Source: Erysipelotrichaceae bacterium (GTDB lineage: Bacteria; Bacillota_I; Bacilli_A; Erysipelotrichales; Erysipelotrichaceae). Taken from it: a stretch of DNA of 64,000 nucleotides. Where the stretch lies: positions 1 through 64,000 of the forward strand of contig JAFRCV010000012.1 in assembly GCA_017404205.1 (NCBI GenBank), in the 5' to 3' direction. Below the pieces are notes generated by a model. The model saw only the letters and a list, made by a program, of their open reading frames with translations. It had not been told where the DNA came from and made no database searches. How positions within the stretch are numbered: position 1 is the stretch's first letter; the number at the start of each line of letters is the position of its first letter. Both the position numbers and the translations under genes were made by a program. Below, piece by piece: positions 1-64,000 of the stretch.

Positions 1-233
1 ATGAAAGAAATAATATTAGACAAAGACAAGCTGAAGGAATAAGAATCGCTAAAGAAAAAGGTGTTAAATTTGGTAGGCCTAAAGTTATATTGCCTATTAA
101 TGCTAATGAAATATTTAATGATTATTTAAATCATAAAATTACATATATAAAAGCTATGGAATTATTAAATATTTCTAAAAGTACATTTTTCAAAATAATC
201 AGAAATATAAAAAGAACTGTTACTAATAAATAA
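1..233 (+). CDS. Serine recombinase (resolvase/invertase family), C-terminal end, cut by window start
   Basis: The frame ending in TAA at 231-233 is open to the window edge, so only about the last 76 residues are present. It begins with ERNNIRQRQAEGIRIAKEKG and continues KFGRPK, the typical end of the small-serine-recombinase catalytic domain (long E helix, then the GRPK hinge), followed by a short helix-turn-helix (KAMELLNISKSTFFKIIRNI). Such proteins cut and rejoin DNA through a serine nucleophile, which lies upstream and is not visible here. Its place beside an accessory Schlafen-like gene and next to ftsZ suggests the end of a mobile or invertible segment. The family is clear; whether the protein is intact cannot be judged. 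Confidence 0.82.
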   Translation, partial: ERNNIRQRQAEGIRIAKEKGVKFGRPKVILPINANEIFNDYLNHKITYIKAMELLNISKSTFFKIIRNIKRTVTNK

Positions 234-240
234 CAGTTCT
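206..240 (-). terminator. Rho-independent terminator of the AlbA/Schlafen-like gene
   Basis: A perfect 10-bp stem (AGAACTGTTA at 213-222, TAACAGTTCT at 231-240) with an 8-nt loop is followed on the minus strand by a T-rich run. It overlaps the stop codon of the recombinase and lies about 55 bp past the stop of the convergent minus-strand gene, so it mainly ends transcription from that side. Confidence 0.65.
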
Positions 241-295
241 AAGAAAGGAGGGTAAAAAAATAACATGAATTACTTAAACACCCAAAGTTATTATA

Positions 296-1738
296 TCAAT
301 CTAATACTACTAAATCGCTATTAGTTTTATAAAAGACAGCACGAGATATTTTGCTTTTAATTAAATAATTATTTTTAACTAAATTTTCTAATACATTTTT
401 TCTAAAATAAGTTGAATCACTAACACCAACTTTTTTTGCGATGTCGCTTGCTTTATGAGCGTGTGCATAACAAACAGATAGAACTTTTTCATCTAAATTT
501 GTACCATTTAAGGCTGGCGCAAAAGTAACATAAGAAAAGCCACTATCTTCTACTCCTTCAGCATATGTTAAGTCAGGCAATACTAAAGTAAAATGATCTG
601 ATGATGAACATATATATGGCTTATGTGAAATACTGGCATTTTTATAATCTTCAATTATTTTATCAAAACCTGTTCCTGCAGCTTCCATAACATTACATGC
701 TACTAATACATTAGATATTAATTCATTTCTTCTTTTTGAAATAATTCCTGATAAATTATATGTTTTCTCAATTCTTTCACCTTTATAAAAACCTCCAGGA
801 GATGATATTTCAAGGCGATCTTTGAACATGTCTATTTGTATTTGTGTCCCATCTAGATAATAATCACGATGTGCTATTGCGTTTATTATTCCTTCAAATA
901 ATGCACGTTCAGGATATGAATCAATATTTTCATGACTGTTCATGTTTTTAATAATAGAATGATTCATTCTTTGTTTAATGAAGGTCATTGTGTAATCAAT
1001 AACATCAATTATGTTTCCATTAAATCTATTTACAGTAATTATTCTTTCACTTCCTTTATTAAAGCCAGAAAAAACGGAACATTGAACCATTGTTTTTTCG
1101 CCATTATAATTGTCAGAAAATAAAGCAGCTCCATTCATTAAATAATTGTCTTCATTATAAAAACCCATAGATTTTAATGCCTTCTCGCTTAATTCTTTTC
1201 CATCATTATGTAATGCATAAAAGAAACGAAGTTTTTTAAAATCGTTAAAATCATATTTTTGGTTTGATACTAAAACATCATATTGAGTTGGATTGCTTTT
1301 AATACTCATATCAATTATTTCTTCATAGGTTGCACCATTTGTGAAGCCATCTCTTCTCATATAGATTGAAGGAATGCCCTGATATTTAAGTATAATTGGT
1401 TTAATAATTGATTCTTCGATGTGAATTTTAATAATAAACCTTTCTTTTGACCTAAATTCATATTTAAGAAAAGAGATATTCATTTGAGGCCTTGGAATTA
1501 AGTGCTCATTTACTTGATTATTAAAATAGTTTCTTTCGTTATCAGCTTCTAATCTATCAAAACCGATAAGCTTATTAGTTTTGTTTTCTACACCAATATA
1601 AAAGTCACCACCTCTTGCATTCGCAAACCCAGCTATCGTCTTAAGCCATCCAACAATATCTTCTCTATTTAAGACTCCTTTACATTCAAAATCAATATTT
1701 TCTAATTTAACTTCTCCTATTATTTCTTCTAAAAACAT
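296..1738 (-). CDS. AlbA_2/Schlafen-type putative transcriptional regulator with GHKL-like ATPase domain
   Basis: The 480-aa protein has the order of the COG2865 family. An N-terminal AlbA_2 (Schlafen) domain (about residues 5-130) carries E-C-K-G, FANARGGDFYIGV and RRDG motifs. A HATPase_c_4-like region follows (about 270-390; ALFEGIINAIAHRDY and GTGFDKI). The C-terminus is a winged-helix-like domain (about 415-470). Members are described as DNA/RNA-binding regulators, often on mobile or defence islands; the exact role is unknown. The ATG is preceded by AAGGAG (TAAGGAGCATCTACATG), which supports the start. It is flanked by a recombinase and the end of ftsZ, so it is probably an accessory insertion. 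Its promoter is buried in an iteron array, suggesting autoregulation. Confidence 0.8.
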   Translation of the reverse strand: MFLEEIIGEVKLENIDFECKGVLNREDIVGWLKTIAGFANARGGDFYIGVENKTNKLIGFDRLEADNERNYFNNQVNEHLIPRPQMNISFLKYEFRSKERFIIKIHIEESIIKPIILKYQGIPSIYMRRDGFTNGATYEEIIDMSIKSNPTQYDVLVSNQKYDFNDFKKLRFFYALHNDGKELSEKALKSMGFYNEDNYLMNGAALFSDNYNGEKTMVQCSVFSGFNKGSERIITVNRFNGNIIDVIDYTMTFIKQRMNHSIIKNMNSHENIDSYPERALFEGIINAIAHRDYYLDGTQIQIDMFKDRLEISSPGGFYKGERIEKTYNLSGIISKRRNELISNVLVACNVMEAAGTGFDKIIEDYKNASISHKPYICSSSDHFTLVLPDLTYAEGVEDSGFSYVTFAPALNGTNLDEKVLSVCYAHAHKASDIAKKVGVSDSTYFRKNVLENLVKNNYLIKSKISRAVFYKTNSDLVVLD

Positions 1739-1755
1739 GTAGATGCTCCTTAGTT

Positions 1756-1829
1756 ACTTCAATGTAACTTCAACTTCACTTCAATTATACTTCAATATTA
1801 CTTCAATATCAACTTCAATATAACTTCAA
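1756..1829. repeat. 11-bp iteron array (ACTTCAA cores) covering the promoter
   Basis: ACTTCAA or a one-mismatch form starts at 1756, 1767, 1773, 1778, 1789, 1800, 1812 and 1823. Apart from the extra copy at 1773, spacing is 11-12 bp, one helical turn, so the copies lie on one face of the DNA. On the minus strand the unit reads TTGAAGTNATA. The array fills the space between the ftsZ terminator and the RBS of the Schlafen-like gene and overlaps that gene's predicted -35/-10. Confidence 0.85.
1784..1812 (-). promoter_or_regulatory. Predicted sigma-A promoter of the AlbA/Schlafen-like gene
   Basis: On the minus strand TTGATA (1807-1812) is followed by a 17-bp spacer and TATAAT (1784-1789), about 40 bp upstream of the ATG. 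Both hexamers are formed partly from iteron sequence, so any protein binding the array would control this promoter. Predicted from sequence only. Confidence 0.65.
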
Positions 1830-1831
1830 TA

Positions 1832-1859
1832 TATAAAAAAATCGCCAAATGGCGATTTT
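1832..1859 (-). terminator. Terminator after ftsZ
   Basis: The stem AAAATCGCC / GGCGATTTT with an AAAT loop is followed on the minus strand by a T run. It lies about 22 bp past the ftsZ stop and closes the ftsA-ftsZ unit. Confidence 0.85.
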
Positions 1860-1880
1860 CTAAATACTTTTTTATTAAAT

Positions 1881-2996
1881 TTATATTCTGTTTTTGAAGA
1901 ATGATACAGCATCATCTTCTTTTTCTTCATTGACGCTAATTCTATCTGTTCTTGTTTCGGTTGCTACTTCATTAACAGGTTTTTCTTCAACTGCTGGTTT
2001 AGCTTGTTCAACAAACAAGGTTGTATTTTGTCTTGTTGTTTTAGTATTTGGGAGTTCAAACCCTGTAGCAATGACTGTGACTATAATTGATTCTCCAAGT
2101 TGTGAATTAATTGCCACACCATAGATTGTATCGATATCATTGCCAGCAGCTTCTCTAATATATTCCATAGCGATATTTGAATCATTGAATGTGATGCCAG
2201 GACCACCAGTAATGTTAACAATTGCTGCTTTTGCACCTTTAATTTGTGCTTCAAGTAATGGAGACCTAATAGCTTTAGCAGCAGCTTCTTTTGCTCTATT
2301 TTCACCATTAGCCATACCAATACCAATTAAAGCTGTTCCTTTGTTTGCCATAACTGTTCTTACATCAGCGAAATCTAGATTGATGAATGAAGGAATAGCG
2401 ATTAAATCAGTAATTGTTTGTACACCTTGTCTTAAGACATTATCTGCTTCTTTAAAGGCATCTTCCATTGGAACTTTGCCAAGTACCGATAATAATTTAT
2501 TGTTTGATACAACAATCAATGAATCAATATGTTGCTTTAATTGTTCAATACCAACTTGTGCTTGGTCAGTTCTTTTTCTTCCTTCAAAATCAAATGGAGT
2601 TGTGACAACGCCAACTGTTAATGCACCAGCTTCTTTAGCTATTTTTGCGATAATTGGTGCAGCGCCAGTTCCAGTTCCGCCTCCCATACCAGCAGTGATG
2701 AAAGCCATATCAGTGCCTTTCATAACTTCTCTTAATTCTCTTTCAGATTCAATGGCTGCCTTTTGGCCTATTTCAGGATTCCCACCAGATCCTAAACCTT
2801 TAGTTAAATTATTTCCTAAATTAATCTTGTTGGCACATTTTGATAAATTTAAGCTTTGAATATCTGTATTACATACATAAAATTCAACACCTTTTACACC
2901 ATCGTTAACCATTCTATTGACAGCATTACATCCAGCACCACCAACACCAAATACCTTTATTCTTACAACATTGTTGTATTCTAATTTTGTACTCAT
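1881..2996 (-). CDS. ftsZ: Cell division protein FtsZ
   Basis: Tubulin-like GTPase that polymerises into the division ring at midcell. The 371-aa protein has the tubulin signature [10 protein letters not shown] (about residues 105-115), the N-terminal [13 protein letters not shown] nucleotide-binding loop and NLDFADV. A disordered acidic linker follows, and the protein ends [11 protein letters not shown], which matches the conserved C-terminal peptide that binds FtsA and other tethers. Length is normal for FtsZ. The ATG overlaps the ftsA stop (ATGA) and is preceded by a strong AAGGGGGA site, so the two are translationally coupled. It is the last gene of the pair, followed by a hairpin terminator. 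Confidence 0.97.
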
Positions 2997-4255
2997 TCGA
3001 TATCCCCCTTATCTCTATACATTTCAAATAGATTTCTTATTTTAGATGTGATTGATTCACTTTCTTCATCTTCTTCAACTTTACTTACTACTTCTTCATA
3101 TTCTAATGGATTTAAACAATTAACATCAAGATTATTTAAATTTGCCTTTTCACGATATACATATAAAGCGCCATAGACCGCACATAATTCACTATTTCTT
3201 GCGCCAATTGTATCTGGATAGTAAGTCTTAACTTCTTGTCCTGATAAGCTTCTTAATTTCTTTACAAGGGCAAGCATATTTGATCCTTCACCACATATCC
3301 AAATATCTGCACCTTTTTCTAATAATGGTTTACACATCATCAATATTTTATCGAGATATTCATTTAATGGTTCTTCGATAAAGTCTGATAATTCTTTAAT
3401 TGTTAGTGAATAAGTCTTATCATCTTTATTCCAAGCATATATTGCATCGTTTGGGTAAGCCGAATTAAAATCAACATTATATTTAATTAGACGCGGAATG
3501 GCTGTTAATGGCAAATGATATTTTTCATATAATTTATTTTCCATGTTAGCTAATCCGTCATGAATAATTTCACTAGACATTAGTCGTCCTTTATAAAGTA
3601 ATGACAAATATGTAACTTCATTGCCTATATCTAATAAGATAATTTTTTTATTAATTGAATTATCTAATAAGACACTTTCTTTAGCTATAGCATAATTATT
3701 TAAGACAATGTCTAAAACTTCTACACCAGCTTTTAAAACGACATCAACATAAGAATAAACAACATCCTTATCTGCACACAATAAATCAATATCTAAAAAT
3801 GCTTCATCACAAGATTCGTTTTCCAAAAGCCTTCTTGTAGAAATTCCATTAATTGTATATTTTGATATTAAAGTATTAACGACAACTAAATCATCATCAA
3901 CATTAGCTTGCAAAGCATTAGTGGTGAGTCTTGCGATATCACTTTTCTTTAAAGTACCATCTTCGGGAACTGTTGAAACAGTTAAATAAGTCTTTTTAAA
4001 ATTAACTGGCGGAACAATCAAAATTACTTTTTCTAATTTAGCACCAATCTTTTTAGAAATACTTTCAATACCCTTTTTTAAATAATCGACAACCAAATCT
4101 TTGTCAACTATTTTAAAATCAACAATGCCTTCAATTGGGTTATTATAAGTCGCAATAATATTAAAGCGTGTGTTAGAGTATTCTGCCACAATAATTTGTA
4201 GCTTATTATCGTCAAACTTTAAAGTTGCATATACTTGTTTTAAACCATTTGTCAT
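2993..4255 (-). CDS. ftsA: FtsA-like cell division protein (divergent)
   Basis: The 420-aa actin-fold protein lies directly upstream of ftsZ and overlaps its start by four bases. FtsA tethers FtsZ filaments to the membrane. Supporting features are the PilM/FtsA-like N-terminal subdomain, a C-terminal phosphate-loop region with CGEGSN, and a terminal short helix ([15 protein letters not shown]) after an acidic linker, which would serve as the amphipathic membrane anchor. The usual DIGGGTTD phosphate motif is degenerate here ([10 protein letters not shown]), so nucleotide binding may be altered. The start has no Shine-Dalgarno site and sits 8 bp from a TATAAT, so the mRNA may be leaderless. The call rests largely on context plus fold pattern. 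Confidence 0.85.
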
Positions 4256-4263
4256 ATAAAATA

Positions 4264-4269
4264 ATTATA
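4264..4269 (-). promoter_or_regulatory. -10 element (TATAAT) immediately upstream of ftsA
   Basis: TATAAT on the minus strand is separated by only 8 bp from the ftsA ATG. A start site 6-7 bp downstream would leave almost no 5' leader, and no ribosome-binding site is present. No good -35 is seen. Confidence 0.45.
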
Positions 4270-4389
4270 CAACATTAAAATAATCGTGATTACTAATATT
4301 TGTCGCTATAATCGAGAAAACATATTGATTTTTGGTGTTGTTTATGATAAATTAATAAAGCGTAGTTTTATGAAAGGAGGCTGGTATCT

Positions 4390-4584
4390 ATGTCAAAAAT
4401 ATGCGAACTTTCTGGTAGAGGACCTTTATCTGGAAACAATCGTTCTCACTCTTTACGTGCTACTCGTCGTAAATGGAATGTAAATCTTCAAACTGCTACT
4501 ATTATGGTTGATGGCAAACCTAAAAAGGTAAAAGCCTCTGCCCGTGCATTAAGAAGTTTAAAAGCTCAAGCTTCAAAAGCTTAA
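4390..4584 (+). CDS. rpmB: 50S ribosomal protein L28
   Basis: This 64-aa basic protein starts [20 protein letters not shown] and contains RKWNVNLQ, typical of bacterial L28, a structural protein of the large ribosomal subunit. A strong AAAGGAGG site about 10 bp upstream fixes the ATG, and a tight GAAA-loop terminator follows the stop. It stands alone on the plus strand, divergent from ftsA and convergent with rpe. In many Firmicutes rpmB sits at the end of the priA-rpe region in this way. Confidence 0.97.
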
Positions 4585-4586
4585 TT

Positions 4587-4609
4587 AAGATTCGAAAGAA
4601 TCTTTTTTT
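4587..4609 (+). terminator. rpmB terminator
   Basis: AAGATTC-GAAA-GAATCTT hairpin with a tetraloop followed by a run of T, directly after the rpmB stop. Confidence 0.9.
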
Positions 4610-4712
4610 AATCCAAAAACTTTAAACGTATCGTTCATTATAATGTATGGTAAAAAATTAGAATTGTATGAAATAAACAAATAGATTTTATTAAAAAGAA
4701 TTATGTTAAAAA

Positions 4713-4751
4713 TGTACCCCCTTTACTAGATTGTCCAGTTTAGGGGGTACA
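4713..4751. repeat. 10-bp inverted repeat with IS3-like sequence; possible terminator of the rpe operon
   Basis: TGTACCCCCT (4713-4722) and AGGGGGTACA (4742-4751) flank a 19-nt loop. On the minus strand the hairpin is followed by ATTTTTAA, so it could end the priA-to-rpe transcript about 75 bp after the rpe stop. The minus-strand reading TGTACCCCCTAAACTGGACA also resembles terminal repeats of IS3-family (IS150 group) elements as I remember them. No transposase is present. The 4610-4826 interval holds nothing else recognisable. Confidence 0.5.
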
Positions 4752-4826
4752 CTTCATTATTCAGATTCTTTTTTATTTAACAATATCAAAGACTTCTTTA
4801 GTATATTTTCCTAGTAAACTTATAGC

Positions 4827-5477
4827 TTATTCATAAACATTTAAATCATCAATATTCTTTTCTAAGTTGTCTTTAAATAAATGTGATCCAACAACAATTA
4901 TGTCACAACCACAATCTTTTAATTTGTGGGCATTTTTATCATTGACACCGCCATCAACTTCAATTAGATAATTGAGATTGTGTTTCTTACGATATTCATC
5001 TAATTGTCTGATTTTGTCATAAGCACTATCAATAAATGCTTGACCACCATATCCTGGTTCTACTGACATAACTAACACTAGATCAACACTTTCTAATAAA
5101 GGAATGATTGCTTCAACATCTGTTTTTGGTTTAATAGAAACACCTACTTTACAATAATTATTATGAATTTTATTGATTAAAGCCATTTTATCTTCCAAAG
5201 TTCCAAGTGCTTCATCATGAAAAGTAATACCATCAGCTCCAGCCTTAATAAATACATCGCTAAAATACGATGGATCACTAACCATTAAATGAACATCCAT
5301 AAATAAATTAGAGTTTTTTCTAAATGCTTTAAAAATGTCTGGTCCAAAACTAAGATTTGGGACAAAATGTCCGTCCATTACATCAAAATGAATATAATGG
5401 CATTTTTCATTAATAGTATCTAATTGTTCTTTAAATTTACTATAATCTAAAGATAATATTGATGGTGCAACGTACAT
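4827..5477 (-). CDS. rpe: Ribulose-phosphate 3-epimerase
   Basis: TIM-barrel enzyme of 216 aa interconverting D-ribulose 5-phosphate and D-xylulose 5-phosphate in the pentose phosphate pathway. Family motifs seen are APSILSLDYSKF, HFDVMDGHFVPN (metal-binding His and Asp), DVHLMV, VMSVEPGYGGQ and the late EVDGGVN. Length is standard. It is the last gene of a minus-strand block and starts 11 bp after prkC. In many Firmicutes rsgA lies between prkC and rpe; here it is absent. Confidence 0.96.
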   Translation of the reverse strand: MYVAPSILSLDYSKFKEQLDTINEKCHYIHFDVMDGHFVPNLSFGPDIFKAFRKNSNLFMDVHLMVSDPSYFSDVFIKAGADGITFHDEALGTLEDKMALINKIHNNYCKVGVSIKPKTDVEAIIPLLESVDLVLVMSVEPGYGGQAFIDSAYDKIRQLDEYRKKHNLNYLIEVDGGVNDKNAHKLKDCGCDIIVVGSHLFKDNLEKNIDDLNVYE

Positions 5478-5488
5478 TTGATTTACCT

Positions 5489-7150
5489 CTATTGATAATA
5501 ATATAAAATTATTGAGTTATCTTCACCTTGTTCATATAGACTTCCTTCAACAGGATCTATTCTAACAACATTATTAGCTCCATAAGATTTTTCACTCTCA
5601 GTTAATGAATCAACACTTATTAATTCCATCTTAACTTTAAAACCTGCACTAGAAAAATCATCATATACAGTTTGAACATTTTTTCCTAAAGTATTGTATG
5701 GTATTTGAATACTGCGACTTGCACTATATTCAAAGATGACAGTATTAACTTCGTTTGGGTTATATTTATCTTCAGGTTCAACACCTTTTTGTGAAATAAT
5801 TGTACCTGCTTCTAAAGAAGATTCTACTGCTTCAGCCTCAACTGTAAAGCTCAATTCTCTTAATTCCTTTTTAGCATCTTCAATATTCTTACCTACATAG
5901 TTTTTCATGATGCCATAAATTCCTTCTGATACGACAACTTTTATCTTGCTGCCCTTTTCAACCGAAGTACCTTGTTCTGGTGTATAAGAAACAATTTCGT
6001 TAGTTGGAATATCATCAGTTAATACCCAAGTAGTTTGTGAATCATCTATTATTAATCCATAATTTGATAATATATCACGTGCCTCATTAACTGTCTTGCC
6101 ACTTAAATCAGGTATCGTAACAAAAGAGTTTTTGCCACCAATGATGCCTGTTAAGAAAAGAATTATCAAAACGGCTACAACAGAAATAAGCGACATAATA
6201 ATAATGAAGAAAACATTAAATGCTTTTGAAGTATCTTCTTCGTGTTTCTTCTTGATTGCAGCCTTAGCGTCGTTAGCAACATTTACATTTTTAAATTCAC
6301 TGTTATCAATTTCGCTTAAAACAATTGGTTTATCATCTTTAGCCTCTTTACTAAGACAACGATTCAAATCTTTTATTAATAATGCAACATTGGCATATCT
6401 TTGTTTTAAAGAGCGAGCTGTCGCTTTAATAACAATGTTTTCAACAGCTTGGGGAATATTTGGATTAAAGTCTCTAACGTGTGGTACATCATTTTTAACA
6501 TGCTTTAAAGCTACTTGGACTGGTGTATCAGCTTTATATGGAACATCACCTGTAAGCAATTCATAAAAGACAATTCCTAAAGAATAAATATCCGATTGCA
6601 TAGAAGCACTTCCACCTTTAGCAAGTTCAGGTGCTAAATAATGAACCGATCCAAGTACAGATCCTTTTGAAGTTATTTGCATCGCATTGTTAATAACTGC
6701 AATGCCAAAATCAGCCAATTTAACAGTTCCATCATCTTTAATTAAAACATTTTGTGACTTAATATCGCGATGAATGATGCCGTTTTTATGAGCTTCAAGA
6801 AGCGCTCCAGCTAACTGTTTCATAATCCAAACAGCTTCTTTTGGAGATAAAGCACCTCTTCTTTTGATTAATTGTTTTAAAGTGTGACCTTTAACATATT
6901 CCATGACGATATAGTGTTTATCACCTTGCTCACCAACATCATAAACATCAACAGCATTTGGATGTGACAGTTTTGTTGAAGCATTAGCTTCTCTATTGAA
7001 GCGTTCTAAAGCAACAGGGTCATCATTACCACCTTTTAAAACTTTAACGGCAACTTCACGGTTTAAAACTTTGTCAAACGCTAAATAAACATTAGCCATT
7101 CCGCCCTTGCCTATTTCTTTAACGATTTCATATCTGTTAGCAATCAACAT
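5489..7150 (-). CDS. prkC: PASTA-domain serine/threonine protein kinase
   Basis: Membrane Ser/Thr kinase (553 aa) sensing peptidoglycan fragments and regulating growth and the cell wall. The cytoplasmic Hanks-type kinase domain (about 1-270) shows GKGGMANVY, VAVKVLK, HRDIKSQNVLI and DFGIA with the PELAKG activation segment. A single transmembrane helix lies at about 308-333. It is followed by three PASTA-like units, with motifs such as IPDLSGKTVNEARDIL and YVGKNIEDAKKEL. The start overlaps the last base of the phosphatase gene stp, the usual antagonist pairing. Length is at the short end for PrkC because there are about three PASTA repeats. Confidence 0.96.
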   Translation of the reverse strand: MLIANRYEIVKEIGKGGMANVYLAFDKVLNREVAVKVLKGGNDDPVALERFNREANASTKLSHPNAVDVYDVGEQGDKHYIVMEYVKGHTLKQLIKRRGALSPKEAVWIMKQLAGALLEAHKNGIIHRDIKSQNVLIKDDGTVKLADFGIAVINNAMQITSKGSVLGSVHYLAPELAKGGSASMQSDIYSLGIVFYELLTGDVPYKADTPVQVALKHVKNDVPHVRDFNPNIPQAVENIVIKATARSLKQRYANVALLIKDLNRCLSKEAKDDKPIVLSEIDNSEFKNVNVANDAKAAIKKKHEEDTSKAFNVFFIIIMSLISVVAVLIILFLTGIIGGKNSFVTIPDLSGKTVNEARDILSNYGLIIDDSQTTWVLTDDIPTNEIVSYTPEQGTSVEKGSKIKVVVSEGIYGIMKNYVGKNIEDAKKELRELSFTVEAEAVESSLEAGTIISQKGVEPEDKYNPNEVNTVIFEYSASRSIQIPYNTLGKNVQTVYDDFSSAGFKVKMELISVDSLTESEKSYGANNVVRIDPVEGSLYEQGEDNSIILYYYQ

Positions 7151-7881
7151 TATCTTTTTACTACAACAACGGTGATGTTGTCATAGCCTCCTTTTAATAA
7201 AGCTAGTTGAATCAATTGTTCACATTTTTCTTTACATGTTGATAAACTTTCATCATAAATAACCTTTAATATTTCCTCATCGCTACAATATCCACACAAG
7301 CCATCAGAACATACCAAATAATAATCCATATCTTTAACATGATGAATATCAAATTCTACTTTGTTCAATATGCCAACAGCTCTAATTAAATAGTGCTTCA
7401 TAGGATGATTTAAACTTTCTTCGTATGTTATTTCACCTTTGGCTAAAAGTTGATTAACTAAAGAATGATCAACAGTTAAACGGAATGATTCATTATCTAA
7501 ATAACCATAAACTCTAGAATCACCAGCATTAAAGCATACAGTGCCATTTTCATTAATTAATATACCTGTTACGGTTGTGCCCATTCCTTTAAAAGCAGCA
7601 TTTTTATTAGCTAAATCATAAACATGTTTATTAGCACTAGCTAATTCTTTTTTTAAATATGCTTTAACATCTTCAATATTATTAAAAGGTCCTGATTGTT
7701 CAAATCGATCAGAAAAATATTTAACCACTTCACCACTTGCCACATCACCAGCATTAGAACCGCCAATACCATCGCAAACCATAGCTAAAACATCTCCATG
7801 TTTATTTGTCAAACATAAATATGAATCTTGATTAACTGGCCTTTTTAAACCTACATCACTTATTGCATAATATTCAATCAT
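7150..7881 (-). CDS. stp: PP2C-family serine/threonine phosphatase
   Basis: This 243-aa metal-dependent phosphatase would reverse PrkC phosphorylation. PPM motifs are present: RPVNQDSYL, VCDGIGGSNAGDVAS, GMGTTV, FNAGDSRVY, the LTVDHS region and a late CSDGLCGY with GGYDNITVVVV. The aspartates that bind the dinuclear Mn/Mg centre are all in place. Its ATG overlaps the rlmN stop (ATGA), and its end overlaps prkC by one base, so the three genes are translationally coupled. Confidence 0.96.
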   Translation of the reverse strand: MIEYYAISDVGLKRPVNQDSYLCLTNKHGDVLAMVCDGIGGSNAGDVASGEVVKYFSDRFEQSGPFNNIEDVKAYLKKELASANKHVYDLANKNAAFKGMGTTVTGILINENGTVCFNAGDSRVYGYLDNESFRLTVDHSLVNQLLAKGEITYEESLNHPMKHYLIRAVGILNKVEFDIHHVKDMDYYLVCSDGLCGYCSDEEILKVIYDESLSTCKEKCEQLIQLALLKGGYDNITVVVVKR

Positions 7882-8912
7882 TTTATCATCTCTTTCGCTC
7901 TTAATTGTCCACAGGCAGCATCAATATCTGTTCCTCTTTTTTGTCTTAATGTAACAGCAATTCCACGTTTTTTAAGCATATCGTAAAATGCTAAAGTCTC
8001 CTCATCGCTAGTAGAACGATATGGATTTTCCTTTACTTCATTATAAGGTATTAAATTAATATAAGCATTTTTTCCTTTTAAATATCTAGCTAAGTCATCA
8101 GCGTCTTTTTCATGATTGTTAAGTCCAGCAATCAATAAATATTCAAAGGTAATACGACGATTATTGAATTCACTATAATATGATAAAGCATCCATTAAAC
8201 TTTCTAAATTATATGCTTTATTAATTGGCATTAATTCACTTCTTAATAAATCATTTGCTGCATGCAAAGAAACAGCTAAATTATATTGAACTTTTTCATT
8301 AGCGAATTTTCTAATCATTGGTACAATGCCACAAGTTGAAATAGAAATATGTCTAGCACCAATTTGTAAGCCATATGGACTATTGATGATTGATAAAGCT
8401 TTTAATACATTATCATAATTATCAAAAGGTTCGCCAGTTCCCATTACGACAATATTATCTAAACGCTTATCTTTTGTATCCAAATATTTTTGTAAAGATA
8501 AAACTTGAAGGACGATTTCTCCAGCTGTTAAATCTCTTTGTTTCTTTAAAAGTCCTGATGCACAAAACTTACATCCCATATTACAACCAACTTCAGATGA
8601 TATACATGCTGAATAGCCATAATCAAAAACCATCAATACTGTTTCTATTAAGGCTCCATCATTCAATTTAAATAAAAACTTAATAGTTCCATCTTTTGAT
8701 TCTTGTCTTTTTACAACTTCAAATTCATTTATAATAAAATCTCTATTTAATTGTTCCTTTAAAGAATTAGAAATATCACTCATCTGTTCAAATGAATCTA
8801 TTCTTTTTTCATATAACCATTTAAATATTTGTTTAGCTCTAAATGCCTTTAAACCATTTTCTATTAAATAGTTTTCTAAGTCTTCAAAGCTAAGATCATA
8901 AATCAATTTCAT
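7878..8912 (-). CDS. rlmN: 23S rRNA (adenine2503-C2)-methyltransferase RlmN
   Basis: Radical-SAM methyltransferase of 344 aa that methylates A2503 of 23S rRNA and also certain tRNAs. The CxxxCxxC cluster motif appears as CNMGCKFC at about residue 110. GTGEPFDNYDNV and ISTCGIVP are typical, and the C-terminal catalytic cysteine lies in AACGQLR. Length matches the family. It lies one base after rsmB and overlaps stp, as in many Firmicutes. Confidence 0.97.
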   Translation of the reverse strand: MKLIYDLSFEDLENYLIENGLKAFRAKQIFKWLYEKRIDSFEQMSDISNSLKEQLNRDFIINEFEVVKRQESKDGTIKFLFKLNDGALIETVLMVFDYGYSACISSEVGCNMGCKFCASGLLKKQRDLTAGEIVLQVLSLQKYLDTKDKRLDNIVVMGTGEPFDNYDNVLKALSIINSPYGLQIGARHISISTCGIVPMIRKFANEKVQYNLAVSLHAANDLLRSELMPINKAYNLESLMDALSYYSEFNNRRITFEYLLIAGLNNHEKDADDLARYLKGKNAYINLIPYNEVKENPYRSTSDEETLAFYDMLKKRGIAVTLRQKRGTDIDAACGQLRAKEMIK

Positions 8913-10106
8913 CTAATTAATTATACCCTTTATTAATAATGCATAATAGAAACAATCTCCCAAATCATTAATAATTGTTTCTTCTTTTTTTAAATGACAC
9001 TCAGGATGTTTCAATAAGAATTTCTCTATTTGCCTATTATTCTCTTTCTTATTTAGTGTACATGTGCTATACAATATTTCACCATTATCTTTTAATAATT
9101 CTAGGCAATTATTCAATAGTTCAGCTTGAATATTTTCTAATTCATCAAGATTGTTAGGTTTAATATGATATTTTAAATCAGGTTTCCTTGATAATGTACC
9201 AAGACCAGAACAAGGAACATCAAGTATTATCTTATCAAACTTAATATCTAATACATCTTTTAATACTCGCCCATCATAATTTAAATAATGAATATCTTTA
9301 AATCCCAACACTTCAGCTTTATCTTTAATAAGTTTTAAACGATGTTCATGTATTTCATTTGCGTAAGCATTTTTATCATCGATGATATCCAAGCAATTAA
9401 ATAATTTAGAACCTGGGGCACAACAAACATCTAGCAATACATCATCTTTTTTTAAATCTAAATTTTTATATAAAGATGCCGAATTATAATCTTGAATATA
9501 GGCTAAACCATTATTAAGATAATCAAGATTTATTAAGCGCTTATTAACAATAAACATATCATCATTAACAATTTCAATATCTTCAAAATCGCAAAATTTC
9601 GCCTTTGAATGATTAATTCGATAATATGTTTTAGGAATACGATTAAAATTATTAATTATTTTATCAAAATCTTCTTTTGAATACTGTTTACTTAAAAGGT
9701 TGTAAAGCCATTTAGGTAAAGAACAATTAATATAATCTTCTTCAGCCTTCTTGAAGATAATTTCTTTTCTAAGCAGCGCATTAATAAAAGCTTTATCATA
9801 TTTATTATTAGCTAACTTAACATATTCATTGTTGACCACGAAGTCTTTTTCTTTTAAATAAAACTTTTCATATATAGCCATCGCTAAAATGATTTTATTT
9901 CTTAAAGATGTTTTATCATTTAAATAATCATTTATCTGATATATAAGGAGATCATAATTTCTTAAAACCATATTGACAATATTAGTCACAAAAGGCCTTT
10001 CATCTGGCTTTAAAACATTTAGTCTTTTGCGCATTAAAAGATTAGTGTACGATTCATCACTAATACTTTTATAAATAATTTCTAAAGCTATACTTCTTTG
10101 ATTCAT
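8913..10106 (-). CDS. rsmB: 16S rRNA (cytosine967-C5)-methyltransferase RsmB/Sun
   Basis: The 397-aa protein has an N-terminal NusB-like RNA-binding domain (about 1-130) and a C-terminal Rossmann methyltransferase. The SAM loop is DVCCAPGSKLF; the two catalytic cysteines lie in DVPCSGLGTL and YSTCTLNKKEN. It modifies C967 of 16S rRNA. The start follows priA by one base, with no intervening def or fmt genes, which usually sit here in Firmicutes. Confidence 0.94.
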   Translation of the reverse strand: MNQRSIALEIIYKSISDESYTNLLMRKRLNVLKPDERPFVTNIVNMVLRNYDLLIYQINDYLNDKTSLRNKIILAMAIYEKFYLKEKDFVVNNEYVKLANNKYDKAFINALLRKEIIFKKAEEDYINCSLPKWLYNLLSKQYSKEDFDKIINNFNRIPKTYYRINHSKAKFCDFEDIEIVNDDMFIVNKRLINLDYLNNGLAYIQDYNSASLYKNLDLKKDDVLLDVCCAPGSKLFNCLDIIDDKNAYANEIHEHRLKLIKDKAEVLGFKDIHYLNYDGRVLKDVLDIKFDKIILDVPCSGLGTLSRKPDLKYHIKPNNLDELENIQAELLNNCLELLKDNGEILYSTCTLNKKENNRQIEKFLLKHPECHLKKEETIINDLGDCFYYALLIKGIIN

Positions 10107-10107
10107 C

Positions 10108-12264
10108 TTATTCTAAATATAAAGGATCAATATCTATTTTTATCCTTGCCATCTTATTTTCTTTTAAATATTCATCAATAATTGTCCATATATCATTTAT
10201 TAAAGGATTTAATTGTTTATTAATCATTAATATACGATAACGATAATTGCCCTTAATTTTTCCAAGTTCACTAGGACGATAATGTTTATAAGGAAGCTTA
10301 TTTATTTTTTCTTCCAAAAAAGCAAGTGATTTATTAATATGTTCTATATTATTATCATCAAGTATTATCTCTAATAAATGGCTATATGGTGGATATGAAG
10401 TCTTTGAACGATAATTCATTTCAATGTTGTAGAAATAATCATAATCTTGATTAAGAATTGATTTCAAAACATAGTGATCAGGGTTGAAAGCTTGAATAAT
10501 AACTTTGCCAGATGTATCAGCCCTTCCACTTCTTCCAGAAGCTTGCATAAGCAAATCAAATGTCAATTTAGCAGCATTGTAATCTTGATGAGCAAGTCCG
10601 GCATCAGCATTTAAAATGCCTACTAATGTGACATTAGGATAGTCAAGTCCTTTGGCGATCATTTGTGTGCCAATAAGAATATCTATTTCTTGCCTTTCAA
10701 AACGATTTAATATTCTTGAATGTGAACCTTTTTTTGAAACATTATCTCTATCCATTCTTTCAATAGAAGCACTAGGGAAAAGATTATGTAATATCTCTTC
10801 AACTTTCTCTGTACCAAAGCCATAATAAATCAAAGATTCTTCTTTACATTTTGGGCAAAGTTTAGGAAGTTTATAAGTTCTACCACATTGGTGACATTTC
10901 AATAATTTAATATCATTATGATAATTTAATGGCACATCACAATCATTACACATGAGTGTTGTTCCACAAGATGCACATTTAACAATTGGTGAGTAGCCTC
11001 TTCTATTTAGTAATATGATAGCTTGTTTATGATTATCTAAGACATTTTGAATTTCATCTTTCAATTTATCAGAAATAATATATGATTGTTTATTCTTTAA
11101 GACATTTAAAAGGTTAATAATTTCAATATTTGGTAAAGTATTATTAATTCTTTCGCTTAATTTTAAAAGCTCATATTCACCCTTTAATGCCCTTGTATAT
11201 GAATCTAATGAAGGTGTAGCACTTGCCAGTAATACCTTGGCATTAAAATGCATAGCTCTTTTTATAGCAACATTTTTAGCTAAATAACAAGGACTATTAT
11301 CTTGTTTATATGATGTATCATGTTCTTCATCGATGATGATTAATCCTAAATCGTTAAATGGTAAAAAGATTGATGATCTTGTGCCAACAACAACTTTAAC
11401 ATCGCCATCTTTTACGCGCTTATACTGTTCGTATCTTTCTTGATCATTTAATTCAGAATGATAAAAGATGACATCGTTAAAACGTTCTTTCACTCGAGCT
11501 ATCATTTGCGGTGTCAAAGATATTTCAGGAACAAGTATTAAAACTTCTTTTCCTTGATTTATATAATGTCTTGCCAAATGAAGATAGACTTCCGTTTTTC
11601 CAGAACCTGTAACACCAAATAATAAAGAAACCATTTTTTCACTAGATAATAAGCTATCATAAACTTTCTGTTGGTCTTTAGTTAATTCTTTAAAATTGTT
11701 GTTTATTGATAATTCGCTACTTCTATAGCTACTTTCTTTTTTATATGTTTCAACAACACCTAAATCAATGAGTTTTTTAACCATTGAAGTAGATATTTTT
11801 CTAGCATCACTTGCGAGCATTTCATCATGTAATTTTGATAATACTTCACTTTGTCTAGAAGTAAGTTTTATTTCTTTGTTGATAATTCTTATATATTCTT
11901 TTTGTTTAGCCAAAAAAATATTCTTAGATGTTCTAAGTGCTTTTGGAAGCATTGTATTTAAACAGCTTATAAAAGAAGAGATAGTTGTTTTTGAAAGCCA
12001 TTTGGCTAATTCATATTGTTCTAAAGATATTATTGGTTCATCATCAACAACTCTTAGTATTTTTAATAATCTAAAGCCAAGCTTTTCTTCTTCAACCTTT
12101 AAATCATTTATTTCTCTTGTCTTAATTACTAAAGCATTAGTCTTCCCTGAAGCAAAATATACTTCAACGCGCTTAAAAGGCTCAATATCTTCATCATAAT
12201 AATATGAATATAGTTGATTAACACTAAGTGAAGAATTAGTAACAAAAACTTCAATAATATACAT
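10108..12264 (-). CDS. priA: Primosomal protein N' (replication restart helicase PriA)
   Basis: Superfamily 2 DNA helicase of 718 aa that reloads the replisome at stalled forks. A 3'-DNA-binding N-terminal part is followed by Walker A GVTGSGKTEVYL, DEEH box and SATPSLDS. The zinc-binding insertion holds eight cysteines in CxxC pairs (CASCG, CNDCD, CHQCG, CPKCK), and the helicase C-terminal half contains QMIAKGLDYPNV and QASGRSGR. Length is normal. It is the first gene of the block that continues to rpe. It lacks an RBS, and an extended -10 lies just 6 bp before the ATG, so its transcript may be leaderless. Confidence 0.97.
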   Translation of the reverse strand: MYIIEVFVTNSSLSVNQLYSYYYDEDIEPFKRVEVYFASGKTNALVIKTREINDLKVEEEKLGFRLLKILRVVDDEPIISLEQYELAKWLSKTTISSFISCLNTMLPKALRTSKNIFLAKQKEYIRIINKEIKLTSRQSEVLSKLHDEMLASDARKISTSMVKKLIDLGVVETYKKESSYRSSELSINNNFKELTKDQQKVYDSLLSSEKMVSLLFGVTGSGKTEVYLHLARHYINQGKEVLILVPEISLTPQMIARVKERFNDVIFYHSELNDQERYEQYKRVKDGDVKVVVGTRSSIFLPFNDLGLIIIDEEHDTSYKQDNSPCYLAKNVAIKRAMHFNAKVLLASATPSLDSYTRALKGEYELLKLSERINNTLPNIEIINLLNVLKNKQSYIISDKLKDEIQNVLDNHKQAIILLNRRGYSPIVKCASCGTTLMCNDCDVPLNYHNDIKLLKCHQCGRTYKLPKLCPKCKEESLIYYGFGTEKVEEILHNLFPSASIERMDRDNVSKKGSHSRILNRFERQEIDILIGTQMIAKGLDYPNVTLVGILNADAGLAHQDYNAAKLTFDLLMQASGRSGRADTSGKVIIQAFNPDHYVLKSILNQDYDYFYNIEMNYRSKTSYPPYSHLLEIILDDNNIEHINKSLAFLEEKINKLPYKHYRPSELGKIKGNYRYRILMINKQLNPLINDIWTIIDEYLKENKMARIKIDIDPLYLE

Positions 12265-12270
12265 GTCTAA

Positions 12271-12279
12271 ATTATATCA
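12271..12279 (-). promoter_or_regulatory. Extended -10 promoter of priA
   Basis: On the minus strand TGATATAAT (TGn-TATAAT) ends 6 bp before the priA ATG. Transcription would start at or next to the A of ATG. No convincing -35 is seen, as expected for an extended -10. Confidence 0.5.
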
Positions 12280-12294
12280 TTTAATAACGGCCAT

Positions 12295-12319
12295 AAGAAA
12301 AAGCGGCTAAACCGCTTTT
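12295..12319 (-). terminator. Terminator after the small-peptide genes
   Basis: AAAAGCGG / CCGCTTTT stem with a 5-nt loop, followed on the minus strand by a T-rich tract. It lies just past the stop of the 46-aa peptide gene and separates that unit from priA. Confidence 0.8.
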
Positions 12320-12324
12320 CATAA

Positions 12325-12465
12325 TTAATTAAATGGAATTTCTGGTAGGCTATATGAGCCATTACCGTTATCCTTTAAACCACTAGAATTATTGCCACTT
12401 GTGATAATGATATCTTCAAGAAAGTCAATAATCTCTATTCTTGGCTCATCAAAAGTATTTTTCAT
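12325..12465 (-). CDS. Small peptide B (46 aa), candidate precursor peptide
   Basis: ATG at 12465, TAA at 12325-12327. The N-terminal half reads EPRIEIIDFLEDIIITSG and the C-terminal half is Gly/Asn/Ser-rich (GNNSSGLKDNGNGSYS), ending LPEIPFN. The first half aligns with the neighbouring peptide A around P-x-[LI]-E-[VI]-I-x-F...D-[VI]-I-x-T-S, a leader-like motif followed by a variable tail. From memory, similar short peptides occur near PqqD-like and nucleotidyltransferase genes in gut Firmicutes. No good RBS is seen, so it may be translated by coupling from peptide A, 28 bp upstream. Function unknown. Confidence 0.6.
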   Translation of the reverse strand: MKNTFDEPRIEIIDFLEDIIITSGNNSSGLKDNGNGSYSLPEIPFN

Positions 12466-12493
12466 ATCTATCACAAAATATAGAATAATTCAA

Positions 12494-12607
12494 TTATTCA
12501 ATTGGAGTAGGATATTCATTATCAACATCTGTACTAGTAGCAATAACATCTTCAGAAGAAAAGACTATCACTTCTAATTCAGGTTTATTTAATAACTCTT
12601 TTTTCAT
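12494..12607 (-). CDS. Small peptide A (37 aa), candidate precursor peptide
   Basis: A 37-aa frame from ATG at 12607 to TAA at 12494, with a strong purine-rich RBS (GGGGGGATAAAG) located in the 12-bp gap after the GH43 stop. It reads KPELEVIVFSSEDVIATS, then an acidic tail ending NEYPTPIE. The conserved half matches peptide B; the tails differ completely, which fits a leader/core organisation. Acid-rich leader with a Thr-Ser at the leader/core boundary; no cysteines. It sits at the end of the surface-protein/GH43 unit and near an S26-type peptidase fusion, ABC exporter and PqqD-like gene. Function unknown. Confidence 0.68.
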   Translation of the reverse strand: MKKELLNKPELEVIVFSSEDVIATSTDVDNEYPTPIE

Positions 12608-12619
12608 TCTTTATCCCCC

Positions 12620-14140
12620 CTATTTACCAATAACAACAATTTCAGGTATTGCGATATGACTATTTTCATTAAATGTAATACTTATTGTCGTTATACCTTT
12701 TTTGTATGTATTCAATATTAGTGCAGCATCCAAAGCATCTTTATTATTCCTTGAATACTCACTACTATCATATATTAAATTACCATATTCATAGTTTTTA
12801 TTCAAGTTAGATAACACTATAGATTCAATAGAATTGAAACGATAATTTGCGTTTTTACTATTGTAAATCATTAAGCCTCTAACTTCTGATGCTTTTGGAA
12901 GGTCTATTGTAATTGTGACTTTGCCATTTTCGCTAATATATTCAAATCCTTCATCGAATAATGGTAAGAAACCATCATTTAAATAAGTTGAGCCATCCCC
13001 TTCACTTACACTCACAACGGCACCTTCAGCGATATTCTTATAACCAGTCAGTATTTCTGGCTTTAATTGAGGAGTAGTCGTTGGACCATTTGTCTTTAAA
13101 ACCATCAAGCCACTGCCGTTATCTACAAAGACCGCTTTGTCTAATGCTGGTCTTCTTCCATCCTCGACATCAACATCATTATAGAAAGAATGGTAAACAA
13201 TATATAATTCATCTCCTAATTGTAAGAAAGAACTATGACCTGCTGACTGACTGATTAAGTCATCATTTGTCTTAATAACGACACCACCATCACTAGGTTG
13301 AATCTTTGTATAATTTCCAAGTGGCGAACTAGCTATTGCTTGCCTTACTTGATAATTTGTATTTGAATAAATATAAGTTGAGAATGTTAGATAATAGTTG
13401 CCATCATGATAATAAACTGAACAACCTTCATTAGTGCGCTGACCTTCAGTTATATTTGTGCTACCACCAACTGTAGTCTTGCCAAATTCAGTTAGTTTAG
13501 TTAAAGTCTCATATTTTGGCGTTGTCCAATCTTCCATCTCCATACCTATAACAAAGCCGTTTGTAGTATATGGTGTATCAACATCAGCGATAAGATACAG
13601 ATATTTCTTTCCTGTTACAGGATCAACAAATGGTGAAGCATCAATAACTTTAATGAAGCCTTGTTTACCTTCTTTTCCAATACAAGTAGATGCTAGATAT
13701 GAAGGTATTTCGTCAGCATGATCTTCAAATATAATTAATGGTTCTAAAGCTGTTTTTGAAGGACCTTCATATTCATAGAATGTTCCATTTGGTTCTTCAC
13801 ATACTGCAACAGAAGCATAGAAACTATAATAACGATCATAATAGCTGCCATAATTATCAATTAAATAATTATTAACGCTTCCCCATCTTGCAGAATAGAA
13901 CATGTAATATAGATTAGTTTCTTCATCATAGATTACTTCTGGTGCCCACAAATCTCTATTGCACCATGTTCCACCATTTGGATCTCTCCTAAATACAACT
14001 TTAGGATTTTCCCAATCAGTTAAATTTGTTGATTCATAAGCATAGAAACCAGCGGCTTGGACTTGGCCGGTGGTTCCGTATGCATAAAATTTATTTGTTC
14101 CGTTTTCCCTATCATCATAAACGATGAATGGGTCTGCCAA
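12620..14140 (-). CDS. GH43-family glycoside hydrolase domain, separated from the upstream surface protein by an in-frame TGA
   Basis: The first possible start is TTG at 14140, but homology to the lipoprotein GH43 at 37583-39199 begins earlier: the in-frame codons 14141-14191 encode IAVDDLLYTNVSKSSVK, matching that protein's start. Five-bladed beta-propeller residues are intact: base Asp in ADPFIV, pKa-modulating Asp in VIDASPFVDP, acid Glu in TNEGCSV. A C-terminal beta-rich module (about 370-506; NIAEGAVVSVSEGDG to PEIVVIGK) resembles the F5/8-like domains of its paralogues. No signal peptide of its own and no RBS before the TTG. Most likely the C-terminal enzyme of a formerly continuous secreted protein, acting on arabinan/xylan-type chains. 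Whether it is translated separately, by readthrough, or not at all is open. Confidence 0.75.
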   Translation of the reverse strand: MADPFIVYDDRENGTNKFYAYGTTGQVQAAGFYAYESTNLTDWENPKVVFRRDPNGGTWCNRDLWAPEVIYDEETNLYYMFYSARWGSVNNYLIDNYGSYYDRYYSFYASVAVCEEPNGTFYEYEGPSKTALEPLIIFEDHADEIPSYLASTCIGKEGKQGFIKVIDASPFVDPVTGKKYLYLIADVDTPYTTNGFVIGMEMEDWTTPKYETLTKLTEFGKTTVGGSTNITEGQRTNEGCSVYYHDGNYYLTFSTYIYSNTNYQVRQAIASSPLGNYTKIQPSDGGVVIKTNDDLISQSAGHSSFLQLGDELYIVYHSFYNDVDVEDGRRPALDKAVFVDNGSGLMVLKTNGPTTTPQLKPEILTGYKNIAEGAVVSVSEGDGSTYLNDGFLPLFDEGFEYISENGKVTITIDLPKASEVRGLMIYNSKNANYRFNSIESIVLSNLNKNYEYGNLIYDSSEYSRNNKDALDAALILNTYKKGITTISITFNENSHIAIPEIVVIGK

Positions 14141-14191
14141 TTTTACAGATGATTTGCTTACATTTGTATATAGTAAGTCATCTACTGCAAT

Positions 14192-14194
14192 TCA
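14192..14194 (-). other. In-frame TGA joining the surface protein and GH43 frames
   Basis: The TGA ends the 1133-aa frame with ASEDL. The next codon continues the same frame for 523 codons into a complete GH43 domain with no shift. Removing this one codon would give a single protein of about 1657 aa with an N-terminal signal peptide. The context on the minus strand is GTGAGGATTTATGAATTG. Confidence 0.85.
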
Positions 14195-17100
14195 TAAATC
14201 CTCACTTGCTTCTATTGCCTTTTCGTTGTATAGATAAATAGCTTTCATTGCGTTAACAAGATTAATCTTATCTTGGTCACTTGAATCAGCATATTTTTCA
14301 ATAATTACATTTGCATAGCTTAATACAGAAGCTGTTACAGATAGTGTGCCTTGTCCACCTTTAGTAACAGTGAAGTTATGTTTAACTGCTAAATCTGGTG
14401 CAGCAACATTTGAAATTGTTACAAAGTATACATTGCCACCATTACGTTTAGGTGTTAGTATTGTATCTCCATCTTTAAATTCAAATACCGATACTGGGCT
14501 ACCATCAGTAATTTGGAAATAGATATTTAAGCTTGTTGTACTCTTTAGATTTAGTGATTGACCATAGAATACAATTCCATCTGTTTCACCAACTACACTT
14601 CTATCGTTTGTAGCATTTGCTTCAACGTTAGAAACATCAATAGCAGCACTTTCTAATTCACTGTTAGCTAAACCGCCATCAGTTTCACCATAATAGATTT
14701 GACAATATGCACCAAAATTTAACATTGAAATTGCAAATGGTTTTAAAGCATGATCAGCTTCAATTAATGACATCAAATATGATTTAGCACTTGTAGTTGC
14801 TTCAAACTTATTTTCACCATTTTCATCTTTAATAACGATATTTCTTTCAGCAACTAATTTAGCTGGAGCTAATGCAGAAAGTTTAACTTCATATCTTCCA
14901 TCTTGCATAGCTTCTAATTCAACTTCCTCGCCATCAACAGTAGCAACATAATTTTCATTATATTCAGGAAGATCATATCTAATATTTTGAGTTACCGTAC
15001 CATCATTATTTAATGTTAAGTTTTGAGCTGCTGATACAGTTCCAACTGATTCAATTGTTAAATCTTTGTCGATGTTATAGAAACGAACATTGTAGAATTC
15101 AGCACCTTTAACTTGAACAAAGTTTAGAATTTTAGTGTCATTAACATACCATGTTTCATTCACACCATTAACATTATCCAAAGGATATTCAACAGTATCA
15201 TCACCATATGTTATAACGACTTTATCATGTTTTTCATAATCTTCATGGATAAGTAAAGCGGCTCCAATACCAGAGTTATTCGCATAATCGCCATAGATAA
15301 CTGCTGTACCTGTAGAGTAGTTAATTGTACCAGCGTTTCTCTTATTGCTTATTCCATATGGATCCCAACAACGAACACCAACATAACTACCATTACTACT
15401 TGTTGAATAAGCACCTACACCGATAGAATCGTGTGTTGCGTTACCGAAGTTCTTAATTTGAATTACATGTGGATCATCATAAGTAGCTTCAACACTAATA
15501 TTCTCTGTTATTTCAAAGAATCTAATATTAATTGTATTTACAGTTGTGCTACTAATTGCCATTTTGAATAAATCGCCATCTTGTGCAACTGTATCAAATC
15601 TAATCTTATAATCTTTATCAATAAAGATTTCAAGTCCATTCCAGCCATTTTCAGGTTTTTCTAATACGATTGGTTCTTTTTCACCATAAGTAAAAATAAT
15701 AGATTCTAGATGTTCTAGTTCAGTTTGTAATGTGCCACCAACACCTGTACCTGTTTTCGTAGCATCACTATGATAATCGCCAACAGTTATAGCAGCTGCT
15801 TGGTGATGTGCACCAGGATAAATTCCTGAACCAGCTTCATATTCGCCATCAAAATAATCAATAGCTGCTTTTGGAGAAGCATATAATGTTCCACCTGTTT
15901 GAGCTGTCCAAGTTGCACCATTTGTGCCAAATGAAACATAGTTTCCTAACATGAAAGTACCAGAAGGACTTGTATAATTACGTCCAAAGTTTGTGAATGT
16001 AACTACACGGTCAGTAATTGCAACATCAACAGTAATATCTTGTTTTAAATTCCAAAGTCTAATAAACATACGGTTCTTTACAGATTGATTTGCTGCACGT
16101 GAAACCTTAAGAATATATTCAATATTTTCAACATCTTCTAGTTCATCATGCCAATTACCTTCAGAATCTAAAAATTTATTTGTATCTACATCAGAAGTAA
16201 AATAGCTTCCTTCTAAATTAGCAACTACATCACCAAATGTGAATGCAGCATTTTCAATAGCTGTATTATAGTCAAAGCTAATAGCAAAACCGTTACTGTT
16301 AGCTTCTGCTTCTGTTTCATATATTCTGTCACTATATGCACTATATGTACCATTTTCACCAGCAAATGTAGCACCACCAGCATTAGCTACCCATGTGCTT
16401 GAAGAAGAAGCTAGTACATTATTGAATGTAAAACTATAGCTATTGCCAAATCTTGCATATAAAGTTGTATTTGAAGTTATAGGTGTATTGAAAGAGAATT
16501 CTTCATCAGAATTTTCTAAATACCAACCAACAAATCTATTGTATCCTTCAGGTATTTCAGGATCTGATGGTCTAGATGCTGTAATACCTTCACCAACTGT
16601 TTGAACTTCACCATATTGTTCGTTGTTTACCATGAATGTTACATCATAGCTTACATCAGTAGCATATACAAAGTTAACACTTATATCATTATTTACTACA
16701 TAATAAATGATTTGATTATTATCAAAGTCTATCGCTAAGATATCACCACTTGCATGTGTATCAGAGAATGTATAAGAACTTGATAGATAATGAACACCGC
16801 TAGCATTTTCTGTTGAAACATTATTTGAACCTATGCCAACAGAAGCATTAGCTAATGGATTTTCAGTTAATGGTTCAAAGCTTTGAATCAAACCATTTGT
16901 ATCAGAATAATTATTTGAAATTATTGTTGAAGTTGAATTGTTTGAAGTATCTTTAGTTGAAAAATATGTATCATATTCTTCACTTATTAAAGTATCATTT
17001 ACTCCATTGACTGCAATTGTATGTTCGTTAGTATAATGCAAAACTAATTTAACATCACCAGGAACATTCCACCAACGAGAAGCCATCGGATTAGTATTTC

Positions 17101-17593
17101 CTGATTTTGCAGCAGCAAATGATACTATTCTTGTTGCAACATCACTTGGCCAAGTAGTTGTTCCATCGTTTGTTTTACAAAGTTCACCAGCAGAATTTAA
17201 ATAGAAATAGCTCTTTATACAATGTGTTCCGCTAGAAGTAACTGAATTAGTTGTAAGCATTTGGTTTCCATAATAAACATCAACAGATGCAATCTCACCT
17301 TGTGGTGCCTGATCATATCTGTTGGTCGCACCGCTACTTGGGCCATTTGCCGTATATCCTCCAGCTGATGTTTTAGCAGTAAATTTATAAGCACCATCAC
17401 TGCCATTTAAAACACTTAAAGTATAGCCTGAGGTTACTTGACGACCATAGCCATGATAAATCTCAATATCATAGCCATCTGTGTCATTACCAGCGCTTAC
17501 TGTCTTTGTATTAACTGTCAATGTTGTAAAAGTCAACATTAAAGCCATTACAAAAACAAGCAATGTTTTAATAATTTTCTTTAATTTGCTCAT
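14192..17593 (-). CDS. Secreted multi-domain surface protein with InlB-type and novel repeats (possibly fused to GH43)
   Basis: An upstream in-frame ATG at 17620 is possible, but GGGGAGGAG lies 7 bp before the ATG at 17593, giving 1133 aa starting MSKLKKIIKTLLVFVMAL, a clear signal peptide ending near TVSAG. Residues about 25-300 form a domain also found in the 2578-aa protein (I-Y-H-G-Y-G-R, NRYD, ASRW, EEYDTYF, YLSSSYT). A Listeria-Bacteroides (InlB B) repeat follows (FVGWYLENSDEEFSFN). Then come several units ending in patterns such as NRMFIRLWNLKQDITV and INIRFFEITENISV. No anchor is present before the TGA. A perfect cre lies 78 bp upstream. Probably a carbohydrate-binding or adhesive surface protein. 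Confidence 0.8.
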   Translation of the reverse strand: MSKLKKIIKTLLVFVMALMLTFTTLTVNTKTVSAGNDTDGYDIEIYHGYGRQVTSGYTLSVLNGSDGAYKFTAKTSAGGYTANGPSSGATNRYDQAPQGEIASVDVYYGNQMLTTNSVTSSGTHCIKSYFYLNSAGELCKTNDGTTTWPSDVATRIVSFAAAKSGNTNPMASRWWNVPGDVKLVLHYTNEHTIAVNGVNDTLISEEYDTYFSTKDTSNNSTSTIISNNYSDTNGLIQSFEPLTENPLANASVGIGSNNVSTENASGVHYLSSSYTFSDTHASGDILAIDFDNNQIIYYVVNNDISVNFVYATDVSYDVTFMVNNEQYGEVQTVGEGITASRPSDPEIPEGYNRFVGWYLENSDEEFSFNTPITSNTTLYARFGNSYSFTFNNVLASSSSTWVANAGGATFAGENGTYSAYSDRIYETEAEANSNGFAISFDYNTAIENAAFTFGDVVANLEGSYFTSDVDTNKFLDSEGNWHDELEDVENIEYILKVSRAANQSVKNRMFIRLWNLKQDITVDVAITDRVVTFTNFGRNYTSPSGTFMLGNYVSFGTNGATWTAQTGGTLYASPKAAIDYFDGEYEAGSGIYPGAHHQAAAITVGDYHSDATKTGTGVGGTLQTELEHLESIIFTYGEKEPIVLEKPENGWNGLEIFIDKDYKIRFDTVAQDGDLFKMAISSTTVNTINIRFFEITENISVEATYDDPHVIQIKNFGNATHDSIGVGAYSTSSNGSYVGVRCWDPYGISNKRNAGTINYSTGTAVIYGDYANNSGIGAALLIHEDYEKHDKVVITYGDDTVEYPLDNVNGVNETWYVNDTKILNFVQVKGAEFYNVRFYNIDKDLTIESVGTVSAAQNLTLNNDGTVTQNIRYDLPEYNENYVATVDGEEVELEAMQDGRYEVKLSALAPAKLVAERNIVIKDENGENKFEATTSAKSYLMSLIEADHALKPFAISMLNFGAYCQIYYGETDGGLANSELESAAIDVSNVEANATNDRSVVGETDGIVFYGQSLNLKSTTSLNIYFQITDGSPVSVFEFKDGDTILTPKRNGGNVYFVTISNVAAPDLAVKHNFTVTKGGQGTLSVTASVLSYANVIIEKYADSSDQDKINLVNAMKAIYLYNEKAIEASEDL

Positions 17594-17670
17594 ATAAAAC
17601 TCCTCCCCTAATAAAAACAAAAATTCTATATTAAGCTAATATATTCCTTATCTTAATTATAAATATAATA

Positions 17671-17684
17671 TGTAAACGCTTACA
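17671..17684. promoter_or_regulatory. cre-type catabolite-response site upstream of the surface protein/GH43 gene
   Basis: TGTAAACGCTTACA fits the consensus TGWNANCGNTNWCA at every position and is palindromic. It lies about 78 bp before the start codon, next to a minus-strand TATTAT, where CcpA binding would repress transcription when preferred sugars are present. Confidence 0.75.
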
Positions 17685-17717
17685 CGCTAAAAAAATATAA
17701 AATTATCATTAATTTTT

Positions 17718-17728
17718 GCCTTGACAAA
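17718..17728. promoter_or_regulatory. Conserved GCCTTGACAAA element upstream of cre
   Basis: The same 11 bases occur at 55743-55753 upstream of the other giant surface protein. In both places they lie 32-33 bp from the cre. Likely an activator or promoter element shared by the two genes; inference from the repeat. Confidence 0.5.
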
Positions 17729-17742
17729 TTATTATTTTTATA

Positions 17743-19347
17743 TTAAATCTTGTAGATCTTATCTGCTAATTCAAGTGCTGCTTTCTTATGAGTAACAATT
17801 ATTACTGTTTTATTTGTTAAACTACGAATATTATTCAATAATTGTTCTTCAGTATTTTCATCTAAAGATGAAGTTGCTTCATCAAATAAAAGAATTGGTC
17901 TATTGGAATAAATCGCTCTAGCAATAGCTAGTCTTTGAATTTGTCCTTCTGATAAGCCATTACCTTTTTCACCTAATTTTAGATTTAAATCTTTTGTAAA
18001 TTCTTTTGCACATGCAATATTTAACGCATCCTCAATTTTATCATCATTTATCTCACCATTAAAGCTAACAATTTCTCTTATTGTGCCAGATAAAAGCTGA
18101 TTACCTTGAGGTACATAGGCAAATAAATGACGATAGCGATAATCTAATGTATCATCATCAATATAGATGCCTTTTGTATCATAAAGATTCATTAATAATT
18201 TAAGAACAGTTGATTTACCGATTCCACTTTTTCCAGTTAATACAACAATTTCACCTTTTTTAACTTTTAGATTAAAATCTTTTAAAACTTCTACACTATC
18301 TTCATAAGAAAAACTAACATTCTTTAATCCTAATTCTTTAAAGTCTTTATCATAATAATCTTTTATATAATCATCATCAAATTGTGTGCCTTCTAATTCG
18401 CATTCTTCTACTTCCAACATTCTTTCACATGATGATAGAAGTGCATAATACTGAGGAACAAATCCAGTAATGTTGGCAAGTGGAGTTTGAATTTGCCCAA
18501 CAAGTTGAGTTACAGCTACAAATGTTCCATAACTTATATTGCCAGTAAATATTCCATAAGCACAATAAATTGTATTAACGACATAAATTAGTCTCATCAC
18601 AAAGCTAAAACCTACATTACAAATATTAGAGAAAGTTATTCTTTCCATTCTCTTCTTTTTGTGATTAGCCATATATAGGTTAGCTTCATTTAAACTTTCT
18701 ATTTCTTTAGAAAATGCTTTGACAATCAACAAATTACTGATGCGTTCTTGTAGAAATACTCTTAATTTGCCATCGCTTTCTTGAATTCTTTTGTGTAATA
18801 CTTTTAATCGCTTTCTAAAATAATATGTAAAAACAATAGCAATAATACCACAAGGTACTAATAAATAAATGATTTTAGGAAGCAAATAAACAATTGACAC
18901 AAGAGCAGCTATAAGCATTACAAGCATTCCAATTAGCCCTGGCAATATATTTACTAAGCCATTAGAAATCACTACCGCATCATTAGTTAATTTATTCATC
19001 CATTCACCAGAATGAACATTGATAATCTCTGAATATTTTCTGTTTAAAATGTTTTTAAATAATCTTTCTTTAAAAAGATTTTCATAAGTGCTATGAGCGT
19101 TTTCTTTTATTTGCCTTTCGATTGCTTTTAGGATGATAAAGAATAAAGAAACAGCTATTAATAAAAATGCATATAATTTTAAATTATCGCCATTTTTATT
19201 TACAGCGCTATTTATTAGCGATCTCAAGATGAATGCATTTATAACACCTGTTAAGCCACCTAAAAAACTTATTATTACTAAAATGTAAATAAAATATTTT
19301 TTATTTTTTATTGTTTCATTTAAGTATTTATTTACTTTTTTCTCCAT
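17743..19347 (-). CDS. ABC exporter, fused membrane and ATPase domains
   Basis: About 534 aa from the ATG at 19347 (a TTG two codons earlier is also open). An ABC transmembrane type-1 region with six helices spans about 20-310. The nucleotide-binding domain follows: Walker A TGKSGIGKSTVLKLL, Q-loop AYVPQGNQLL, signature LSEGQIQRLAIARA and Walker B PILLFDEATSSLDE. Homodimeric exporters of this type move lipids, drugs or peptides outwards; there is no N-terminal C39 peptidase. The start overlaps the stop of the S26/nucleotidyltransferase gene, so the two are co-translated. Given the small peptides nearby, peptide export is plausible but not shown. Confidence 0.88.
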   Translation of the reverse strand: MEKKVNKYLNETIKNKKYFIYILVIISFLGGLTGVINAFILRSLINSAVNKNGDNLKLYAFLLIAVSLFFIILKAIERQIKENAHSTYENLFKERLFKNILNRKYSEIINVHSGEWMNKLTNDAVVISNGLVNILPGLIGMLVMLIAALVSIVYLLPKIIYLLVPCGIIAIVFTYYFRKRLKVLHKRIQESDGKLRVFLQERISNLLIVKAFSKEIESLNEANLYMANHKKKRMERITFSNICNVGFSFVMRLIYVVNTIYCAYGIFTGNISYGTFVAVTQLVGQIQTPLANITGFVPQYYALLSSCERMLEVEECELEGTQFDDDYIKDYYDKDFKELGLKNVSFSYEDSVEVLKDFNLKVKKGEIVVLTGKSGIGKSTVLKLLMNLYDTKGIYIDDDTLDYRYRHLFAYVPQGNQLLSGTIREIVSFNGEINDDKIEDALNIACAKEFTKDLNLKLGEKGNGLSEGQIQRLAIARAIYSNRPILLFDEATSSLDENTEEQLLNNIRSLTNKTVIIVTHKKAALELADKIYKI

Positions 19348-20803
19348 GATCAAACAGTATGTGCATTTCTGCTTTTAAATGTCTTTTTTCTTTATCTATA
19401 AAAATAATTCTATATGCTCTTAAGATATATGTAAATGGTAAAAGAATAGGAAGCTTTTTCAATATTGGATATATTTTAGACATATCTGTATATTTTGGAA
19501 AAACTCTTTCTAAAACATATGCCAATTTGCCCTTCTTTTTCATCTTCAAGCGAATGTTATTATCAAGACTTCCATATGCATTACCAGAAAAGATAAAACA
19601 TATTTCACTAGCTGGAACATCTTGATTGGTTTCAAATAGAATATGAATCATATTCAATATATAATCATGGAAATCTTTTAATCCACATTCTTCAATAATT
19701 CTGTCAGCTACTTCAAAATCAATCTTTAATTCTTTTCTAATGTAATATATATCAAGATATTGTCTAATTCCTACACCAAAATTGTTGTAATGCTTTTTAA
19801 AATGACAGATGCTATATGCATAAAAATCTTCATTACTCATATGATATAAATATTCATTATTTGAATCTTTTATAGCTTTAGAAAAATAATCTTTGAAATA
19901 TGGATAATCATAAATGTCTTCAAATAGTTGCCAATGAGCTTCAAAATTAAGAAATTCTTTACGGTATGAGTTTTCTATTTCGCCTTTTATTTCTTGGTAT
20001 TCTCTTTGTAAAAAGACCTCACTTGTCTTTTCAATATCGCTAACTAAAAAATCATTATCAGCGAATTGTCTAATGTTCTTTATTGGATATAAATTATTTG
20101 TGATAGCTCCCTTAAAAGGTAAGTGCTTTACTTTTTTATCATCTAATTCTTTAAAGATTCTCTCTCTTTCATCATCAAAAAGTAATTTTCTTTGAAGTGC
20201 CAAATAATATAAATCTTCCCAATCAGCATATGTCTTTTTAGGACATAAGTCTTTATTAATCTTTGGAAATACATAAGCACAAATTGATTGTTTCTTTACT
20301 AAATTAAAAAGCGCTTTATAATCAACATCTAAATTGTATTCTTCATCATTTATAACACTTCTAATAAGTGCCAATGTATCACTATATAATTTCGGAACCT
20401 CTTTATGACGATAATATCTTTCTCTTTTATATAAATCTCTTTGTAATGCTTTCAAATAATTTAAATATTCTTGATCTTCAATAGATACGTAGCGTCCACT
20501 TTTAAAATAGCCAACAACTTTGCCTATAACAGCTTTAAAAGGAACATCTTCTATTTCTATTTGATTATCACCACATATTTCATAATGATCTTTTTTGATA
20601 GACATAATACGATGAAGTACCAGCTTATCATCTCTTTTAAATAATGCCATATCATCAACTTCTAATAAACCATTAACTTTTTCTATTTTGACTAAGTCTT
20701 TTGTTTCATCTAAAAGAGGAAGCATGCTGATGCCAGAAAAACTTGTGATAACATAATTATCTCTATTTAAAATATCTTCAATTTTCTTTTCTTCTGTGTT
20801 CAT
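19328..20803 (-). CDS. Fusion of S24/S26-like peptidase domain and NTP_transf_5-type nucleotidyltransferase
   Basis: Residues about 15-105 look like an S26 (SipW-like) peptidase: the serine motif SFSGISMLP and a later LVLHRIMSI containing the likely catalytic histidine. Residues about 150-460 resemble the uncharacterised nucleotidyltransferase family PF14907, with LPFKGAITNNLYP and RQFADNDFLV in the expected K-G...R...D-x-D order. The C-terminal RAYRIIFIDKEKRH is basic. GTG at 20821 would be inside a palindrome; ATG at 20803 seems better, though it has no clear RBS. PF14907 proteins occur near PqqD-like and ABC genes in peptide-maturation clusters. No membrane helix is obvious. The role is a proposal: peptide processing plus nucleotidylation. 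Confidence 0.7.
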   Translation of the reverse strand: MNTEEKKIEDILNRDNYVITSFSGISMLPLLDETKDLVKIEKVNGLLEVDDMALFKRDDKLVLHRIMSIKKDHYEICGDNQIEIEDVPFKAVIGKVVGYFKSGRYVSIEDQEYLNYLKALQRDLYKRERYYRHKEVPKLYSDTLALIRSVINDEEYNLDVDYKALFNLVKKQSICAYVFPKINKDLCPKKTYADWEDLYYLALQRKLLFDDERERIFKELDDKKVKHLPFKGAITNNLYPIKNIRQFADNDFLVSDIEKTSEVFLQREYQEIKGEIENSYRKEFLNFEAHWQLFEDIYDYPYFKDYFSKAIKDSNNEYLYHMSNEDFYAYSICHFKKHYNNFGVGIRQYLDIYYIRKELKIDFEVADRIIEECGLKDFHDYILNMIHILFETNQDVPASEICFIFSGNAYGSLDNNIRLKMKKKGKLAYVLERVFPKYTDMSKIYPILKKLPILLPFTYILRAYRIIFIDKEKRHLKAEMHILFDHGEKSK

Positions 20804-20815
20804 CTTAATTAATAT

Positions 20816-20833
20816 AGACACCCTAGGGTGTCT
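20816..20833. promoter_or_regulatory. 18-bp perfect palindrome in the leader of the S26/nucleotidyltransferase gene
   Basis: AGACACCCTAGGGTGTCT is perfectly self-complementary and lies 13-30 bp before the ATG. It could be an operator for a dimeric regulator or a hairpin that hides the translation start. Confidence 0.6.
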
Positions 20834-20913
20834 TTCTTTTAAAATTAATATCCAAGTGTCGTCTTGAATTAGTTGTTTTTTGTTTGTAAATCAACATTTA
20901 ACACTCTTATAAC

Positions 20914-20939
20914 ATTATAGCATAATGATAAATTATGCT
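20914..20939 (-). promoter_or_regulatory. Extended -10 promoter with overlapping inverted repeat
   Basis: On the minus strand TGCTATAAT (TATAAT at 20914-20919) forms an extended -10. The dyad AGCATAAT / ATTATGCT (20919-20926 and 20932-20939) overlaps its upstream side, as an operator would. A leader of roughly 100 nt would precede the S26/nucleotidyltransferase-ABC pair. Confidence 0.55.
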
Positions 20940-20944
20940 TTTTA

Positions 20945-20972
20945 AATAGAAAAGATTTGCTAGTGCAAACCT
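20945..20972 (-). terminator. Terminator of the long sugar-acid operon
   Basis: AGGTTTGC-ACTA-GCAAATCT hairpin (one G-T pair) followed by TTTC-TATTT on the minus strand, immediately after the PqqD-like gene. Confidence 0.75.
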
Positions 20973-20981
20973 TTTTACTTT

Positions 20982-21248
20982 TTAATCAACTATAAAGCCG
21001 ATACTCTTTAGTTTTGAGATAATATCTAAGACGTCCTCTTTAACATCTTCAATATTTACATCATATTTTTTTGCAAGACATTTTAATAGGTCTTCTTCAC
21101 TGATATCATTTTTTAGAATTTCCAAGATATCTTTGGCTGTCTTGTTTAATTTAACCATGCCATTAAAACGATTATCAGCTATTTTAGTATCAATGGCAAC
21201 AAAATCATCAGCCACTGAATTAATAACAATGCTTTCTTTTAATTTCAT
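20982..21248 (-). CDS. PqqD-like protein (possible peptide-binding RRE chaperone)
   Basis: This 88-aa protein has the PqqD fold pattern: a beta N-terminal part (DFVAIDTKI) followed by KLNKTAKDILEIL and helices with EDLLKCLAKKYDV and VLDIISKLKSIGFI. PqqD-type domains recognise leader peptides of ribosomally made natural products. An AGGAG site lies 7 bp before the ATG. It follows the GlcD-type gene by 13 bp and precedes a terminator, so it is the last gene of the catabolic operon. Yet its probable partners (nucleotidyltransferase fusion, exporter, small peptides) lie in the next units downstream. No radical-SAM or cyclase enzyme is in the window. Confidence 0.8.
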   Translation of the reverse strand: MKLKESIVINSVADDFVAIDTKIADNRFNGMVKLNKTAKDILEILKNDISEEDLLKCLAKKYDVNIEDVKEDVLDIISKLKSIGFIVD

Positions 21249-21261
21249 AACATTCTCCTGA

Positions 21262-22653
21262 CTAAATGACTTTACCTGGATTCAAGATATTTTTAGGATC
21301 AAATACTTTTTTGATACCACGCATTAATTCAATCTGGTGATTGCCTAATTGATTCTTTAAATAATCCTTTTTAGCATAGCCAATTCCATGTTCGCCAGAT
21401 ACCATTCCATGGTATTCAATCGCTTTAGCATATAATAAATCAAATCCTTTATTCAAGCGTTTTTCGAATTCTTCTTGAGGCAAGCCATCTCTACATAAGT
21501 ATAAATGAAGATTGCCATCACCAGCATGTCCAAATGAAGGAATTCTTAAACCGACTTCTTTTGATACTTCATTTGTATATTTAATAAATTTAGCTACTTT
21601 ATCTTTTGGAACAACAACATCACATTCATCCATTAGATCAGTCGATGCCTTAATGGCTTCAAGCAAAGCGCCTCTTGTATTCCATACTGATTTTTTTCTT
21701 TCATCAGTATCAACAAAATAACCATCAATTGCGCCTAGCTCAATACACATATCAGCCACTTTATTATATTCAGCTTCAATTTCATTTGCGCTATTGCCAT
21801 CAAATGTTAATAAGATATATGCTTCATAATTTGTATCTGGGAATTTCTTTCCTAAGAAATCTTCAGCATATTTAATTGTGCTTAAAGACATAAATTCAAT
21901 AGCTGTCAAACTAGCTTTTGATTTTATTATTTCGGGAACTACTTCAATTGCTTTATCTAAAGTTTTAAATGGAAGAAGCATTGAAACTGATTCACTTGGT
22001 TTTGGAAGTAATTTCAAGATTGCTTCAGTAATTATACAAAGTGTTCCTTCTGAACCAATGATTAAATCTTTTAAATCATAGCCAGATGAGTTTTTCACAA
22101 CTTTACCACCGAAATGTTCAATATCGCCATTAGGCATTACAACTGTAAGCCCTCTTACAAAATCACGAGTAACACCATATTTAACCGCACGCATTCCTCC
22201 AGCATTAGTAGAAATATTTCCACCAATTGTAGCTGATTTCTCTCCTGGGTCTGGTGGATAGAAGAAATCTCTTTCTTCTACATAGGCTTGTAATTCCATT
22301 AATAGAACACCTGGCTCAACAGTTATTGTTAAATTATTTTCATCAAGTTCTAAAATATGATTCATTTGTTGAGTACAAATCATGATACCACCTTCAAGTG
22401 CAACAGCAGCACCAACTAAATCAGTACCAGAACCTCTTGCGACAACTGGTATTTCGTTATCGTGAGCATATTTCATTATTTTAGAAACTTCTTCTGTACT
22501 CAATACATTAATTAAAACATCAGGTTTAACTTCTATGCCACCTAATTCATCATGTCCATAATCATCAGATATTTCATCATGAACAAAGATTCTGCCTTCA
22601 GGAATAAATGATTTTAAATAAGCAATATCTGCACTATCTATTTTCTTATACAT
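21262..22653 (-). CDS. FAD-linked 2-hydroxyacid dehydrogenase (GlcD/LctD type)
   Basis: VAO/PCMH-fold flavoprotein. An upstream in-frame start at 22680 exists, but AGAGGAG lies before the ATG at 22653, giving 463 aa starting [13 protein letters not shown]. Motifs: [15 protein letters not shown], the FAD-binding [15 protein letters not shown] with [13 protein letters not shown], and C-terminal [11 protein letters not shown] and [10 protein letters not shown]. It oxidises D-lactate, glycolate or similar 2-hydroxy acids. It overlaps the EtfA gene by 8 bp. With EtfBA and LarA directly upstream, the set matches the electron-bifurcating lactate dehydrogenase (LctBCD) plus racemase of acetogens, so NAD and ferredoxin rather than oxygen would be the electron partners. 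Actual substrate unknown. Confidence 0.9.
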
Positions 22654-23842
22654 TAGCTTTCTCCTCTTTGATCTTTTCAATTAATTTAGGAACAATATCA
22701 TAAATATCACCAATAATGCAATAATTAGCAACATTGAATATTTGAGCATCAGGATCATTGTTTATTGCGATAATACAATCAGAATTATTCATACCTGATG
22801 TAAATTGAATAGCTCCAGATATACCTAAAGTAATAATCAATTTTGGTTTTACTGTTTTACCACTTAAACCAATTTGATGTTTAGAATCAAAGACACCAGC
22901 TTCTACTAATGGTCTAGTACATGCAACAACAGCATTTAGTTCATTAGCTAATTCTTCAACCATCTTTAAATCATCCGTTGATTTTAGTCCTCTTCCAACT
23001 GCTACTATAACATCTGCTTCAGCAATATCTAATTCTTTAGGTTTTTCTACTACTTCAATTATTTCATTACGGCTTTCTAACCATTCATCTTTTATTACAA
23101 CGTTTTCGACAATGCCACTTGGATTTGTAACTTTGCTTGGTGCATTGAAAATCTTATATCTTACAGTCGCAAATTGTGGACGATTGTTAGGGTTAATGAT
23201 TTGAGCCATAATATTGCCACCGAATGCTGGTCTAATCTGTACAAGATCAGTGTTTTCTTTCATTTCAAGTTTTGTACAATCAGCAGTTAAGCCTGTATGA
23301 AATCTAGCAGCGACTCTAGGTGCTAAGCTACGACCAACATTAGTTGCCCCAACAAGAATACTTGATGGTTTAATTCTTTTAATGAAATCTTCAAAACAAT
23401 TTGTATATTTTTCGATATCATAATCATCTAATCCTTTATGATCATATACAAACACTTTATCAACGCCATAGCTTAATAGTTCATCAACATTTTTCTTTGT
23501 GTTATATCCAATAACAATCGCATATACTGGATGATTAATTACAGATGCAAGTTCTTTTGCTTTACCGATTAATTCAAAAGTTACTTTATGTGTTATGCCA
23601 TGATCAATATCGGCATAAACACAAACGCCTTTATATTCATCTTTATTAATTAAGACTTTCTTTTCTTCTTCAAAAGTTATAACACCTTTAGGCCCTCTAT
23701 TAACGCAAATCTTACATAACTTACAACCAGCACTAATATCAATCTTGCCATCTTTATATGTAAGTGCACCAAATGGACAAAGACTTTCAAGTTCTTTGCC
23801 AGTAGTTTCATTAACTAACTCTTCATGAATTATTAATCCCAT
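22646..23842 (-). CDS. etfA: Electron transfer flavoprotein alpha subunit with N-terminal ferredoxin-like segment
   Basis: The 398-aa protein begins with a cysteine-bearing extension ([11 protein letters not shown], then [15 protein letters not shown]) like the Fe-S domain of LctC/CarE-type EtfA proteins. The Etf alpha/beta Rossmann domain follows, and then the FAD-binding C-terminal domain with [27 protein letters not shown] and [11 protein letters not shown]. It pairs with the EtfB gene 10 bp upstream. In bifurcating Etfs the dimer holds two FADs and couples NADH and ferredoxin to the dehydrogenase. The number of intact clusters cannot be settled by eye. Confidence 0.93.
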
Positions 23843-23852
23843 ATTGTCACCC

Positions 23853-24638
23853 CTAAATGAATTTTCTATCTTTAATTATGTCAAATACTTTTAAAGCTAA
23901 ATCGCCATCAGAAATAATTTCTTTTTCATTTCGTTTATCGGGTTCAAAGATTCTTTCAACTTGGGTTGGTGAACCTTTTAATCCATAATGACTTTCATCT
24001 TTGTCTTCAACATCGTTAAAGGTAATCATTTTGATTAAATCTTTACAATCACCGAATTCTTTCTTTCTTTTAAAAGAAGGAAGTCTTGGAGTATTGACAT
24101 CGCCATCCATACATATTAGACATGGCTTTTTAATTCGACCTGTAACAATTTTGTTGTCAAGGTTTGAAATATATTTAATTGTTTCGCCTTCATCAAATAT
24201 TTCTTTAACATTTGTAACATGTGGAAGGTTTAAGTGTTCAGCAAGTTCGCTTCCAACTTGAGCTGTATCGCCATCAGTTGTTTGTTTGCCAGTCAAAATA
24301 ACATCAAATTCGCCAACCGCTTTTATACCACTGCATAGTGTATAAGAAGTCGCAAGAACATCAGCACCGCCAAATTTTCTATCAGTGATAAGTACGCCTT
24401 CATCACATCCCATATAAATAGCTTCCCTAATTGCTACAAGGGCGCTAGGAGGTCCCATTGAAACTACACTTACTTTGCCACCAAATTCACCTTTAAGCTT
24501 TAAAGCTGCTTCTAAAGCATAAAGATCATAGGGATTGGTTTTAGAAGATGCACCATCTCTAATCAATGTTCCAGTAACAGGATCAACATTGACATTTGTT
24601 GTACCTGGAACTTGTTTAACACATACAATAATTTTCAT
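23853..24638 (-). CDS. etfB: Electron transfer flavoprotein beta subunit
   Basis: Typical 261-aa EtfB: starts MKIIVCVKQVPGTTNV, with NPYDLYALEAAL and the FAD/NAD-binding TGKQTTDGDTAQVGSELAEHL region (about 115-140). Sits 11 bp after LarA and 10 bp before EtfA in one operon. In LctB-type complexes this subunit binds the bifurcating FAD and NAD. Confidence 0.96.
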   Translation of the reverse strand: MKIIVCVKQVPGTTNVNVDPVTGTLIRDGASSKTNPYDLYALEAALKLKGEFGGKVSVVSMGPPSALVAIREAIYMGCDEGVLITDRKFGGADVLATSYTLCSGIKAVGEFDVILTGKQTTDGDTAQVGSELAEHLNLPHVTNVKEIFDEGETIKYISNLDNKIVTGRIKKPCLICMDGDVNTPRLPSFKRKKEFGDCKDLIKMITFNDVEDKDESHYGLKGSPTQVERIFEPDKRNEKEIISDGDLALKVFDIIKDRKFI

Positions 24639-24649
24639 TAAGCTTCTCC

Positions 24650-25915
24650 TTATTCTTTTACTATTATTGATATTCCATCAGGTAAGGCAAGAATACTTGC
24701 ATCATTACCCATTATTTCTCTAGCTAGCATAATTGCTTCATCAAGTGATTTTACAGGAAGCATCCTAAAGTTTTTAACCATTTCATCATCTAAGTCAGAA
24801 ACATAAATGACCGTCGCTTTTTTTAAGATTCGCGTAAGTATTTGAGCTTCCCATTGATCATCAACAGTATGCTCTGCATCTTTTTCCATAAATTCAGCAT
24901 ATAATTCATCAAGCGATTTATCATTATTAAATGTATCAAAGAATGATTGTCCACCATGGCCATCGCTTGCACTAGCAATCATAATTATGACACCACCTCT
25001 TTTTACACAAGCTTCTGCACTTGTCATGCCTTTAACAGATTGGTAGATATTTTGATCAAGCGGATAACCACCATTTGTGCTAATAACGATATCAGCTTCA
25101 ACTTTTTTAACGCCACATAATTTTTCTAAAAATTTTACTCCTTCTTTATGTGCTAAATCAACATCACCACTAACGGCATACACAACTTCTTTTTTTGCAT
25201 TAATTACAACATTACAAATAAACTGTAAACCAGCCTTTTTAGCTGCATATAACATATCAATATGTATAGGATTATTATCAAGAATTCCTGCTCTAGCATC
25301 TTTTGAATCAATAAATTTTGAACAATGATTAGCTAATATTGTCTTTTTTGAAGCGATGCCAGGCAAAACAGATTTTCTTCCGCCAGAATAGCCTGCAAAG
25401 AAATGTGGTTCAATAAAACCTTCAGAACAAAGCAAATCAGCTTCTACAACTATCTTATTAACAAGTAAATCACCACCTGATGGCAGTTTCCCTAAATAAG
25501 TCATCTCATCTTCTAATGATTTATGTATAATAATTTTTTCTTCACTTACGATCTTTTCACCAAATTTATTGATTAATTCTTCTTTAGTAGTAGGACGATG
25601 AAAACCGGTTGCCACAAGTAAAGTAATATTTGCATCTTTATTTCCTTTTCTTATTTCTTCTAGCATCAAAGGAATAATTATTTTACTTGGAACAGGACGT
25701 GTATGGTCTGAACAAATAATCACAACATTTTTCTTACCAATTGAAAGCTCGCTTAAACTTTTTGAACCAATAGGATTTTTTAAAGCATTTCTTACAAGTT
25801 CTATCTCACTTGTTTGTCTTACATACTCATCAATATGAGAATTTAAAACACCTATCAAATGTTCATCAAAATCATATTCAAGATATTTTTTTCCAAATGG
25901 AAATCTAACGTTCAT
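24650..25915 (-). CDS. larA: LarA-family nickel-dependent 2-hydroxyacid racemase/epimerase
   Basis: Lactate racemase family protein of 421 aa (DUF2088). Motifs: CSDHTRPVPSK, TGFHRPTTKEEL and EPHFFAGYSGGRKSVLPGI, which includes the histidine and the lysine that hold the nickel-pincer (NPN) cofactor in characterised LarA. The family includes racemases or epimerases for lactate, malate, other hydroxy acids and gluconate, so the substrate is open. Beside EtfBA/GlcD it parallels lctF of Acetobacterium, where it converts L- to D-lactate for oxidation. The cofactor-making genes larB, larC and larE are not in this window and would have to be elsewhere. RBS TAGGAG. Confidence 0.9.
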   Translation of the reverse strand: MNVRFPFGKKYLEYDFDEHLIGVLNSHIDEYVRQTSEIELVRNALKNPIGSKSLSELSIGKKNVVIICSDHTRPVPSKIIIPLMLEEIRKGNKDANITLLVATGFHRPTTKEELINKFGEKIVSEEKIIIHKSLEDEMTYLGKLPSGGDLLVNKIVVEADLLCSEGFIEPHFFAGYSGGRKSVLPGIASKKTILANHCSKFIDSKDARAGILDNNPIHIDMLYAAKKAGLQFICNVVINAKKEVVYAVSGDVDLAHKEGVKFLEKLCGVKKVEADIVISTNGGYPLDQNIYQSVKGMTSAEACVKRGGVIIMIASASDGHGGQSFFDTFNNDKSLDELYAEFMEKDAEHTVDDQWEAQILTRILKKATVIYVSDLDDEMVKNFRMLPVKSLDEAIMLAREIMGNDASILALPDGISIIVKE

Positions 25916-25923
25916 AGTAACTC

Positions 25924-26745
25924 CTATAAGTATAAATGTTTATTGGCATATATCATGCCACAAAGAATATCTACTCCCGAATTAGAACCAACAGTGAATA
26001 GATCATTGATGTTTCTAATTAGTTCTTCTTCATTTTTTGAAAAACAAATTCTTTCATATAATTCAAATTTTTCTTCTTTTAATAAGGCATCATAATAAGT
26101 CTTACTTATTTGATTTGTGTTCTTATTAATAAATGGCAATAAAATATTTTTGATCTTGTTTATATATTTGAAATCAACAGCTTTATTAACATTTATTAAC
26201 CAATAAAGATAGCCAAATATAAAGTCATCACCTGAAGGAGTAAGACCTGGGCCAAGACCAACAATTTCCTTTAATCTTTCTTCGCTATCTTTATAATCTG
26301 CTAATACTTTTTTTAATCTTTTTGAATAGATATTATCTTCAAAGTTATCATCTATCAGGCTCTTAAATACGCCTTTGTTTGTGTTAAATAATTGTTTTGT
26401 CGCTATTTTCACAAATGTCTCATCACTTAAATAATTAGATATAAATGAAGGCAATTCTTTTATATTTAAATATATCTTTGCATCAGCTATGTTTAAGATA
26501 TTGTCATTTAATATGCCTAAACTGCCTTCATTTATTTTGCTTTGTTTAATAGTCTCTTTAAAATTGTTGATTCCGATTCCAAAAGGGATTAAACCATATT
26601 TATTATCATGAATCATGATAATTTTTCCTTTTTTATCTTTTAAATAGATGCCACTAGAGAAAAGACCAATAATATAGAATTGTTCAATCCCTTTTGAATA
26701 ATCTAAAATCAAATTTTTATTAACTAAACCTTCTACTTTAAGCAT
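25924..26745 (-). CDS. DUF2877 protein (AllH-like subunit)
   Basis: A 273-aa protein with the DUF2877 hallmark VGLGPGLTPSGDDFIFGYLYW near residue 180, and a late VGSNSGVDILCGMIYA. In E. coli its homologue YlbF (AllH) works with FdrA (AllF) and YlbE (AllG) as a three-subunit oxamate carbamoyltransferase. FdrA and the DUF1116 protein are both in this operon. The start overlaps the end of the acetate-kinase-like gene, so these two are coupled. In the E. coli locus the corresponding kinase is carbamate kinase. Confidence 0.88.
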   Translation of the reverse strand: MLKVEGLVNKNLILDYSKGIEQFYIIGLFSSGIYLKDKKGKIIMIHDNKYGLIPFGIGINNFKETIKQSKINEGSLGILNDNILNIADAKIYLNIKELPSFISNYLSDETFVKIATKQLFNTNKGVFKSLIDDNFEDNIYSKRLKKVLADYKDSEERLKEIVGLGPGLTPSGDDFIFGYLYWLINVNKAVDFKYINKIKNILLPFINKNTNQISKTYYDALLKEEKFELYERICFSKNEEELIRNINDLFTVGSNSGVDILCGMIYANKHLYL

Positions 26746-27931
26746 TCTTCTTGCTATTAATATAGTTATATGTTTCTATAGCGATTCCGAGTTCTTCATT
26801 AGCCGCAATAACTTGAATCTTAACTTTTGAATCATCGCTTGAAATATATCCATCAACAGAAATATTGTTGTTTTTGTTTTCATCAATTTTGATGCCAAAG
26901 CATTCAAGAGCTTTTGCGACACCACTTCTTACAAGCTTAGAGTTTTCACCTATACCACCAGTAAAGACTAATTTATCAAAGCCTCCCATTTCGGCATAAA
27001 ATGAACCGATATAGCGCACAATGTCATTCACAAAAACATCTATCGCTAATTTAGCTCTTTGCTCACCTTTTATTGCAGCAGCTTCAATCTCTCTAAAATC
27101 ATTATAACCAGACATGCCTTGTAAACCGCCTTTATGTGCTAGTCCTTCAATGATTTCTTCTTTACTAAGTCCTTCATTTTCTAAGAATAAAGCAATATAT
27201 GGATCACAATCACCACTTCTATTCATATGTGGTAAGCCTGTTTGCAAAGAGAAGCCAAAACTTGAATCATAGCTCTTGCCATCTTTAATTGCACAAATTG
27301 AACTGCTTCCACCCAAATGACAACCAATGATATATTTATAATCACCATCTTTTCTTGCTTTATTTGCAATATAAGTAAATGATGCACCATGGTAACCATT
27401 TTTAGCTATGCCATATTTTTCATACCACTCATAAGGTATAGGATACAGTTTGTTTTTTAAAGGAATTGTGCGATGGAATGATGTTTCAAAGACACCAATC
27501 ATTGGAATAGAACCTAATATAGTTTTAAATTCTTCTATAGCTCCAATATAAGCAGCATTATGAACAGGAGCAATGAATAAATAATCTTTCATTCCCTTCA
27601 TCACTTCTTCATTTAGTTCTACTGTGCCATTGAAGCCTTTAGAAATGACGGTTTTAAAGCCAATTGCTTCAATTTCATTGACGTCTTGAATAACACCAAG
27701 TTCTTTGTCACATAAATCTTTAATGAATAGATTAATACCACTTTGATAATCTTTTAAAGGAATATCATGTTCATTATGTTCTTTATCATTTTCATCATTT
27801 TTATAATGATAGATACCATTTAGTGAGCCAATTCTTTCAATTTTAGCATCACACAAAACATGCTCACTAGGCATATCATATAGTTTAAATTTTAATGATG
27901 TTGAACCGACATTGCTTATTAAAACAAGCAT
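26738..27931 (-). CDS. Acetate-kinase-family acyl-phosphate kinase (divergent)
   Basis: The 397-aa ASKHA-fold kinase aligns over the whole AckA length: SNVGSTSLKFKLYD (canonical NxGSSSxKF), FETSFHRT (canonical FDTAFH), NGYHGASFTYI, HLGGSSSI, NRSGDCDPY and FTGGIGEN. Several canonical positions differ: the HRxVHGG segment with the substrate-binding Arg reads GFKTVISKG, HLGNGAS reads HLGGSSS, and the second His of HGTSH is Phe. It is therefore a kinase making ATP from an acyl phosphate, perhaps not acetyl phosphate. Its placement between KDG kinase and DUF2877, where carbamate kinase stands in ureide operons, suggests the acyl phosphate is made by the FdrA complex. Confidence 0.85.
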   Translation of the reverse strand: MLVLISNVGSTSLKFKLYDMPSEHVLCDAKIERIGSLNGIYHYKNDENDKEHNEHDIPLKDYQSGINLFIKDLCDKELGVIQDVNEIEAIGFKTVISKGFNGTVELNEEVMKGMKDYLFIAPVHNAAYIGAIEEFKTILGSIPMIGVFETSFHRTIPLKNKLYPIPYEWYEKYGIAKNGYHGASFTYIANKARKDGDYKYIIGCHLGGSSSICAIKDGKSYDSSFGFSLQTGLPHMNRSGDCDPYIALFLENEGLSKEEIIEGLAHKGGLQGMSGYNDFREIEAAAIKGEQRAKLAIDVFVNDIVRYIGSFYAEMGGFDKLVFTGGIGENSKLVRSGVAKALECFGIKIDENKNNNISVDGYISSDDSKVKIQVIAANEELGIAIETYNYINSKKNA

Positions 27932-28960
27932 TTATCTTTGAACCCTTCCACTAGCATTACCACCAGCTAATGATTCAACTTCAGCAACACTAACTTGGTT
28001 GAAGTCTTTTTCAATACATTGTTTTAGACAAGATGCTGCTACAGCAAATTCAATAGCTTTTTGATCATCATATCCGCTGATTAATGAATAGATTAATCCA
28101 CCACCAAATGAATCGCCACCGCCAACTCTATCAACTATTTGAATACGATATTCTTTAGAGAATGTAGCTGAATCACTAGCGCTATCATAAATCATACCTG
28201 CCCAATCATTAATCGATGCCGAAATAGAACCTCTTAATGTGAAGGCAATCTTCTTACAACCAAATTGTTTAGCTAATTTTCTTGCGACAGATACATATCC
28301 TTCATGATCTAATTTACCAGAATTAATATCAGTATTTTCAGCTTCAATTCCAAAGACATCTTTAGCATCTTCTTCGTTGGCAATACATACATCAACATAT
28401 GGAACAAGTCTAGACATGCATTCTTGAGCTTCACTTGTAGTCCATAATTTCTTACGATAATTTAAATCACAAGAAATTGTGATACCTTTTTCTTTAGCTT
28501 TCTTACATGCTTCTAGACATATTTCAGGTAAGTCTCCACCTAGTGCTGGAGTAATACCTGTGAAATGGAACCATTTTGCGTCTTTGAAGATTTCATCCCA
28601 ATCAAATTCTTCTTTTTTAGCTAAAGCAATTGATGAACCAGCACGGTCATAAATTACTTTTGAAGCTCTTTGAGAAGCTCCTTTTTCACAGAAATAAATG
28701 CCAAGTCTTGGCCCACCTCTTAAGATATAATCAGTTCTAACGCCATATTTTCTTAATGAATTGATACAAGCTTGCCCGATTTCTTGATTTGGAACTTTAC
28801 ATACAAAATATGCATCTAAGCCATAATTCGCAAGTGATACTGCGACATTAGCTTCTGCACCTGAATAAGATACATCAAAACTATTAGCTTGTACAAAACG
28901 ATAATATCCAACAGGATCTAGACGCATCATAATTTCACCGAATGTAACAACTTTACTCAT
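27932..28960 (-). CDS. kdgK: PfkB-family sugar kinase, probable 2-keto-3-deoxygluconate kinase
   Basis: Ribokinase-fold kinase of 342 aa. The start MSKVVTFGEIMMRLDP and SYSGAEANVAVSLA form the N-terminal substrate loop. The C-terminal signature GGGDSFGGGLIYSL holds the catalytic Asp (usual GAGD here GGGD). KDG kinases phosphorylate 2-keto-3-deoxy acids to KDPG. The neighbouring KDPG aldolase 2 bp downstream of the next gene in the unit supports this role (Entner-Doudoroff-type lower pathway). Specificity for KDG rather than another keto-deoxy acid is inferred from that pair. Confidence 0.88.
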   Translation of the reverse strand: MSKVVTFGEIMMRLDPVGYYRFVQANSFDVSYSGAEANVAVSLANYGLDAYFVCKVPNQEIGQACINSLRKYGVRTDYILRGGPRLGIYFCEKGASQRASKVIYDRAGSSIALAKKEEFDWDEIFKDAKWFHFTGITPALGGDLPEICLEACKKAKEKGITISCDLNYRKKLWTTSEAQECMSRLVPYVDVCIANEEDAKDVFGIEAENTDINSGKLDHEGYVSVARKLAKQFGCKKIAFTLRGSISASINDWAGMIYDSASDSATFSKEYRIQIVDRVGGGDSFGGGLIYSLISGYDDQKAIEFAVAASCLKQCIEKDFNQVSVAEVESLAGGNASGRVQR

Positions 28961-28962
28961 AA

Positions 28963-29616
28963 TTACTCCTTTATTGCTTCTAGCAATTTTATTGCAGCTT
29001 CTGTGAGTTTATCATATTCACCAGATTCAATCCATTCTTTTTTGGCTAAGTTGCCGCCGATACCGGCACCTACACAACCTGCTTCAAAGTATTCTTTAAT
29101 ATTCTTTTCATTGACACCACCAACTGCTAGTAGTGGCACATGATTAATTGGTGCTCTTAATGCTTTAACATAAGCAGGAGAGAAACAGCCAATTGGGAAT
29201 AGTTTTACAAAATCGGCACCCGCATTGTAAGCAGTTAAAACTTCACTTGGTGTCAACGCACCGGGCATAGAAATCATTCCAAATTCCTTTGTTCTTTTAA
29301 TAACTTCAACATTTGTATCTGGCGAAATAATATATTCTCCATGATTCTTATGTGTTAAATAAACAAGTTTTGTATTAGTAACTGTACCAGCACCAATATG
29401 AACTCTTCCTTTGAATTCTTCAACAAGTTTTCCAATTAAACAAGCTGTGTCTTCCCATGTTTCTGGTTTTGCTTGATTATAAGTAATTTCCGCAAAACGA
29501 ATACCGCCTTTATATAGTGCTTCAACAACTTTAGAACACTTTTCTAAAGAAGCGCCTCTAATAATAGCGATAATTTTCTCTTTTTTTATTTCTTGAATTA
29601 ATTCTTCTTGATTCAT
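28963..29616 (-). CDS. eda: 2-dehydro-3-deoxy-phosphogluconate (KDPG) aldolase
   Basis: Class I aldolase of 217 aa with the family pattern IIRGASLEKC, AEITYNQ (catalytic Glu), IGAGTVTN and the Schiff-base Lys in DFVKLFPIG, followed by AVGGVNEKN. It splits KDPG or related compounds into pyruvate plus glyceraldehyde 3-phosphate. The gene precedes the KDG kinase by 2 bp. The N-terminus and length are standard. In this operon it offers a phosphorylative branch alongside the proposed phosphorolytic one. Confidence 0.93.
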   Translation of the reverse strand: MNQEELIQEIKKEKIIAIIRGASLEKCSKVVEALYKGGIRFAEITYNQAKPETWEDTACLIGKLVEEFKGRVHIGAGTVTNTKLVYLTHKNHGEYIISPDTNVEVIKRTKEFGMISMPGALTPSEVLTAYNAGADFVKLFPIGCFSPAYVKALRAPINHVPLLAVGGVNEKNIKEYFEAGCVGAGIGGNLAKKEWIESGEYDKLTEAAIKLLEAIKE

Positions 29617-29625
29617 AATTAACTC

Positions 29626-31038
29626 CTATAGTCCATATTTTTCGCAATATGCTTTGAAAGCTTTTTCGAAACACTCCATTGGAACTCTTGCCATACCAGC
29701 ACCAATCAAACCGCCTTCTTTATTGAACATACCACCATGGATACATGGACAAATTCCTGTTTCAATAACTTTCATCATATCAATACCGCTTGGTAAGAAG
29801 TCAAAGTCTAAATTCGGAATTGGATAATTATAGTTTTTAGAGATACAAATCTTTTCCATTTCACGAGTTTGGCCAATAGCTTCTTTTAATGTCATACCAC
29901 GTAAGTTACAAACAATTGGCGAAGCAGCAGCAGCTAAGCCACCTAGGCCAGCACATTCAACAACACAACTATCGCCAATCCAAGGAAGTTGATCATCAAT
30001 AGTGAATTTGCTTGATGTATATTGGCCAGTCATATATGGAGCTTCTGTCTCAAACCATTCATCGCCTAGTGCAGCAATCTTAATTCCAAAACGAACACCA
30101 TTGCCACAAACAGCAGTAACCATTGTTGAATATTCTCTTCCTACATTGCCTAAATTTGCCGCTCTACTAGCGCCTTGTCCAAAGCAGTGGAAGAAACGAG
30201 GTGTTTCAACAATATAATTCATTGAATCTAGAACTTGTTGTCTTGGCATATCATCAATCTTAGCCATATCTAATAAAATTTGATGTTCAAATAATAAGTC
30301 AGCTGCAGATTGTCTAGTATGGTTTTCATCACCCATTTGCATACTTTCTGCCAAAATTGGTTTAAGAGGTAAACCACCTTTATTTTTTGCAACTTTATCC
30401 ATTGGTGGAAGCAAATGATCACGCATATAATAAAGGTTTTCAGCAATTTCTTTAGAGTATAGTCCCCAACCACAGAAACCACCTTGGAACTTAATGCCTT
30501 CAGCAGGGAAAGTAGCAGTAACTTTGCCATTGTGACGATCTTTTACAATTATCATCGCAACGTTCTTAGTAATGATTCCTGTACCAGCACCAACAGTATT
30601 TGTATCAAGAGCAGAGATCATCTTAATTTTGCCAGATTTAATTAATTCAAGAGCTTCTTCTTCAGTTTTTGCCCAACCTTCAAATAGACAAGCTGAAACC
30701 ATACCTCTTTGATGAAGCATAACCATTTCATCAAATGAAATTGGTGGGCCAGAGTGTGTTACTGTATAGTCATCAAGACCTTCGATAACATTGCCTGCCA
30801 AATCAACACCTACCCATACTGGATCAGCATTGATTAACATATTAACAGCATCATCATTGGCTTTGTTCATCTTTTCAGCAAAATCAGAAGCCATTATTTC
30901 TTTAACTTTATTAGCCAATTCATCATTAATCTTTACTGGAGGTTTCCAATCAATTTGGGCAACTTCAACGCCTTGTTCAGCCAAAGCATCGTAAAAAGAA
31001 GAAATACCAATATTAATTACTTTCATTTTCTTATCCAT
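29626..31038 (-). CDS. DUF1116 protein (YlbE/AllG-like subunit)
   Basis: The 470-aa protein has the DUF1116 pattern: early DPVWVGVDLAG, then HQRGMVSACLFEGWA, ALDTNTVGAGTG and CGNGVRFGIKI, and the late ICPCIHGGMFNKEGGLIGAGMARVP. E. coli YlbE (AllG) is one of three subunits of oxamate carbamoyltransferase (AllFGH), which phosphorolyses oxalurate. It overlaps FdrA by 8 bp. In ureide operons the set accompanies allantoin genes and carbamate kinase, none of which is here. The sugar-acid neighbours suggest a different substrate. Confidence 0.9.
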   Translation of the reverse strand: MDKKMKVINIGISSFYDALAEQGVEVAQIDWKPPVKINDELANKVKEIMASDFAEKMNKANDDAVNMLINADPVWVGVDLAGNVIEGLDDYTVTHSGPPISFDEMVMLHQRGMVSACLFEGWAKTEEEALELIKSGKIKMISALDTNTVGAGTGIITKNVAMIIVKDRHNGKVTATFPAEGIKFQGGFCGWGLYSKEIAENLYYMRDHLLPPMDKVAKNKGGLPLKPILAESMQMGDENHTRQSAADLLFEHQILLDMAKIDDMPRQQVLDSMNYIVETPRFFHCFGQGASRAANLGNVGREYSTMVTAVCGNGVRFGIKIAALGDEWFETEAPYMTGQYTSSKFTIDDQLPWIGDSCVVECAGLGGLAAAASPIVCNLRGMTLKEAIGQTREMEKICISKNYNYPIPNLDFDFLPSGIDMMKVIETGICPCIHGGMFNKEGGLIGAGMARVPMECFEKAFKAYCEKYGL

Positions 31039-32572
31039 TTACTTGCCTTCTTTCTAATTCATCCATCATAGCTGAAGCAATTTTAGCACTTTCATAATTG
31101 CTTCCAGTTACAATAACGCCAGCATCTTTTAGTAATTTAACCTTTTCTTTAATGTTTTGAGGATCATTATCTGAACCACAAATATTAGCAATAAAGATAA
31201 CAGGCAAGCCACTATCTCTTAGTTTTTTAATTTCTTTAGCATGAGAACCAATTGGATCGCGGGCTACACCAGGACCAGTGATGAAGTCTAACAACACTAC
31301 GCCAACTTCAGGATCTTTTAATTCTTCGCGAAGTCTCTTTAATCTTAATTCTGGATTAAATACCGGATGTGGAGCTTCGGCAGTAAAATCTTCAGCGCCC
31401 ATATCAAGAATTGTGTGGCCTACAGATTTGTGACTATCAGCTAATTTTTCAGCATATTTATTGCTTAAATTTGAATGCAACAAGATATTCTTGTTATGTC
31501 TGCTGAAATATAATAGACCTTCTTCCGTAAATGTTCCACCACAATATAAACCACGGAAATATTTTCTTTCTAAAGGAAGTTTTGCGACTTCTTCTTTAGC
31601 TAATTGTTTAATTTCTTCATCTGAAAATTGTGGATCTTGTTTGACACCTGTAATCTTTTCAACAGCTTTTAAACCAGCTTCTTCAAGCGAGAAAGCAGCT
31701 TCAACTTTGTGCTTTTCGAATAAAGATTCATCACTTCCAAGGAATATCGCAATAACGGGTTTTTTACATTCATCTGCACGATATAAAACCTTATCCATTA
31801 CATTGATATCTGCTAATTTAGAAACAAGAACGATTACTTTTGTATTGTCATCTTTTTCAAGAGCTTCAATACCTTCTAACATGGTGATACCACCAATTTC
31901 TGGATATAAATCTCTTCCGCCAGTACCAATAATTTGTGAAACACCTAAACCACGATGTTCGATTAGACAAGCTACTTCTTGAGCACCAGAACCAGATGCA
32001 CCTACAATGCCAACAGGGCCAAATGAATTCATTGAACCAGCTGCAAATGCTACACCATTAATTAAGCCAACACCGGCATCAGGTCCCATAACTAACTTGC
32101 CTTTTTTCTTTCCATATTCTTTGATTTTTCTTTCTTCATCCAAAGTGACATTATCAGAGAAGATGAATAAATCTAATCCTTTATCTAAGGCTTTTATAGC
32201 TTCTGTATATACATATTCACCTGGAAGAGATATTTGACATAAATCAAATGTCTCAGCCTTTAATTCTGCATCATCTAAGCTAGTAAATTCAACATCACTT
32301 TCAACGTTTTTACGATCAATGATGTCCATAGCTGCTTGAATTGCTTCATCACATCTTTTTTCGCTTTCGCAATCAACAGCGATAACTAAATCATCAGGAG
32401 TGATGTCGCTTGGTAATTCATAACCTTCTTCTTTTAATACACGTTGATTGATGATAGTAGCCATTGCAACTTCAGAGTTTTCAACACCCTCAAGTTCATT
32501 AACTCTACCAGCTACAGACATCAAACTTACCGAATCGACATAACGCTTCTTTTTAACAAGAACTTTTCTCAT
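31031..32572 (-). CDS. fdrA: FdrA family protein (AllF-like subunit, succinyl-CoA-synthetase fold)
   Basis: FdrA homologue of 513 aa. The acyl-CoA-synthetase-like Rossmann repeats show KLVMGPDAGVGLINGVAFA, GIVGASGSGAQEVACLI and GTGGRDLYPEIGG, with a second half containing DFITGPGVARDPIGSH. In E. coli FdrA (AllF) forms the oxamate carbamoyltransferase with DUF1116 and DUF2877 proteins; the fold is suited to a phosphoryl or acyl-phosphate intermediate. It follows the dehydratase by 18 bp with a GAAAGGA site and overlaps DUF1116. All three subunits are present, though DUF2877 is split off by three genes. Confidence 0.92.
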   Translation of the reverse strand: MRKVLVKKKRYVDSVSLMSVAGRVNELEGVENSEVAMATIINQRVLKEEGYELPSDITPDDLVIAVDCESEKRCDEAIQAAMDIIDRKNVESDVEFTSLDDAELKAETFDLCQISLPGEYVYTEAIKALDKGLDLFIFSDNVTLDEERKIKEYGKKKGKLVMGPDAGVGLINGVAFAAGSMNSFGPVGIVGASGSGAQEVACLIEHRGLGVSQIIGTGGRDLYPEIGGITMLEGIEALEKDDNTKVIVLVSKLADINVMDKVLYRADECKKPVIAIFLGSDESLFEKHKVEAAFSLEEAGLKAVEKITGVKQDPQFSDEEIKQLAKEEVAKLPLERKYFRGLYCGGTFTEEGLLYFSRHNKNILLHSNLSNKYAEKLADSHKSVGHTILDMGAEDFTAEAPHPVFNPELRLKRLREELKDPEVGVVLLDFITGPGVARDPIGSHAKEIKKLRDSGLPVIFIANICGSDNDPQNIKEKVKLLKDAGVIVTGSNYESAKIASAMMDELERRQVNG

Positions 32573-32590
32573 TATGACTAATCCTTTCTA

Positions 32591-34261
32591 TTATTCCCAA
32601 ATACCACCTTTTGACATTGGACCAACATTCTTCGCAAATAAACGTAAGAAACGTGGATAATTTTCGCCTTTGAATTCCCAATGGAATTCAGCTTTACGTT
32701 TTTCTAATTCTTCATCGCTAACTTCCATATTGATTGTTCTATTGACAATATCAATATCAATCATATCGCCATCTTTAATTAAGCCTAATGGACCATAAGC
32801 AGCTTCTGGAGAAATATAACCAACACTTAATCCTGATGTTCCACCAGAGAAACGGCCATCAGTTAAGATAGCACATGAATTAAATAATCCTTCATAGCCT
32901 TTTAATTCTTCTTGGAATGTGAATGCTGTTGTGCCAAAACGAGCTTTTAATCCTAAAAATCTAACAACACATGCATCACCTTTGACAATCTTGCCACTAC
33001 GAAGTGCTGCTAAAGCATCATCTAGTGAATCAAAACATTTTGCAGGACCACGGAAAGTCATTAAATTATGTGGAACAGCAGCAATCTTAATAATGCCACC
33101 TTCAGGAGCAATATTGCCATATAAAACACCAATGCCAGGTTGTTTTGAAACTGGATTGTCTAGACTATGAATTACATCATCGTTATAACATTTAGCAAGT
33201 TTAATGTTGTCACCCAATGAATTTCCTGTAACTGTTAATACATCAGTATTTAATACGCTTTCCATTTTCTTCATTAAAGCAGCTAAACCACCAGCTAAAT
33301 CTAAATCTTCTAAACTATATTCACCGCCAGGAGCAAGATGAGATAATAGAGGAACTTCATTTGAAGCTTTATCGAATTCTTTCCACCAAGGAAGATCATA
33401 ACCAGCTTCATTAGCGATTGCTGGAATATGAAGAATCAAGTTTGCAGATGCTGCAACAGCCATATCAACTTTAATAGCGTTCTTAATTGATTCTGGAGTA
33501 ATAATATCTCTTGCAGTAACGCCTTCATAAACAAGATTCATAATTTGTTTACCAGCACGATAAGCTAGATTATAGATTTCTGAACTATCAGCAGCCATTG
33601 TAGAGTTATTAGGCAATGTCATACCCATAGCTTCTGCCATCATACACATTGAGTTAGCAGTAACCATTGATGTACATGCTCCACAAGAACCCCAAGAGTG
33701 TTCAATTAAACCGTTATAGAAATCCATATCAATTTTGCCTTCAGCAGCCATACCAACTTTATCTTGAGCACGAATATGTAGACGTTTCTCACCTGCATAT
33801 CTGCCAAGAGGCATATAGCCACCAGTAACAATAATTGTTGGAATATTAAGTCTAGCAGCACCCATTAAATGTCCTGGAACTACTGAGTCACAAGTACTAA
33901 GCATTACCATGCCATCAAAGAAGTTGCCTTCTACTGTCAATTCAACTTGGTCAGCAATTGAGTTACGGCTAGGAACTTCAATATAACGAGGATCCTTAAG
34001 AACCATACCATCACAAATACCAGTTGTTTCTACTTCTAATGGCAAACCACCAGCTTCTCTAATGCCTTGTTTAACACGTTCAGCTAATTTATCAAGATGA
34101 ACATGACCAGGATTATATTCATTCCAAGAGTTAACAACACCAATTAATGGTCTTCTTTGTTCCTCATTGGTATAACCCATACCACACATTAATCCTCTAC
34201 GACATTCAGAAGCCTCAGAGAATTCCCAGCATGAACGCATATCTTCATACTTCTTTTTCAT
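32591..34261 (-). CDS. IlvD/Edd-family dehydratase, probably a sugar-acid dehydratase
   Basis: The 556-aa protein shows the three cysteine sites of the Fe-S dehydratases: TTGICDG, STCDSVVPGHLMG and GSCGACTSMVTANSM, followed by LPNNSTMAA and the C-terminal LTDGRFSGGTSGLSVGYISPEA. Members dehydrate dihydroxy acids: branched-chain intermediates (IlvD), phosphogluconate (Edd), or aldonates such as arabonate, xylonate and gluconate. The operon contains no branched-chain amino acid genes but does contain KDG kinase and KDPG aldolase, so conversion of an aldonate to a 2-keto-3-deoxy acid is the best reading. The third motif differs from the usual DHAD GACGGMYTANTM. Confidence 0.88.
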   Translation of the reverse strand: MKKKYEDMRSCWEFSEASECRRGLMCGMGYTNEEQRRPLIGVVNSWNEYNPGHVHLDKLAERVKQGIREAGGLPLEVETTGICDGMVLKDPRYIEVPSRNSIADQVELTVEGNFFDGMVMLSTCDSVVPGHLMGAARLNIPTIIVTGGYMPLGRYAGEKRLHIRAQDKVGMAAEGKIDMDFYNGLIEHSWGSCGACTSMVTANSMCMMAEAMGMTLPNNSTMAADSSEIYNLAYRAGKQIMNLVYEGVTARDIITPESIKNAIKVDMAVAASANLILHIPAIANEAGYDLPWWKEFDKASNEVPLLSHLAPGGEYSLEDLDLAGGLAALMKKMESVLNTDVLTVTGNSLGDNIKLAKCYNDDVIHSLDNPVSKQPGIGVLYGNIAPEGGIIKIAAVPHNLMTFRGPAKCFDSLDDALAALRSGKIVKGDACVVRFLGLKARFGTTAFTFQEELKGYEGLFNSCAILTDGRFSGGTSGLSVGYISPEAAYGPLGLIKDGDMIDIDIVNRTINMEVSDEELEKRKAEFHWEFKGENYPRFLRLFAKNVGPMSKGGIWE

Positions 34262-34286
34262 AATAATTTCATCTTCCCCCTTTTGT

Positions 34287-35885
34287 TTAATTATTATTCA
34301 ACGATATTTTCATCGTTTCTAGTTGTTTGATAATTTCTGTATGATAGTTTTTACTAGGAGCATCGGGATAATCACTTCTCTGATGGCATCCACAACTATC
34401 TTTTCTCTCTTTAGCAGCTAATACAAGAGCTTTAGAAACAATTAAATTATTTTCAAGTGCTAAGCGCTTATAGTTTATTTCATCATCAACACTTTTTACA
34501 CAGTGTTTTACTTCATCTAATAACTCATCTAAGGTCTTGTATGCTTTTTCTAATAATTCTTGATTACGCAAGACTCTAGCGCCACTTCCTAAAGCATCTT
34601 TTCTTAAATCTTCTATTTCCTTTAATCTAGATAAACTGATTTCTTCATTTAATCCACCGATTGGTTCATAATTGAATTCTTCAATATCTAAACTATTAAT
34701 ATCATCAATGATTGTTTTTGCAGCAATGCGTGAGAATATAAGCGTTTCACTTCCTGCTGATCCACCAATACGATTTGCACCATGTAAATGGCCAGCAGCT
34801 TCTCCTGCTACATATAAGCCTTTAATATCGCTATGACATTTTTCATCAATCTTAACGCCACCTAAACTTGTATGAGCAGCATTAGCTAATTCGACTTTCT
34901 CTTTGCAAAGATTGATTCCAACATCAGCATATCTTTTCACAAATGGTTCATATGCTTCATGAAGTCTATTCTCATCAACACCAGATGCATCAAAGAAAAT
35001 ACCTCCATGTTCACTTCCATTACCAGCTAATAATTCTTTTTCAATTGCTAAAGACAAAACATCTTTATTGACTCTTTCGCCATCTTCACCATATTTGAGC
35101 ATAAATCTTTCGCCTTTATTATTGGTCATGATTGCTCCTTCATAAAATAAAGTTGTAATCATGCCTTTGCCTCTTATTTGTAAAGGCCATACAGCGCTTG
35201 ATGGTTCAAATTGAACAAATTCCATATCAATTAATGGACATCCCGCTTCATAAGCCATTGCAGCACCATCACCAGATATATCTTTTGAATTTGATGTAAA
35301 TGGGAATATACCAGCAAAGCCTCCGCTACATAGTAATACAGCTTTACTATATAGATTTACAAATTTCTTTTCTTCAAAGTCATAGCAATATGCACCATTA
35401 ACTTTATCGTTTTTCTTTAGTAATCTTAATGCTCTAAGATTTTCTAATACTTCAAAGTTTTCATCTTTTGCTAATAATTCATGAAGGATACTTAAAACTT
35501 TAGCTCCTGTATGATTGCCTTGTCCAACAACCCTTCCATAACTTGATCCTAAAGATTTACGGGCTTTTAAATTACCTTTTTCATCTTTATCAAATTCAAA
35601 GCCTAAATCTTCAAGATATTTTTGAATTGTTAAACTACCATAACACAATTCATCAACTAACTTTTTATCGCCTTGGTTTCTTCCAGAAACAACTGTATCT
35701 TTAATAAAGACATCAACATTGTCCCCTTGTTGAACGCCACAAATATTAAAGCCCGAGATACCAGGAGAGGCACCTAAACCATTTCGTAACATTCTTACTT
35801 TTAAACCGGCTTTGACTAGTTCATAAGCTGCTACAGTACCTGTCATTCCTCCACCGATTATTAAGACATCAGTATTGTTGTACAT
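34287..35885 (-). CDS. FAD-dependent oxidoreductase, fumarate reductase/L-aspartate oxidase-like flavoprotein
   Basis: The ATG at 35885 (after AAAGGAA, overlapping the SDR stop region) is preferred over a TTG five codons upstream, giving 532 aa. The dinucleotide motif VLIIGGGMTGTVAAYELV is followed by the flavoprotein pattern CSGGFAGIFPFTSN, SGDGAAMAYEAGCPL, HTSLGGVKID and GLYVAGEAAG. The C-terminal family motif usually read as RGAHxRxDFP is CGCHQRSDYP here. No quinone-anchor or Fe-S subunit genes are nearby, so it is probably soluble. Its substrate is unknown; it may oxidise a sugar, lactone or keto acid in the pathway. Confidence 0.82.
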   Translation of the reverse strand: MYNNTDVLIIGGGMTGTVAAYELVKAGLKVRMLRNGLGASPGISGFNICGVQQGDNVDVFIKDTVVSGRNQGDKKLVDELCYGSLTIQKYLEDLGFEFDKDEKGNLKARKSLGSSYGRVVGQGNHTGAKVLSILHELLAKDENFEVLENLRALRLLKKNDKVNGAYCYDFEEKKFVNLYSKAVLLCSGGFAGIFPFTSNSKDISGDGAAMAYEAGCPLIDMEFVQFEPSSAVWPLQIRGKGMITTLFYEGAIMTNNKGERFMLKYGEDGERVNKDVLSLAIEKELLAGNGSEHGGIFFDASGVDENRLHEAYEPFVKRYADVGINLCKEKVELANAAHTSLGGVKIDEKCHSDIKGLYVAGEAAGHLHGANRIGGSAGSETLIFSRIAAKTIIDDINSLDIEEFNYEPIGGLNEEISLSRLKEIEDLRKDALGSGARVLRNQELLEKAYKTLDELLDEVKHCVKSVDDEINYKRLALENNLIVSKALVLAAKERKDSCGCHQRSDYPDAPSKNYHTEIIKQLETMKISLNNN

Positions 35886-35886
35886 T

Positions 35887-36696
35887 TTATTTCCTTTCAA
35901 AATCTTCCTTCATAGAAACAATCATGCCTGTTACTGATTGTCCACCATCAACATGGAATGTTTGGCCAACAATAAAACGTGTATGTTCAGGATCAGCAAG
36001 ATATAATACCATTTCTACAATATCGTTTGTACAACCTAAAATACCAGCAGGTATATGATCAGTAAATGCTTTTACTTGTTCAGGAGAATATCTCTTAGTT
36101 GCATCAGTTGCGATAAAGCCAGGAGCTATGCCATTTACTCTAATTCCATACGGAGCAACTTCAATTCCTAAAGCCTTAGTGAACATATCAAGTCCAGCTT
36201 TAGCAGCACAATAAGGGATAAATTTTCTCTTTACCCAAGTAACAGTGCCATGTACTGAGGAAATATTGATGATAGAACCATTAATGTTGTTCTCTTTCAT
36301 ATTTCTAATTGCATATTGTGAACAATATGCTGCAGCATTAAGATTAAGATTGATTTGGCTGTCCCAATATTCAAATGGAATATCTTCAAATTCACCAGCA
36401 GGAATCTTTAAAGCTCCGCCTGCATTATTTACTAATACATCAATAGTCTTAAAATCTTCCAAGAAACTTTCCATTAAATGAAATACTTCTTGCGGATTAC
36501 TTAATTCAACTTTGTAAAGAACAGCTTTAACGCCTAATTCTTCACACTTCTTTAAGATAATCTCAGCTTTTTCTTTGTTGCGATTGTAAGTTAATCCAAC
36601 ATTGCATCCTTCTTTAGCAAAAGCTAAAGCGATGTCAGCACCAATACCACTAGATGAACCAGTAATCAATGCGTTTTTGTTTTTTAAATATCCCAT
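35887..36696 (-). CDS. Short-chain dehydrogenase/reductase (SDR)
   Basis: Classical SDR of 269 aa: NAD(P)-binding TGSSSGIG, the structural NNAGGAL, catalytic Ser in NISSVHG, and Tyr/Lys in YCAAK. Typical members oxidise sugars (glucose or arabinose 1-dehydrogenase type) or the C4 hydroxyl of 2-keto-3-deoxy aldonates. Both jobs would fit between a possible lactonase and an aldonate dehydratase. Starts at the last base of the MBL gene, overlapping by one base; ends just before the flavoprotein. The basic-residue pattern after the first strand (TYNRNKEKA) suggests NADP may be used. Confidence 0.9.
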   Translation of the reverse strand: MGYLKNKNALITGSSSGIGADIALAFAKEGCNVGLTYNRNKEKAEIILKKCEELGVKAVLYKVELSNPQEVFHLMESFLEDFKTIDVLVNNAGGALKIPAGEFEDIPFEYWDSQINLNLNAAAYCSQYAIRNMKENNINGSIINISSVHGTVTWVKRKFIPYCAAKAGLDMFTKALGIEVAPYGIRVNGIAPGFIATDATKRYSPEQVKAFTDHIPAGILGCTNDIVEMVLYLADPEHTRFIVGQTFHVDGGQSVTGMIVSMKEDFERK

Positions 36697-37574
36697 TATA
36701 AAATCTCCTCTTTATATTTATTAATATGTTCATTAACTGTATAAACGGCCATGAACAATTTTGGTGGCATTCCACATCCTAAATCATTAATCATTTTAAC
36801 AGCAATATCTCCTGCAGAATTCATACCTTCAGATAATCTGTTGTTGATATATTTCTGATAAACGTTGGTAATTGTTAATGATAATTCCAAAGCTTTTTTT
36901 ACATTATCTTTTCCTTTGATAATGGAACCAATTGAATCATAATCATGTCCACAAATAATATTATCAATATCCATATTTAGTAATCTATGCATACTACTTC
37001 GATAATCATCTAAACTTTGATAAAAAGCGATTCCTTGCGTTGGCGTACCATTTCCTTGAATGCTATCACCAGTAATTATTGTCTTAGTCTTTTTGTCATA
37101 CCAACAAACACAACCTGAATCATGTCCTGGTGTTTCAATAATAGATAAACGCTTTGTTAATGATTCACCACTTTTTAATACAATGTCAACTTTAACACCT
37201 TTTAAATAAGATTGAGGAGCAGGTGAATATTCAGGATATTTAGTACGAATTGAAATAGCTTTTTGAGCTGGATTTTCAACATTATCCTTATCACTTTCGC
37301 TTGCGACAACTTTAATCTTTGGACATAATTCTTTAATACGATAATATGAGCCAATATGGTCTCCATGACTATGAGTATTTGTTAAATAAGTAATATCTTC
37401 TAATTTGTATCCAAGTTCATTTAATGCTGGAATGATATACTCATCACAATCTTCAAGTCTAGAGCCAGAATCAATTAAAACTTTTTCATCATCATCAACA
37501 AGTGTTACTCCAGTCCATGAATCACCAAATGGCACTTTTAATAAATATAGACCTTCAAATATTTCCTTAAACAT
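36696..37574 (-). CDS. Metallo-beta-lactamase-fold hydrolase (possible lactonase)
   Basis: A 292-aa MBL-fold enzyme with the zinc motif NTHSHGDHIGSY, later ETPGHDSGCVCW, TGDSIQ and ICGHDYDS, so both metal sites look complete. The fold covers thioesterases, glyoxalase II, lactonases and others. At the head of the sugar-acid genes, hydrolysis of an aldonolactone is an attractive but unproven role. It follows the GH43 lipoprotein gene by 8 bp and overlaps the SDR start. No signal peptide, so cytoplasmic. Confidence 0.85.
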   Translation of the reverse strand: MFKEIFEGLYLLKVPFGDSWTGVTLVDDDEKVLIDSGSRLEDCDEYIIPALNELGYKLEDITYLTNTHSHGDHIGSYYRIKELCPKIKVVASESDKDNVENPAQKAISIRTKYPEYSPAPQSYLKGVKVDIVLKSGESLTKRLSIIETPGHDSGCVCWYDKKTKTIITGDSIQGNGTPTQGIAFYQSLDDYRSSMHRLLNMDIDNIICGHDYDSIGSIIKGKDNVKKALELSLTITNVYQKYINNRLSEGMNSAGDIAVKMINDLGCGMPPKLFMAVYTVNEHINKYKEEIL

Positions 37575-37582
37575 ATATTCTC

Positions 37583-39199
37583 CTATCTACCTAGAATAAT
37601 TATTTCAGGTATACCAACTGTATAATCTTCGTTAATTGTTATTGTTATTTTTTTAGCTTTAAGTGGTTCTTTAAGAACTGCACTACAAGCTTGATCATAT
37701 GCAATCTTTTTATATTGCATATATTTTTCATCATCTAATTCGACATTTCTAATCGTTTCCGATTCTTCACCATTTTCAAAGACAATTGATTCAACACTTC
37801 TTAAACGCATCGCATCTTTAATACTTGTATATACAAGTACAGCAGCAATTTCTGTTTCCTTATCAAAATCAAATGTGATTGTTGTTTGACCTGGATTAAT
37901 AATATATTCGCTTACTGGACTTTGCCTATGTAGTGGTATAAAGCCATCATTTACAAGTGATGCATCTAATTTTCCTGCCCCATTATCACAATTAACCTTA
38001 GCTTCTAATGCAACATTTCGATATGAAGAAATAGTTGCTGGTAAAGGTTGAGGAGTAGTGGTCGGTCCATTTGTCTGCATAACAGTTAAGCCTTCATAAT
38101 TCTTCACAAAAGCAATCTTATCAACTGCTGGTTTTCTTCCAGCATCAATTGTCGCATCGTTGAAGAAAGTATGATAAACCATATATAATTCGCCATCTAG
38201 TTCAAATATTGAACTATGACCAGCCGATTGTCTTATGGTTGAAGCTTCAGTAAATATTACTGTACCTCCATCATTGTTTTGGATTTTTCTAAATGGTCCA
38301 AGTGGACTATCAGCTAACGCTTGTCTTACTTGGTATTCAGCTGTCATATATGTAAAAGTAGAGAAAGTTAAATAATAGATTCCATCATGATATGTTACAG
38401 TACAACCTTCATTTGTTCTTCCGCCTTCAAGAACTATTTCATCACCACCAGGAACAGCTTTTCCAAATTCAGTAATTCTTGTGAGTGTTTCATATTTTGG
38501 AGTCGTCCAATCTTCCATCTCCATTCCAAGAACAAATGATTCATATGTATATTCAGTATTTAAATCAGCTATGAAATATAGATATTTTTTACCACTAACA
38601 GGATCTACAAACGGTGAAGCGTCAATTACTTTAATATAACCTACTTTTCCATCAATACCAGTTAAATTTGATCTAAGTTCAGCTGGTATTTGATTGTTGT
38701 GCTTTTCAAATGAAATTAATGGTTCACTTATAGTTTTACTTTCGCTAACATATTCATTAAATGGTCCAGCTGGTGATTTAGAAGTTGCAACAGAAATATA
38801 GAAGCCTTCATTATCTGTTTTATTTTGAGCAGAATAGAATAAATAATAAATTCCATTGTCTTCAATAACTTCTGGTGCCCATAAGTTTTTTGAACACCAT
38901 GTACCATCACACATAAAGATTGGTCCACCATTATGCCAATTAGACAAATCATTAGAGAACAGTATTTCAAAGCCTTTAGCTCCTAATTCTCTTGATGTTG
39001 AATATAGATAGAATATTTTTTGACCATCTTCTTCATCTACCAATATGAATGGATCAGCACCGAAATTTTCCGTTTTATTTTGATAGAATAAATTACTCTC
39101 TAAGATATCGATGGTTTCAACAGTACTTTTAGCACCATTAGAGCATCCACTTGCAAGCAATATCATGATAATTATTATTAAACTTGCTACTTTTTTCAT
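37583..39199 (-). CDS. GH43-family lipoprotein glycoside hydrolase
   Basis: 538 aa with a lipoprotein signal (MKKVASLIIIIMILLASGCS; lipobox ASGC) for anchoring on the outer face of the membrane. The five-bladed propeller has the base Asp in GADPFI, pKa-modulating Asp in VIDASPFVDP and acid Glu in TNEGCTV. A C-terminal F5/8-like module (about 400-538; YRNVALEAKVN...IPEIIILGR) follows. It is closely related to the GH43 at 12620-14140. GH43 enzymes cut alpha-L-arabinofuranosyl or beta-xylosyl links. Gene lies 2 bp after the 791-aa GH43 and 8 bp before the metallo-hydrolase. Confidence 0.9.
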   Translation of the reverse strand: MKKVASLIIIIMILLASGCSNGAKSTVETIDILESNLFYQNKTENFGADPFILVDEEDGQKIFYLYSTSRELGAKGFEILFSNDLSNWHNGGPIFMCDGTWCSKNLWAPEVIEDNGIYYLFYSAQNKTDNEGFYISVATSKSPAGPFNEYVSESKTISEPLISFEKHNNQIPAELRSNLTGIDGKVGYIKVIDASPFVDPVSGKKYLYFIADLNTEYTYESFVLGMEMEDWTTPKYETLTRITEFGKAVPGGDEIVLEGGRTNEGCTVTYHDGIYYLTFSTFTYMTAEYQVRQALADSPLGPFRKIQNNDGGTVIFTEASTIRQSAGHSSIFELDGELYMVYHTFFNDATIDAGRKPAVDKIAFVKNYEGLTVMQTNGPTTTPQPLPATISSYRNVALEAKVNCDNGAGKLDASLVNDGFIPLHRQSPVSEYIINPGQTTITFDFDKETEIAAVLVYTSIKDAMRLRSVESIVFENGEESETIRNVELDDEKYMQYKKIAYDQACSAVLKEPLKAKKITITINEDYTVGIPEIIILGR

Positions 39200-39201
39200 A
39201 A

Positions 39202-41577
39202 TTAATCCTCAAATTTTAGTTTTAGCCAAGTTGAAGGATCAGTCTTACTTGCTTTTTTAGCAACTGTATTTAATTCTCTTTTGATTACGCCTGTATCTTC
39301 TATGCAGTGCATTTCAAGATAAATTCTCATTGAATCAAAGTCAGCTTTAGATTCATATCCTAATGATTCATATGGAATAAATGTTTCTACAGTATAACCA
39401 GGACTAACAGTAACATCTTCTAATGTTCCTGATTTTAGTTTTGCAGCATGAGCACCAGTAAACCACGATCTTAACCAAGCTCTTTGTGACCTAACACCAA
39501 TAGATCTTTGTGATTCGCCAGATGGATCAACTTTAAATGCTACACAATGTTTATCAACTAAACCCATATCTCTTGACGAGAACATAATTAGAATATCAGA
39601 GTTTTCAGCAACGCTTGCTTTTGGATCATAAACTAAATTAGCATCATGAACATCACAAAATGCATATACGCCTAGTTCATCACGATAAATATATAAATCA
39701 GTGTATGTATCTGTTTCTTCAGTAGCACTTGTATATAGACGATATACTGGTGCGCCATATTCTTCATCCAAGTCACCATCAATGTTCAAATTAGCATCAC
39801 AATTCTTCCAATCAGGAGTTACAACTTCATTTTCAAATGAATATTTATCATATAATGCTCCTGTTTTGCCTTCGTTTGCACTTGAACCATCAGCATCTTT
39901 TCCAAGTAAGACGATTTCTGGAATTGCGATACCATAAGGGTTATCAGGATTGACGATTTCAATTGTAACTTTATTCACATCTAATGATGCAAATTCAGCA
40001 ATACATGCAGAACCAACTGCTGGTTTGTTTTCTTCAAAATTATAATAATCCCAATTGTATTCTACAGGTCCAATTGATACAGTTCCTGTTTTACCGTTTT
40101 TAATATAATCAAAAGTAATTTTTTCTACTTGATTAAACATTTCGTTATAATCTTTTGAGTTATAAACCATTACTGCTCTTAATGATACATAATCATCAAA
40201 ATCAAATGTGATTGTTGTTGTATCACCATTAGCTTTATATTCAGGAGCTAAAGAGTTGTCATGGTATGGAATAACCCCATCAACTAGATATTTAACATCA
40301 CTTCCAGCTCTTGTATTGTCGCTTGTAATAGTGGCTTCTTTTGCCATATTGCGATAACCACTAATAGCTTCTGGAAGAGGTTGAGGAGTAACACTAGGAC
40401 CATTAGCTTGCATTACAAGAATGCCATCTTCATTTTCTACCCACGCAACTTCATCAACAGCAAATTTTCTTGAGCCATCATATTCCTTATTATTCTTGAA
40501 TGTCATATAAGCACTCATAGTTGAATCACCTGCTTGTGTTAATCCATGAATACCTACAGCCTGTCTTTGGAAATTAGGCTCAGTATAAATAACTTGAGCA
40601 CCATTATCAAGTTCGAATTTTTCATAAGGGCCCATTACATTATCAGCAACAGCAGCTCTTGTTTGATATTTTGCATTGAAATAAGTATAAGTTAAGAAAA
40701 TTAAATAATATTTTCCATCTTTATAGAAACACATTGGTCCTTCATTTGTACTGCCGCCTTCAGATATTTCTTCTTTTTCTTCAGTTGTGCGATAACCAAA
40801 ACTTGTGATTCTCTTTAATGTTTCATATTTTGGAGTTGCCCAATCTTCCATTTCAATACAATATGCACCAGATGCTTCAGCACCAGAAGTACCTAAATCT
40901 GATACAAAGAATAAATATCTCTTACCAGTTTCAGGATCAATAAATGGAGATGGACCAATAACTTTAATAAAGCCAGAAACACCATAGTGACCAACTTGTT
41001 CAGAGAAATATCTTGAATCAAATTCATCAGTATGAAGTTCAAATTGAAGAACTGGTTCAGCAGCTGTTTTTGTATCGCTTGTAATCTCATAGAATGGACC
41101 AACAGGACTATCAGCAACACAACATGAATCATAACGAAGTGTTCCATCGCTTCCCCAAGGTGCACTATAGAACATAAAATATTTTCCATATTCTTCATCA
41201 TAAATACATTGAGGAGCCCAGAAACCTTTATATGCCCAGTTAACATCCACATCAGGCATAAAGGCATTTCCCATACATTCCCAATCTGTTAAGTTTTTAG
41301 ATTTCCAAACTTGTAGACCAGCAGTATTAATATAGCCAGAAGTAGCATAAATAAAATAGTTACCTGCGTATTCACCTTCAGTACAATACAGTATTGAAGG
41401 GTCTGCGCCCCATTCATTACTTGAGTTTACATAGAATAGGCTCTTGTTAACTTCCTTATCATTACTATCATAGCTGTAATAAGATAATTTTCCGCCACCA
41501 TTACTACAAGCAGTTGTAGTAAGAAGTGAGCTCATAGTTAATAAAATAGTCATAATCTTAATAATTGTTTTCCTCAT
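39202..41577 (-). CDS. GH43-like lipoprotein with F5/8-like and CBM9-like modules; altered active site
   Basis: 791 aa with a lipoprotein signal (lipobox TTAC after LLTMSSLLT). Domains: GH43 propeller (about 45-400), F5/8-like beta module (about 400-560), then a CBM9/DOMON-like domain (about 590-790) with NLNIDGDLDEEYGAPVYRLY. The base Asp (GADPSIL) and acid Glu (TNEGPMC) are present, but the segment that is VIDASPFVDP in its paralogues is VIGPSPFIDP, so the usual pKa-modulating Asp is Gly. It may be a weak or binding-only enzyme. It heads the paired GH43 genes, directly after the permeases. Confidence 0.88.
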   Translation of the reverse strand: MRKTIIKIMTILLTMSSLLTTTACSNGGGKLSYYSYDSNDKEVNKSLFYVNSSNEWGADPSILYCTEGEYAGNYFIYATSGYINTAGLQVWKSKNLTDWECMGNAFMPDVDVNWAYKGFWAPQCIYDEEYGKYFMFYSAPWGSDGTLRYDSCCVADSPVGPFYEITSDTKTAAEPVLQFELHTDEFDSRYFSEQVGHYGVSGFIKVIGPSPFIDPETGKRYLFFVSDLGTSGAEASGAYCIEMEDWATPKYETLKRITSFGYRTTEEKEEISEGGSTNEGPMCFYKDGKYYLIFLTYTYFNAKYQTRAAVADNVMGPYEKFELDNGAQVIYTEPNFQRQAVGIHGLTQAGDSTMSAYMTFKNNKEYDGSRKFAVDEVAWVENEDGILVMQANGPSVTPQPLPEAISGYRNMAKEATITSDNTRAGSDVKYLVDGVIPYHDNSLAPEYKANGDTTTITFDFDDYVSLRAVMVYNSKDYNEMFNQVEKITFDYIKNGKTGTVSIGPVEYNWDYYNFEENKPAVGSACIAEFASLDVNKVTIEIVNPDNPYGIAIPEIVLLGKDADGSSANEGKTGALYDKYSFENEVVTPDWKNCDANLNIDGDLDEEYGAPVYRLYTSATEETDTYTDLYIYRDELGVYAFCDVHDANLVYDPKASVAENSDILIMFSSRDMGLVDKHCVAFKVDPSGESQRSIGVRSQRAWLRSWFTGAHAAKLKSGTLEDVTVSPGYTVETFIPYESLGYESKADFDSMRIYLEMHCIEDTGVIKRELNTVAKKASKTDPSTWLKLKFED

Positions 41578-41586
41578 AATTTTTAC

Positions 41587-42417
41587 CTAACCTTTTATTG
41601 AAGAACCAATTTGGCTAGCAATGATACGTCTTTGCAAGATGCAATAAACGATGATGACAGGCAAGATACCTATTGTACATGTTGCACATGCCATAGCTAA
41701 ATTTCTATCGCCACCTACCATTGCGAAAGCAGATCTAATGACCAATATAATTGGTTGTTTACTTGAATTGTTTATTAAATATAATGGCATCAAATAATTG
41801 TTCCATGCGCCAATTGCGATCATTATTGCACGAGTAACAGTTATTGGTGTCAATTGCGGTAATATTATTCTAAAGAAAGTATTAGTTACATTAGCACCAT
41901 CAATTCTTGCGGCTTCATCTAAAGCCATTGGAATTGAATTGATAAAATTCATATAAATAAATGAACAAGATGGTATACCACCAGCTGCTGTCAATAAAGC
42001 TAGCGCAAATAGTGAGTTTGTTAAACCAAGTTTAGTCATAAGAGCATATGTACCAACAAGGGTAACAACACCTGGAACCATCATAATCAACATTTGAACA
42101 GATTTAATGCTTCTTGTTGTACGCTTACTTCCTCTTGATAAGCCATAACCAGCCATTGAACCAAGTACGACTTCCAAAAGAATTGTTAAGCCTGAGTAAA
42201 TGATCGAATTCTTAAATCCTATCCAAACTTGTTTGTTCAAGAATGCATCTTTAAAGTTTGAAAGTTTAACTGTTTCTGGTGGTAATAAACGTGATGAATA
42301 ATCAGAAATATCTCTTACTGATAAATTCAAAAGTTCATATAATGGCCAAATAGCAATTAAACAAACAATAATGGCAACAATTAATATCCAAAGACGAAAT
42401 TTCTTTTTCTTTTTCAT
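41587..42417 (-). CDS. Carbohydrate ABC transporter permease (MalG/LacG type)
   Basis: 276-aa membrane protein with six predicted helices and the binding-protein-dependent permease loop with an EAA-type motif (MALDEAARIDGANVTNTFFRIILPQ, about residues 165-190). The start MKKKKKFRLWILIVAIIVCLIAIWPLYELLNLS matches MalG-like permeases. Follows the partner permease by one base. With the binding lipoprotein and partner permease it forms an oligosaccharide importer; the ATPase is not in this operon and is likely the MsmK-like protein at 56712-57875. Confidence 0.93.
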   Translation of the reverse strand: MKKKKKFRLWILIVAIIVCLIAIWPLYELLNLSVRDISDYSSRLLPPETVKLSNFKDAFLNKQVWIGFKNSIIYSGLTILLEVVLGSMAGYGLSRGSKRTTRSIKSVQMLIMMVPGVVTLVGTYALMTKLGLTNSLFALALLTAAGGIPSCSFIYMNFINSIPMALDEAARIDGANVTNTFFRIILPQLTPITVTRAIMIAIGAWNNYLMPLYLINNSSKQPIILVIRSAFAMVGGDRNLAMACATCTIGILPVIIVYCILQRRIIASQIGSSIKG

Positions 42418-42418
42418 A

Positions 42419-43291
42419 TTAGAATTCCACCTTCTTACTATTCAAATATTTATTAATTGGCCATGCAATTATAACAATCACCACAAAGAATATAACAGCA
42501 ATTGCTGATGCATAACCTGCTCTTAATTGTGTGAAGTAATATTTTGATATTAATTGTGTTAACGAACTAGATGCTCCATCTGGTCCACCAGCACCCATTG
42601 CACCGATAATATCATAAATCTTAAAGCTAGCAATCAAATTCAATACAACCGATGAGATTATTGAAGGTTGCAATAATGGCAAAGTAATATAAATAAATTC
42701 TCTCCAAGTATTTGCACCATCTAATCGACAAGATTCTTTTAGTTCATTTGGAATACGTTGTAAACCAGCTAAATATGTTAACATTGTTGAACCAATATGT
42801 AATATTGAAGTAGTTAATATTACAACAATAATTGTTCTTGTTCCTGTTTCCATGAAATATATTGGTTGTAAACCAATTAATTGTAATAATTCATTGAAAA
42901 CACCACCATCATATTGATAGAAATAATACATGATTTGACCCATGATAAAGCCAGAAATCATAATTGGTAAATAAACGATAGCTCTAACAGCACCACGGCC
43001 TTTGAATTCTTTATTAACAAATAAGCCAAGCGCTAAACCGACAATGTTTTTAACAATTGTAATACCGAATGCATATGCTAAAGTAGCCTTTAATGCTTTC
43101 CAAAAATATTGGTCATTTATTAATGCTTTAAAATTATCAAAGCCAATGAATTCCATATCTTGAGAATAGCCATTCCAATTAAATAAGCATAATCTAAATG
43201 CATTACCTATAGGAAAGAATTTGAAGGCAACAACCATCAAGATAGCTGGTAGTATAAATAGGAAATATTTTCTATTTAATCTTTTTTGCAT
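42419..43291 (-). CDS. Carbohydrate ABC transporter permease (MalF/LacF type)
   Basis: 290-aa membrane protein with six predicted helices and the permease EAA region LKESCRLDGANTWREFIYITLPLLQ (about residues 190-215) for contact with the ATPase. The N-terminal RKYFLFILPAILMVVAFKFFPIG is typical of family CUT1. Lies 15 bp after the binding protein gene. Confidence 0.93.
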   Translation of the reverse strand: MQKRLNRKYFLFILPAILMVVAFKFFPIGNAFRLCLFNWNGYSQDMEFIGFDNFKALINDQYFWKALKATLAYAFGITIVKNIVGLALGLFVNKEFKGRGAVRAIVYLPIMISGFIMGQIMYYFYQYDGGVFNELLQLIGLQPIYFMETGTRTIIVVILTTSILHIGSTMLTYLAGLQRIPNELKESCRLDGANTWREFIYITLPLLQPSIISSVVLNLIASFKIYDIIGAMGAGGPDGASSSLTQLISKYYFTQLRAGYASAIAVIFFVVIVIIAWPINKYLNSKKVEF

Positions 43292-43306
43292 ATTTACTCC
43301 TAAGGG

Positions 43307-44635
43307 TTATTGTTGTTTTGTTTCTTTATAAAGTCTATCGAAATTCTCTTTCAAATAAGAAATTGCTTCTTTTTTATCTGCTTCACTTCTACCAGCGAAG
43401 ATTTTGCCAGCAACATTACCTAAAATGCCAAACATACCAGCTGGAAGATATTCTCTATCAAAGATATTTGCATAAATCATTTTGTGATCAGCATATTCTT
43501 CCTCAAGTCTTAAGAATGCTTTTGTACCATCGGTATCATCATTTGCAAGTACTGATTCTTGACAAGCTTTTCTACCAGTAGCACTAATTAGTTTTCTTGT
43601 AACTTCTTCTTCTGCTAAATATCTTAAGAATATTTTTGCAGCATCAATATTTTTAGAATTCTTAGAAATAGCGAAAGCATCACCTTCACCAACAGTAATA
43701 GCTTCAACACCTTCTTCAGTAGATGCAGGGAAAGGTCCTATAGCGAAATCGCCTTTAGAATTCATTTCATACATTGTTTGAACAGATGCAGTGTTATCAC
43801 CAATGATAATGCCAGCTCTACCAGAAGCAAGTCTTTCAAGAGTATCCATTTCATTCATTGATTTAGCATCAGCAAAGAAATATCCTTTATCTACAGCCTG
43901 TCCATAAGCATCTAATACATAACGATATTCTTCCCAATTCCATGTACCATCTAATAATTTATCGCCAACATTAGCAACTTCGCCTTCGTAAGTTAGCCAT
44001 GTGCCAACGGCATTAGAAGTCATACCAGCATTTGGGCGAGAAGCGATTGGTGTAAAACCAGCTTCTTTAATCTTTTCACAAGCAGCCCATAAATCATCCC
44101 ATGTATGAATTGATAAATAATCAACACCTGCTTCTTTACATACATTGACATTGTAAACAACACCGTTAATACCTTCAGATACCATACATACATAGATGCT
44201 ACCGTCTTTGTCTTTAATAACACCTAATGCAGAATCTGTGTAGTCTTTACAATAAGGCTCATCTCTTAAGTCTAAAGAATAATCTTTATACTTCTTGATT
44301 GACCAACCAGCAGTTACATAAACATCAGGCATATTGTTAGCAGCCATTCTCGTTGTCATCAATGTCGCATGGTCAGAACCATACCAGTCAACAGTTACAG
44401 TTGCACCATAACGATTTTCAAAATTAGAACAAATTGCTGCAAAGGCAGTTTGTGCATCGCCAGTGAAGTTAACAGCAACTTCAAGGTTTACACCAGCTAA
44501 AGTGTTAGCATCAGGATTATCATGAATTTCCTGATTTGGTTTTTTGTTGTTATTGTTACTTGAGCCATCTCCTGAACAGCCAACAAGCGCAAGCAACATC
44601 ACAACAGATAATAGGCAGATCAATACTTTCTTCAT
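43307..44635 (-). CDS. Sugar-binding lipoprotein of ABC transporter (CUT1 family)
   Basis: Extracellular solute-binding protein of 442 aa, family 1. A lipoprotein signal (MKKVLICLLSVVMLLALVGCS, lipobox LVGC) is followed by an Asn-rich linker and the two-lobed binding fold, with MPDVYVTAGWS and GRAGIIIGDNTAS. It catches oligosaccharides and delivers them to the two permeases just downstream. The gene follows the alpha/alpha-barrel glycosidase by 13 bp. GH43 neighbours suggest arabino- or xylo-oligosaccharides as ligand. Confidence 0.94.
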   Translation of the reverse strand: MKKVLICLLSVVMLLALVGCSGDGSSNNNNKKPNQEIHDNPDANTLAGVNLEVAVNFTGDAQTAFAAICSNFENRYGATVTVDWYGSDHATLMTTRMAANNMPDVYVTAGWSIKKYKDYSLDLRDEPYCKDYTDSALGVIKDKDGSIYVCMVSEGINGVVYNVNVCKEAGVDYLSIHTWDDLWAACEKIKEAGFTPIASRPNAGMTSNAVGTWLTYEGEVANVGDKLLDGTWNWEEYRYVLDAYGQAVDKGYFFADAKSMNEMDTLERLASGRAGIIIGDNTASVQTMYEMNSKGDFAIGPFPASTEEGVEAITVGEGDAFAISKNSKNIDAAKIFLRYLAEEEVTRKLISATGRKACQESVLANDDTDGTKAFLRLEEEYADHKMIYANIFDREYLPAGMFGILGNVAGKIFAGRSEADKKEAISYLKENFDRLYKETKQQ

Positions 44636-44648
44636 ATACTTTTCCTTT

Positions 44649-46691
44649 CTAACCTAAATATTCAAGATCTTCTTTAGAAAGACTTGAAATTGTATGTAAT
44701 CTCCAAGCACCCATCCAGGTTTGAAGATTATCATTGAAGTGTCCTCTTTCCTCACATGTAGGACGATATTTTGTCCAACGTGCATGGAAGAAGCCCTCGT
44801 TTTGTGAGCCAAGTGGGCGAACATTTCCATGAACGCTCATGCCTTCTTCAGTTGTAATACCAAGTAACGCATTACACCAAGTCATCTTAGCCCATTTGCG
44901 ATAATTCTCTTTACCAGTTAAGTGGTAAAGTTTGAATAAATCATAAACAAGTAGTGCGCCCCAAGGGTCAAGCGCACTATGCTCAGCAGAAATTAGTGTG
45001 CCACCAGTTGTATAGTAGCCATATTTACTAAATTCGGCATCAATTGGATAAATGGCATCATACCAAAACATCCAAGAGAAGAAATAAGCACAAGCTTTTT
45101 CAGCCCTTTCTAGCCATAATGGTTTTTTTGTTATTTCATATAAATCAAGAGCTGCTCTTACAAATGGATATGCAGTTTCTTTATCAGTACACAAACAATC
45201 TAAAGCACCAGCCGTACATACAAATTCATCTAAATCTCTCTTATAATAGAAATTCATAGCTTTAATAGCGACGTCTAAATAAGCTTTTTTCTTAACAGTT
45301 TTATAAAGTTCAGTTAAGCCCATAATCATAAAGCCACCTGCACCACCATCGGTTTTACGAGGTGAACCATCTTTGTTCCACGACTTGCCAAAGCCATATT
45401 CATTACTGTATGCTTTAACAGCGAAATCGCCAAGTTTCTTTGAAAACTCTAAATATTCAGGTTTATCAATACCGTGATCTTTAAATAAATGATATGAACG
45501 AACCATTTCACACATTGCCCAGCCCATATTACATGCATCAGGAAGTTGTCTTTTTGTTTCATCAGGATTGAAATTAGCTGAATAGAATGGATGAAGTAAG
45601 CCATTTTCCCATTGGGTTGATACATAGGCATCAAGGGTTTTCATACCTTGATTGATATTTTCTTGATTATTATTCTTAAAGCCATCTAAGGCAATTAGTC
45701 TAGCTGTCATAGCTCCTTGGTCTGCCCAACCAATTTCAAATCTTGTTGAGAAAGATGATAAACAAGTATTAGCTGGATCTTCCATAGCTATCGCCATCTT
45801 TTTACCAACCATTGTAGCAGCGTGGCACATAACAAATAATTTATCTGAATAATGTCCATGAAGCATAGGGACACCCTTATATTCAGTTGTTAAGAATTTA
45901 AAGAATGAAATTCCTAAATCCCATACGCGTTTATGACTTAAACAAACTTCTTTATTGAAAGCAAATAATTTGTCACATTCAAACATCAATGAAGCAGTCG
46001 CATAATTTTCATACTCTGGAACACATACAAAGATAAACATTGTTAAATATTTAACTCCACCTGGAACTAAATGCATATATTCTTCATATGGATCTAACAT
46101 TCTATTTTTTCCACCATATGTATATGGCATCTCTGATACTGGATGAAAGATTCTTTGTCGCATATATCCTTTTTCATCTTGAATCATTGAACAAGCTGAT
46201 CTTAAACTATCTTCATCAATATCGCTAGCAAATAATGCTAGTCCATGTTTCTTATCTTCACTTACAGTGCAAGAAGGGATGCCTTCTCTATCATAGGCAA
46301 ATACCCAAGGTGAGCCATCTCTGCTTAATCCTGTAGGAGTATTTGAACCACCATAATTATTGCCGTTGTAATTAAAGCCCGGAAATACATAGTGACTTGC
46401 TTTAAAACAACTTTCTATTTCAAAGATACTCTTGAATCTAATACGTTTATCAGTTGTATTTGTAATCTTTCTTTTAACAACAACCGTATTTTTTGTCTTA
46501 AATTCAAAACTATCTTTAATAGACAAACCATCAATTTCGCTGATTAAAAAGTTCTTGTTTTCTTTAACAATCTTGCCTTGTTTTTCTTCTCCATCAATGA
46601 CAATAGTTGCTGGAAACATTTTCGCAAAACATTGTCCAACCTTTTTGTTACTTAAAGTAAATAAATTTTTTTGATTTCTAATAATATACAT
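44649..46691 (-). CDS. (Alpha/alpha)-barrel glycoside-hydrolase-like protein, family not recognised
   Basis: GGAG lies 7 bp before the ATG at 46691, giving 680 aa starting MYIIRNQKN; an ATG at 46712 is less likely. An N-terminal beta-rich part (about 1-230) is followed by a helical-barrel region with RFEIGWADQGAMTARL, LPDACNMGWAMCEM, CTAGALDCLCTDKETAYPFVRAALDLYEI and SAEHSALDPWGALL. It is a paralogue of the protein at 59840-61816. No signal peptide, so it would cut imported oligosaccharides. I cannot assign a CAZy family; conserved Asp/Glu/His residues in the barrel motifs are candidates for catalysis. First gene of the long operon. Confidence 0.8.
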   Translation of the reverse strand: MYIIRNQKNLFTLSNKKVGQCFAKMFPATIVIDGEEKQGKIVKENKNFLISEIDGLSIKDSFEFKTKNTVVVKRKITNTTDKRIRFKSIFEIESCFKASHYVFPGFNYNGNNYGGSNTPTGLSRDGSPWVFAYDREGIPSCTVSEDKKHGLALFASDIDEDSLRSACSMIQDEKGYMRQRIFHPVSEMPYTYGGKNRMLDPYEEYMHLVPGGVKYLTMFIFVCVPEYENYATASLMFECDKLFAFNKEVCLSHKRVWDLGISFFKFLTTEYKGVPMLHGHYSDKLFVMCHAATMVGKKMAIAMEDPANTCLSSFSTRFEIGWADQGAMTARLIALDGFKNNNQENINQGMKTLDAYVSTQWENGLLHPFYSANFNPDETKRQLPDACNMGWAMCEMVRSYHLFKDHGIDKPEYLEFSKKLGDFAVKAYSNEYGFGKSWNKDGSPRKTDGGAGGFMIMGLTELYKTVKKKAYLDVAIKAMNFYYKRDLDEFVCTAGALDCLCTDKETAYPFVRAALDLYEITKKPLWLERAEKACAYFFSWMFWYDAIYPIDAEFSKYGYYTTGGTLISAEHSALDPWGALLVYDLFKLYHLTGKENYRKWAKMTWCNALLGITTEEGMSVHGNVRPLGSQNEGFFHARWTKYRPTCEERGHFNDNLQTWMGAWRLHTISSLSKEDLEYLG

Positions 46692-46752
46692 TTTGAGCTC
46701 CATTTTTGACATTTGTCTTTTTTTGTATTAATTTTTTCTTAAGAGGATTACT
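46692..46752. promoter_or_regulatory. Divergent intergenic control region of regulator and long operon
   Basis: Only 61 bp separate the two start codons. It contains TTTTTGACATTTGTC, a GACA-TT-TGTC dyad whose left half TTGACA also resembles a -35, and an AGAGGA RBS for the regulator. The dyad is a good candidate operator for the regulator and shares TTGACA with the 17718 and 55743 elements. Confidence 0.5.
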
Positions 46753-47865
46753 ATGAACAAGATTTACGTTTATTGCGAAGATAACTATCAAGAAACTACT
46801 TGGGCAAAGCTCATCATCAAGGGCATTGAAAGTGATCTCAATCCTAAGAAAGAAGCTTTGTGTCTAATCACCAACGATAAGCTTAAGGACTTAGAAGAAA
46901 ACAATGTCCTAGTTGTTGTTGGTTTCACCAATACATTTATAGACGAAACCTTAACTTATTGTTTAAGAAAGAAGATTCGTCCATTACTTGTTGGCTCTAC
47001 ACAGAATTACATCAACATCAATAATGTAAGTTGTGTATCAATTAATCGTGAATCATCAATGTATGATAATGTTTTAAATCTCATTAACAATCACGCTTCA
47101 CGAGTTGCCATAATTGGTGTCAATCCTTCAGTGCAAACTGATTTATCATATCTTGATGGCTACAAATCAGCTTTGAAAGTAGCGAATATCAAAATTAATG
47201 ATAACGATATTTACACCAACACTGTCGGAATTGAAGATACAATAAGCAATTTTTTAAAGAACTATAAGAAATATGATGCTGTAGTTTGTACAAACGATTA
47301 TGTAGCAATAATTCTTTTGTCTAAACTAGATCAATTAGGTATCGCTGTTCCAAAGCAATTACAAGTAACTGGTTCTGGAAACATCGACATATCTAAATTT
47401 GCCAAACCATCACTTACAACAATTGAGATTCCTCTTGAAACTGTTGGTAAGCAAGCTTGTACACTATATCGTTTGCTCAACGATGATCCATCATTCAAAT
47501 CTCTTTATTCATCAGTTGAACACAACATCATTTATCGAGATAGTACTTCAATTAAGAAATATAAGAAGTACTCGATAGACTTGGGTAGTAATGTCTGTGA
47601 GCCTTTAATTTCTAAGGCTTATGAGACAGGCATGAAACCTATTTGGACTTTGTCCGATGCATTCTCTTCAATGGATGAAGTTGATCGTAAGATTATTCAT
47701 GGAATCATCAATAATCTAACTAATACAGAAACAGCTTATGAAGCATATGTTGCTGATTCTACACTTCGATATCGTCTTAAGAGAATTTATCAAATAACTA
47801 ATACCAATGGTAAGCAAGAACTTAAAGATTTAATTCTTAAGTACTTACAATCAAGTGCTTTCTAA
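46753..47865 (+). CDS. Sugar-sensing transcriptional regulator: LacI-type binding domain with C-terminal HTH-like region
   Basis: 370 aa transcribed away from the long operon. Residues about 1-270 form a periplasmic-binding-protein/LacI sensor fold (VAIIGVNPS, SYLDGYKSAL, YDAVVCTNDYVAIILL, PSLTTIEIPLETVGKQAC). The usual N-terminal LacI helix-turn-helix is missing: the protein starts directly with the first strand of the sensor. Instead a C-terminal segment (about 310-365; DRKIIHGIINNLTNTETAYEAYVADSTLRYRLKRIYQI) looks like a helix-turn-helix resembling PucR/Fis-type ones. It probably senses a released sugar and controls the divergent operon. The ligand is unknown. Confidence 0.78.
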   Translation: MNKIYVYCEDNYQETTWAKLIIKGIESDLNPKKEALCLITNDKLKDLEENNVLVVVGFTNTFIDETLTYCLRKKIRPLLVGSTQNYININNVSCVSINRESSMYDNVLNLINNHASRVAIIGVNPSVQTDLSYLDGYKSALKVANIKINDNDIYTNTVGIEDTISNFLKNYKKYDAVVCTNDYVAIILLSKLDQLGIAVPKQLQVTGSGNIDISKFAKPSLTTIEIPLETVGKQACTLYRLLNDDPSFKSLYSSVEHNIIYRDSTSIKKYKKYSIDLGSNVCEPLISKAYETGMKPIWTLSDAFSSMDEVDRKIIHGIINNLTNTETAYEAYVADSTLRYRLKRIYQITNTNGKQELKDLILKYLQSSAF

Positions 47866-47892
47866 GGGTGTAGCCAAGGGCTACACCCTTTT
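47865..47892 (+). terminator. Terminator after the regulator gene
   Basis: GGGTGTAGCC / GGCTACACCC stem with an AAG loop, followed by TTTTATTTTT, directly after the stop codon. It may also weakly end the convergent giant surface gene. Confidence 0.9.
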
Positions 47893-47896
47893 ATTT

Positions 47897-50800
47897 TTAT
47901 TGCGCTTTTTTATTTTTTCTTTTAGCGATGAAATAAATAACGCCACCTACAACAACTGCGCCACCACCAGCAATTACATATGGTAAATAGTTTGCACTAT
48001 TTGTAGGATTTGTTTCAGGTTCAACATCATAGCCATATTCATCAATTACTTTATTATCGAATGTTTCAATATAGTTACCGATATCATATGTCTCAATGTC
48101 TTCAGGAACTTTGACACCTCTTCTTGGGGTTTCACCATCATAGAATAATGTAATCTTAATATCATCTAATACACCCCAAACACGAAGTTCAATCTTTCCA
48201 TCATATCCTTGGTAATATCTAACAACTACGCCTTTGACTTTTACATCTTCCCATTCAGTTGGAGCGAATGTGCCACCAGCTGTTACATAATCACCACGAC
48301 TATTTTCAATCATGATAGATGTTATTTCGTGTCCATCAAGTGGTTCAAACCAGTATTTGATACCACTTTGTCTAGCGGTAGTAGTTCCACCTTCAACATA
48401 AGCTACAGCATAGTTTTTAGAGAATTTAGTATTGACAGCATTTGTATAACCTTCAGCTCTTATTACCGCAAGTTTTTGAGTATTCATAATAACTTTATGC
48501 GTAGCTTTACGATAATAAACTTTTATTGAACAATCTCTATCAACATGTACAGCTCTAATTTGAGCGATACCATTTGAATCAAGATTATATCTAATTGATA
48601 CACCATTTAATATTTTAGTGAGAAGTGTTGTTCCATTTGGAAGCGTCTTAGCATCTAAGCGATGTGATTCACCACTTACATTTACAATAATGTAATCAAT
48701 ATCATAACCAATATCAGGAGTTACATCATATCTAATAGATGTCTTATTGCCAGCCTTAGAATTTGGTGTTTCACCTCTCTTAACTCTAATTAGTGACCAG
48801 TCTTTTGTTAATACTTTGGCACCAGAAGGAATATCAGTTACTTTTGCACTGCCATGATCGCCAACATCAAACCTTATTAAGTTACTATGGCCATGAGATA
48901 CATGTAATTCGATATCTACATCATTAGATACAGCCCAAGCTCTTATTTGTGCATATCCATCAGTACTGCGATAGAAACGAATTCTTGCGCCTGGGAATAC
49001 TTTTCCAGTAACTTTGCCAATTGCTGTGTCTTGACCAATATCATATGATTTGCCATCAATTGTGATTGTTGCATAATCGATATTGTCGCCTAGGTTCTTA
49101 GTTTCAAACATATATTTGTAGCCATCAGCTTCTTTTGCATATTTGTTGAAACGAATCTTAGTATAACCATTCAACAACTCAACAGGCTTTTTACCTTTAT
49201 TTTCTCTAACCATGCTTTCAGAATTGATTACAGCACCATTTAACTTAATTGTGATAACGCCATCATATACAAGTTTTAAAGCACTGTCGTTAGCTTTATA
49301 TTCTTTTCCTGTAGCATAGTCTTTATAATAAGTTACAATCTTGAAATTCTTATATACATTCCAAATTCTAATTTGTGCTTCGCCATAATGAGACTTGTTG
49401 TAACGAACAGATAGGCCAACTAATTGTTTACCTTGTGTTTGATCTTTTTCGCCATCTTTATATGTCTTATAAGATTCAAAGTTTTCTCCAAGAGTTGTAG
49501 CTAATTCGTATAGTCCATTTTCAGGATTTTGAAGATATACTTCAACTTTTGAATATTCATATCCCATACCTGCTGTAGAAGACAAGTTCCACAATAAGCT
49601 CTTACCAGCAGTAGCTGCAGGAAGTGCATCTTCAGGAACAACAATCTTCTTGCTTCCTGATTGAACAGTTACACTTGCTGGACTTGAATTATCAACATTT
49701 AAGCTTAGTGCATCATCTATAACAAGTTCTCCAGTATATGGTCCATCACCAATTGATTCATATTCAACTGTTATAATAATTTCTTCTTTTGTGAATATTC
49801 TATTAAATCTAATATGTGTATCCGTTGTATTTCTAACATATTGGAATTGTCCTAGATTATTATCTTTAATTGTTTGATTTGAAGTTAATTCATAAATAAC
49901 AGGATTATCACCACCAACAGAAACCGTCACCTTCTTAACTGCATATTTTCCATGATCAACCAAAGATAATCTAACAATACCAGAAACGATCAAATCATCA
50001 ATTGTACTAATTTGTTCATTATTACCTGTTAAATCATTTGATGGTAAAGTGATTGAATTAATTTGATAATCTACACCATTCTCATTTATTGTTTTATTTG
50101 TGATTGTTGAATTTGGTGTAATAAAACTATATTTAACATCAGACTTTTTAGCATCATCAATTGTTTGTTTTAATGTAACTTTAACATTGTATGGTGCAAA
50201 GTCAGCATTTTCATAAGCTATATCACTACCGCCATTTGTGAAGTCTTTATAATAAACTTTTAATTTAACATCTTTATTTAATGCCCAAATTCTTAATTGT
50301 GCTGAACTATCTAGAGCTTTATTATATTTAACGAATATGCCATTAGCGAAATTCATTAATGTTACGGTTTGATCAGAAACAGCAGTCTTATAAGAAACTA
50401 AGCTTTCGCCTATTGTTGCGAGTACTGCATCATTTGAAGCATCTAAGATTTCAATCTTAGAATATTCTAAGTCATAACCAGCAATTGGTGCTAAATTCCA
50501 TCTAAAACTACTTGCGCCAACTTGAGCATTAGTTGTCACCTTATATAATGCACCATATTCAGCAGTTAATGTTTTATTATCACTTGAAATACTTACGCCA
50601 TCAGGCAAAGCATCATGACTAACTGTTAAATTTTCGGCAGTTAATAATGTAGCTTTATGACTAACCTTGCTTTCAGTGATTATTGGGCTAATAATTAAAT
50701 CACTATATAGATTCAAGAAACGAACATATAAGATACCATCAGTAGCACCAGAAGCAATTGAATAGGCAACTTTAATATTTCCAAATTTAGTTAATGTTGC

Positions 50801-53800
50801 ATCGTAATTTCCTTCAGCTGTAAATGTAAAATCTTCATAATCATTCGCATCATCAGCATTAGTGAACCTCAATCCTCTAACTTTAGTTAAGTTAGGATCA
50901 ATTGCAAAACGGATTGAATTAGCATTATCGCCTTTTAGTTCAGAAGAAGCTACTGTAAATGATCTTAAATCATCACCAATAACAGTTCCAGGAGTCTTAG
51001 CATCAATATTGAATACTAATGTAGCATCATCATTATCAATATATTTAACATTAACTTCAGGATATTCAATAGTAATAGTTATATCACTAGTGATTCTGTA
51101 ATATCTTAAATTGTAATAATATCCGCCATTGTCATAATCTTTATCATGCACAAATTTAACAACAGCGTTTGTTGGAACTGTTCCACCTTTTAATGCAACT
51201 TCATATGTTCCATCTTCTAATAAGAATAAGCCATCATTTGGTGTTGTATTATTCTTTAATGCAATTTCGTCTCCTGTTAACACAACTTCTTTGTTGTTGT
51301 ATGTAAATGTAATGCTTGTAGGTAAACCACCAGCAGCATTAAATATTGATGCCACACCACTTGTATTTACAAAGTCACCTCTTGTATATGAAGTAGCGTT
51401 TGCAGCATCAAATAGCCCGGCGCCTACTCTACTTTCCCATTCTGAAGAAGAAATCTTACCAGAAGTTGAAGAAGGCACAGTGTTAATATATTTAATTGTA
51501 TGTTTAACAGATGTCTTAGCATAGATAACTGTATCATCTAGAATTGCCTTATTAAAATCAAATTCTTCACTGAATGTATCATCACTATACCAACCATCAA
51601 ACCAATATCCTTCTTTTACAGGATCTTCAGGTTTACTTGCCTTTGTAGCAAAATCTATTGTTTGTGCTGTACTTGCTTCACTATTATCATCATAAACAAA
51701 TTCAACATTAACTTGTTCATAATTCAATGTGATAGTTAAATCATTTTCAATTGAGTTAAATACTACATGATATTTATTATCATCAACTTTGCTGATAACA
51801 ACTTTGTATTCAATTGGAGCAATTGTCGTTACAATTCCGTTTTCATCAATATATCTTGTACTAGCAAAATCGTTGATTGAAACACTTGTCGAATCATTTA
51901 ATTTAACAGTGATATCTTTTAATGTTCCATGTACTGCATAAATATCCATTTCAGCACCAACAACATCTGCTTGTATCATTGCTGTTGATTGTGAGCCATT
52001 AAATGCAGTATATGCACTTGCGTTATTAGTTTGAATTGGATTATTTCCACTTTCAGCATATGCGTTTTTAACAACAATATTATTTGATGGGATATCAGTC
52101 CATCTTGCAGTAAATGTATCATCAGCTAAAATCTTATCATCAAAATCTACTAATTCATTATTGCTGTTATACCAACCTACAAAATACCAATCAGTTCCTG
52201 AAACATTAACTGTTTCTGAAACAAGTGCAGGACGTTCAATCTTGTAATTTGTCGTCTTAACACTAGTTTCACCATTCACTAATGCACCAATACCAGGAAC
52301 AAGCGAAACAGTATAACGATATTCATAATCAATATTGATATCTTCATTTACATTGTAGAAAGTGAATTTATTATTTTCATATTTCAAAATATCATTGTCT
52401 GTATGACTTGTAGATAATGTATATGAACTGCTTAGGTACAATGTTTCATTTAATTGAGATAATTCAATTGTTACATTTTTGTTGCCATTTGAAATAACAA
52501 TATGATCGACATCTCTATCTTCAGGTGTAACACTTAATTCAATGCCATTTGAATCAGAATAATCACCAGAAATAGTAGTAATTGTCTTTTTAGCTGTTTC
52601 TTTATTTACAAAATATTTATCATAATCTTCAGAAACGGTAGATGTAGTAATGTCATTAATTGTAATCTTGTGTTCATCATAATAGTGCATTACAACATCA
52701 ATTGCACCAGGAATTGCATACCAACGGCTTGCGATTGAGCCATTTTCAGCATCAGCTGAATTAGCGAATTTAACTAGATGTGTATTACCAGAAGCACTAG
52801 TAGTTAATGTGCCTTCACTTGTATAATATAAATCTTTAGAAATGATGCTGAAGCCTTTTGGTGAAATTTGGTGGTTAACTGTTTCTTTTGAACCATTCAA
52901 ATATACATCAACATAATCAACTTCTACTTGCCAAGGCTTATCATATCTATTGCCTGTACCACTTGATGGGCCATTTACATAAGCAGTAGATCTGCTTCCT
53001 TTTAATGAATAGCCAGTATCGTTGTTAAGCATTGCACCAGCACCAGTGAATACATCTAGTAAGGTATTTGTAGAACCATGTTCTCTACCATATCCATAAT
53101 AAACATTTAGATAATAGTCTTTACTTAATAATGCATATACCTTTGTATCATCCACTAATGTAACATTTTCAAATTCAAATTCATTTTCGAATGTATCTTC
53201 TTTATACCAACCAATAAATGAATAACCTGTCTTTGAAGGATCATTTGGTTTTTCAATTGTTGATGCTGTATTAAATGGAATGTATCTAGTAGCATATAGA
53301 CTTCCATCTTTCATGAATTTAATTTCAACATCTTTGTATATTAAATCAACAGTAGTATCACTATTTAAAGTTAAAACATTAATTGTTATATATTTATTAC
53401 CAGCAACATAATCGATGCTTAACATATCACTTGTTGAAGAAGTATCTTGTTTTTGTCCATTTGCATCAATATAAACTGTTTTATTAACGTTGCCAATTAA
53501 TTCGCTGGCATCAAATTCATTTCCATTGATAGATATTTTATCTAGTGTTCCATGAACTGCATAAACTTTTAGTGTTGTGCCAACATTTTGATTCTTAATA
53601 ACTGTTGCTCTATCAGTGATGTTTGAAAATGAGATAGCATTATTTGCTTCTACTTCATCACCATCATCGTTCATTGCTCCATTTACAGTAATGCTTACTG
53701 TTTGTTCAAAACGAGCATATAAATCTAAATCAGCATTTATAGCTTGTGAGAAATCAAATTCATTTAAGAATGTTTGATCATCTGTATACCAAGCAACAAA

Positions 53801-55633
53801 TGTATAGCCATCTTTTGTTGGATTGCTAGGAGCACTAGTTGTTAAACCTTTACCAACTACTTTTGTAGCATATAATACTCCATCAGAATAGAAATTAACT
53901 GTTTCTCTTTCGTTTGTCCAACCAGCATAAATTGTCGTATCTTCATTAAATACCGTTTCACCCACAATTACTTTATTTTCATCAGTGAAATCAGTTGGAC
54001 TTGTATACCAAGCATTTAAAGCAAACAAATCATCTTCATTGTCATTATTTGTATCAATGCCTTGTCTTACTGCATAAAGTGAATCAAGTGTGCCATAATA
54101 ACCAACGCTATCTGTATATAGTGTCTTATTAGCAGTAGTATAATCTGAGAATTCGCCACCATTAATATCAAGTGTTATCTTGTAGTTTCTTTCCCAAATT
54201 GCGTAGACTGTTTTATCACTATCGAATTTATATAGAACGGTGATATGATGTGCTTCATCATAATTGCCAACATTGTTGTCATACCAACCTTTAAAATGAT
54301 ATTTAATATTTTCGTCATTAGCATCAACAATTGTGTTTGATACTAATGTTTTCATATCATCAACATGTAAAATTTGGCTGTCTATATCTGTGAATGAATA
54401 GTCTTCATTTTCAGCAATTGTTCCAATACCTGGATCAAATGTGATTTTATATGTTTGGTCATATCCAGCATATAATGTTGTATTTTCTTCAAATGTTGCG
54501 CCATCAACAACTTTATTAGCATCAGTAAAATCAGTTGAACTAGTGTACCAACCTTTAAATACAAATGTCTTACCATTTTCTTGATCACGACTTATGCCAC
54601 TAGGCAAGCTTTCAATAGCATTTTCTTCTGTTGTGATTACTTTTGGAGTAGAAGTTAAATCAGAGAATTTACCACCGTTAGGATTAAATGTGATGTCAAA
54701 TTCATAATTATATGTGAATTCATAATTGCCAGATACTTCATATAAAGTAATTCTTCCATTATTGTATGATAATGGAATATTTGCGCTTAATGTTCCAGGG
54801 CTTCCTTCTACTGGATTTATAGTATTAGGAGTTACAGAAGTATTTTTTGTGAAATAATAATTGCCATCAAGCATTTCTTTATCAATACTTCCATAATATT
54901 TTCCAGCATAAACAATATCGATTGATTGAAGTGAACCATCTAGTTTTTCAACATCAAAATATGGATGACTTCCATAAGCTGATGTGACTGCTTTACCTGG
55001 AAGTTTGATTGTAGCTTTATTATCTTCAAGATTATAAATGTAATTGTTTTCTAGAGTGTCTTCATCAACTTTGATGTTTTTAACATTTTTAAAAGTTGCT
55101 GTCTTGCTATTTGCATATTCAAGCACAATATCCAAGTTACAGTTTACATAAACAAAACGACATGTAAAAGCCGTTGAATTACTTGCTACAACTAACACTG
55201 CACTATTTCCACTAGAAACAGTTGTTAAATGTTTATTACTGTCAATATAAAGAGTTTTACCAGAAGTAGTATTAGATAAATCAAAACTCACAGGATCACC
55301 AATACCGTTATAAACAGTTACTTTTGAAACTTTACTTGAAGCTTCTTGCTTTTGTTGATAGCTTGTTAGTTTGTTGCCAGAAGCCGTTGTTGATCTAGTA
55401 TGTTCTTCAGTATAACCGTAATATGAATATCCTGTATCAACTGGATTTTTAATAAACTCTGTCGCCAACATCCCATTTGAAGACAAGCCTCTATTAAAAC
55501 CCCTAAAGATTTCAATCCTATATTCATCTTCAGCTTTTATTGCATTCACGTTAATGCCTAACGATGTAAAAGACATCATTAAAGTCAACACAATAATGAG
55601 TAAGGCTCTCAAATAATGAACATTTCTTTTCAT
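47897..55633 (-). CDS. Giant (2578 aa) membrane-anchored repeat surface protein
   Basis: Signal peptide (MKRNVHYLRALLIIVLTLMM... ending near NVNAIKA) and AGGAGG RBS. A GFNRG variant of the G-Y-G-R domain starts near residue 40 and a fuller copy near 845 (YYGYGREHG, NRYDKP, ASRWYAIPG, SEDYDKYFV, YLSSSYT), as in the 1133-aa protein. Listeria-Bacteroides/InlB repeats (GYTFVAWYTDD, GYSFIGWYKED, GYWFDGWYSDD) occur between. The C-terminal half (about 1750-2500) has repeats of about 135 residues ending in R-Y-N-K-x(4)-G-x-A-Q-I-R-x-W. It ends in one helix and KRKNKKAQ, but has no LPXTG: the motif position reads LPYVIAG. Likely an adhesin or polysaccharide-binding protein under cre control. Confidence 0.88.
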   Translation of the reverse strand: MKRNVHYLRALLIIVLTLMMSFTSLGINVNAIKAEDEYRIEIFRGFNRGLSSNGMLATEFIKNPVDTGYSYYGYTEEHTRSTTASGNKLTSYQQKQEASSKVSKVTVYNGIGDPVSFDLSNTTSGKTLYIDSNKHLTTVSSGNSAVLVVASNSTAFTCRFVYVNCNLDIVLEYANSKTATFKNVKNIKVDEDTLENNYIYNLEDNKATIKLPGKAVTSAYGSHPYFDVEKLDGSLQSIDIVYAGKYYGSIDKEMLDGNYYFTKNTSVTPNTINPVEGSPGTLSANIPLSYNNGRITLYEVSGNYEFTYNYEFDITFNPNGGKFSDLTSTPKVITTEENAIESLPSGISRDQENGKTFVFKGWYTSSTDFTDANKVVDGATFEENTTLYAGYDQTYKITFDPGIGTIAENEDYSFTDIDSQILHVDDMKTLVSNTIVDANDENIKYHFKGWYDNNVGNYDEAHHITVLYKFDSDKTVYAIWERNYKITLDINGGEFSDYTTANKTLYTDSVGYYGTLDSLYAVRQGIDTNNDNEDDLFALNAWYTSPTDFTDENKVIVGETVFNEDTTIYAGWTNERETVNFYSDGVLYATKVVGKGLTTSAPSNPTKDGYTFVAWYTDDQTFLNEFDFSQAINADLDLYARFEQTVSITVNGAMNDDGDEVEANNAISFSNITDRATVIKNQNVGTTLKVYAVHGTLDKISINGNEFDASELIGNVNKTVYIDANGQKQDTSSTSDMLSIDYVAGNKYITINVLTLNSDTTVDLIYKDVEIKFMKDGSLYATRYIPFNTASTIEKPNDPSKTGYSFIGWYKEDTFENEFEFENVTLVDDTKVYALLSKDYYLNVYYGYGREHGSTNTLLDVFTGAGAMLNNDTGYSLKGSRSTAYVNGPSSGTGNRYDKPWQVEVDYVDVYLNGSKETVNHQISPKGFSIISKDLYYTSEGTLTTSASGNTHLVKFANSADAENGSIASRWYAIPGAIDVVMHYYDEHKITINDITTSTVSEDYDKYFVNKETAKKTITTISGDYSDSNGIELSVTPEDRDVDHIVISNGNKNVTIELSQLNETLYLSSSYTLSTSHTDNDILKYENNKFTFYNVNEDINIDYEYRYTVSLVPGIGALVNGETSVKTTNYKIERPALVSETVNVSGTDWYFVGWYNSNNELVDFDDKILADDTFTARWTDIPSNNIVVKNAYAESGNNPIQTNNASAYTAFNGSQSTAMIQADVVGAEMDIYAVHGTLKDITVKLNDSTSVSINDFASTRYIDENGIVTTIAPIEYKVVISKVDDNKYHVVFNSIENDLTITLNYEQVNVEFVYDDNSEASTAQTIDFATKASKPEDPVKEGYWFDGWYSDDTFSEEFDFNKAILDDTVIYAKTSVKHTIKYINTVPSSTSGKISSSEWESRVGAGLFDAANATSYTRGDFVNTSGVASIFNAAGGLPTSITFTYNNKEVVLTGDEIALKNNTTPNDGLFLLEDGTYEVALKGGTVPTNAVVKFVHDKDYDNGGYYYNLRYYRITSDITITIEYPEVNVKYIDNDDATLVFNIDAKTPGTVIGDDLRSFTVASSELKGDNANSIRFAIDPNLTKVRGLRFTNADDANDYEDFTFTAEGNYDATLTKFGNIKVAYSIASGATDGILYVRFLNLYSDLIISPIITESKVSHKATLLTAENLTVSHDALPDGVSISSDNKTLTAEYGALYKVTTNAQVGASSFRWNLAPIAGYDLEYSKIEILDASNDAVLATIGESLVSYKTAVSDQTVTLMNFANGIFVKYNKALDSSAQLRIWALNKDVKLKVYYKDFTNGGSDIAYENADFAPYNVKVTLKQTIDDAKKSDVKYSFITPNSTITNKTINENGVDYQINSITLPSNDLTGNNEQISTIDDLIVSGIVRLSLVDHGKYAVKKVTVSVGGDNPVIYELTSNQTIKDNNLGQFQYVRNTTDTHIRFNRIFTKEEIIITVEYESIGDGPYTGELVIDDALSLNVDNSSPASVTVQSGSKKIVVPEDALPAATAGKSLLWNLSSTAGMGYEYSKVEVYLQNPENGLYELATTLGENFESYKTYKDGEKDQTQGKQLVGLSVRYNKSHYGEAQIRIWNVYKNFKIVTYYKDYATGKEYKANDSALKLVYDGVITIKLNGAVINSESMVRENKGKKPVELLNGYTKIRFNKYAKEADGYKYMFETKNLGDNIDYATITIDGKSYDIGQDTAIGKVTGKVFPGARIRFYRSTDGYAQIRAWAVSNDVDIELHVSHGHSNLIRFDVGDHGSAKVTDIPSGAKVLTKDWSLIRVKRGETPNSKAGNKTSIRYDVTPDIGYDIDYIIVNVSGESHRLDAKTLPNGTTLLTKILNGVSIRYNLDSNGIAQIRAVHVDRDCSIKVYYRKATHKVIMNTQKLAVIRAEGYTNAVNTKFSKNYAVAYVEGGTTTARQSGIKYWFEPLDGHEITSIMIENSRGDYVTAGGTFAPTEWEDVKVKGVVVRYYQGYDGKIELRVWGVLDDIKITLFYDGETPRRGVKVPEDIETYDIGNYIETFDNKVIDEYGYDVEPETNPTNSANYLPYVIAGGGAVVVGGVIYFIAKRKNKKAQ

Positions 55634-55696
55634 AATAGTCTGACCTCCTATTAAAAACGCAGATTAAGACATCTTACTTATATTTTATAACAATTT

Positions 55697-55710
55697 TATA
55701 AGCGCTTACA
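55697..55710. promoter_or_regulatory. cre-like site upstream of the giant surface gene
   Basis: On the minus strand TGTAAGCGCTTATA differs from the cre consensus at one position and lies about 64 bp before the start codon, as with the 17671 site. Confidence 0.6.
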
Positions 55711-55742
55711 TTAAGTATGGGCGCGTATTTTTTGAAAATTTA

Positions 55743-55753
55743 GCCTTGACAAA
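55743..55753. promoter_or_regulatory. Second copy of the GCCTTGACAAA element
   Basis: Identical to 17718-17728 and 32 bp from the cre. On the plus strand its TTGACA (55746-55751) could also serve as -35 of the galM-like gene with AATAAT at 55770-55775 (18-bp spacer). Confidence 0.5.
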
Positions 55754-55787
55754 CCTAATAAAACCACTCAATAATTGAATACGGATT

Positions 55788-56651
55788 ATGAAGGAAAAGA
55801 TTTGCAATAAACGTCTTGAACTTACAGTAAGCGATTTTGGTGCCGAAATGGTATCTTTGAAGTTAGATGGCTTTGAATATTTATGGTCTGGGGATGAAAA
55901 ATATTATGGTCGTACATCTCCTTGCCTTTTTCCAATTACTGGTCGTTTTATGGATGGTTATTACACTCACAACAATGTAAAATACCCAATGCAATTAAAT
56001 GGTATTGCACTTGAAAAGACCTTTAAAATCGAGCGTTTAAACGATTCTCAAATTCGTTGTACATTAACAGAAGATGAAGAAACTTTAAAGGTATATCCTT
56101 ATAAATTCCAATTAGAAATTACTTATACAATCATTGATACAAAACTTGATATCAATTATAAAGTCACAAATAATTCTGATGAAGCATTAGCCTATTCTGT
56201 TGGCAATCACACAGCTTATAAATGGCCTTTGATTGATGGCCAAGATGCTAATAGTTATTTCTTTAGATTTGAACAAAGAGAAACATTAAAATCATTCAAT
56301 CCATTTGGTTGGACTGCTGATTTCTTGATCAATGAAAATATTCGACCAATTTATCATGGCTTTTATGAAAATTTCACCAGAAGTATTAAAGATCCTAAAT
56401 CTGAATGGTTAGAATATACTGGGGCTAATTGTGACTATGTCGTTAGAACATATCGCAAGAATTTTCCATTTATCGCAAATTGGGCAAGGCCAGAAAATGA
56501 CGCTAATTTTGTATGCATTGAACCATGTATATCAATTGATAGCCATGGTCCTGATATCTTTGATCGAAATGGAATAAAAACTCTTGAAGGTCATAAGAGC
56601 GAAGAAGTTAATTATCAATTATTGCTTTACAAAAAAAGCGAATTAGAATAG
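55788..56651 (+). CDS. Aldose 1-epimerase family protein (GalM/LacX-like)
   Basis: 287-aa beta-sandwich mutarotase-like protein. It has the family features of LacX-type enzymes: an early RLELTVSDFGAEMVSL, the region PCLFPITGRF, the histidine motif VGNHTAYKWP, and a late CIEPCISI. Mutarotases speed the alpha/beta interconversion of sugars, useful after release by retaining or inverting glycosidases. No signal peptide. The ATG has no good RBS and lies about 12 bp after a weak -10 (AATAAT). It is transcribed alone and followed by a strong hairpin. Confidence 0.87.
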   Translation: MKEKICNKRLELTVSDFGAEMVSLKLDGFEYLWSGDEKYYGRTSPCLFPITGRFMDGYYTHNNVKYPMQLNGIALEKTFKIERLNDSQIRCTLTEDEETLKVYPYKFQLEITYTIIDTKLDINYKVTNNSDEALAYSVGNHTAYKWPLIDGQDANSYFFRFEQRETLKSFNPFGWTADFLINENIRPIYHGFYENFTRSIKDPKSEWLEYTGANCDYVVRTYRKNFPFIANWARPENDANFVCIEPCISIDSHGPDIFDRNGIKTLEGHKSEEVNYQLLLYKKSELE

Positions 56652-56671
56652 TCCATTAAATGGACTTTTTT
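56650..56671 (+). terminator. Terminator of the galM-like gene
   Basis: AGTCCATT / AATGGACT dyad overlapping the stop codon, followed by a T run. Confidence 0.8.
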
Positions 56672-56679
56672 AAACATTC

Positions 56680-56704
56680 AAAAAGGGTGTTTTTTACACC
56701 CTTT
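56680..56704 (-). terminator. Terminator of the msmK-like gene
   Basis: AAAGGGTGT / ACACCCTTT stem with a 5-nt loop, followed by TTTTG on the minus strand, 8 bp after the stop. Confidence 0.8.
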
Positions 56705-56711
56705 GTTTTAA

Positions 56712-57875
56712 TTAGAATTCTAAATTCTTTTCTGTTTCTGGATCAAAGACATTGATTAGAGCACCATCACAAGTTAGCTTTAATTCTTTGCCTTTTTCAA
56801 ATTCAAAGAAACGATTATCCTTAGTTTCAGTAATAACACTAACAAGATCTTTGCCATTAACATTTAAATGTAGATAAGTTTCTGAACCCATCATTTCACT
56901 AATATCAATTCTTCCTACAAAATAAGGATCACCTTCATTAGCAATTCTTACATGTTGAGGGCGCATACCAACAATTACTGGACAAGTTTCAACGCCTTTG
57001 TTTGCTAGGTTAGCGGCTTTATCTTCAGATAGTTCAATCTTGGCACCAGATACTTCAACAAAATACTTGCTGCCATCTTTAAATAATAAGCCATCAACAA
57101 AATTCATTTGTGGAGTTCCAATAAAACCAGCTACAAATAGGTTAGCAGGGTTACGATATAGTTCTTGTGGAGTACCAATTTGTTGAATATAGCCAAGTTT
57201 CATAACAACAATACGATCGCCTAGTGTCATAGCTTCTGTTTGGTCATGAGTTACATAAACGAAAGTTGTTTGGATTCTTTCTCTTAATTTAATAATTTCT
57301 GAACGCATTTGATTTCTTAATTTAGCATCCAAATTACTTAATGGTTCATCCATCAATAATGCTTTTGGTTCACGAACAATAGCTCTGCCAATCGCAACTC
57401 TTTGTTTTTGACCGCCAGATAAAGCTTTTGGCTTTCTATCTAAATATTCAGTAATATTCAATATTTCAGCAGCTTCTTGAACACGTTTATTAATTTCATC
57501 TTTTGGCATTCTTGACATTTTTAATGGGAAAGCCATATTTTCCCTAACTGTCATATGAGGATATAAAGCATAGCTTTGGAAAACCATAGCTATATCACGG
57601 TCCTTTGGCTCAACATCGTTCATTAGCTTGTCATCAATATATAATTCACCGCTAGTGATTTCTTCAAGTCCTGCAATCATTCTAAGAGTTGTTGATTTAC
57701 CACATCCAGAAGGACCAACTAAAACGATAAATTCTTTGTCGGCAATATCAAGATTAAAATCTTGTACAGCAACAACGCCTTTTTCATTGACTTCCAGTCC
57801 AATCTTTTTGGCTTTTTTCCCTCCATCTTCAATTGGATAAATCTTTTGAATGTTCTTTAAAGTAACTGTAGACAT
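56712..57875 (-). CDS. msmK: ATP-binding protein of carbohydrate ABC transporters (MsmK/UgpC/MalK type)
   Basis: 387-aa CUT1 ATPase: Walker [15 protein letters not shown]-loop [12 protein letters not shown], signature [14 protein letters not shown], Walker [13 protein letters not shown], and a C-terminal TOBE-like domain (about 240-387; GMRPQHVRI). An insertion of about ten residues after the first strand ([16 protein letters not shown]) is slightly longer than usual. In Firmicutes one MsmK often energises many sugar importers; the importer at 41587-44635 has no ATPase of its own, so it likely serves that one. It follows the SGNH lipoprotein gene by 17 bp. Confidence 0.94.
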
Positions 57876-57892
57876 AATGTACTCCTTTATAA

Positions 57893-58711
57893 TTATTTAT
57901 TAATTAAAAAATTGTAGAACGCTTCTGCTATTATTTTATACCCTTTTTCATTTAAATGTATATTGTCGTCGTCAAAAAAATCACTATTCGATAATTTATC
58001 TTTTGTCATCTCATATATATCTATTACTTCAAAATTGCCCTTTTCAGCTGCCTTTTTTTGTAGTTCAGCTAATGGACCATCAGCAAATTCCTTAATAAAA
58101 GTTGTATTTGAATGATTAATAATTGAAGTTGCAATATAAACCTTTTTTACACTTTCTTGCTCATAATACTCACTTGCTAAAGAAACTAAAGTATCAACAA
58201 AATCATCTTGTGCTTCAGTTAATGCATAAATGCTACGAATATCATTAATCCCAAGCATAATTATTACTACATCAGGATTATACTCTTTAGATTTTAAATA
58301 TTCTTCTGTGTAACGATACGAACGATCTTTAGCATCTTTTTTTACATTGAACTTATCTTCAGCATCTAAAACATACGCTGCATTTTTACCAAAATTACCA
58401 ATCGCATAGCGGTTTTCTAACATTTCATTAAGTTGAGCAGGATATGACATAGTTTCTGGATCGCTAGTTTTATATCCATAAGTAATACTATCTCCAATAA
58501 ATGCTATTCTAAGTTTACTTTCATCATATGGCAACAAATCATCAAAGATAAAAGTATCAATCTCAACGATTTCATTATTGTCATTTTCAACAACATTAAC
58601 TTTAGGCTTAACATTGCTATTTGGTTTAGCCGCACAAGCACAAAAAGAAGTCATAATAAGCAAAATGATTAATATCAAGTTAACTTTTTTCCAATTAAAA
58701 AAATTAAACAA
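57893..58711 (-). CDS. SGNH/GDSL-family lipoprotein hydrolase (possible carbohydrate esterase)
   Basis: 272 aa from a TTG start, supported by AGAGGAAAG 8 bp upstream. A lipoprotein signal (lipobox TSFCAC region) anchors it outside. The SGNH blocks are complete: Ser in FIGDSITYG, Gly-Asn region in LGIND, and Asp/His in [10 protein letters not shown]. Such enzymes remove acetyl or other esters from plant polysaccharides, which would help GH43s act. Co-transcribed with msmK. The precise ester is not predictable. Confidence 0.87.
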
Positions 58712-58764
58712 TCATCTTTCCTCTATAAATATTTTATGGCACATAAATATCCAAACCTACATTT

Positions 58765-58780
58765 AATTATCGTGATAATT
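58765..58780. promoter_or_regulatory. Palindromic operator candidate AATTATC-GT-GATAATT
   Basis: Seven-base arms with a GT centre in the 223-bp divergent region between the SGNH/msmK unit and the plus-strand GH43. A related AATC-GT-GATT lies upstream of ftsA/rpmB. The rest of 58712-58934 is AT-rich with no RNA gene. Confidence 0.45.
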
Positions 58781-58922
58781 TACAATTATTTTAACCTTGA
58801 CTTTTTTTAATTAATAGACTTATCCCTTTTTTAATTAAGTTTTATGACAGCTAAATAATATTAATGTTCATATACTATTTTTTCAACATCAAAATAAATA
58901 TAAATTATTAAAAAATAATATT

Positions 58923-58928
58923 TATAAT
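58923..58928 (+). promoter_or_regulatory. -10 element adjacent to the GH43 start
   Basis: TATAAT ends 6 bp before the ATG at 58935. No RBS and no clear -35. Consistent with a leaderless transcript. Confidence 0.45.
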
Positions 58929-58934
58929 AGAAAT

Positions 58935-59831
58935 ATGCTATTAAGAACAAATGTAAGTAATATTGGTGACCCCTTTATTCTAAATGATGATCATTATTAT
59001 ATGTATTGCACAGACTTTGATGTCGAAGGCTTCAAAGTTAGAATTTCTGATGATTTAATTAATTGGGAAACTAAAGGTATAGCTTTAGATTTAAGTAATT
59101 CATGGGCTTATAAATCATTCTGGGCTCCTGAAGTAGTTAAACATAATGATGTATATATTATGCATTATTCTGCCCGTTCAAAAAAAGACAATAAATTAAG
59201 AATTGGTGTAGCTACTTCTAGTAGTCCCTTAGGACCTTTTAAAGATGTTTATAATGGACCAATGTTTGATCTGTCATACGCTTGTATTGATGGACATGTT
59301 TTGAAATATGAAGATAAATATTATCTATTTTATTCACGTGATTGTTCAGATAATTATCAAACAGATGGCAAAAGGCTATCACAAATATATGTTTTAGAAT
59401 TAAGTGAAGATTTACTTAGTGTCAAAGGAGAGCCTAAATTAATTATTAGTCCAGATAAAGATTATGATTGTATCCCTCACAACAATTGTATGTGGAATGA
59501 AGGTCCTGCAATCATTCAAGACAACGGTCTGTTTTATCTAGCTTATTCAGCTAATTTTTTTGCTTCAAATAATTATTCTATTTGTATCGCAACTTCTAAT
59601 AATCCACTTGGGCCATATATTAAATGTGATGATTATAATCCTATATTGAAATCTATGCCGCTAGGAAATGATTTTTCAGGACCTGGCCATAATTGTTTCT
59701 TTAAAGATAAACAAGGAAATACAAAAATAGCTTTTCATATTCAAACAGATGAGAATAGTCCTTCACAAAATCGTAAAGCTTGTATAGCTGATGTTAAATT
59801 TGTAAATAAAAGAATGGTGATTGAATTGTAG
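58935..59831 (+). CDS. Cytoplasmic GH43-family glycoside hydrolase (catalytic domain only)
   Basis: 298 aa without signal peptide or extra modules. Active-site motifs: base Asp in NIGDPFILND, modulating Asp in ACIDGHVLKYEDKYYLFYS, acid Glu in MWNEGPAI. Five-bladed propeller of minimal size, suited to trimming imported arabino- or xylo-oligosaccharides. Followed 8 bp later by an alpha/alpha-barrel glycosidase paralogous to the one heading the long operon, giving a second GH pair on the opposite strand. Confidence 0.9.
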   Translation: MLLRTNVSNIGDPFILNDDHYYMYCTDFDVEGFKVRISDDLINWETKGIALDLSNSWAYKSFWAPEVVKHNDVYIMHYSARSKKDNKLRIGVATSSSPLGPFKDVYNGPMFDLSYACIDGHVLKYEDKYYLFYSRDCSDNYQTDGKRLSQIYVLELSEDLLSVKGEPKLIISPDKDYDCIPHNNCMWNEGPAIIQDNGLFYLAYSANFFASNNYSICIATSNNPLGPYIKCDDYNPILKSMPLGNDFSGPGHNCFFKDKQGNTKIAFHIQTDENSPSQNRKACIADVKFVNKRMVIEL

Positions 59832-59839
59832 GCGACATT

Positions 59840-61816
59840 ATGAAAATAGAAATTATAAAAAAAGAAAACGATCATTTTATTAATCTAAATGAAAAAGAAT
59901 GTATAAGAATAGTTGGTTTAAAAGATGCCATCGATACATTTGAAAAAATTGATGAATATGCTTATCGTTGGTTAAGAAAAACAAATGAGCCAAAAGATCA
60001 TATGCGTATGGAAGCTATTTTATTAGATGGCGCTAATTTCACAATGATTCCATCAATATCATATAACGGCAACGGATGGGGAAATGTACCTGAATATGTT
60101 GGTGATAGATGTGATGGCATACCCTGGACTTTTGCGAGTCATCGATCGACCATTCCATCTTGTACATACTCAGAGAATAGTTTTGTTTCTTTAGCGTTAA
60201 TGGCTAATGCCAACAGTAATACTGCTTGTTCTTTATATGCAGAAGATGAAGGAGAAAAACATGTCGTTATTTTTCCTGAAGAAGAAAAGCCAAAAACTCT
60301 TCAAAGACACTTTTGGGGTGAAGCTTTTGAAGGAAAGATGGATAAGACGGATACATTTGAAGCAATTATTCAAGTTGTTCCAAGTGATGGAAACAAATAT
60401 CGTTATAAATATTTATTGGATTTTGCGTGGCGTTATTATGGACATGAAATCTATCCACCAATGGATGTTAATCGTTTATATGATTTATCAATTGCCTATT
60501 GTCGTTTTCTTTTAGAAAGAGAAAAAAATGGTTTTGTTGGCTTCACTATGGGAAGTCAATGGCATTTATCAGATACCTCTTATCATAAAACTACACATCG
60601 TTATGAGATTGGTTGGGTTGGCACAAGCGCTTCAATGGCAAATGCCTATATCTATAATTACATTAAAAATGATAATGAAGATGATTTGAAAACTGGCATT
60701 GAGATTCATGATGCATGGCTTAAATATGGCAAACTTCCAAAGGGAATGTTAGCTAGTAGAATTGATTATGATGAATGGCGTTATCAAGAATTTAAAGAAG
60801 ATTTTGTTCCTGATAAATGGAAACTTGGAGAAGCTCAATACGAATCGCAATTAGGCTTTGCTGGCAAAAAATTTAGAAGAGATGAAAACGGCAAGATTAA
60901 ACTATCTGTTGATGCATGCAATCTTGGAACAGCAGCTGAACAATATTTTGAAGCTTATGACTTATTAAAAAGTATCAATCTAGGAAAAGAAGAATATAAA
61001 CAAGCTGCAATTGGTGTTTGTGATTTTGCGTTAAATAATCAAAATGAAGAAGGCGGCTATGCTAAATCGTGGGATGAAGAAGGTAATGTTTTAGCGAAAG
61101 ATGGAACTGTTGGCTGTTTCTTAATTATTCCAATAATTGAAGCTTATAAGAAAACAAAAGATAAAAAATATTTATTAAGCGCAAAAAGGGCCTTTGATTT
61201 TTATTATGGAGCTTTATTAAAAGATGGTTTTACAACTGCTGGTGCTCTTGATACATACAGTATTGATAAAGAATCAGCTAGCCCTTTACTTAGAGATGCT
61301 CTAGCTCTTTATGATATTGATCATGAAGAAAAATATGTTAAAGCAGCTGAAAAGATAGCTTGGTATTTATGTACTTGGATGATGCATTTTACGATTAATT
61401 ATCCAAAGGATAGCGTACTTGGAAAAATGGGTTATGATACTTTTGGCTCAACATCAGTATCAACACCACACCAAGCCCTTGACCAATATGCCTTAAGAGA
61501 TGTTTTGTCTTTTGTGAGATTATATGAACTTACAGGCTATAAACAATGGTTAGAAAGAGCTATCGCCTTTTGGTGTAATGCTAATCAATGTATATCAGAT
61601 GGCACACTTTACATTAATGGTCGATTAAGACCAGCTGGTGCTCAAGATGAAGCTATCTTCCATACTCGTTGGTCAAGAAAAGCTGTTCCACCATTCATGC
61701 CATCACAATGGTTACCTGCATGGCCATGTGCATTTAGATTAGAAAACATCAGACATTACAAAGACATTGAGTTCTTCAATAAAGGATTAGAAAATATTGA
61801 AGGAAAAATAAAGTAA
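59840..61816 (+). CDS. (Alpha/alpha)-barrel glycoside-hydrolase-like protein, paralogue of 44649-46691
   Basis: 658 aa, no signal peptide. Shares with the other copy the pattern HRYEIGWVGTSASMANAY, SVDACNLGTAAEQYFEAYDL, FTTAGALDTYSIDKESASPLLRDALALYDI and STPHQALDQYALRDVLSF, the last part ending in AIFHTRWS. The shared Asp/His/Glu sites suggest the same chemistry. It forms a unit with the preceding GH43. I do not recognise the CAZy family; the barrel resembles those of GH88/GH105/GH127-like enzymes only in general. Confidence 0.78.
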   Translation: MKIEIIKKENDHFINLNEKECIRIVGLKDAIDTFEKIDEYAYRWLRKTNEPKDHMRMEAILLDGANFTMIPSISYNGNGWGNVPEYVGDRCDGIPWTFASHRSTIPSCTYSENSFVSLALMANANSNTACSLYAEDEGEKHVVIFPEEEKPKTLQRHFWGEAFEGKMDKTDTFEAIIQVVPSDGNKYRYKYLLDFAWRYYGHEIYPPMDVNRLYDLSIAYCRFLLEREKNGFVGFTMGSQWHLSDTSYHKTTHRYEIGWVGTSASMANAYIYNYIKNDNEDDLKTGIEIHDAWLKYGKLPKGMLASRIDYDEWRYQEFKEDFVPDKWKLGEAQYESQLGFAGKKFRRDENGKIKLSVDACNLGTAAEQYFEAYDLLKSINLGKEEYKQAAIGVCDFALNNQNEEGGYAKSWDEEGNVLAKDGTVGCFLIIPIIEAYKKTKDKKYLLSAKRAFDFYYGALLKDGFTTAGALDTYSIDKESASPLLRDALALYDIDHEEKYVKAAEKIAWYLCTWMMHFTINYPKDSVLGKMGYDTFGSTSVSTPHQALDQYALRDVLSFVRLYELTGYKQWLERAIAFWCNANQCISDGTLYINGRLRPAGAQDEAIFHTRWSRKAVPPFMPSQWLPAWPCAFRLENIRHYKDIEFFNKGLENIEGKIK

Positions 61817-61838
61817 AAGCTGTATTAACAGCTTTTTT
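61816..61838 (+). terminator. Terminator of the GH43/barrel glycosidase unit
   Basis: AAAGCTGT-ATTA-ACAGCTTT hairpin plus T run, directly after the stop. Confidence 0.9.
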
Positions 61839-61874
61839 AATACTTATTTCAATAGAAAACAACTAATTCTTAAA

Positions 61875-61959
61875 CTAATATCTTATTGCTATTATTTTAA
61901 ACAAGATATTAGAATTATTAGATAAACAATAGCTTTTATTTCTTTCCGTATCTAATAAT
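61875..61959. repeat. Two adjacent inverted repeats in the convergent intergenic region
   Basis: CTAATATCTT (61875-61884) pairs with AAGATATTAG (61903-61912), and ATTATTAGATA (61914-61924) pairs with TATCTAATAAT (61949-61959). The two dyads lie back to back between convergent genes. Neither is followed by a clear T tract. They may be boundary structures of the toxin-antitoxin unit or weak terminators. Confidence 0.5.
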
Positions 61960-61973
61960 CTATTTGTTTAAAG

Positions 61974-62420
61974 TCATATTTTTTTAATTAATCTACTTAT
62001 CTCTGATTCAAAATTGTTTTCTATTTCATCCATGATGAATTTAGTTTCATCTTTATTTTTTGGTAAATCTTTTTTATTATAGATTAATAATACTTTAATG
62101 GTATCTGTCTTATTATTTATATATAATATACATCTATTGCCAGATGTTTTTGGTGATTCTTTAGTTAAAGCTACTTTAAAGTCATATTTGCACAAATACT
62201 CATGGTCATCATATTTCAATTCATCAATTTGTGATGATGACTGAGTGGTGTTACTTTCTATTCTTAAACGGCTTAAATCTTCAATAATAGATTTTTTTGT
62301 ATAATCCCATTGTTTTCCTTTATACTTTTTTTCAAAATTCTTTAAATAATGATTCTTAGAGTAATCTGTAAAAGCAACAGAAAACAATTCGTTATTTTTA
62401 GGTAATTGGTGTATCAACAT
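61974..62420 (-). CDS. Putative toxin partner of the Panacea-type antitoxin
   Basis: 148-aa charged protein overlapping the upstream antitoxin gene by 23 bp. It starts MLIHQLPKNNELFSV. The middle shows KNHYLKNFEKKYKGKQWDYT, with later LYINNKTDTIKVLLIYNKKDLPKNKDETKF, a beta-hairpin-plus-helix pattern reminiscent of RelE/ParE-like folds. I cannot assign a family confidently. Its coupling to a HTH-Panacea protein is what suggests a toxin. No membrane segment. Confidence 0.55.
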   Translation of the reverse strand: MLIHQLPKNNELFSVAFTDYSKNHYLKNFEKKYKGKQWDYTKKSIIEDLSRLRIESNTTQSSSQIDELKYDDHEYLCKYDFKVALTKESPKTSGNRCILYINNKTDTIKVLLIYNKKDLPKNKDETKFIMDEIENNFESEISRLIKKI

Positions 62421-63081
62421 GGTCTGGGTCTTCCTGAAGTATTAACTCGTAAGGGATTATTTCACCGTCTCTGCATGCCATCCAAGGCTTTTGTTGATGA
62501 GTATAGCTCACTATCTGTTTAGTGTCGATGTTTCTCCATTTTTTACAAATATCGTCTATCTCTTTTAATTCTTCTTTAGATAACAAATCAAATGTATTGT
62601 TAAAAGTTGCTGTCTTTATCGTAATCATGTTGGCTCCGCCAGAAAGACATTCAATTTGAATTTTCCCTTTATAGGCCAAATCTTCGGTTAATTCTAAAAA
62701 AGGATCAGCTAAAGGCCCATAGTCTTTGTGTCTATATAAAACACCAGACATTGGCTCAAGCGTATTATAAAAATGTCTAAAATCAGCGAAATATAATAGC
62801 TTAGCTAGCTTTGTTTTGGGTAAGCCACTCTTTTTGAATTTAGAAAGAATATATAAATACATTTGTTTAAACTTCTCAATGTTTTGAATCCCATAAAAAA
62901 ATTCTTCTACTGGTATACCATAAATATTCGCTAATTCATTTATTTGATTAATATCAGGCTCATTTTCATTTTTTTCCATTTTTATATATGTTTGTCTTGT
63001 TATACCAAGCTTGTCTGATATTTCTTGTTGAGAATAGTTAAATTTTTTTCGTAAAGAAATCAAATTATTAAAAACACTCAT
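62398..63081 (-). CDS. Panacea-domain antitoxin with N-terminal XRE HTH (PanA-like, DUF4065)
   Basis: AAGGAGG lies 8 bp before the ATG at 63081, giving 227 aa; an earlier start at 63144 has no RBS. Residues about 5-65 form a Cro/C1 helix-turn-helix (SLRKKFNYSQQEISDKLGITRQTYIKME). Residues about 80-220 match the Panacea/DUF4065 (SocA-like) domain: KTKLAKLLYFADFRHF and HKDYGPLADPF. Panacea proteins act as antitoxins that neutralise many unrelated toxins, and the HTH probably represses the operon. It overlaps the downstream partner by 23 bp. Family call is firm; function with this partner is inferred. Confidence 0.85.
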   Translation of the reverse strand: MSVFNNLISLRKKFNYSQQEISDKLGITRQTYIKMEKNENEPDINQINELANIYGIPVEEFFYGIQNIEKFKQMYLYILSKFKKSGLPKTKLAKLLYFADFRHFYNTLEPMSGVLYRHKDYGPLADPFLELTEDLAYKGKIQIECLSGGANMITIKTATFNNTFDLLSKEELKEIDDICKKWRNIDTKQIVSYTHQQKPWMACRDGEIIPYELILQEDPDHVDTPIT

Positions 63082-63115
63082 TATAATAGCCTCCTTTTTT
63101 ATGTAAATTAATTTT

Positions 63116-63152
63116 AACATATCTATGTTAATAAATATATACAAATATGTAT
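63116..63152. promoter_or_regulatory. Operator candidates of the toxin-antitoxin operon
   Basis: AACATA-TC-TATGTT (63116-63129) and ATACA-AATA-TGTAT (63139-63152) are two dyads just upstream of the antitoxin start. A minus-strand extended -10 (TGTTAAAAT) overlaps the first. This is the usual layout for autorepression by an XRE protein. Confidence 0.6.
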
Positions 63153-63168
63153 TTAAATATATTAAGTT

Positions 63169-64000
63169 TTAGTACTCAATTACTATAAAATGCTGATTAT
63201 TATTTTCTAAACTATTGAATAATATATTAACAGAATAATTATTTATGTTTTCTTTTTTATAATTATTTTTAATATATTCATAGTCACCATCAAAATAATG
63301 AGCCATTAATAAGCCAACATTCTCATCTTCAAAGAAATCACTATTTGTAAAATAGCTCAATGAATTATTTTGTATATCTATTCCATCTATCTTAATTTGT
63401 TTAGAATTATATTCAATTTGATTATCACTTATATTTAAGATGCCATATCTATTACCATACATTAAATAAGAGCCATTTGCGATATCAACAATTCCATCTT
63501 CTTGCTTAATGTGTTGTATATGCATATGCCCTGACATATTCAATTTAACATCATATTTCTTGTATAGACTAACTAGTTTGTCCACATTATCAATTACATA
63601 TCCATTTTTAAATAATTCATTATGAACTAATAAATTGTGATGAGTAAAAGATATTACTTTTAATTCATTCTCTTTAGCATATTTAAGCATTTCTTCAACC
63701 CAAACAAGTGTTCTATCGCTTAAATACCCACCACCTAAATTTTGATTATTGGAATCATTATATCTACATTTTGTTGTATCAAGCATTAAACACATTATCT
63801 TTTCATTAGCTATATAAGCGTATGATAAGCTATCTTTATCTTGATATAAAGAATCATAACCGTTATCTTTAAATAATTCCTTAAATGATTCATTATCAAC
63901 ATTTTCAACTTTATAACTCATATCATTAATAAAAGAATATGTGTTTTGAATATATAAGTCATGATTGCCTGGTATGACTAATACTTGAGTGTTAATCTTA
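63169..64000 (-). CDS. Calcineurin-like metallophosphoesterase, cut by window end
   Basis: The open frame does not start at the internal Met at 63921: it continues to the window edge and contains VIPGNHDLYIQNTYSF, whose GNHD is a core metal-binding motif of this superfamily. Further motifs are SFTHHNLL and the GHMHIQHI (GHxH) site. At least 276 residues are present; the N-terminal D-x-H and GD motifs would lie beyond the window. The C-terminal part (about 90 aa after GHMH) has no known domain that I recognise. Such enzymes hydrolyse phosphate mono- or diesters. The substrate is unknown. Confidence 0.88.
   Translation of the reverse strand, partial: KINTQVLVIPGNHDLYIQNTYSFINDMSYKVENVDNESFKELFKDNGYDSLYQDKDSLSYAYIANEKIMCLMLDTTKCRYNDSNNQNLGGGYLSDRTLVWVEEMLKYAKENELKVISFTHHNLLVHNELFKNGYVIDNVDKLVSLYKKYDVKLNMSGHMHIQHIKQEDGIVDIANGSYLMYGNRYGILNISDNQIEYNSKQIKIDGIDIQNNSLSYFTNSDFFEDENVGLLMAHYFDGDYEYIKNNYKKENINNYSVNILFNSLENNNQHFIVIEY

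Follow-up and report, generated by a model that had tools for sequence, protein, structure and literature searches.

Two adjacent small open reading frames, P1 and P2, in a stretch of 64,000 nucleotides from an Erysipelotrichaceae bacterium (hereafter the window) look like real genes that gene callers missed, and they belong to a leader-peptide family partnered with large secreted proteins. Sequence comparisons support both the leader family and its secreted-protein partnership well, and the peptides are probably modified and exported. Whether P1 and P2 are the precursors of a RiPP-type exported peptide system that works with a large secreted protein, docking model included, is a question on which our judgement is evenly balanced. 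The features of the cluster are listed in Table 1.

Table 1 Features of the peptide cluster in the window.
Feature	Positions	Strand	Basis or remark
GC hairpin with T-run, terminator-like, after P2	12299-12319	minus	sequence and computed fold
P2 precursor peptide MKNTFDEPRIEIIDFLEDIIITSGNNSSGLKDNGNGSYSLPEIPFN	12325-12465	minus	46-aa ORF and profile matches
P2 tail with DNGNGSYSLPEIPFN	12325-12375	minus	tail common to C-termini of anchored proteins
P2 leader	12397-12465	minus	
P1 precursor peptide MKKELLNKPELEVIVFSSEDVIATSTDVDNEYPTPIE	12494-12607	minus	37-aa ORF, profile matches and G034 counterpart MENINKPTIEIIKISSKDVLATSDEYGTPIE
P1 tail TDVDNEYPTPIE	12494-12532	minus	
P1 leader, M to T-S	12533-12607	minus	
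RBS-like AGGGGGGAT of P1	12613-12621	minus	sequence; AGGGGGG just upstream of P1
GH43 part of large secreted protein	12620-14140	minus	frame of the 14192-17620 ORF, TGA between
Large secreted protein, 1142 aa	14192-17620	minus	
Domain X of large secreted protein	14198-15028	minus	
cre-like palindrome TGTAAGCGTTTACA, perfect	17671-17684		upstream of large secreted protein
ABC exporter (ABC_membrane and ABC_tran)	17743-19353	minus	peptidase C39 part not seen
S26-like peptidase domain/PF14907 fusion	19328-20821	minus	
PF14907 "nucleotidyltransferase" part of fusion	19634-20326	minus	
S26-like domain of fusion	about 20430-20803	minus	
PqqD-type RRE/chaperone, 88 aa	20982-21248	minus	

P1 starts 12 nt past the stop codon that ends the GH43 ORF, and P2 follows P1 after 28 nt on the minus strand. 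The original prediction regarded both frames as real, with a ribosome-binding site for the first and a terminator after the second. Both frames are present where it had placed them, and the RBS-like AGGGGGG is found just upstream of P1. No clear RBS was seen in the sequence upstream of P2, whose translation may be coupled to that of P1. The terminator holds only in part: sequence and computed fold reveal a hairpin and T-run after P2, but the hairpin is missing from the list of the consensus terminator scan. The counts of consensus promoters and terminators were at the background level. Peptides of the P1/P2 type matched no Pfam or NCBIfam family.

The two peptides share a leader whose consensus, in the N-terminal half, is P-x-I-E-[VI]-I-x-F-x-x-E-D-[VI]-I-x-T-S. 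A two-row profile of P1 and P2 retrieved three more short ORFs in the source genome (G000, 1.62 Mb) with E values of 2e-5 to 3e-4, and a five-row profile retrieved two further G000 peptides and several in the congener G034, including the syntenic tandem peptides at G034:C46 (E 8e-7 and 5e-6). Since both profiles retrieve further peptides at such low E values, the shared motif recurs beyond chance. A 16-row profile brought the number of leader peptides to eight in G000 and ten in G034. The G034:C46 locus (L070) is the syntenic counterpart of the window and comprises the end of a PF14907 protein, an ABC gene, a gene for a large secreted protein, and three tandem peptide genes. The leader occurs in 12 of the 265 order-level genomes and, at E <= 1e-4, in 19 of the 394 class-level genomes; two Eubacterium MAGs also have it. 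The leader/core pattern noted in the original prediction is thus a recurrent one, consisting of short ORFs with a constant N-terminal leader and a variable C-terminal part, and the motif is conserved in related genomes, on which that prediction had staked itself.

The leader is also fused to proteins of 100-340 aa in G003 and G269. In G003, it opens proteins of 104-343 aa (L077 at G003:C25; L032 at G003:C33), two of which carry Hint/intein-like domains, and judged by these G003 fusions the leader would also direct larger cargo. Another arrangement is seen at G083:C120 (L065, 10809-11692), where six tandem leader peptides with Thr-rich tails form an array beside genes for PqqD, glycosyltransferase-like proteins, an HprK-like protein, and an ABC protein; apart from PqqD and the HprK-related match, these neighbours were assigned by sequence reading. 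Since the Thr-rich tails adjoin glycosyltransferase-like genes, glycosylation of the G083 cores is suggested.

The partnership with secreted proteins is clearest in G000, where all eight peptide genes sit just downstream (3') of genes encoding large secreted proteins with domain X. A peptide accompanies seven of the eight domain-X genes but none of the genes for about 12 other large secreted proteins of this genome (Fisher p about 1e-4, computed by hand). At nine loci of the class that belong to other families and were picked by the leader alone, every peptide adjoins a secreted-protein gene, which it follows directly at five loci and precedes directly at four. Signal peptides in this set were assigned by visual inspection, two locus pairs come from related genomes, and nine of nine is a plain count. 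In the Eubacterium MAGs, a giant gene is followed after about 20 nt by the peptide gene, and the spacing between peptide and secreted-protein genes is 2-20 nt in genome after genome. The original prediction of secreted peptide precursors was sound as to the leader/core organization but missed both this coupling and the tails shared with anchored proteins described below. A reading as a freely secreted peptide leaves the coupling to large secreted genes unexplained.

Domain X comprises ~280 aa and matched no Pfam family above the cut-off. Its predicted structure (mean pLDDT 93.9) consists of two Ig-like sandwiches, each followed by helices, and the structural matches are generic Ig-like folds with Z below 8, mostly over the second sandwich. 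No recognisable domain X was found in the large proteins of the f2-family cassettes, and domain X is therefore not a universal docking site. G238 has more than 20 domain-X matches versus a single detected leader peptide. We considered whether a C-terminal transmembrane segment of the large protein itself substitutes for the peptide as a rule and rejected this idea: it fits some large proteins, and several have neither. The large protein in L140 has an anchor-like C-terminal end.

In the window, an in-frame TGA between 14140 and 14192 on the minus strand splits the domain-X ORF from the GH43 ORF. In the G034 protein at L111:2668-7254, a domain-X region runs uninterrupted into a similar C-terminus. 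The TGA may be a nonsense change, a site of readthrough, or an assembly error. Sites similar to the cre-like palindrome at 17671-17684 lie upstream of the secreted-protein genes at G000:C16 and G000:C10.

The original prediction also linked the peptides to PqqD, PF14907, and ABC genes. This link is strongly supported: complete cassettes encode PqqD, PF14907, and an ABC exporter together with an S26-type domain and an HprK-like kinase. These functions are encoded by separate genes in the complete cassettes of G285, G281, G280, and G269. In the window, the RRE/PqqD protein is encoded in the same cluster as the peptides. A contig scan with the S26-PF14907 protein yielded just two named relatives, matching its PF14907 part. 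No HprK-like kinase gene lies beside the window cassette, and one is located on another contig of G000. A second PqqD, HprK-like, and PF14907 set of this genome, at G000:C1 (L010, 9085-11188), has no leader peptide detected beside it and may act in trans. The palindrome AGACACCCTAGGGTGTCT at 20816-20833, between the PqqD and S26-PF14907 genes of the window, is terminator-like or operator-like.

The S26-like domain matched no Pfam family. A standalone homologue matches TIGR02228, the NCBIfam archaeal-type signal peptidase (E 3e-5), and Ser26 and His64 in A5 are invariant among five homologues. The predicted fold of the window domain (mean pLDDT 72) gives SEC11A, LexA, and SipA as leading Foldseek matches, with probability 1.00, yet the best E value is 5e-3. 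These features assign it to the S24/S26 peptidase fold with a Ser nucleophile and a His/Lys base, and peptidase activity is predicted. A different enzyme accompanies the leader at G000:C13 and G034:C36, where a leader peptide containing CASTGCD is paired with an rSAM/SPASM maturase, followed at G000:C13 by a PqqD gene. Both maturases score below every equivalog cut-off, and no rSAM gene is present in the window cassette.

The original prediction held that the tails of P1 and P2 are unrelated and diverge completely. This view did not survive the comparison with G034, which repeats both tail classes: NEYPTPIE of P1 resembles DEYGTPIE, and DNGNGSYSLPEIPFN of P2 resembles DNGDGSYGLPEVPLP. Many other peptide tails end with P-[IVMLF]-x-P-[FL] or P-[IVM]-x-x-F. 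Furthermore, two TM-anchored proteins of G000 end with sequences that match the P2 tail (local alignment scores of 58 and 51, with no score above 27 among the other 426 C-termini), and so does one TM-anchored protein of G034 (63 versus at most 25 for the others). These anchored proteins sit beside cassettes other than that of the window. The tail of the C11 peptide, TEEDVTPIKPF, finds its best match in REDVIPIKPY, the C-terminus of a G034 domain-X protein (40 versus at most 26), and the last residues of this built-in tail are predicted at a pLDDT of only 67. Three kinds of carriers thus bear such tails: leader peptides, anchored proteins, and a domain-X protein. The tails do not form an LPXTG-like motif with a TM segment and a basic tail; they stop at, or a few residues past, their motif.

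Within a cassette, the peptide tail also tends to resemble that of an adjacent TM protein or lipoprotein. The pairs of peptide and anchored protein include SNDLPFIENK and SNDLPFVEVVDD in G002, NCPNETEIL and GPNETEILP in G238, and NTLSELSVI and NALIEIEVD at G000:C13. In a distant family (G329, G393), the lipoprotein adjoining its leader peptide ends with DDEDNVDLPYVPLG (tail LPYVPLG). Cognate tails are more alike than shuffled ones (p = 7e-4, seven pairs after one ortholog pair was dropped), and those at G000:C10 and G000:C16 do not match. Because the test came after the pairs had been noticed and because these two pairs mismatch, the resemblance of cognate tails is strong but not independent evidence.

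A mechanism can be proposed that connects these components. The PqqD protein would bind the leader through the β-strand P-x-I-E-V-I-x-F, and PF14907, with the kinase or rSAM enzyme where present, would modify the peptide; the near-invariant T-S may be the modified site. Cleavage at or near T-S by the S26 domain would then remove the leader, and the ABC protein would export the remaining peptide. Outside the cell, the short acidic tail may serve as a ligand for docking, through which the co-encoded giant protein is tethered, assembled, or competitively released, and the anchored protein would display the same tail on a flexible stalk. We put forward the docking of the tail to its partner protein only tentatively. 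The cassettes may possibly, though we lean against it, constitute a surface-display or assembly system, in which a PqqD-guided, S26-processed peptide and a membrane-anchored stalk share a tail docking or releasing the giant protein, with the tails co-varying between cassettes.

The same components can be read in other ways. The peptides might be conventional RiPP signals or bacteriocins that are secreted and connected with the secreted proteins for polysaccharide utilisation by shared regulation alone; the anchored proteins with similar tails might then confer immunity or act as decoys or receptors. Systems of this kind typically include PqqD, an ABC exporter, and a radical-SAM maturase. Carbon control is indicated by the cre-like site and by sugar-type regulators in the vicinity of the large genes, and the Thr-rich array of G083 with its glycosyltransferase-like genes resembles a classical peptide product. 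However, signals or bacteriocins explain neither the same tail at the C-terminus of a domain-X protein nor the 2-20 nt coupling to large secreted genes, genome after genome, and the tails are short and acidic, which makes this explanation somewhat unlikely. The occurrence of one tail on three kinds of carriers, its short motif with a conserved P-x-x-P-[FL], and its variation by cassette, as in the substrate motifs of dedicated enzymes, would also suit a sorting or processing signal, for which the peptides and anchored proteins would be substrates of one envelope enzyme (a transpeptidase, protease, or modification enzyme) rather than docking ligands. Yet no candidate envelope enzyme is constantly found beside the cassettes read, and no sortase-like arrangement is seen, and we consider such a signal decidedly unlikely.

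The lack of a clear RBS for P2 would fit an artefact, in which the motif and its adjacency stem from conserved non-functional small ORFs or from remnants left behind large genes at their 3' ends. Against this stand the conservation of the leader across many families with low E values in whole-genome searches, the conserved tails, in-frame starts, and syntenic tandem copies, and the association of the peptides with maturation genes; an artefact is highly improbable.

If the proposed docking system is correct, RiPP-type machinery would build the cell surface instead of producing an antibiotic, cofactor, or signal. It would also give a job to widespread unexplained genes (PF14907, the HprK-like kinase, PqqD, and the soluble S26 domain) and to small ORFs absent from the searched annotation families, and would tie RiPP-type chemistry to giant secreted proteins. 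Elsewhere in the window, at 61974-63144, the gene for an HTH and SocA/Panacea antitoxin-like protein and the 148-aa ORF after it may form a toxin-antitoxin pair.

The enzyme set appears to follow a RiPP-type logic close to that of phosphorylated lasso-peptide clusters. By our reading of the family, we take the nucleotidyltransferase of pseudomycoidin-type clusters to be PF14907, and the Y-x-x-P-like start of the peptide leaders presumably resembles that of lasso leaders. The nearest biochemistry is that of pseudomycoidin-type lasso peptides, which involve a kinase and a nucleotidyltransferase and in which the phosphorylated peptide receives a hexose in vivo; fusions of B2 with the nucleotidyltransferase are reported for clusters of phosphorylated or phosphoglycosylated lasso peptides in Firmicutes (PMC8498205). 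Paeninodin and pseudomycoidin clusters have in common with our cassettes a PqqD-type B1 protein, an HprK-like kinase, a nucleotidyltransferase, sometimes fused to B2, and an ABC exporter (PMC8498205). The cassettes differ in having an S26-type domain in place of B2, short acidic tails, and giant secreted partners. Since the transglutaminase-fold B2 leader peptidase PF13471 (Transglut_core3) is absent from all six genomes searched (E <= 0.01), the cassettes are not lasso clusters by this feature, and we rejected that identity. No lasso cyclase (asparagine-synthetase-like, PF00733) was recognised by eye in the cassettes read.

Partial matches also connect the cassettes to the HPr-rel-A (TIGR04352, TIGR04353) and SynChlorMet (ScmC, ScmD) systems of NCBIfam, which likewise combine an HprK-related kinase with a PqqD-type chaperone. 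The scores stay far below the curated HPr-rel-A cut-offs, at 19.1 bits versus 200 for the G285 kinase (TIGR04352) and 19.7 bits versus 35 for the window PqqD (TIGR04353). To our knowledge, the descriptions of both systems include neither this type of precursor nor an S26 domain or secreted partner. The openly licensed literature yielded no paper on PF14907, none under the names HPr-rel-A or SynChlorMet, and no description of the partnership between peptide and giant secreted protein or of a tail on three carriers. With the rSAM/SPASM systems (TIGR04463, Clo7bot, and the ranthipeptide and sactipeptide maturases), the loci G000:C13 and G034:C36 share a leader peptide with an rSAM/SPASM maturase, whereas these maturases fall under all equivalog cut-offs and the window cassette lacks such a gene. 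LPXTG/sortase anchoring likewise uses a short C-terminal signal on secreted proteins. In contrast, the tail described here lies at the extreme C-terminus with no TM segment or basic residues after it, and it is carried by N-terminally anchored proteins and leader peptides. The peptide-maturation cassette is thus a variant of known, partly named systems, and the end sequence shared with membrane-anchored neighbours hints at an undescribed mode of cell-surface attachment or signalling.

Follow-up and report, generated by a model that had tools for sequence, protein, structure and literature searches.

The genome of an Erysipelotrichaceae bacterium of the gut or rumen was found to carry a sugar-acid operon in which a divergent acetokinase-family protein, AckL, stands where carbamate kinase would be expected. 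The operon lies in a 64,000-nucleotide stretch, here called the window, at positions 1 to 64,000 of contig JAFRCV010000012.1 (assembly GCA_017404205.1). As a preliminary description of this DNA had recognised, the gene is adjacent to a DUF2877 (AllH) gene, and its position matches that of AllK in the E. coli allFGHK cluster. The kinase group to which AckL belongs is a new, selected subfamily. AckL probably turns an unusual, energy-rich intermediate of a sugar pathway into ATP. The more specific proposal, that it is an acyl-phosphate kinase adapted to what the operon's AllF-AllG-AllH homologues produce by phosphorolytic cleavage of a diketo acid, is given an even chance of being right.

The operon and its relatives

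Twenty genes lie on the same strand between positions 46712 and 21262, spaced -35 to +25 nt apart (Table 1), a layout which implies a single operon. Their family matches suggest that they encode aldonate chemistry, in the form of an SDR, a lactonase-like protein, an IlvD dehydratase, a KDG kinase and a KDPG aldolase; no nitrogen or allantoin genes are among these matches. The best PDB matches of the SDR are glucose 1-dehydrogenases. The flavoprotein is a fixed member of the operon; if the SDR were an aldose dehydrogenase, oxidation at C4 would have to fall to this protein. AllF has CoA_binding and Ligase_CoA domains and is related to succinyl-CoA synthetase; its score of 361.6 bits against the FdrA model NF004760 is below the cut-off of 433. 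Elsewhere in the window, a third GH43 protein (12620-14140, minus strand) adjoins a 1142-aa protein without a Pfam match (14192-17620), and a 2578-aa protein with four matches to the Flg_new (Listeria-Bacteroides) repeat (47897-55633, minus strand) is likely to be a surface protein.

Table 1. Genes of the operon and of the sister clade AckLb; positions refer to the window unless a locus is named
Feature	Position	Strand	Remarks
First operon gene, weakly GH76/GH127-like	44649..46712	-	
Sugar ABC transporter	41587..44635	-	Permease 41587-42417 and binding protein 43307-44635 by Pfam
Second ABC permease	42419-43291	-	Predicted from position
Two GH43-family proteins	37583..41577	-	
Metallo-beta-lactamase-fold hydrolase	36696..37574	-	Proposed lactonase
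SDR dehydrogenase	35887..36696	-	Proposed 2-keto-3-deoxy acid 4-dehydrogenase (precedent described in PMC6336799) or aldose 1-dehydrogenase
FrdA/NadB-like soluble flavoprotein	34287..35900	-	
IlvD/Edd-family dehydratase	32591..34261	-	Proposed to dehydrate an aldonate to a 2-keto-3-deoxy acid
AllF/FdrA homologue	31031..32572	-	Succinyl-CoA-synthetase-like, 513 aa
AllG homologue (DUF1116)	29626..31038	-	470 aa; Pfam AllG 193.4 bits, cut-off 27
KDPG/KHG aldolase family	28963..29616	-	
PfkB-family kinase (KdgK)	27932..28960	-	2-keto-3-deoxy-sugar-acid kinase-like
AckL, divergent acetokinase-family protein	26738..27931	-	Proposed 2-hydroxyacyl-phosphate:ADP phosphotransferase
AllH homologue (DUF2877)	25924..26745	-	273 aa, third OXTCase-type subunit; Pfam AllH 64.1 bits, cut-off 25
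LarA, nickel-dependent lactate racemase	24650..25915	-	NF033504 604.7 bits, cut-off 460
EtfB	23853..24638	-	ETF family by Pfam
EtfA, LctC-like	22646..23842	-	517.5 bits to A. woodii LctC
FAD-linked D-lactate dehydrogenase, LctD-like	21262..22680	-	684.5 bits to A. woodii LctD
AckLb	L120:9166-10353	+	K91/E148 changes as in AckL
AckLb	L121:9495-10682	+	K91/E148 changes as in AckL
AckLb	L122:9300-10487	-	K91/E148 changes as in AckL

The AckL gene is an intact reading frame of 397 aa, with an ATG start and no internal stops, flanked by the genes for the PfkB sugar kinase and AllH, the latter overlapping it by 8 nt. The protein matches the Pfam Acetate_kinase model over its full length (326 bits) and passes the cut-off of the NCBIfam ackA model TIGR00016 (328.7 bits, cut-off 293.4). 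Membership of the Buk family was considered and rejected, as the butyrate kinase model TIGR02707 gives 56 bits, below its cut-off of 289.1, and the Buk rows are separate in the tree. The window genome (1.62 Mb, 99.7% complete) encodes one ordinary acetate kinase elsewhere (492 bits, contig C3), and an ordinary AckA is likewise present in the four other operon-bearing genomes searched.

Relatives of the operon were sought by scanning 84,980 species genomes with an AllG pattern. Five close loci were found (87-94% identity), one in a Solobacterium MAG and four in Lachnospiraceae MAGs; the other full-length AllG matches listed are at most 37% identical to the window AllG, of which the window genome holds a single copy. 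Gene order is the same in four of the five loci, the fifth (L025) being a 3.4-kb contig that ends before the place of AckL, such that AckL is found in all four loci of sufficient length. The block GH43-GH43-MBL-SDR-FAD-IlvD-AllF-AllG-aldolase-KdgK-AckL is common to the window and these four loci. As they come from independent assemblies representing two bacterial families, a chimera is unlikely. AllH comes next in three of the four, those that do not end before it. The three loci visible beyond AllH show that the LarA/LctBCD-like genes are not constant: LarA-EtfBA-LDH follows in the window, EtfBA-LDH without LarA in L026, and neither in L023. In further draws of 296, 392, 397 and 398 genomes, no more distant AllG of the sugar type was found, and the only matches of the window clade were in the window genome, G478 (a query centre) and G480.

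The kinase gene accompanying other AllF-AllG pairs was also surveyed, in 45 stretches from 43 genomes that were chosen matches, a part of all those available. Carbamate kinase is present in 33, acetokinase in none and neither in 12, some of the latter being short stretches; these counts were made by BLAST with the window and E. coli genes, which a very divergent kinase would escape, and from the draw that gave 23 non-window matches, 18 were retrieved. At the five related loci of the window clade the corresponding numbers are no carbamate kinase, four AckL and one neither, on the short contig L025. This comparison of acetokinase counts, 0/45 against 4/5, implies that the swap is specific to the window clade within this sample. 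Both E. coli clusters, allFGH-allK (where allK is annotated as ybcF) and yahEFG-yahI, contain a carbamate kinase. In L070-L080 and L082-L087, AllF and AllG appear to share one frame of approximately 1000 aa, apparently a naturally fused pair of OXTCase subunits, and such single frames were seen in many Lachnospiraceae-family allantoin clusters.

Active site and phylogeny of AckL

The motifs GFKTVISKG, HLGGSSS and HGASF are all present in AckL as originally quoted. In the numbering of M. thermophila AckA, to which AckL was aligned, they include the changes H94I, T182A and H184F. AckL can be compared with the known acetate and propionate kinases (AckA and TdcD; M. thermophila 1G99/1TUY, T. maritima-type 2IIR), with which it has a full-length family match and core residues in common: N7, S12, K14, H123, H180, R241, GIGEN and E384 are unchanged. 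It differs from them in H90F, R91K, N211G and G212S, in the deletion of one residue at G95/G96 (95/96) and in forming its own clade, as well as in D148E (VFDT to VFET), P232L and L233Q, which, along with E234T, are additions to the preliminary description.

Larger changes among these affect the catalytic Arg91 and the metal-ligand Asp148, which are Lys and Glu in all five AckL proteins and Arg and Asp in all 37 ordinary AckA proteins compared, a set consisting mostly of the best-scoring Clostridia matches with a few others. With the sister clade AckLb included, R91K and D148E are fixed in 8/8 proteins and occur in 0/37 ordinary AckA. The full combination of F90, K91, E148, G211, S212, L232 and Q233 is found in 5/5 AckL and 3/3 AckLb, while the ordinary enzymes have H90, R91, D148, G212 and P232 in 37/37 cases and N211 in 35/37. 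The Phe in the HGTSH motif and the loss of His94 are peculiar to AckL, AckLb retaining both His residues.

The altered motifs had been thought to line the acetyl-phosphate site, a view that does not agree with the residue lists of PMC3475010, in which Arg91 and the HLGNG loop are nucleotide or phosphate contacts, while the metal ligands include Asp150 of Salmonella AckA, a residue that we take to line up with Asp148. The acyl pocket given by the same source comprises V93, L122, F179, P232 and R241. Two of these, V93 and R241, are the same in AckL; L122 is replaced by Val, P232 by Leu and, in four of the five AckL proteins, F179 by Tyr. The mutation R91A is described in PMC6461089 as leaving 0.6% (PgAck) or 0.3% (MtAck) of kcat. 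As charge is retained at both position 91 and position 148 of AckL, the protein is expected from its sequence to be an active but re-tuned enzyme. An AlphaFold model of AckL, built on an 8-row alignment, has pLDDT values below 50 near the active site (residues 150-180 and 223-242), which makes it unreliable for the pocket. The suggestion that the motif changes point to a larger or hydroxylated acyl phosphate survives in part: lactoyl phosphate or glycoloyl phosphate would fit the operon context, but the motifs alone are not proof of a larger pocket. Hence the case for a hydroxyacyl phosphate is made by the operon and not by the motifs.

Phylogenetic analysis placed the FdrA-linked kinases in a clade of their own with a support of 100/100, as the preliminary description had envisaged. 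AckL, AckLb and AckA are each set apart from the other sequences by a branch with full support (100/100, 100/99 and 100/100, respectively). In a quick tree rooted with Buk, from which four rows were omitted (L096, L028, L029 and L131), AckL and AckLb together are nested among the AckA sequences, a placement that is weakly supported (82). The four other AckL proteins are 65-81% identical to that of the window; identity is 43-47% between AckL and AckLb, and at most 45% between AckL and ordinary AckA among the matches listed. Chance or decay as the source of the AckL changes was rejected, because all five AckL proteins keep them and the 4 of 10 pairs with unsaturated dS give dN/dS values of 0.05-0.15.

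These data bear on the possibility that AckL still has the function of an ordinary acetate or propionate kinase, its recruitment being fortuitous and its active site subject to neutral drift. The score above the TIGR00016 cut-off, the retention of R241, H180, H123, E384, N7 and V93 and the weakly supported nesting within AckA are all consistent with such an origin. It is nevertheless considered unlikely, given the separate ordinary AckA in the window genome and the four other operon-bearing genomes, the fixation of the changes across 65-81% identity under the low dN/dS ratio where this is measurable, the occurrence of most of the changes in AckLb as well and the constant company of AllF and AllG at all loci of sufficient length.

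The AckLb genes are found in three Clostridia genomes, in a cluster that, by Pfam annotation of one of the three stretches (L120), encodes a liv-type ABC transporter, a UxaA-C-like dehydratase, a 2-hydroxyacid dehydrogenase and LarA-like and HMGL-like proteins. No AllF, AllG or AllH was detected in the three AckLb stretches, so the residue changes cannot be tied to AllFGH alone. The presence of a LarA-family protein near both AckL and AckLb is no more than a hint that the two have a 2-hydroxyacyl theme in common.

A proposed phosphorolytic pathway and its alternatives

In E. coli, AllFGH converts oxalurate and phosphate to oxamate and carbamoyl phosphate, from which carbamate kinase produces ATP. 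PMC11326118 describes AllFGH as the oxamate carbamoyltransferase, reported to act on carbamoyl phosphate and oxamate and no CoA, and AllK as the carbamate kinase. The window operon resembles allFGHK, and the paralogous yahEFG-yahI, in combining three subunits with an acyl-phosphate kinase, and by analogy the same logic of phosphorolysis followed by ATP formation may apply. It differs in having an acetokinase in place of carbamate kinase, sugar-acid in place of allantoin genes and changed columns in AllF and AllG. Comparing 5 window-clade AllF proteins with 46 others, and 6 window-clade AllG proteins with 49 others, reveals 16 and 22 clade-specific changes, respectively, at columns at least 95% invariant elsewhere, alongside 62 and 56 invariant columns shared by the clade and the others. 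Several of the changed columns lose polar side chains (R190G, R312G and D353W in AllG; H437A and C166A in AllF). Such a pattern would be expected if the substrate had changed, although it does not reveal which substrate is used.

In one alternative, the AllFGH homologue would have remained a transcarbamoylase, or would have a ureido compound as its substrate, and AckL would be an acetokinase using carbamoyl phosphate in the role of carbamate kinase. Acetokinases with this ability are known from the older literature, AckL holds the carbamate kinase place of allFGHK, and AllG and AllH pass the Pfam cut-offs for OXTCase subunits. Against this stand the changes just described at otherwise invariant columns (16 in AllF, 22 in AllG), the score of AllF below the FdrA cut-off and the nature of the flanking genes, which belong to sugar-acid or lactate metabolism, whereas the family matches of the operon include nothing from nitrogen or allantoin metabolism. 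On balance this explanation appears improbable.

From the genes, their order and conservation, the separate clade and the residue changes, a pathway can be put forward as a strong hypothesis, in which the substrate, the direction and every reaction are predictions. Oxalurate (H2N-CO-NH-CO-COO-) is isosteric with a 2,4-diketo acid (R-CO-CH2-CO-COO-), which has CH2 where oxalurate has NH, and the classical isosteric partner of pyruvate is oxamate; the simplest interpretation is therefore that the homologue applies the phosphorolysis of AllFGH to the CH2 counterpart of its substrate. By an estimate from the energies of the thiolase reaction and of acetyl phosphate, a beta-diketone should set free enough energy on hydrolysis to cover the formation of an acyl phosphate. 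The IlvD dehydratase would make a 2-keto-3-deoxy sugar acid, which the SDR or the flavoprotein would oxidise at C4 to a 2,4-diketo-3-deoxy acid. The AllFGH homologue would then cleave this with phosphate, in a phosphorolytic retro-Claisen reaction, to pyruvate and a 2-hydroxyacyl phosphate (lactoyl or glycoloyl phosphate), from which AckL would move the phosphate to ADP, giving ATP. The acid released would most likely be lactate, if the sugar were a 6-deoxy sugar, or glycolate, if it were a pentose. Sugar acids bearing a hydroxyl at C6 would be the substrates of the KDG kinase and aldolase, whereas 6-deoxy acids presumably cannot be phosphorylated at that carbon.

This scheme parallels Route III, the non-phosphorylative breakdown of pentoses and 6-deoxyhexoses, in its dehydratase, its possible 4-oxidation by an SDR and its C-C cleavage. 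As outlined in PMC6336799, the SDR of Route III oxidises the 2-keto-3-deoxy acid at C4, and an FAH-family enzyme hydrolyses the resulting 2,4-diketo acid to pyruvate and either glycolate (from 2-keto-3-deoxypentonate) or lactate (from L-KDF). By contrast, the cleavage proposed here is phosphorolytic and ATP-yielding, and no match to an FAH-family hydrolase was found in four of the five operon-bearing genomes, that of the window included. The fifth, G480, does carry an FAH-family protein, which counts against the pathway. Among the titles and abstract openings listed in searches of the open-licence literature, as far as these were read, none concerned phosphorolytic cleavage of diketo acids or an acetokinase linked to AllFGH. 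The broader proposition, that the AllFGH family, known for transcarbamoylation, also includes a C-C phosphorolase of the retro-Claisen type for 2,4-diketo-3-deoxy sugar acids, giving anaerobes one ATP where aerobes use hydrolysis, and that AckL founds a subfamily of 2-hydroxyacyl-phosphate kinases which also serves the AckLb pathway, is advanced tentatively, its probability being judged a little short of even.

Acetokinase reactions are reversible, and AckL might instead activate an acid, spending ATP to form a hydroxyacyl phosphate whose acyl group AllF would pass on, for instance to CoA. The CoA_binding and Ligase_CoA domains of AllF and its kinship with succinyl-CoA synthetase would suit this role. 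Conversely, the AllFGH reaction reported for E. coli proceeds without CoA (PMC11326118), no gene using lactoyl-CoA was noticed in the operon, and the end of the operon looks set to oxidise lactate, making this direction a doubtful one.

Lactate would be oxidised by the LarA/LctBCD-like module. Its ETF and dehydrogenase genes resemble those of the electron-confurcating lactate dehydrogenase LctBCD, with matches of 684 bits to LctD and 517 bits to LctC, and its LarA is over the lactate racemase cut-off. The A. woodii lct operon has the same EtfB-EtfA-LDH and lactate racemase, and the account in PMC10472528 pairs these Lct genes with a racemase and a permease. The window module differs in lying inside a sugar-acid operon and in the lack of any match to a lactate permease in 5/5 operon-bearing genomes. 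Racemase and Lct genes without a permease match suggest that the lactate is made inside the cell.

It is also possible, with a probability set clearly below even, that the same phosphorolysis usually yields glycolate, from L-arabinose or another pentose, or glycerate, from a hexose, the LarA/Lct proteins then serving another flux. The absence of any match to the L-arabinose isomerase AraA in the five operon genomes (G000, G477, G478, G479 and G480), taken with the presence of GH43 genes, points towards arabinose and glycolate, with which LarA and LctBCD fit less well: the LctD-like dehydrogenase scores 684 bits, against 227 for its next PDB match, glycolate oxidase, and LarA would be of no use for glycolate. 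The L-rhamnose isomerase RhaA is found in four of the five operon-bearing genomes, so L-rhamnose has another route there. The balance tips slightly towards lactate over glycolate. The two acids may both be formed, as the enzymes of Route III accept both pentose and 6-deoxyhexose acids, according to PMC6336799.

If the proposal is correct, these bacteria would conserve energy that known pathways dissipate as heat at this step, through a new form of substrate-level phosphorylation in which ATP derives directly from C-C cleavage without CoA. The recently identified AllFGH enzyme would thereby be extended from nitrogen to carbon chemistry, and the labels 'acetate kinase' and 'FdrA', when given to genes of sugar operons, might mask other functions. 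Gut and rumen Bacillota would gain a named, testable pathway for the breakdown of sugar acids.
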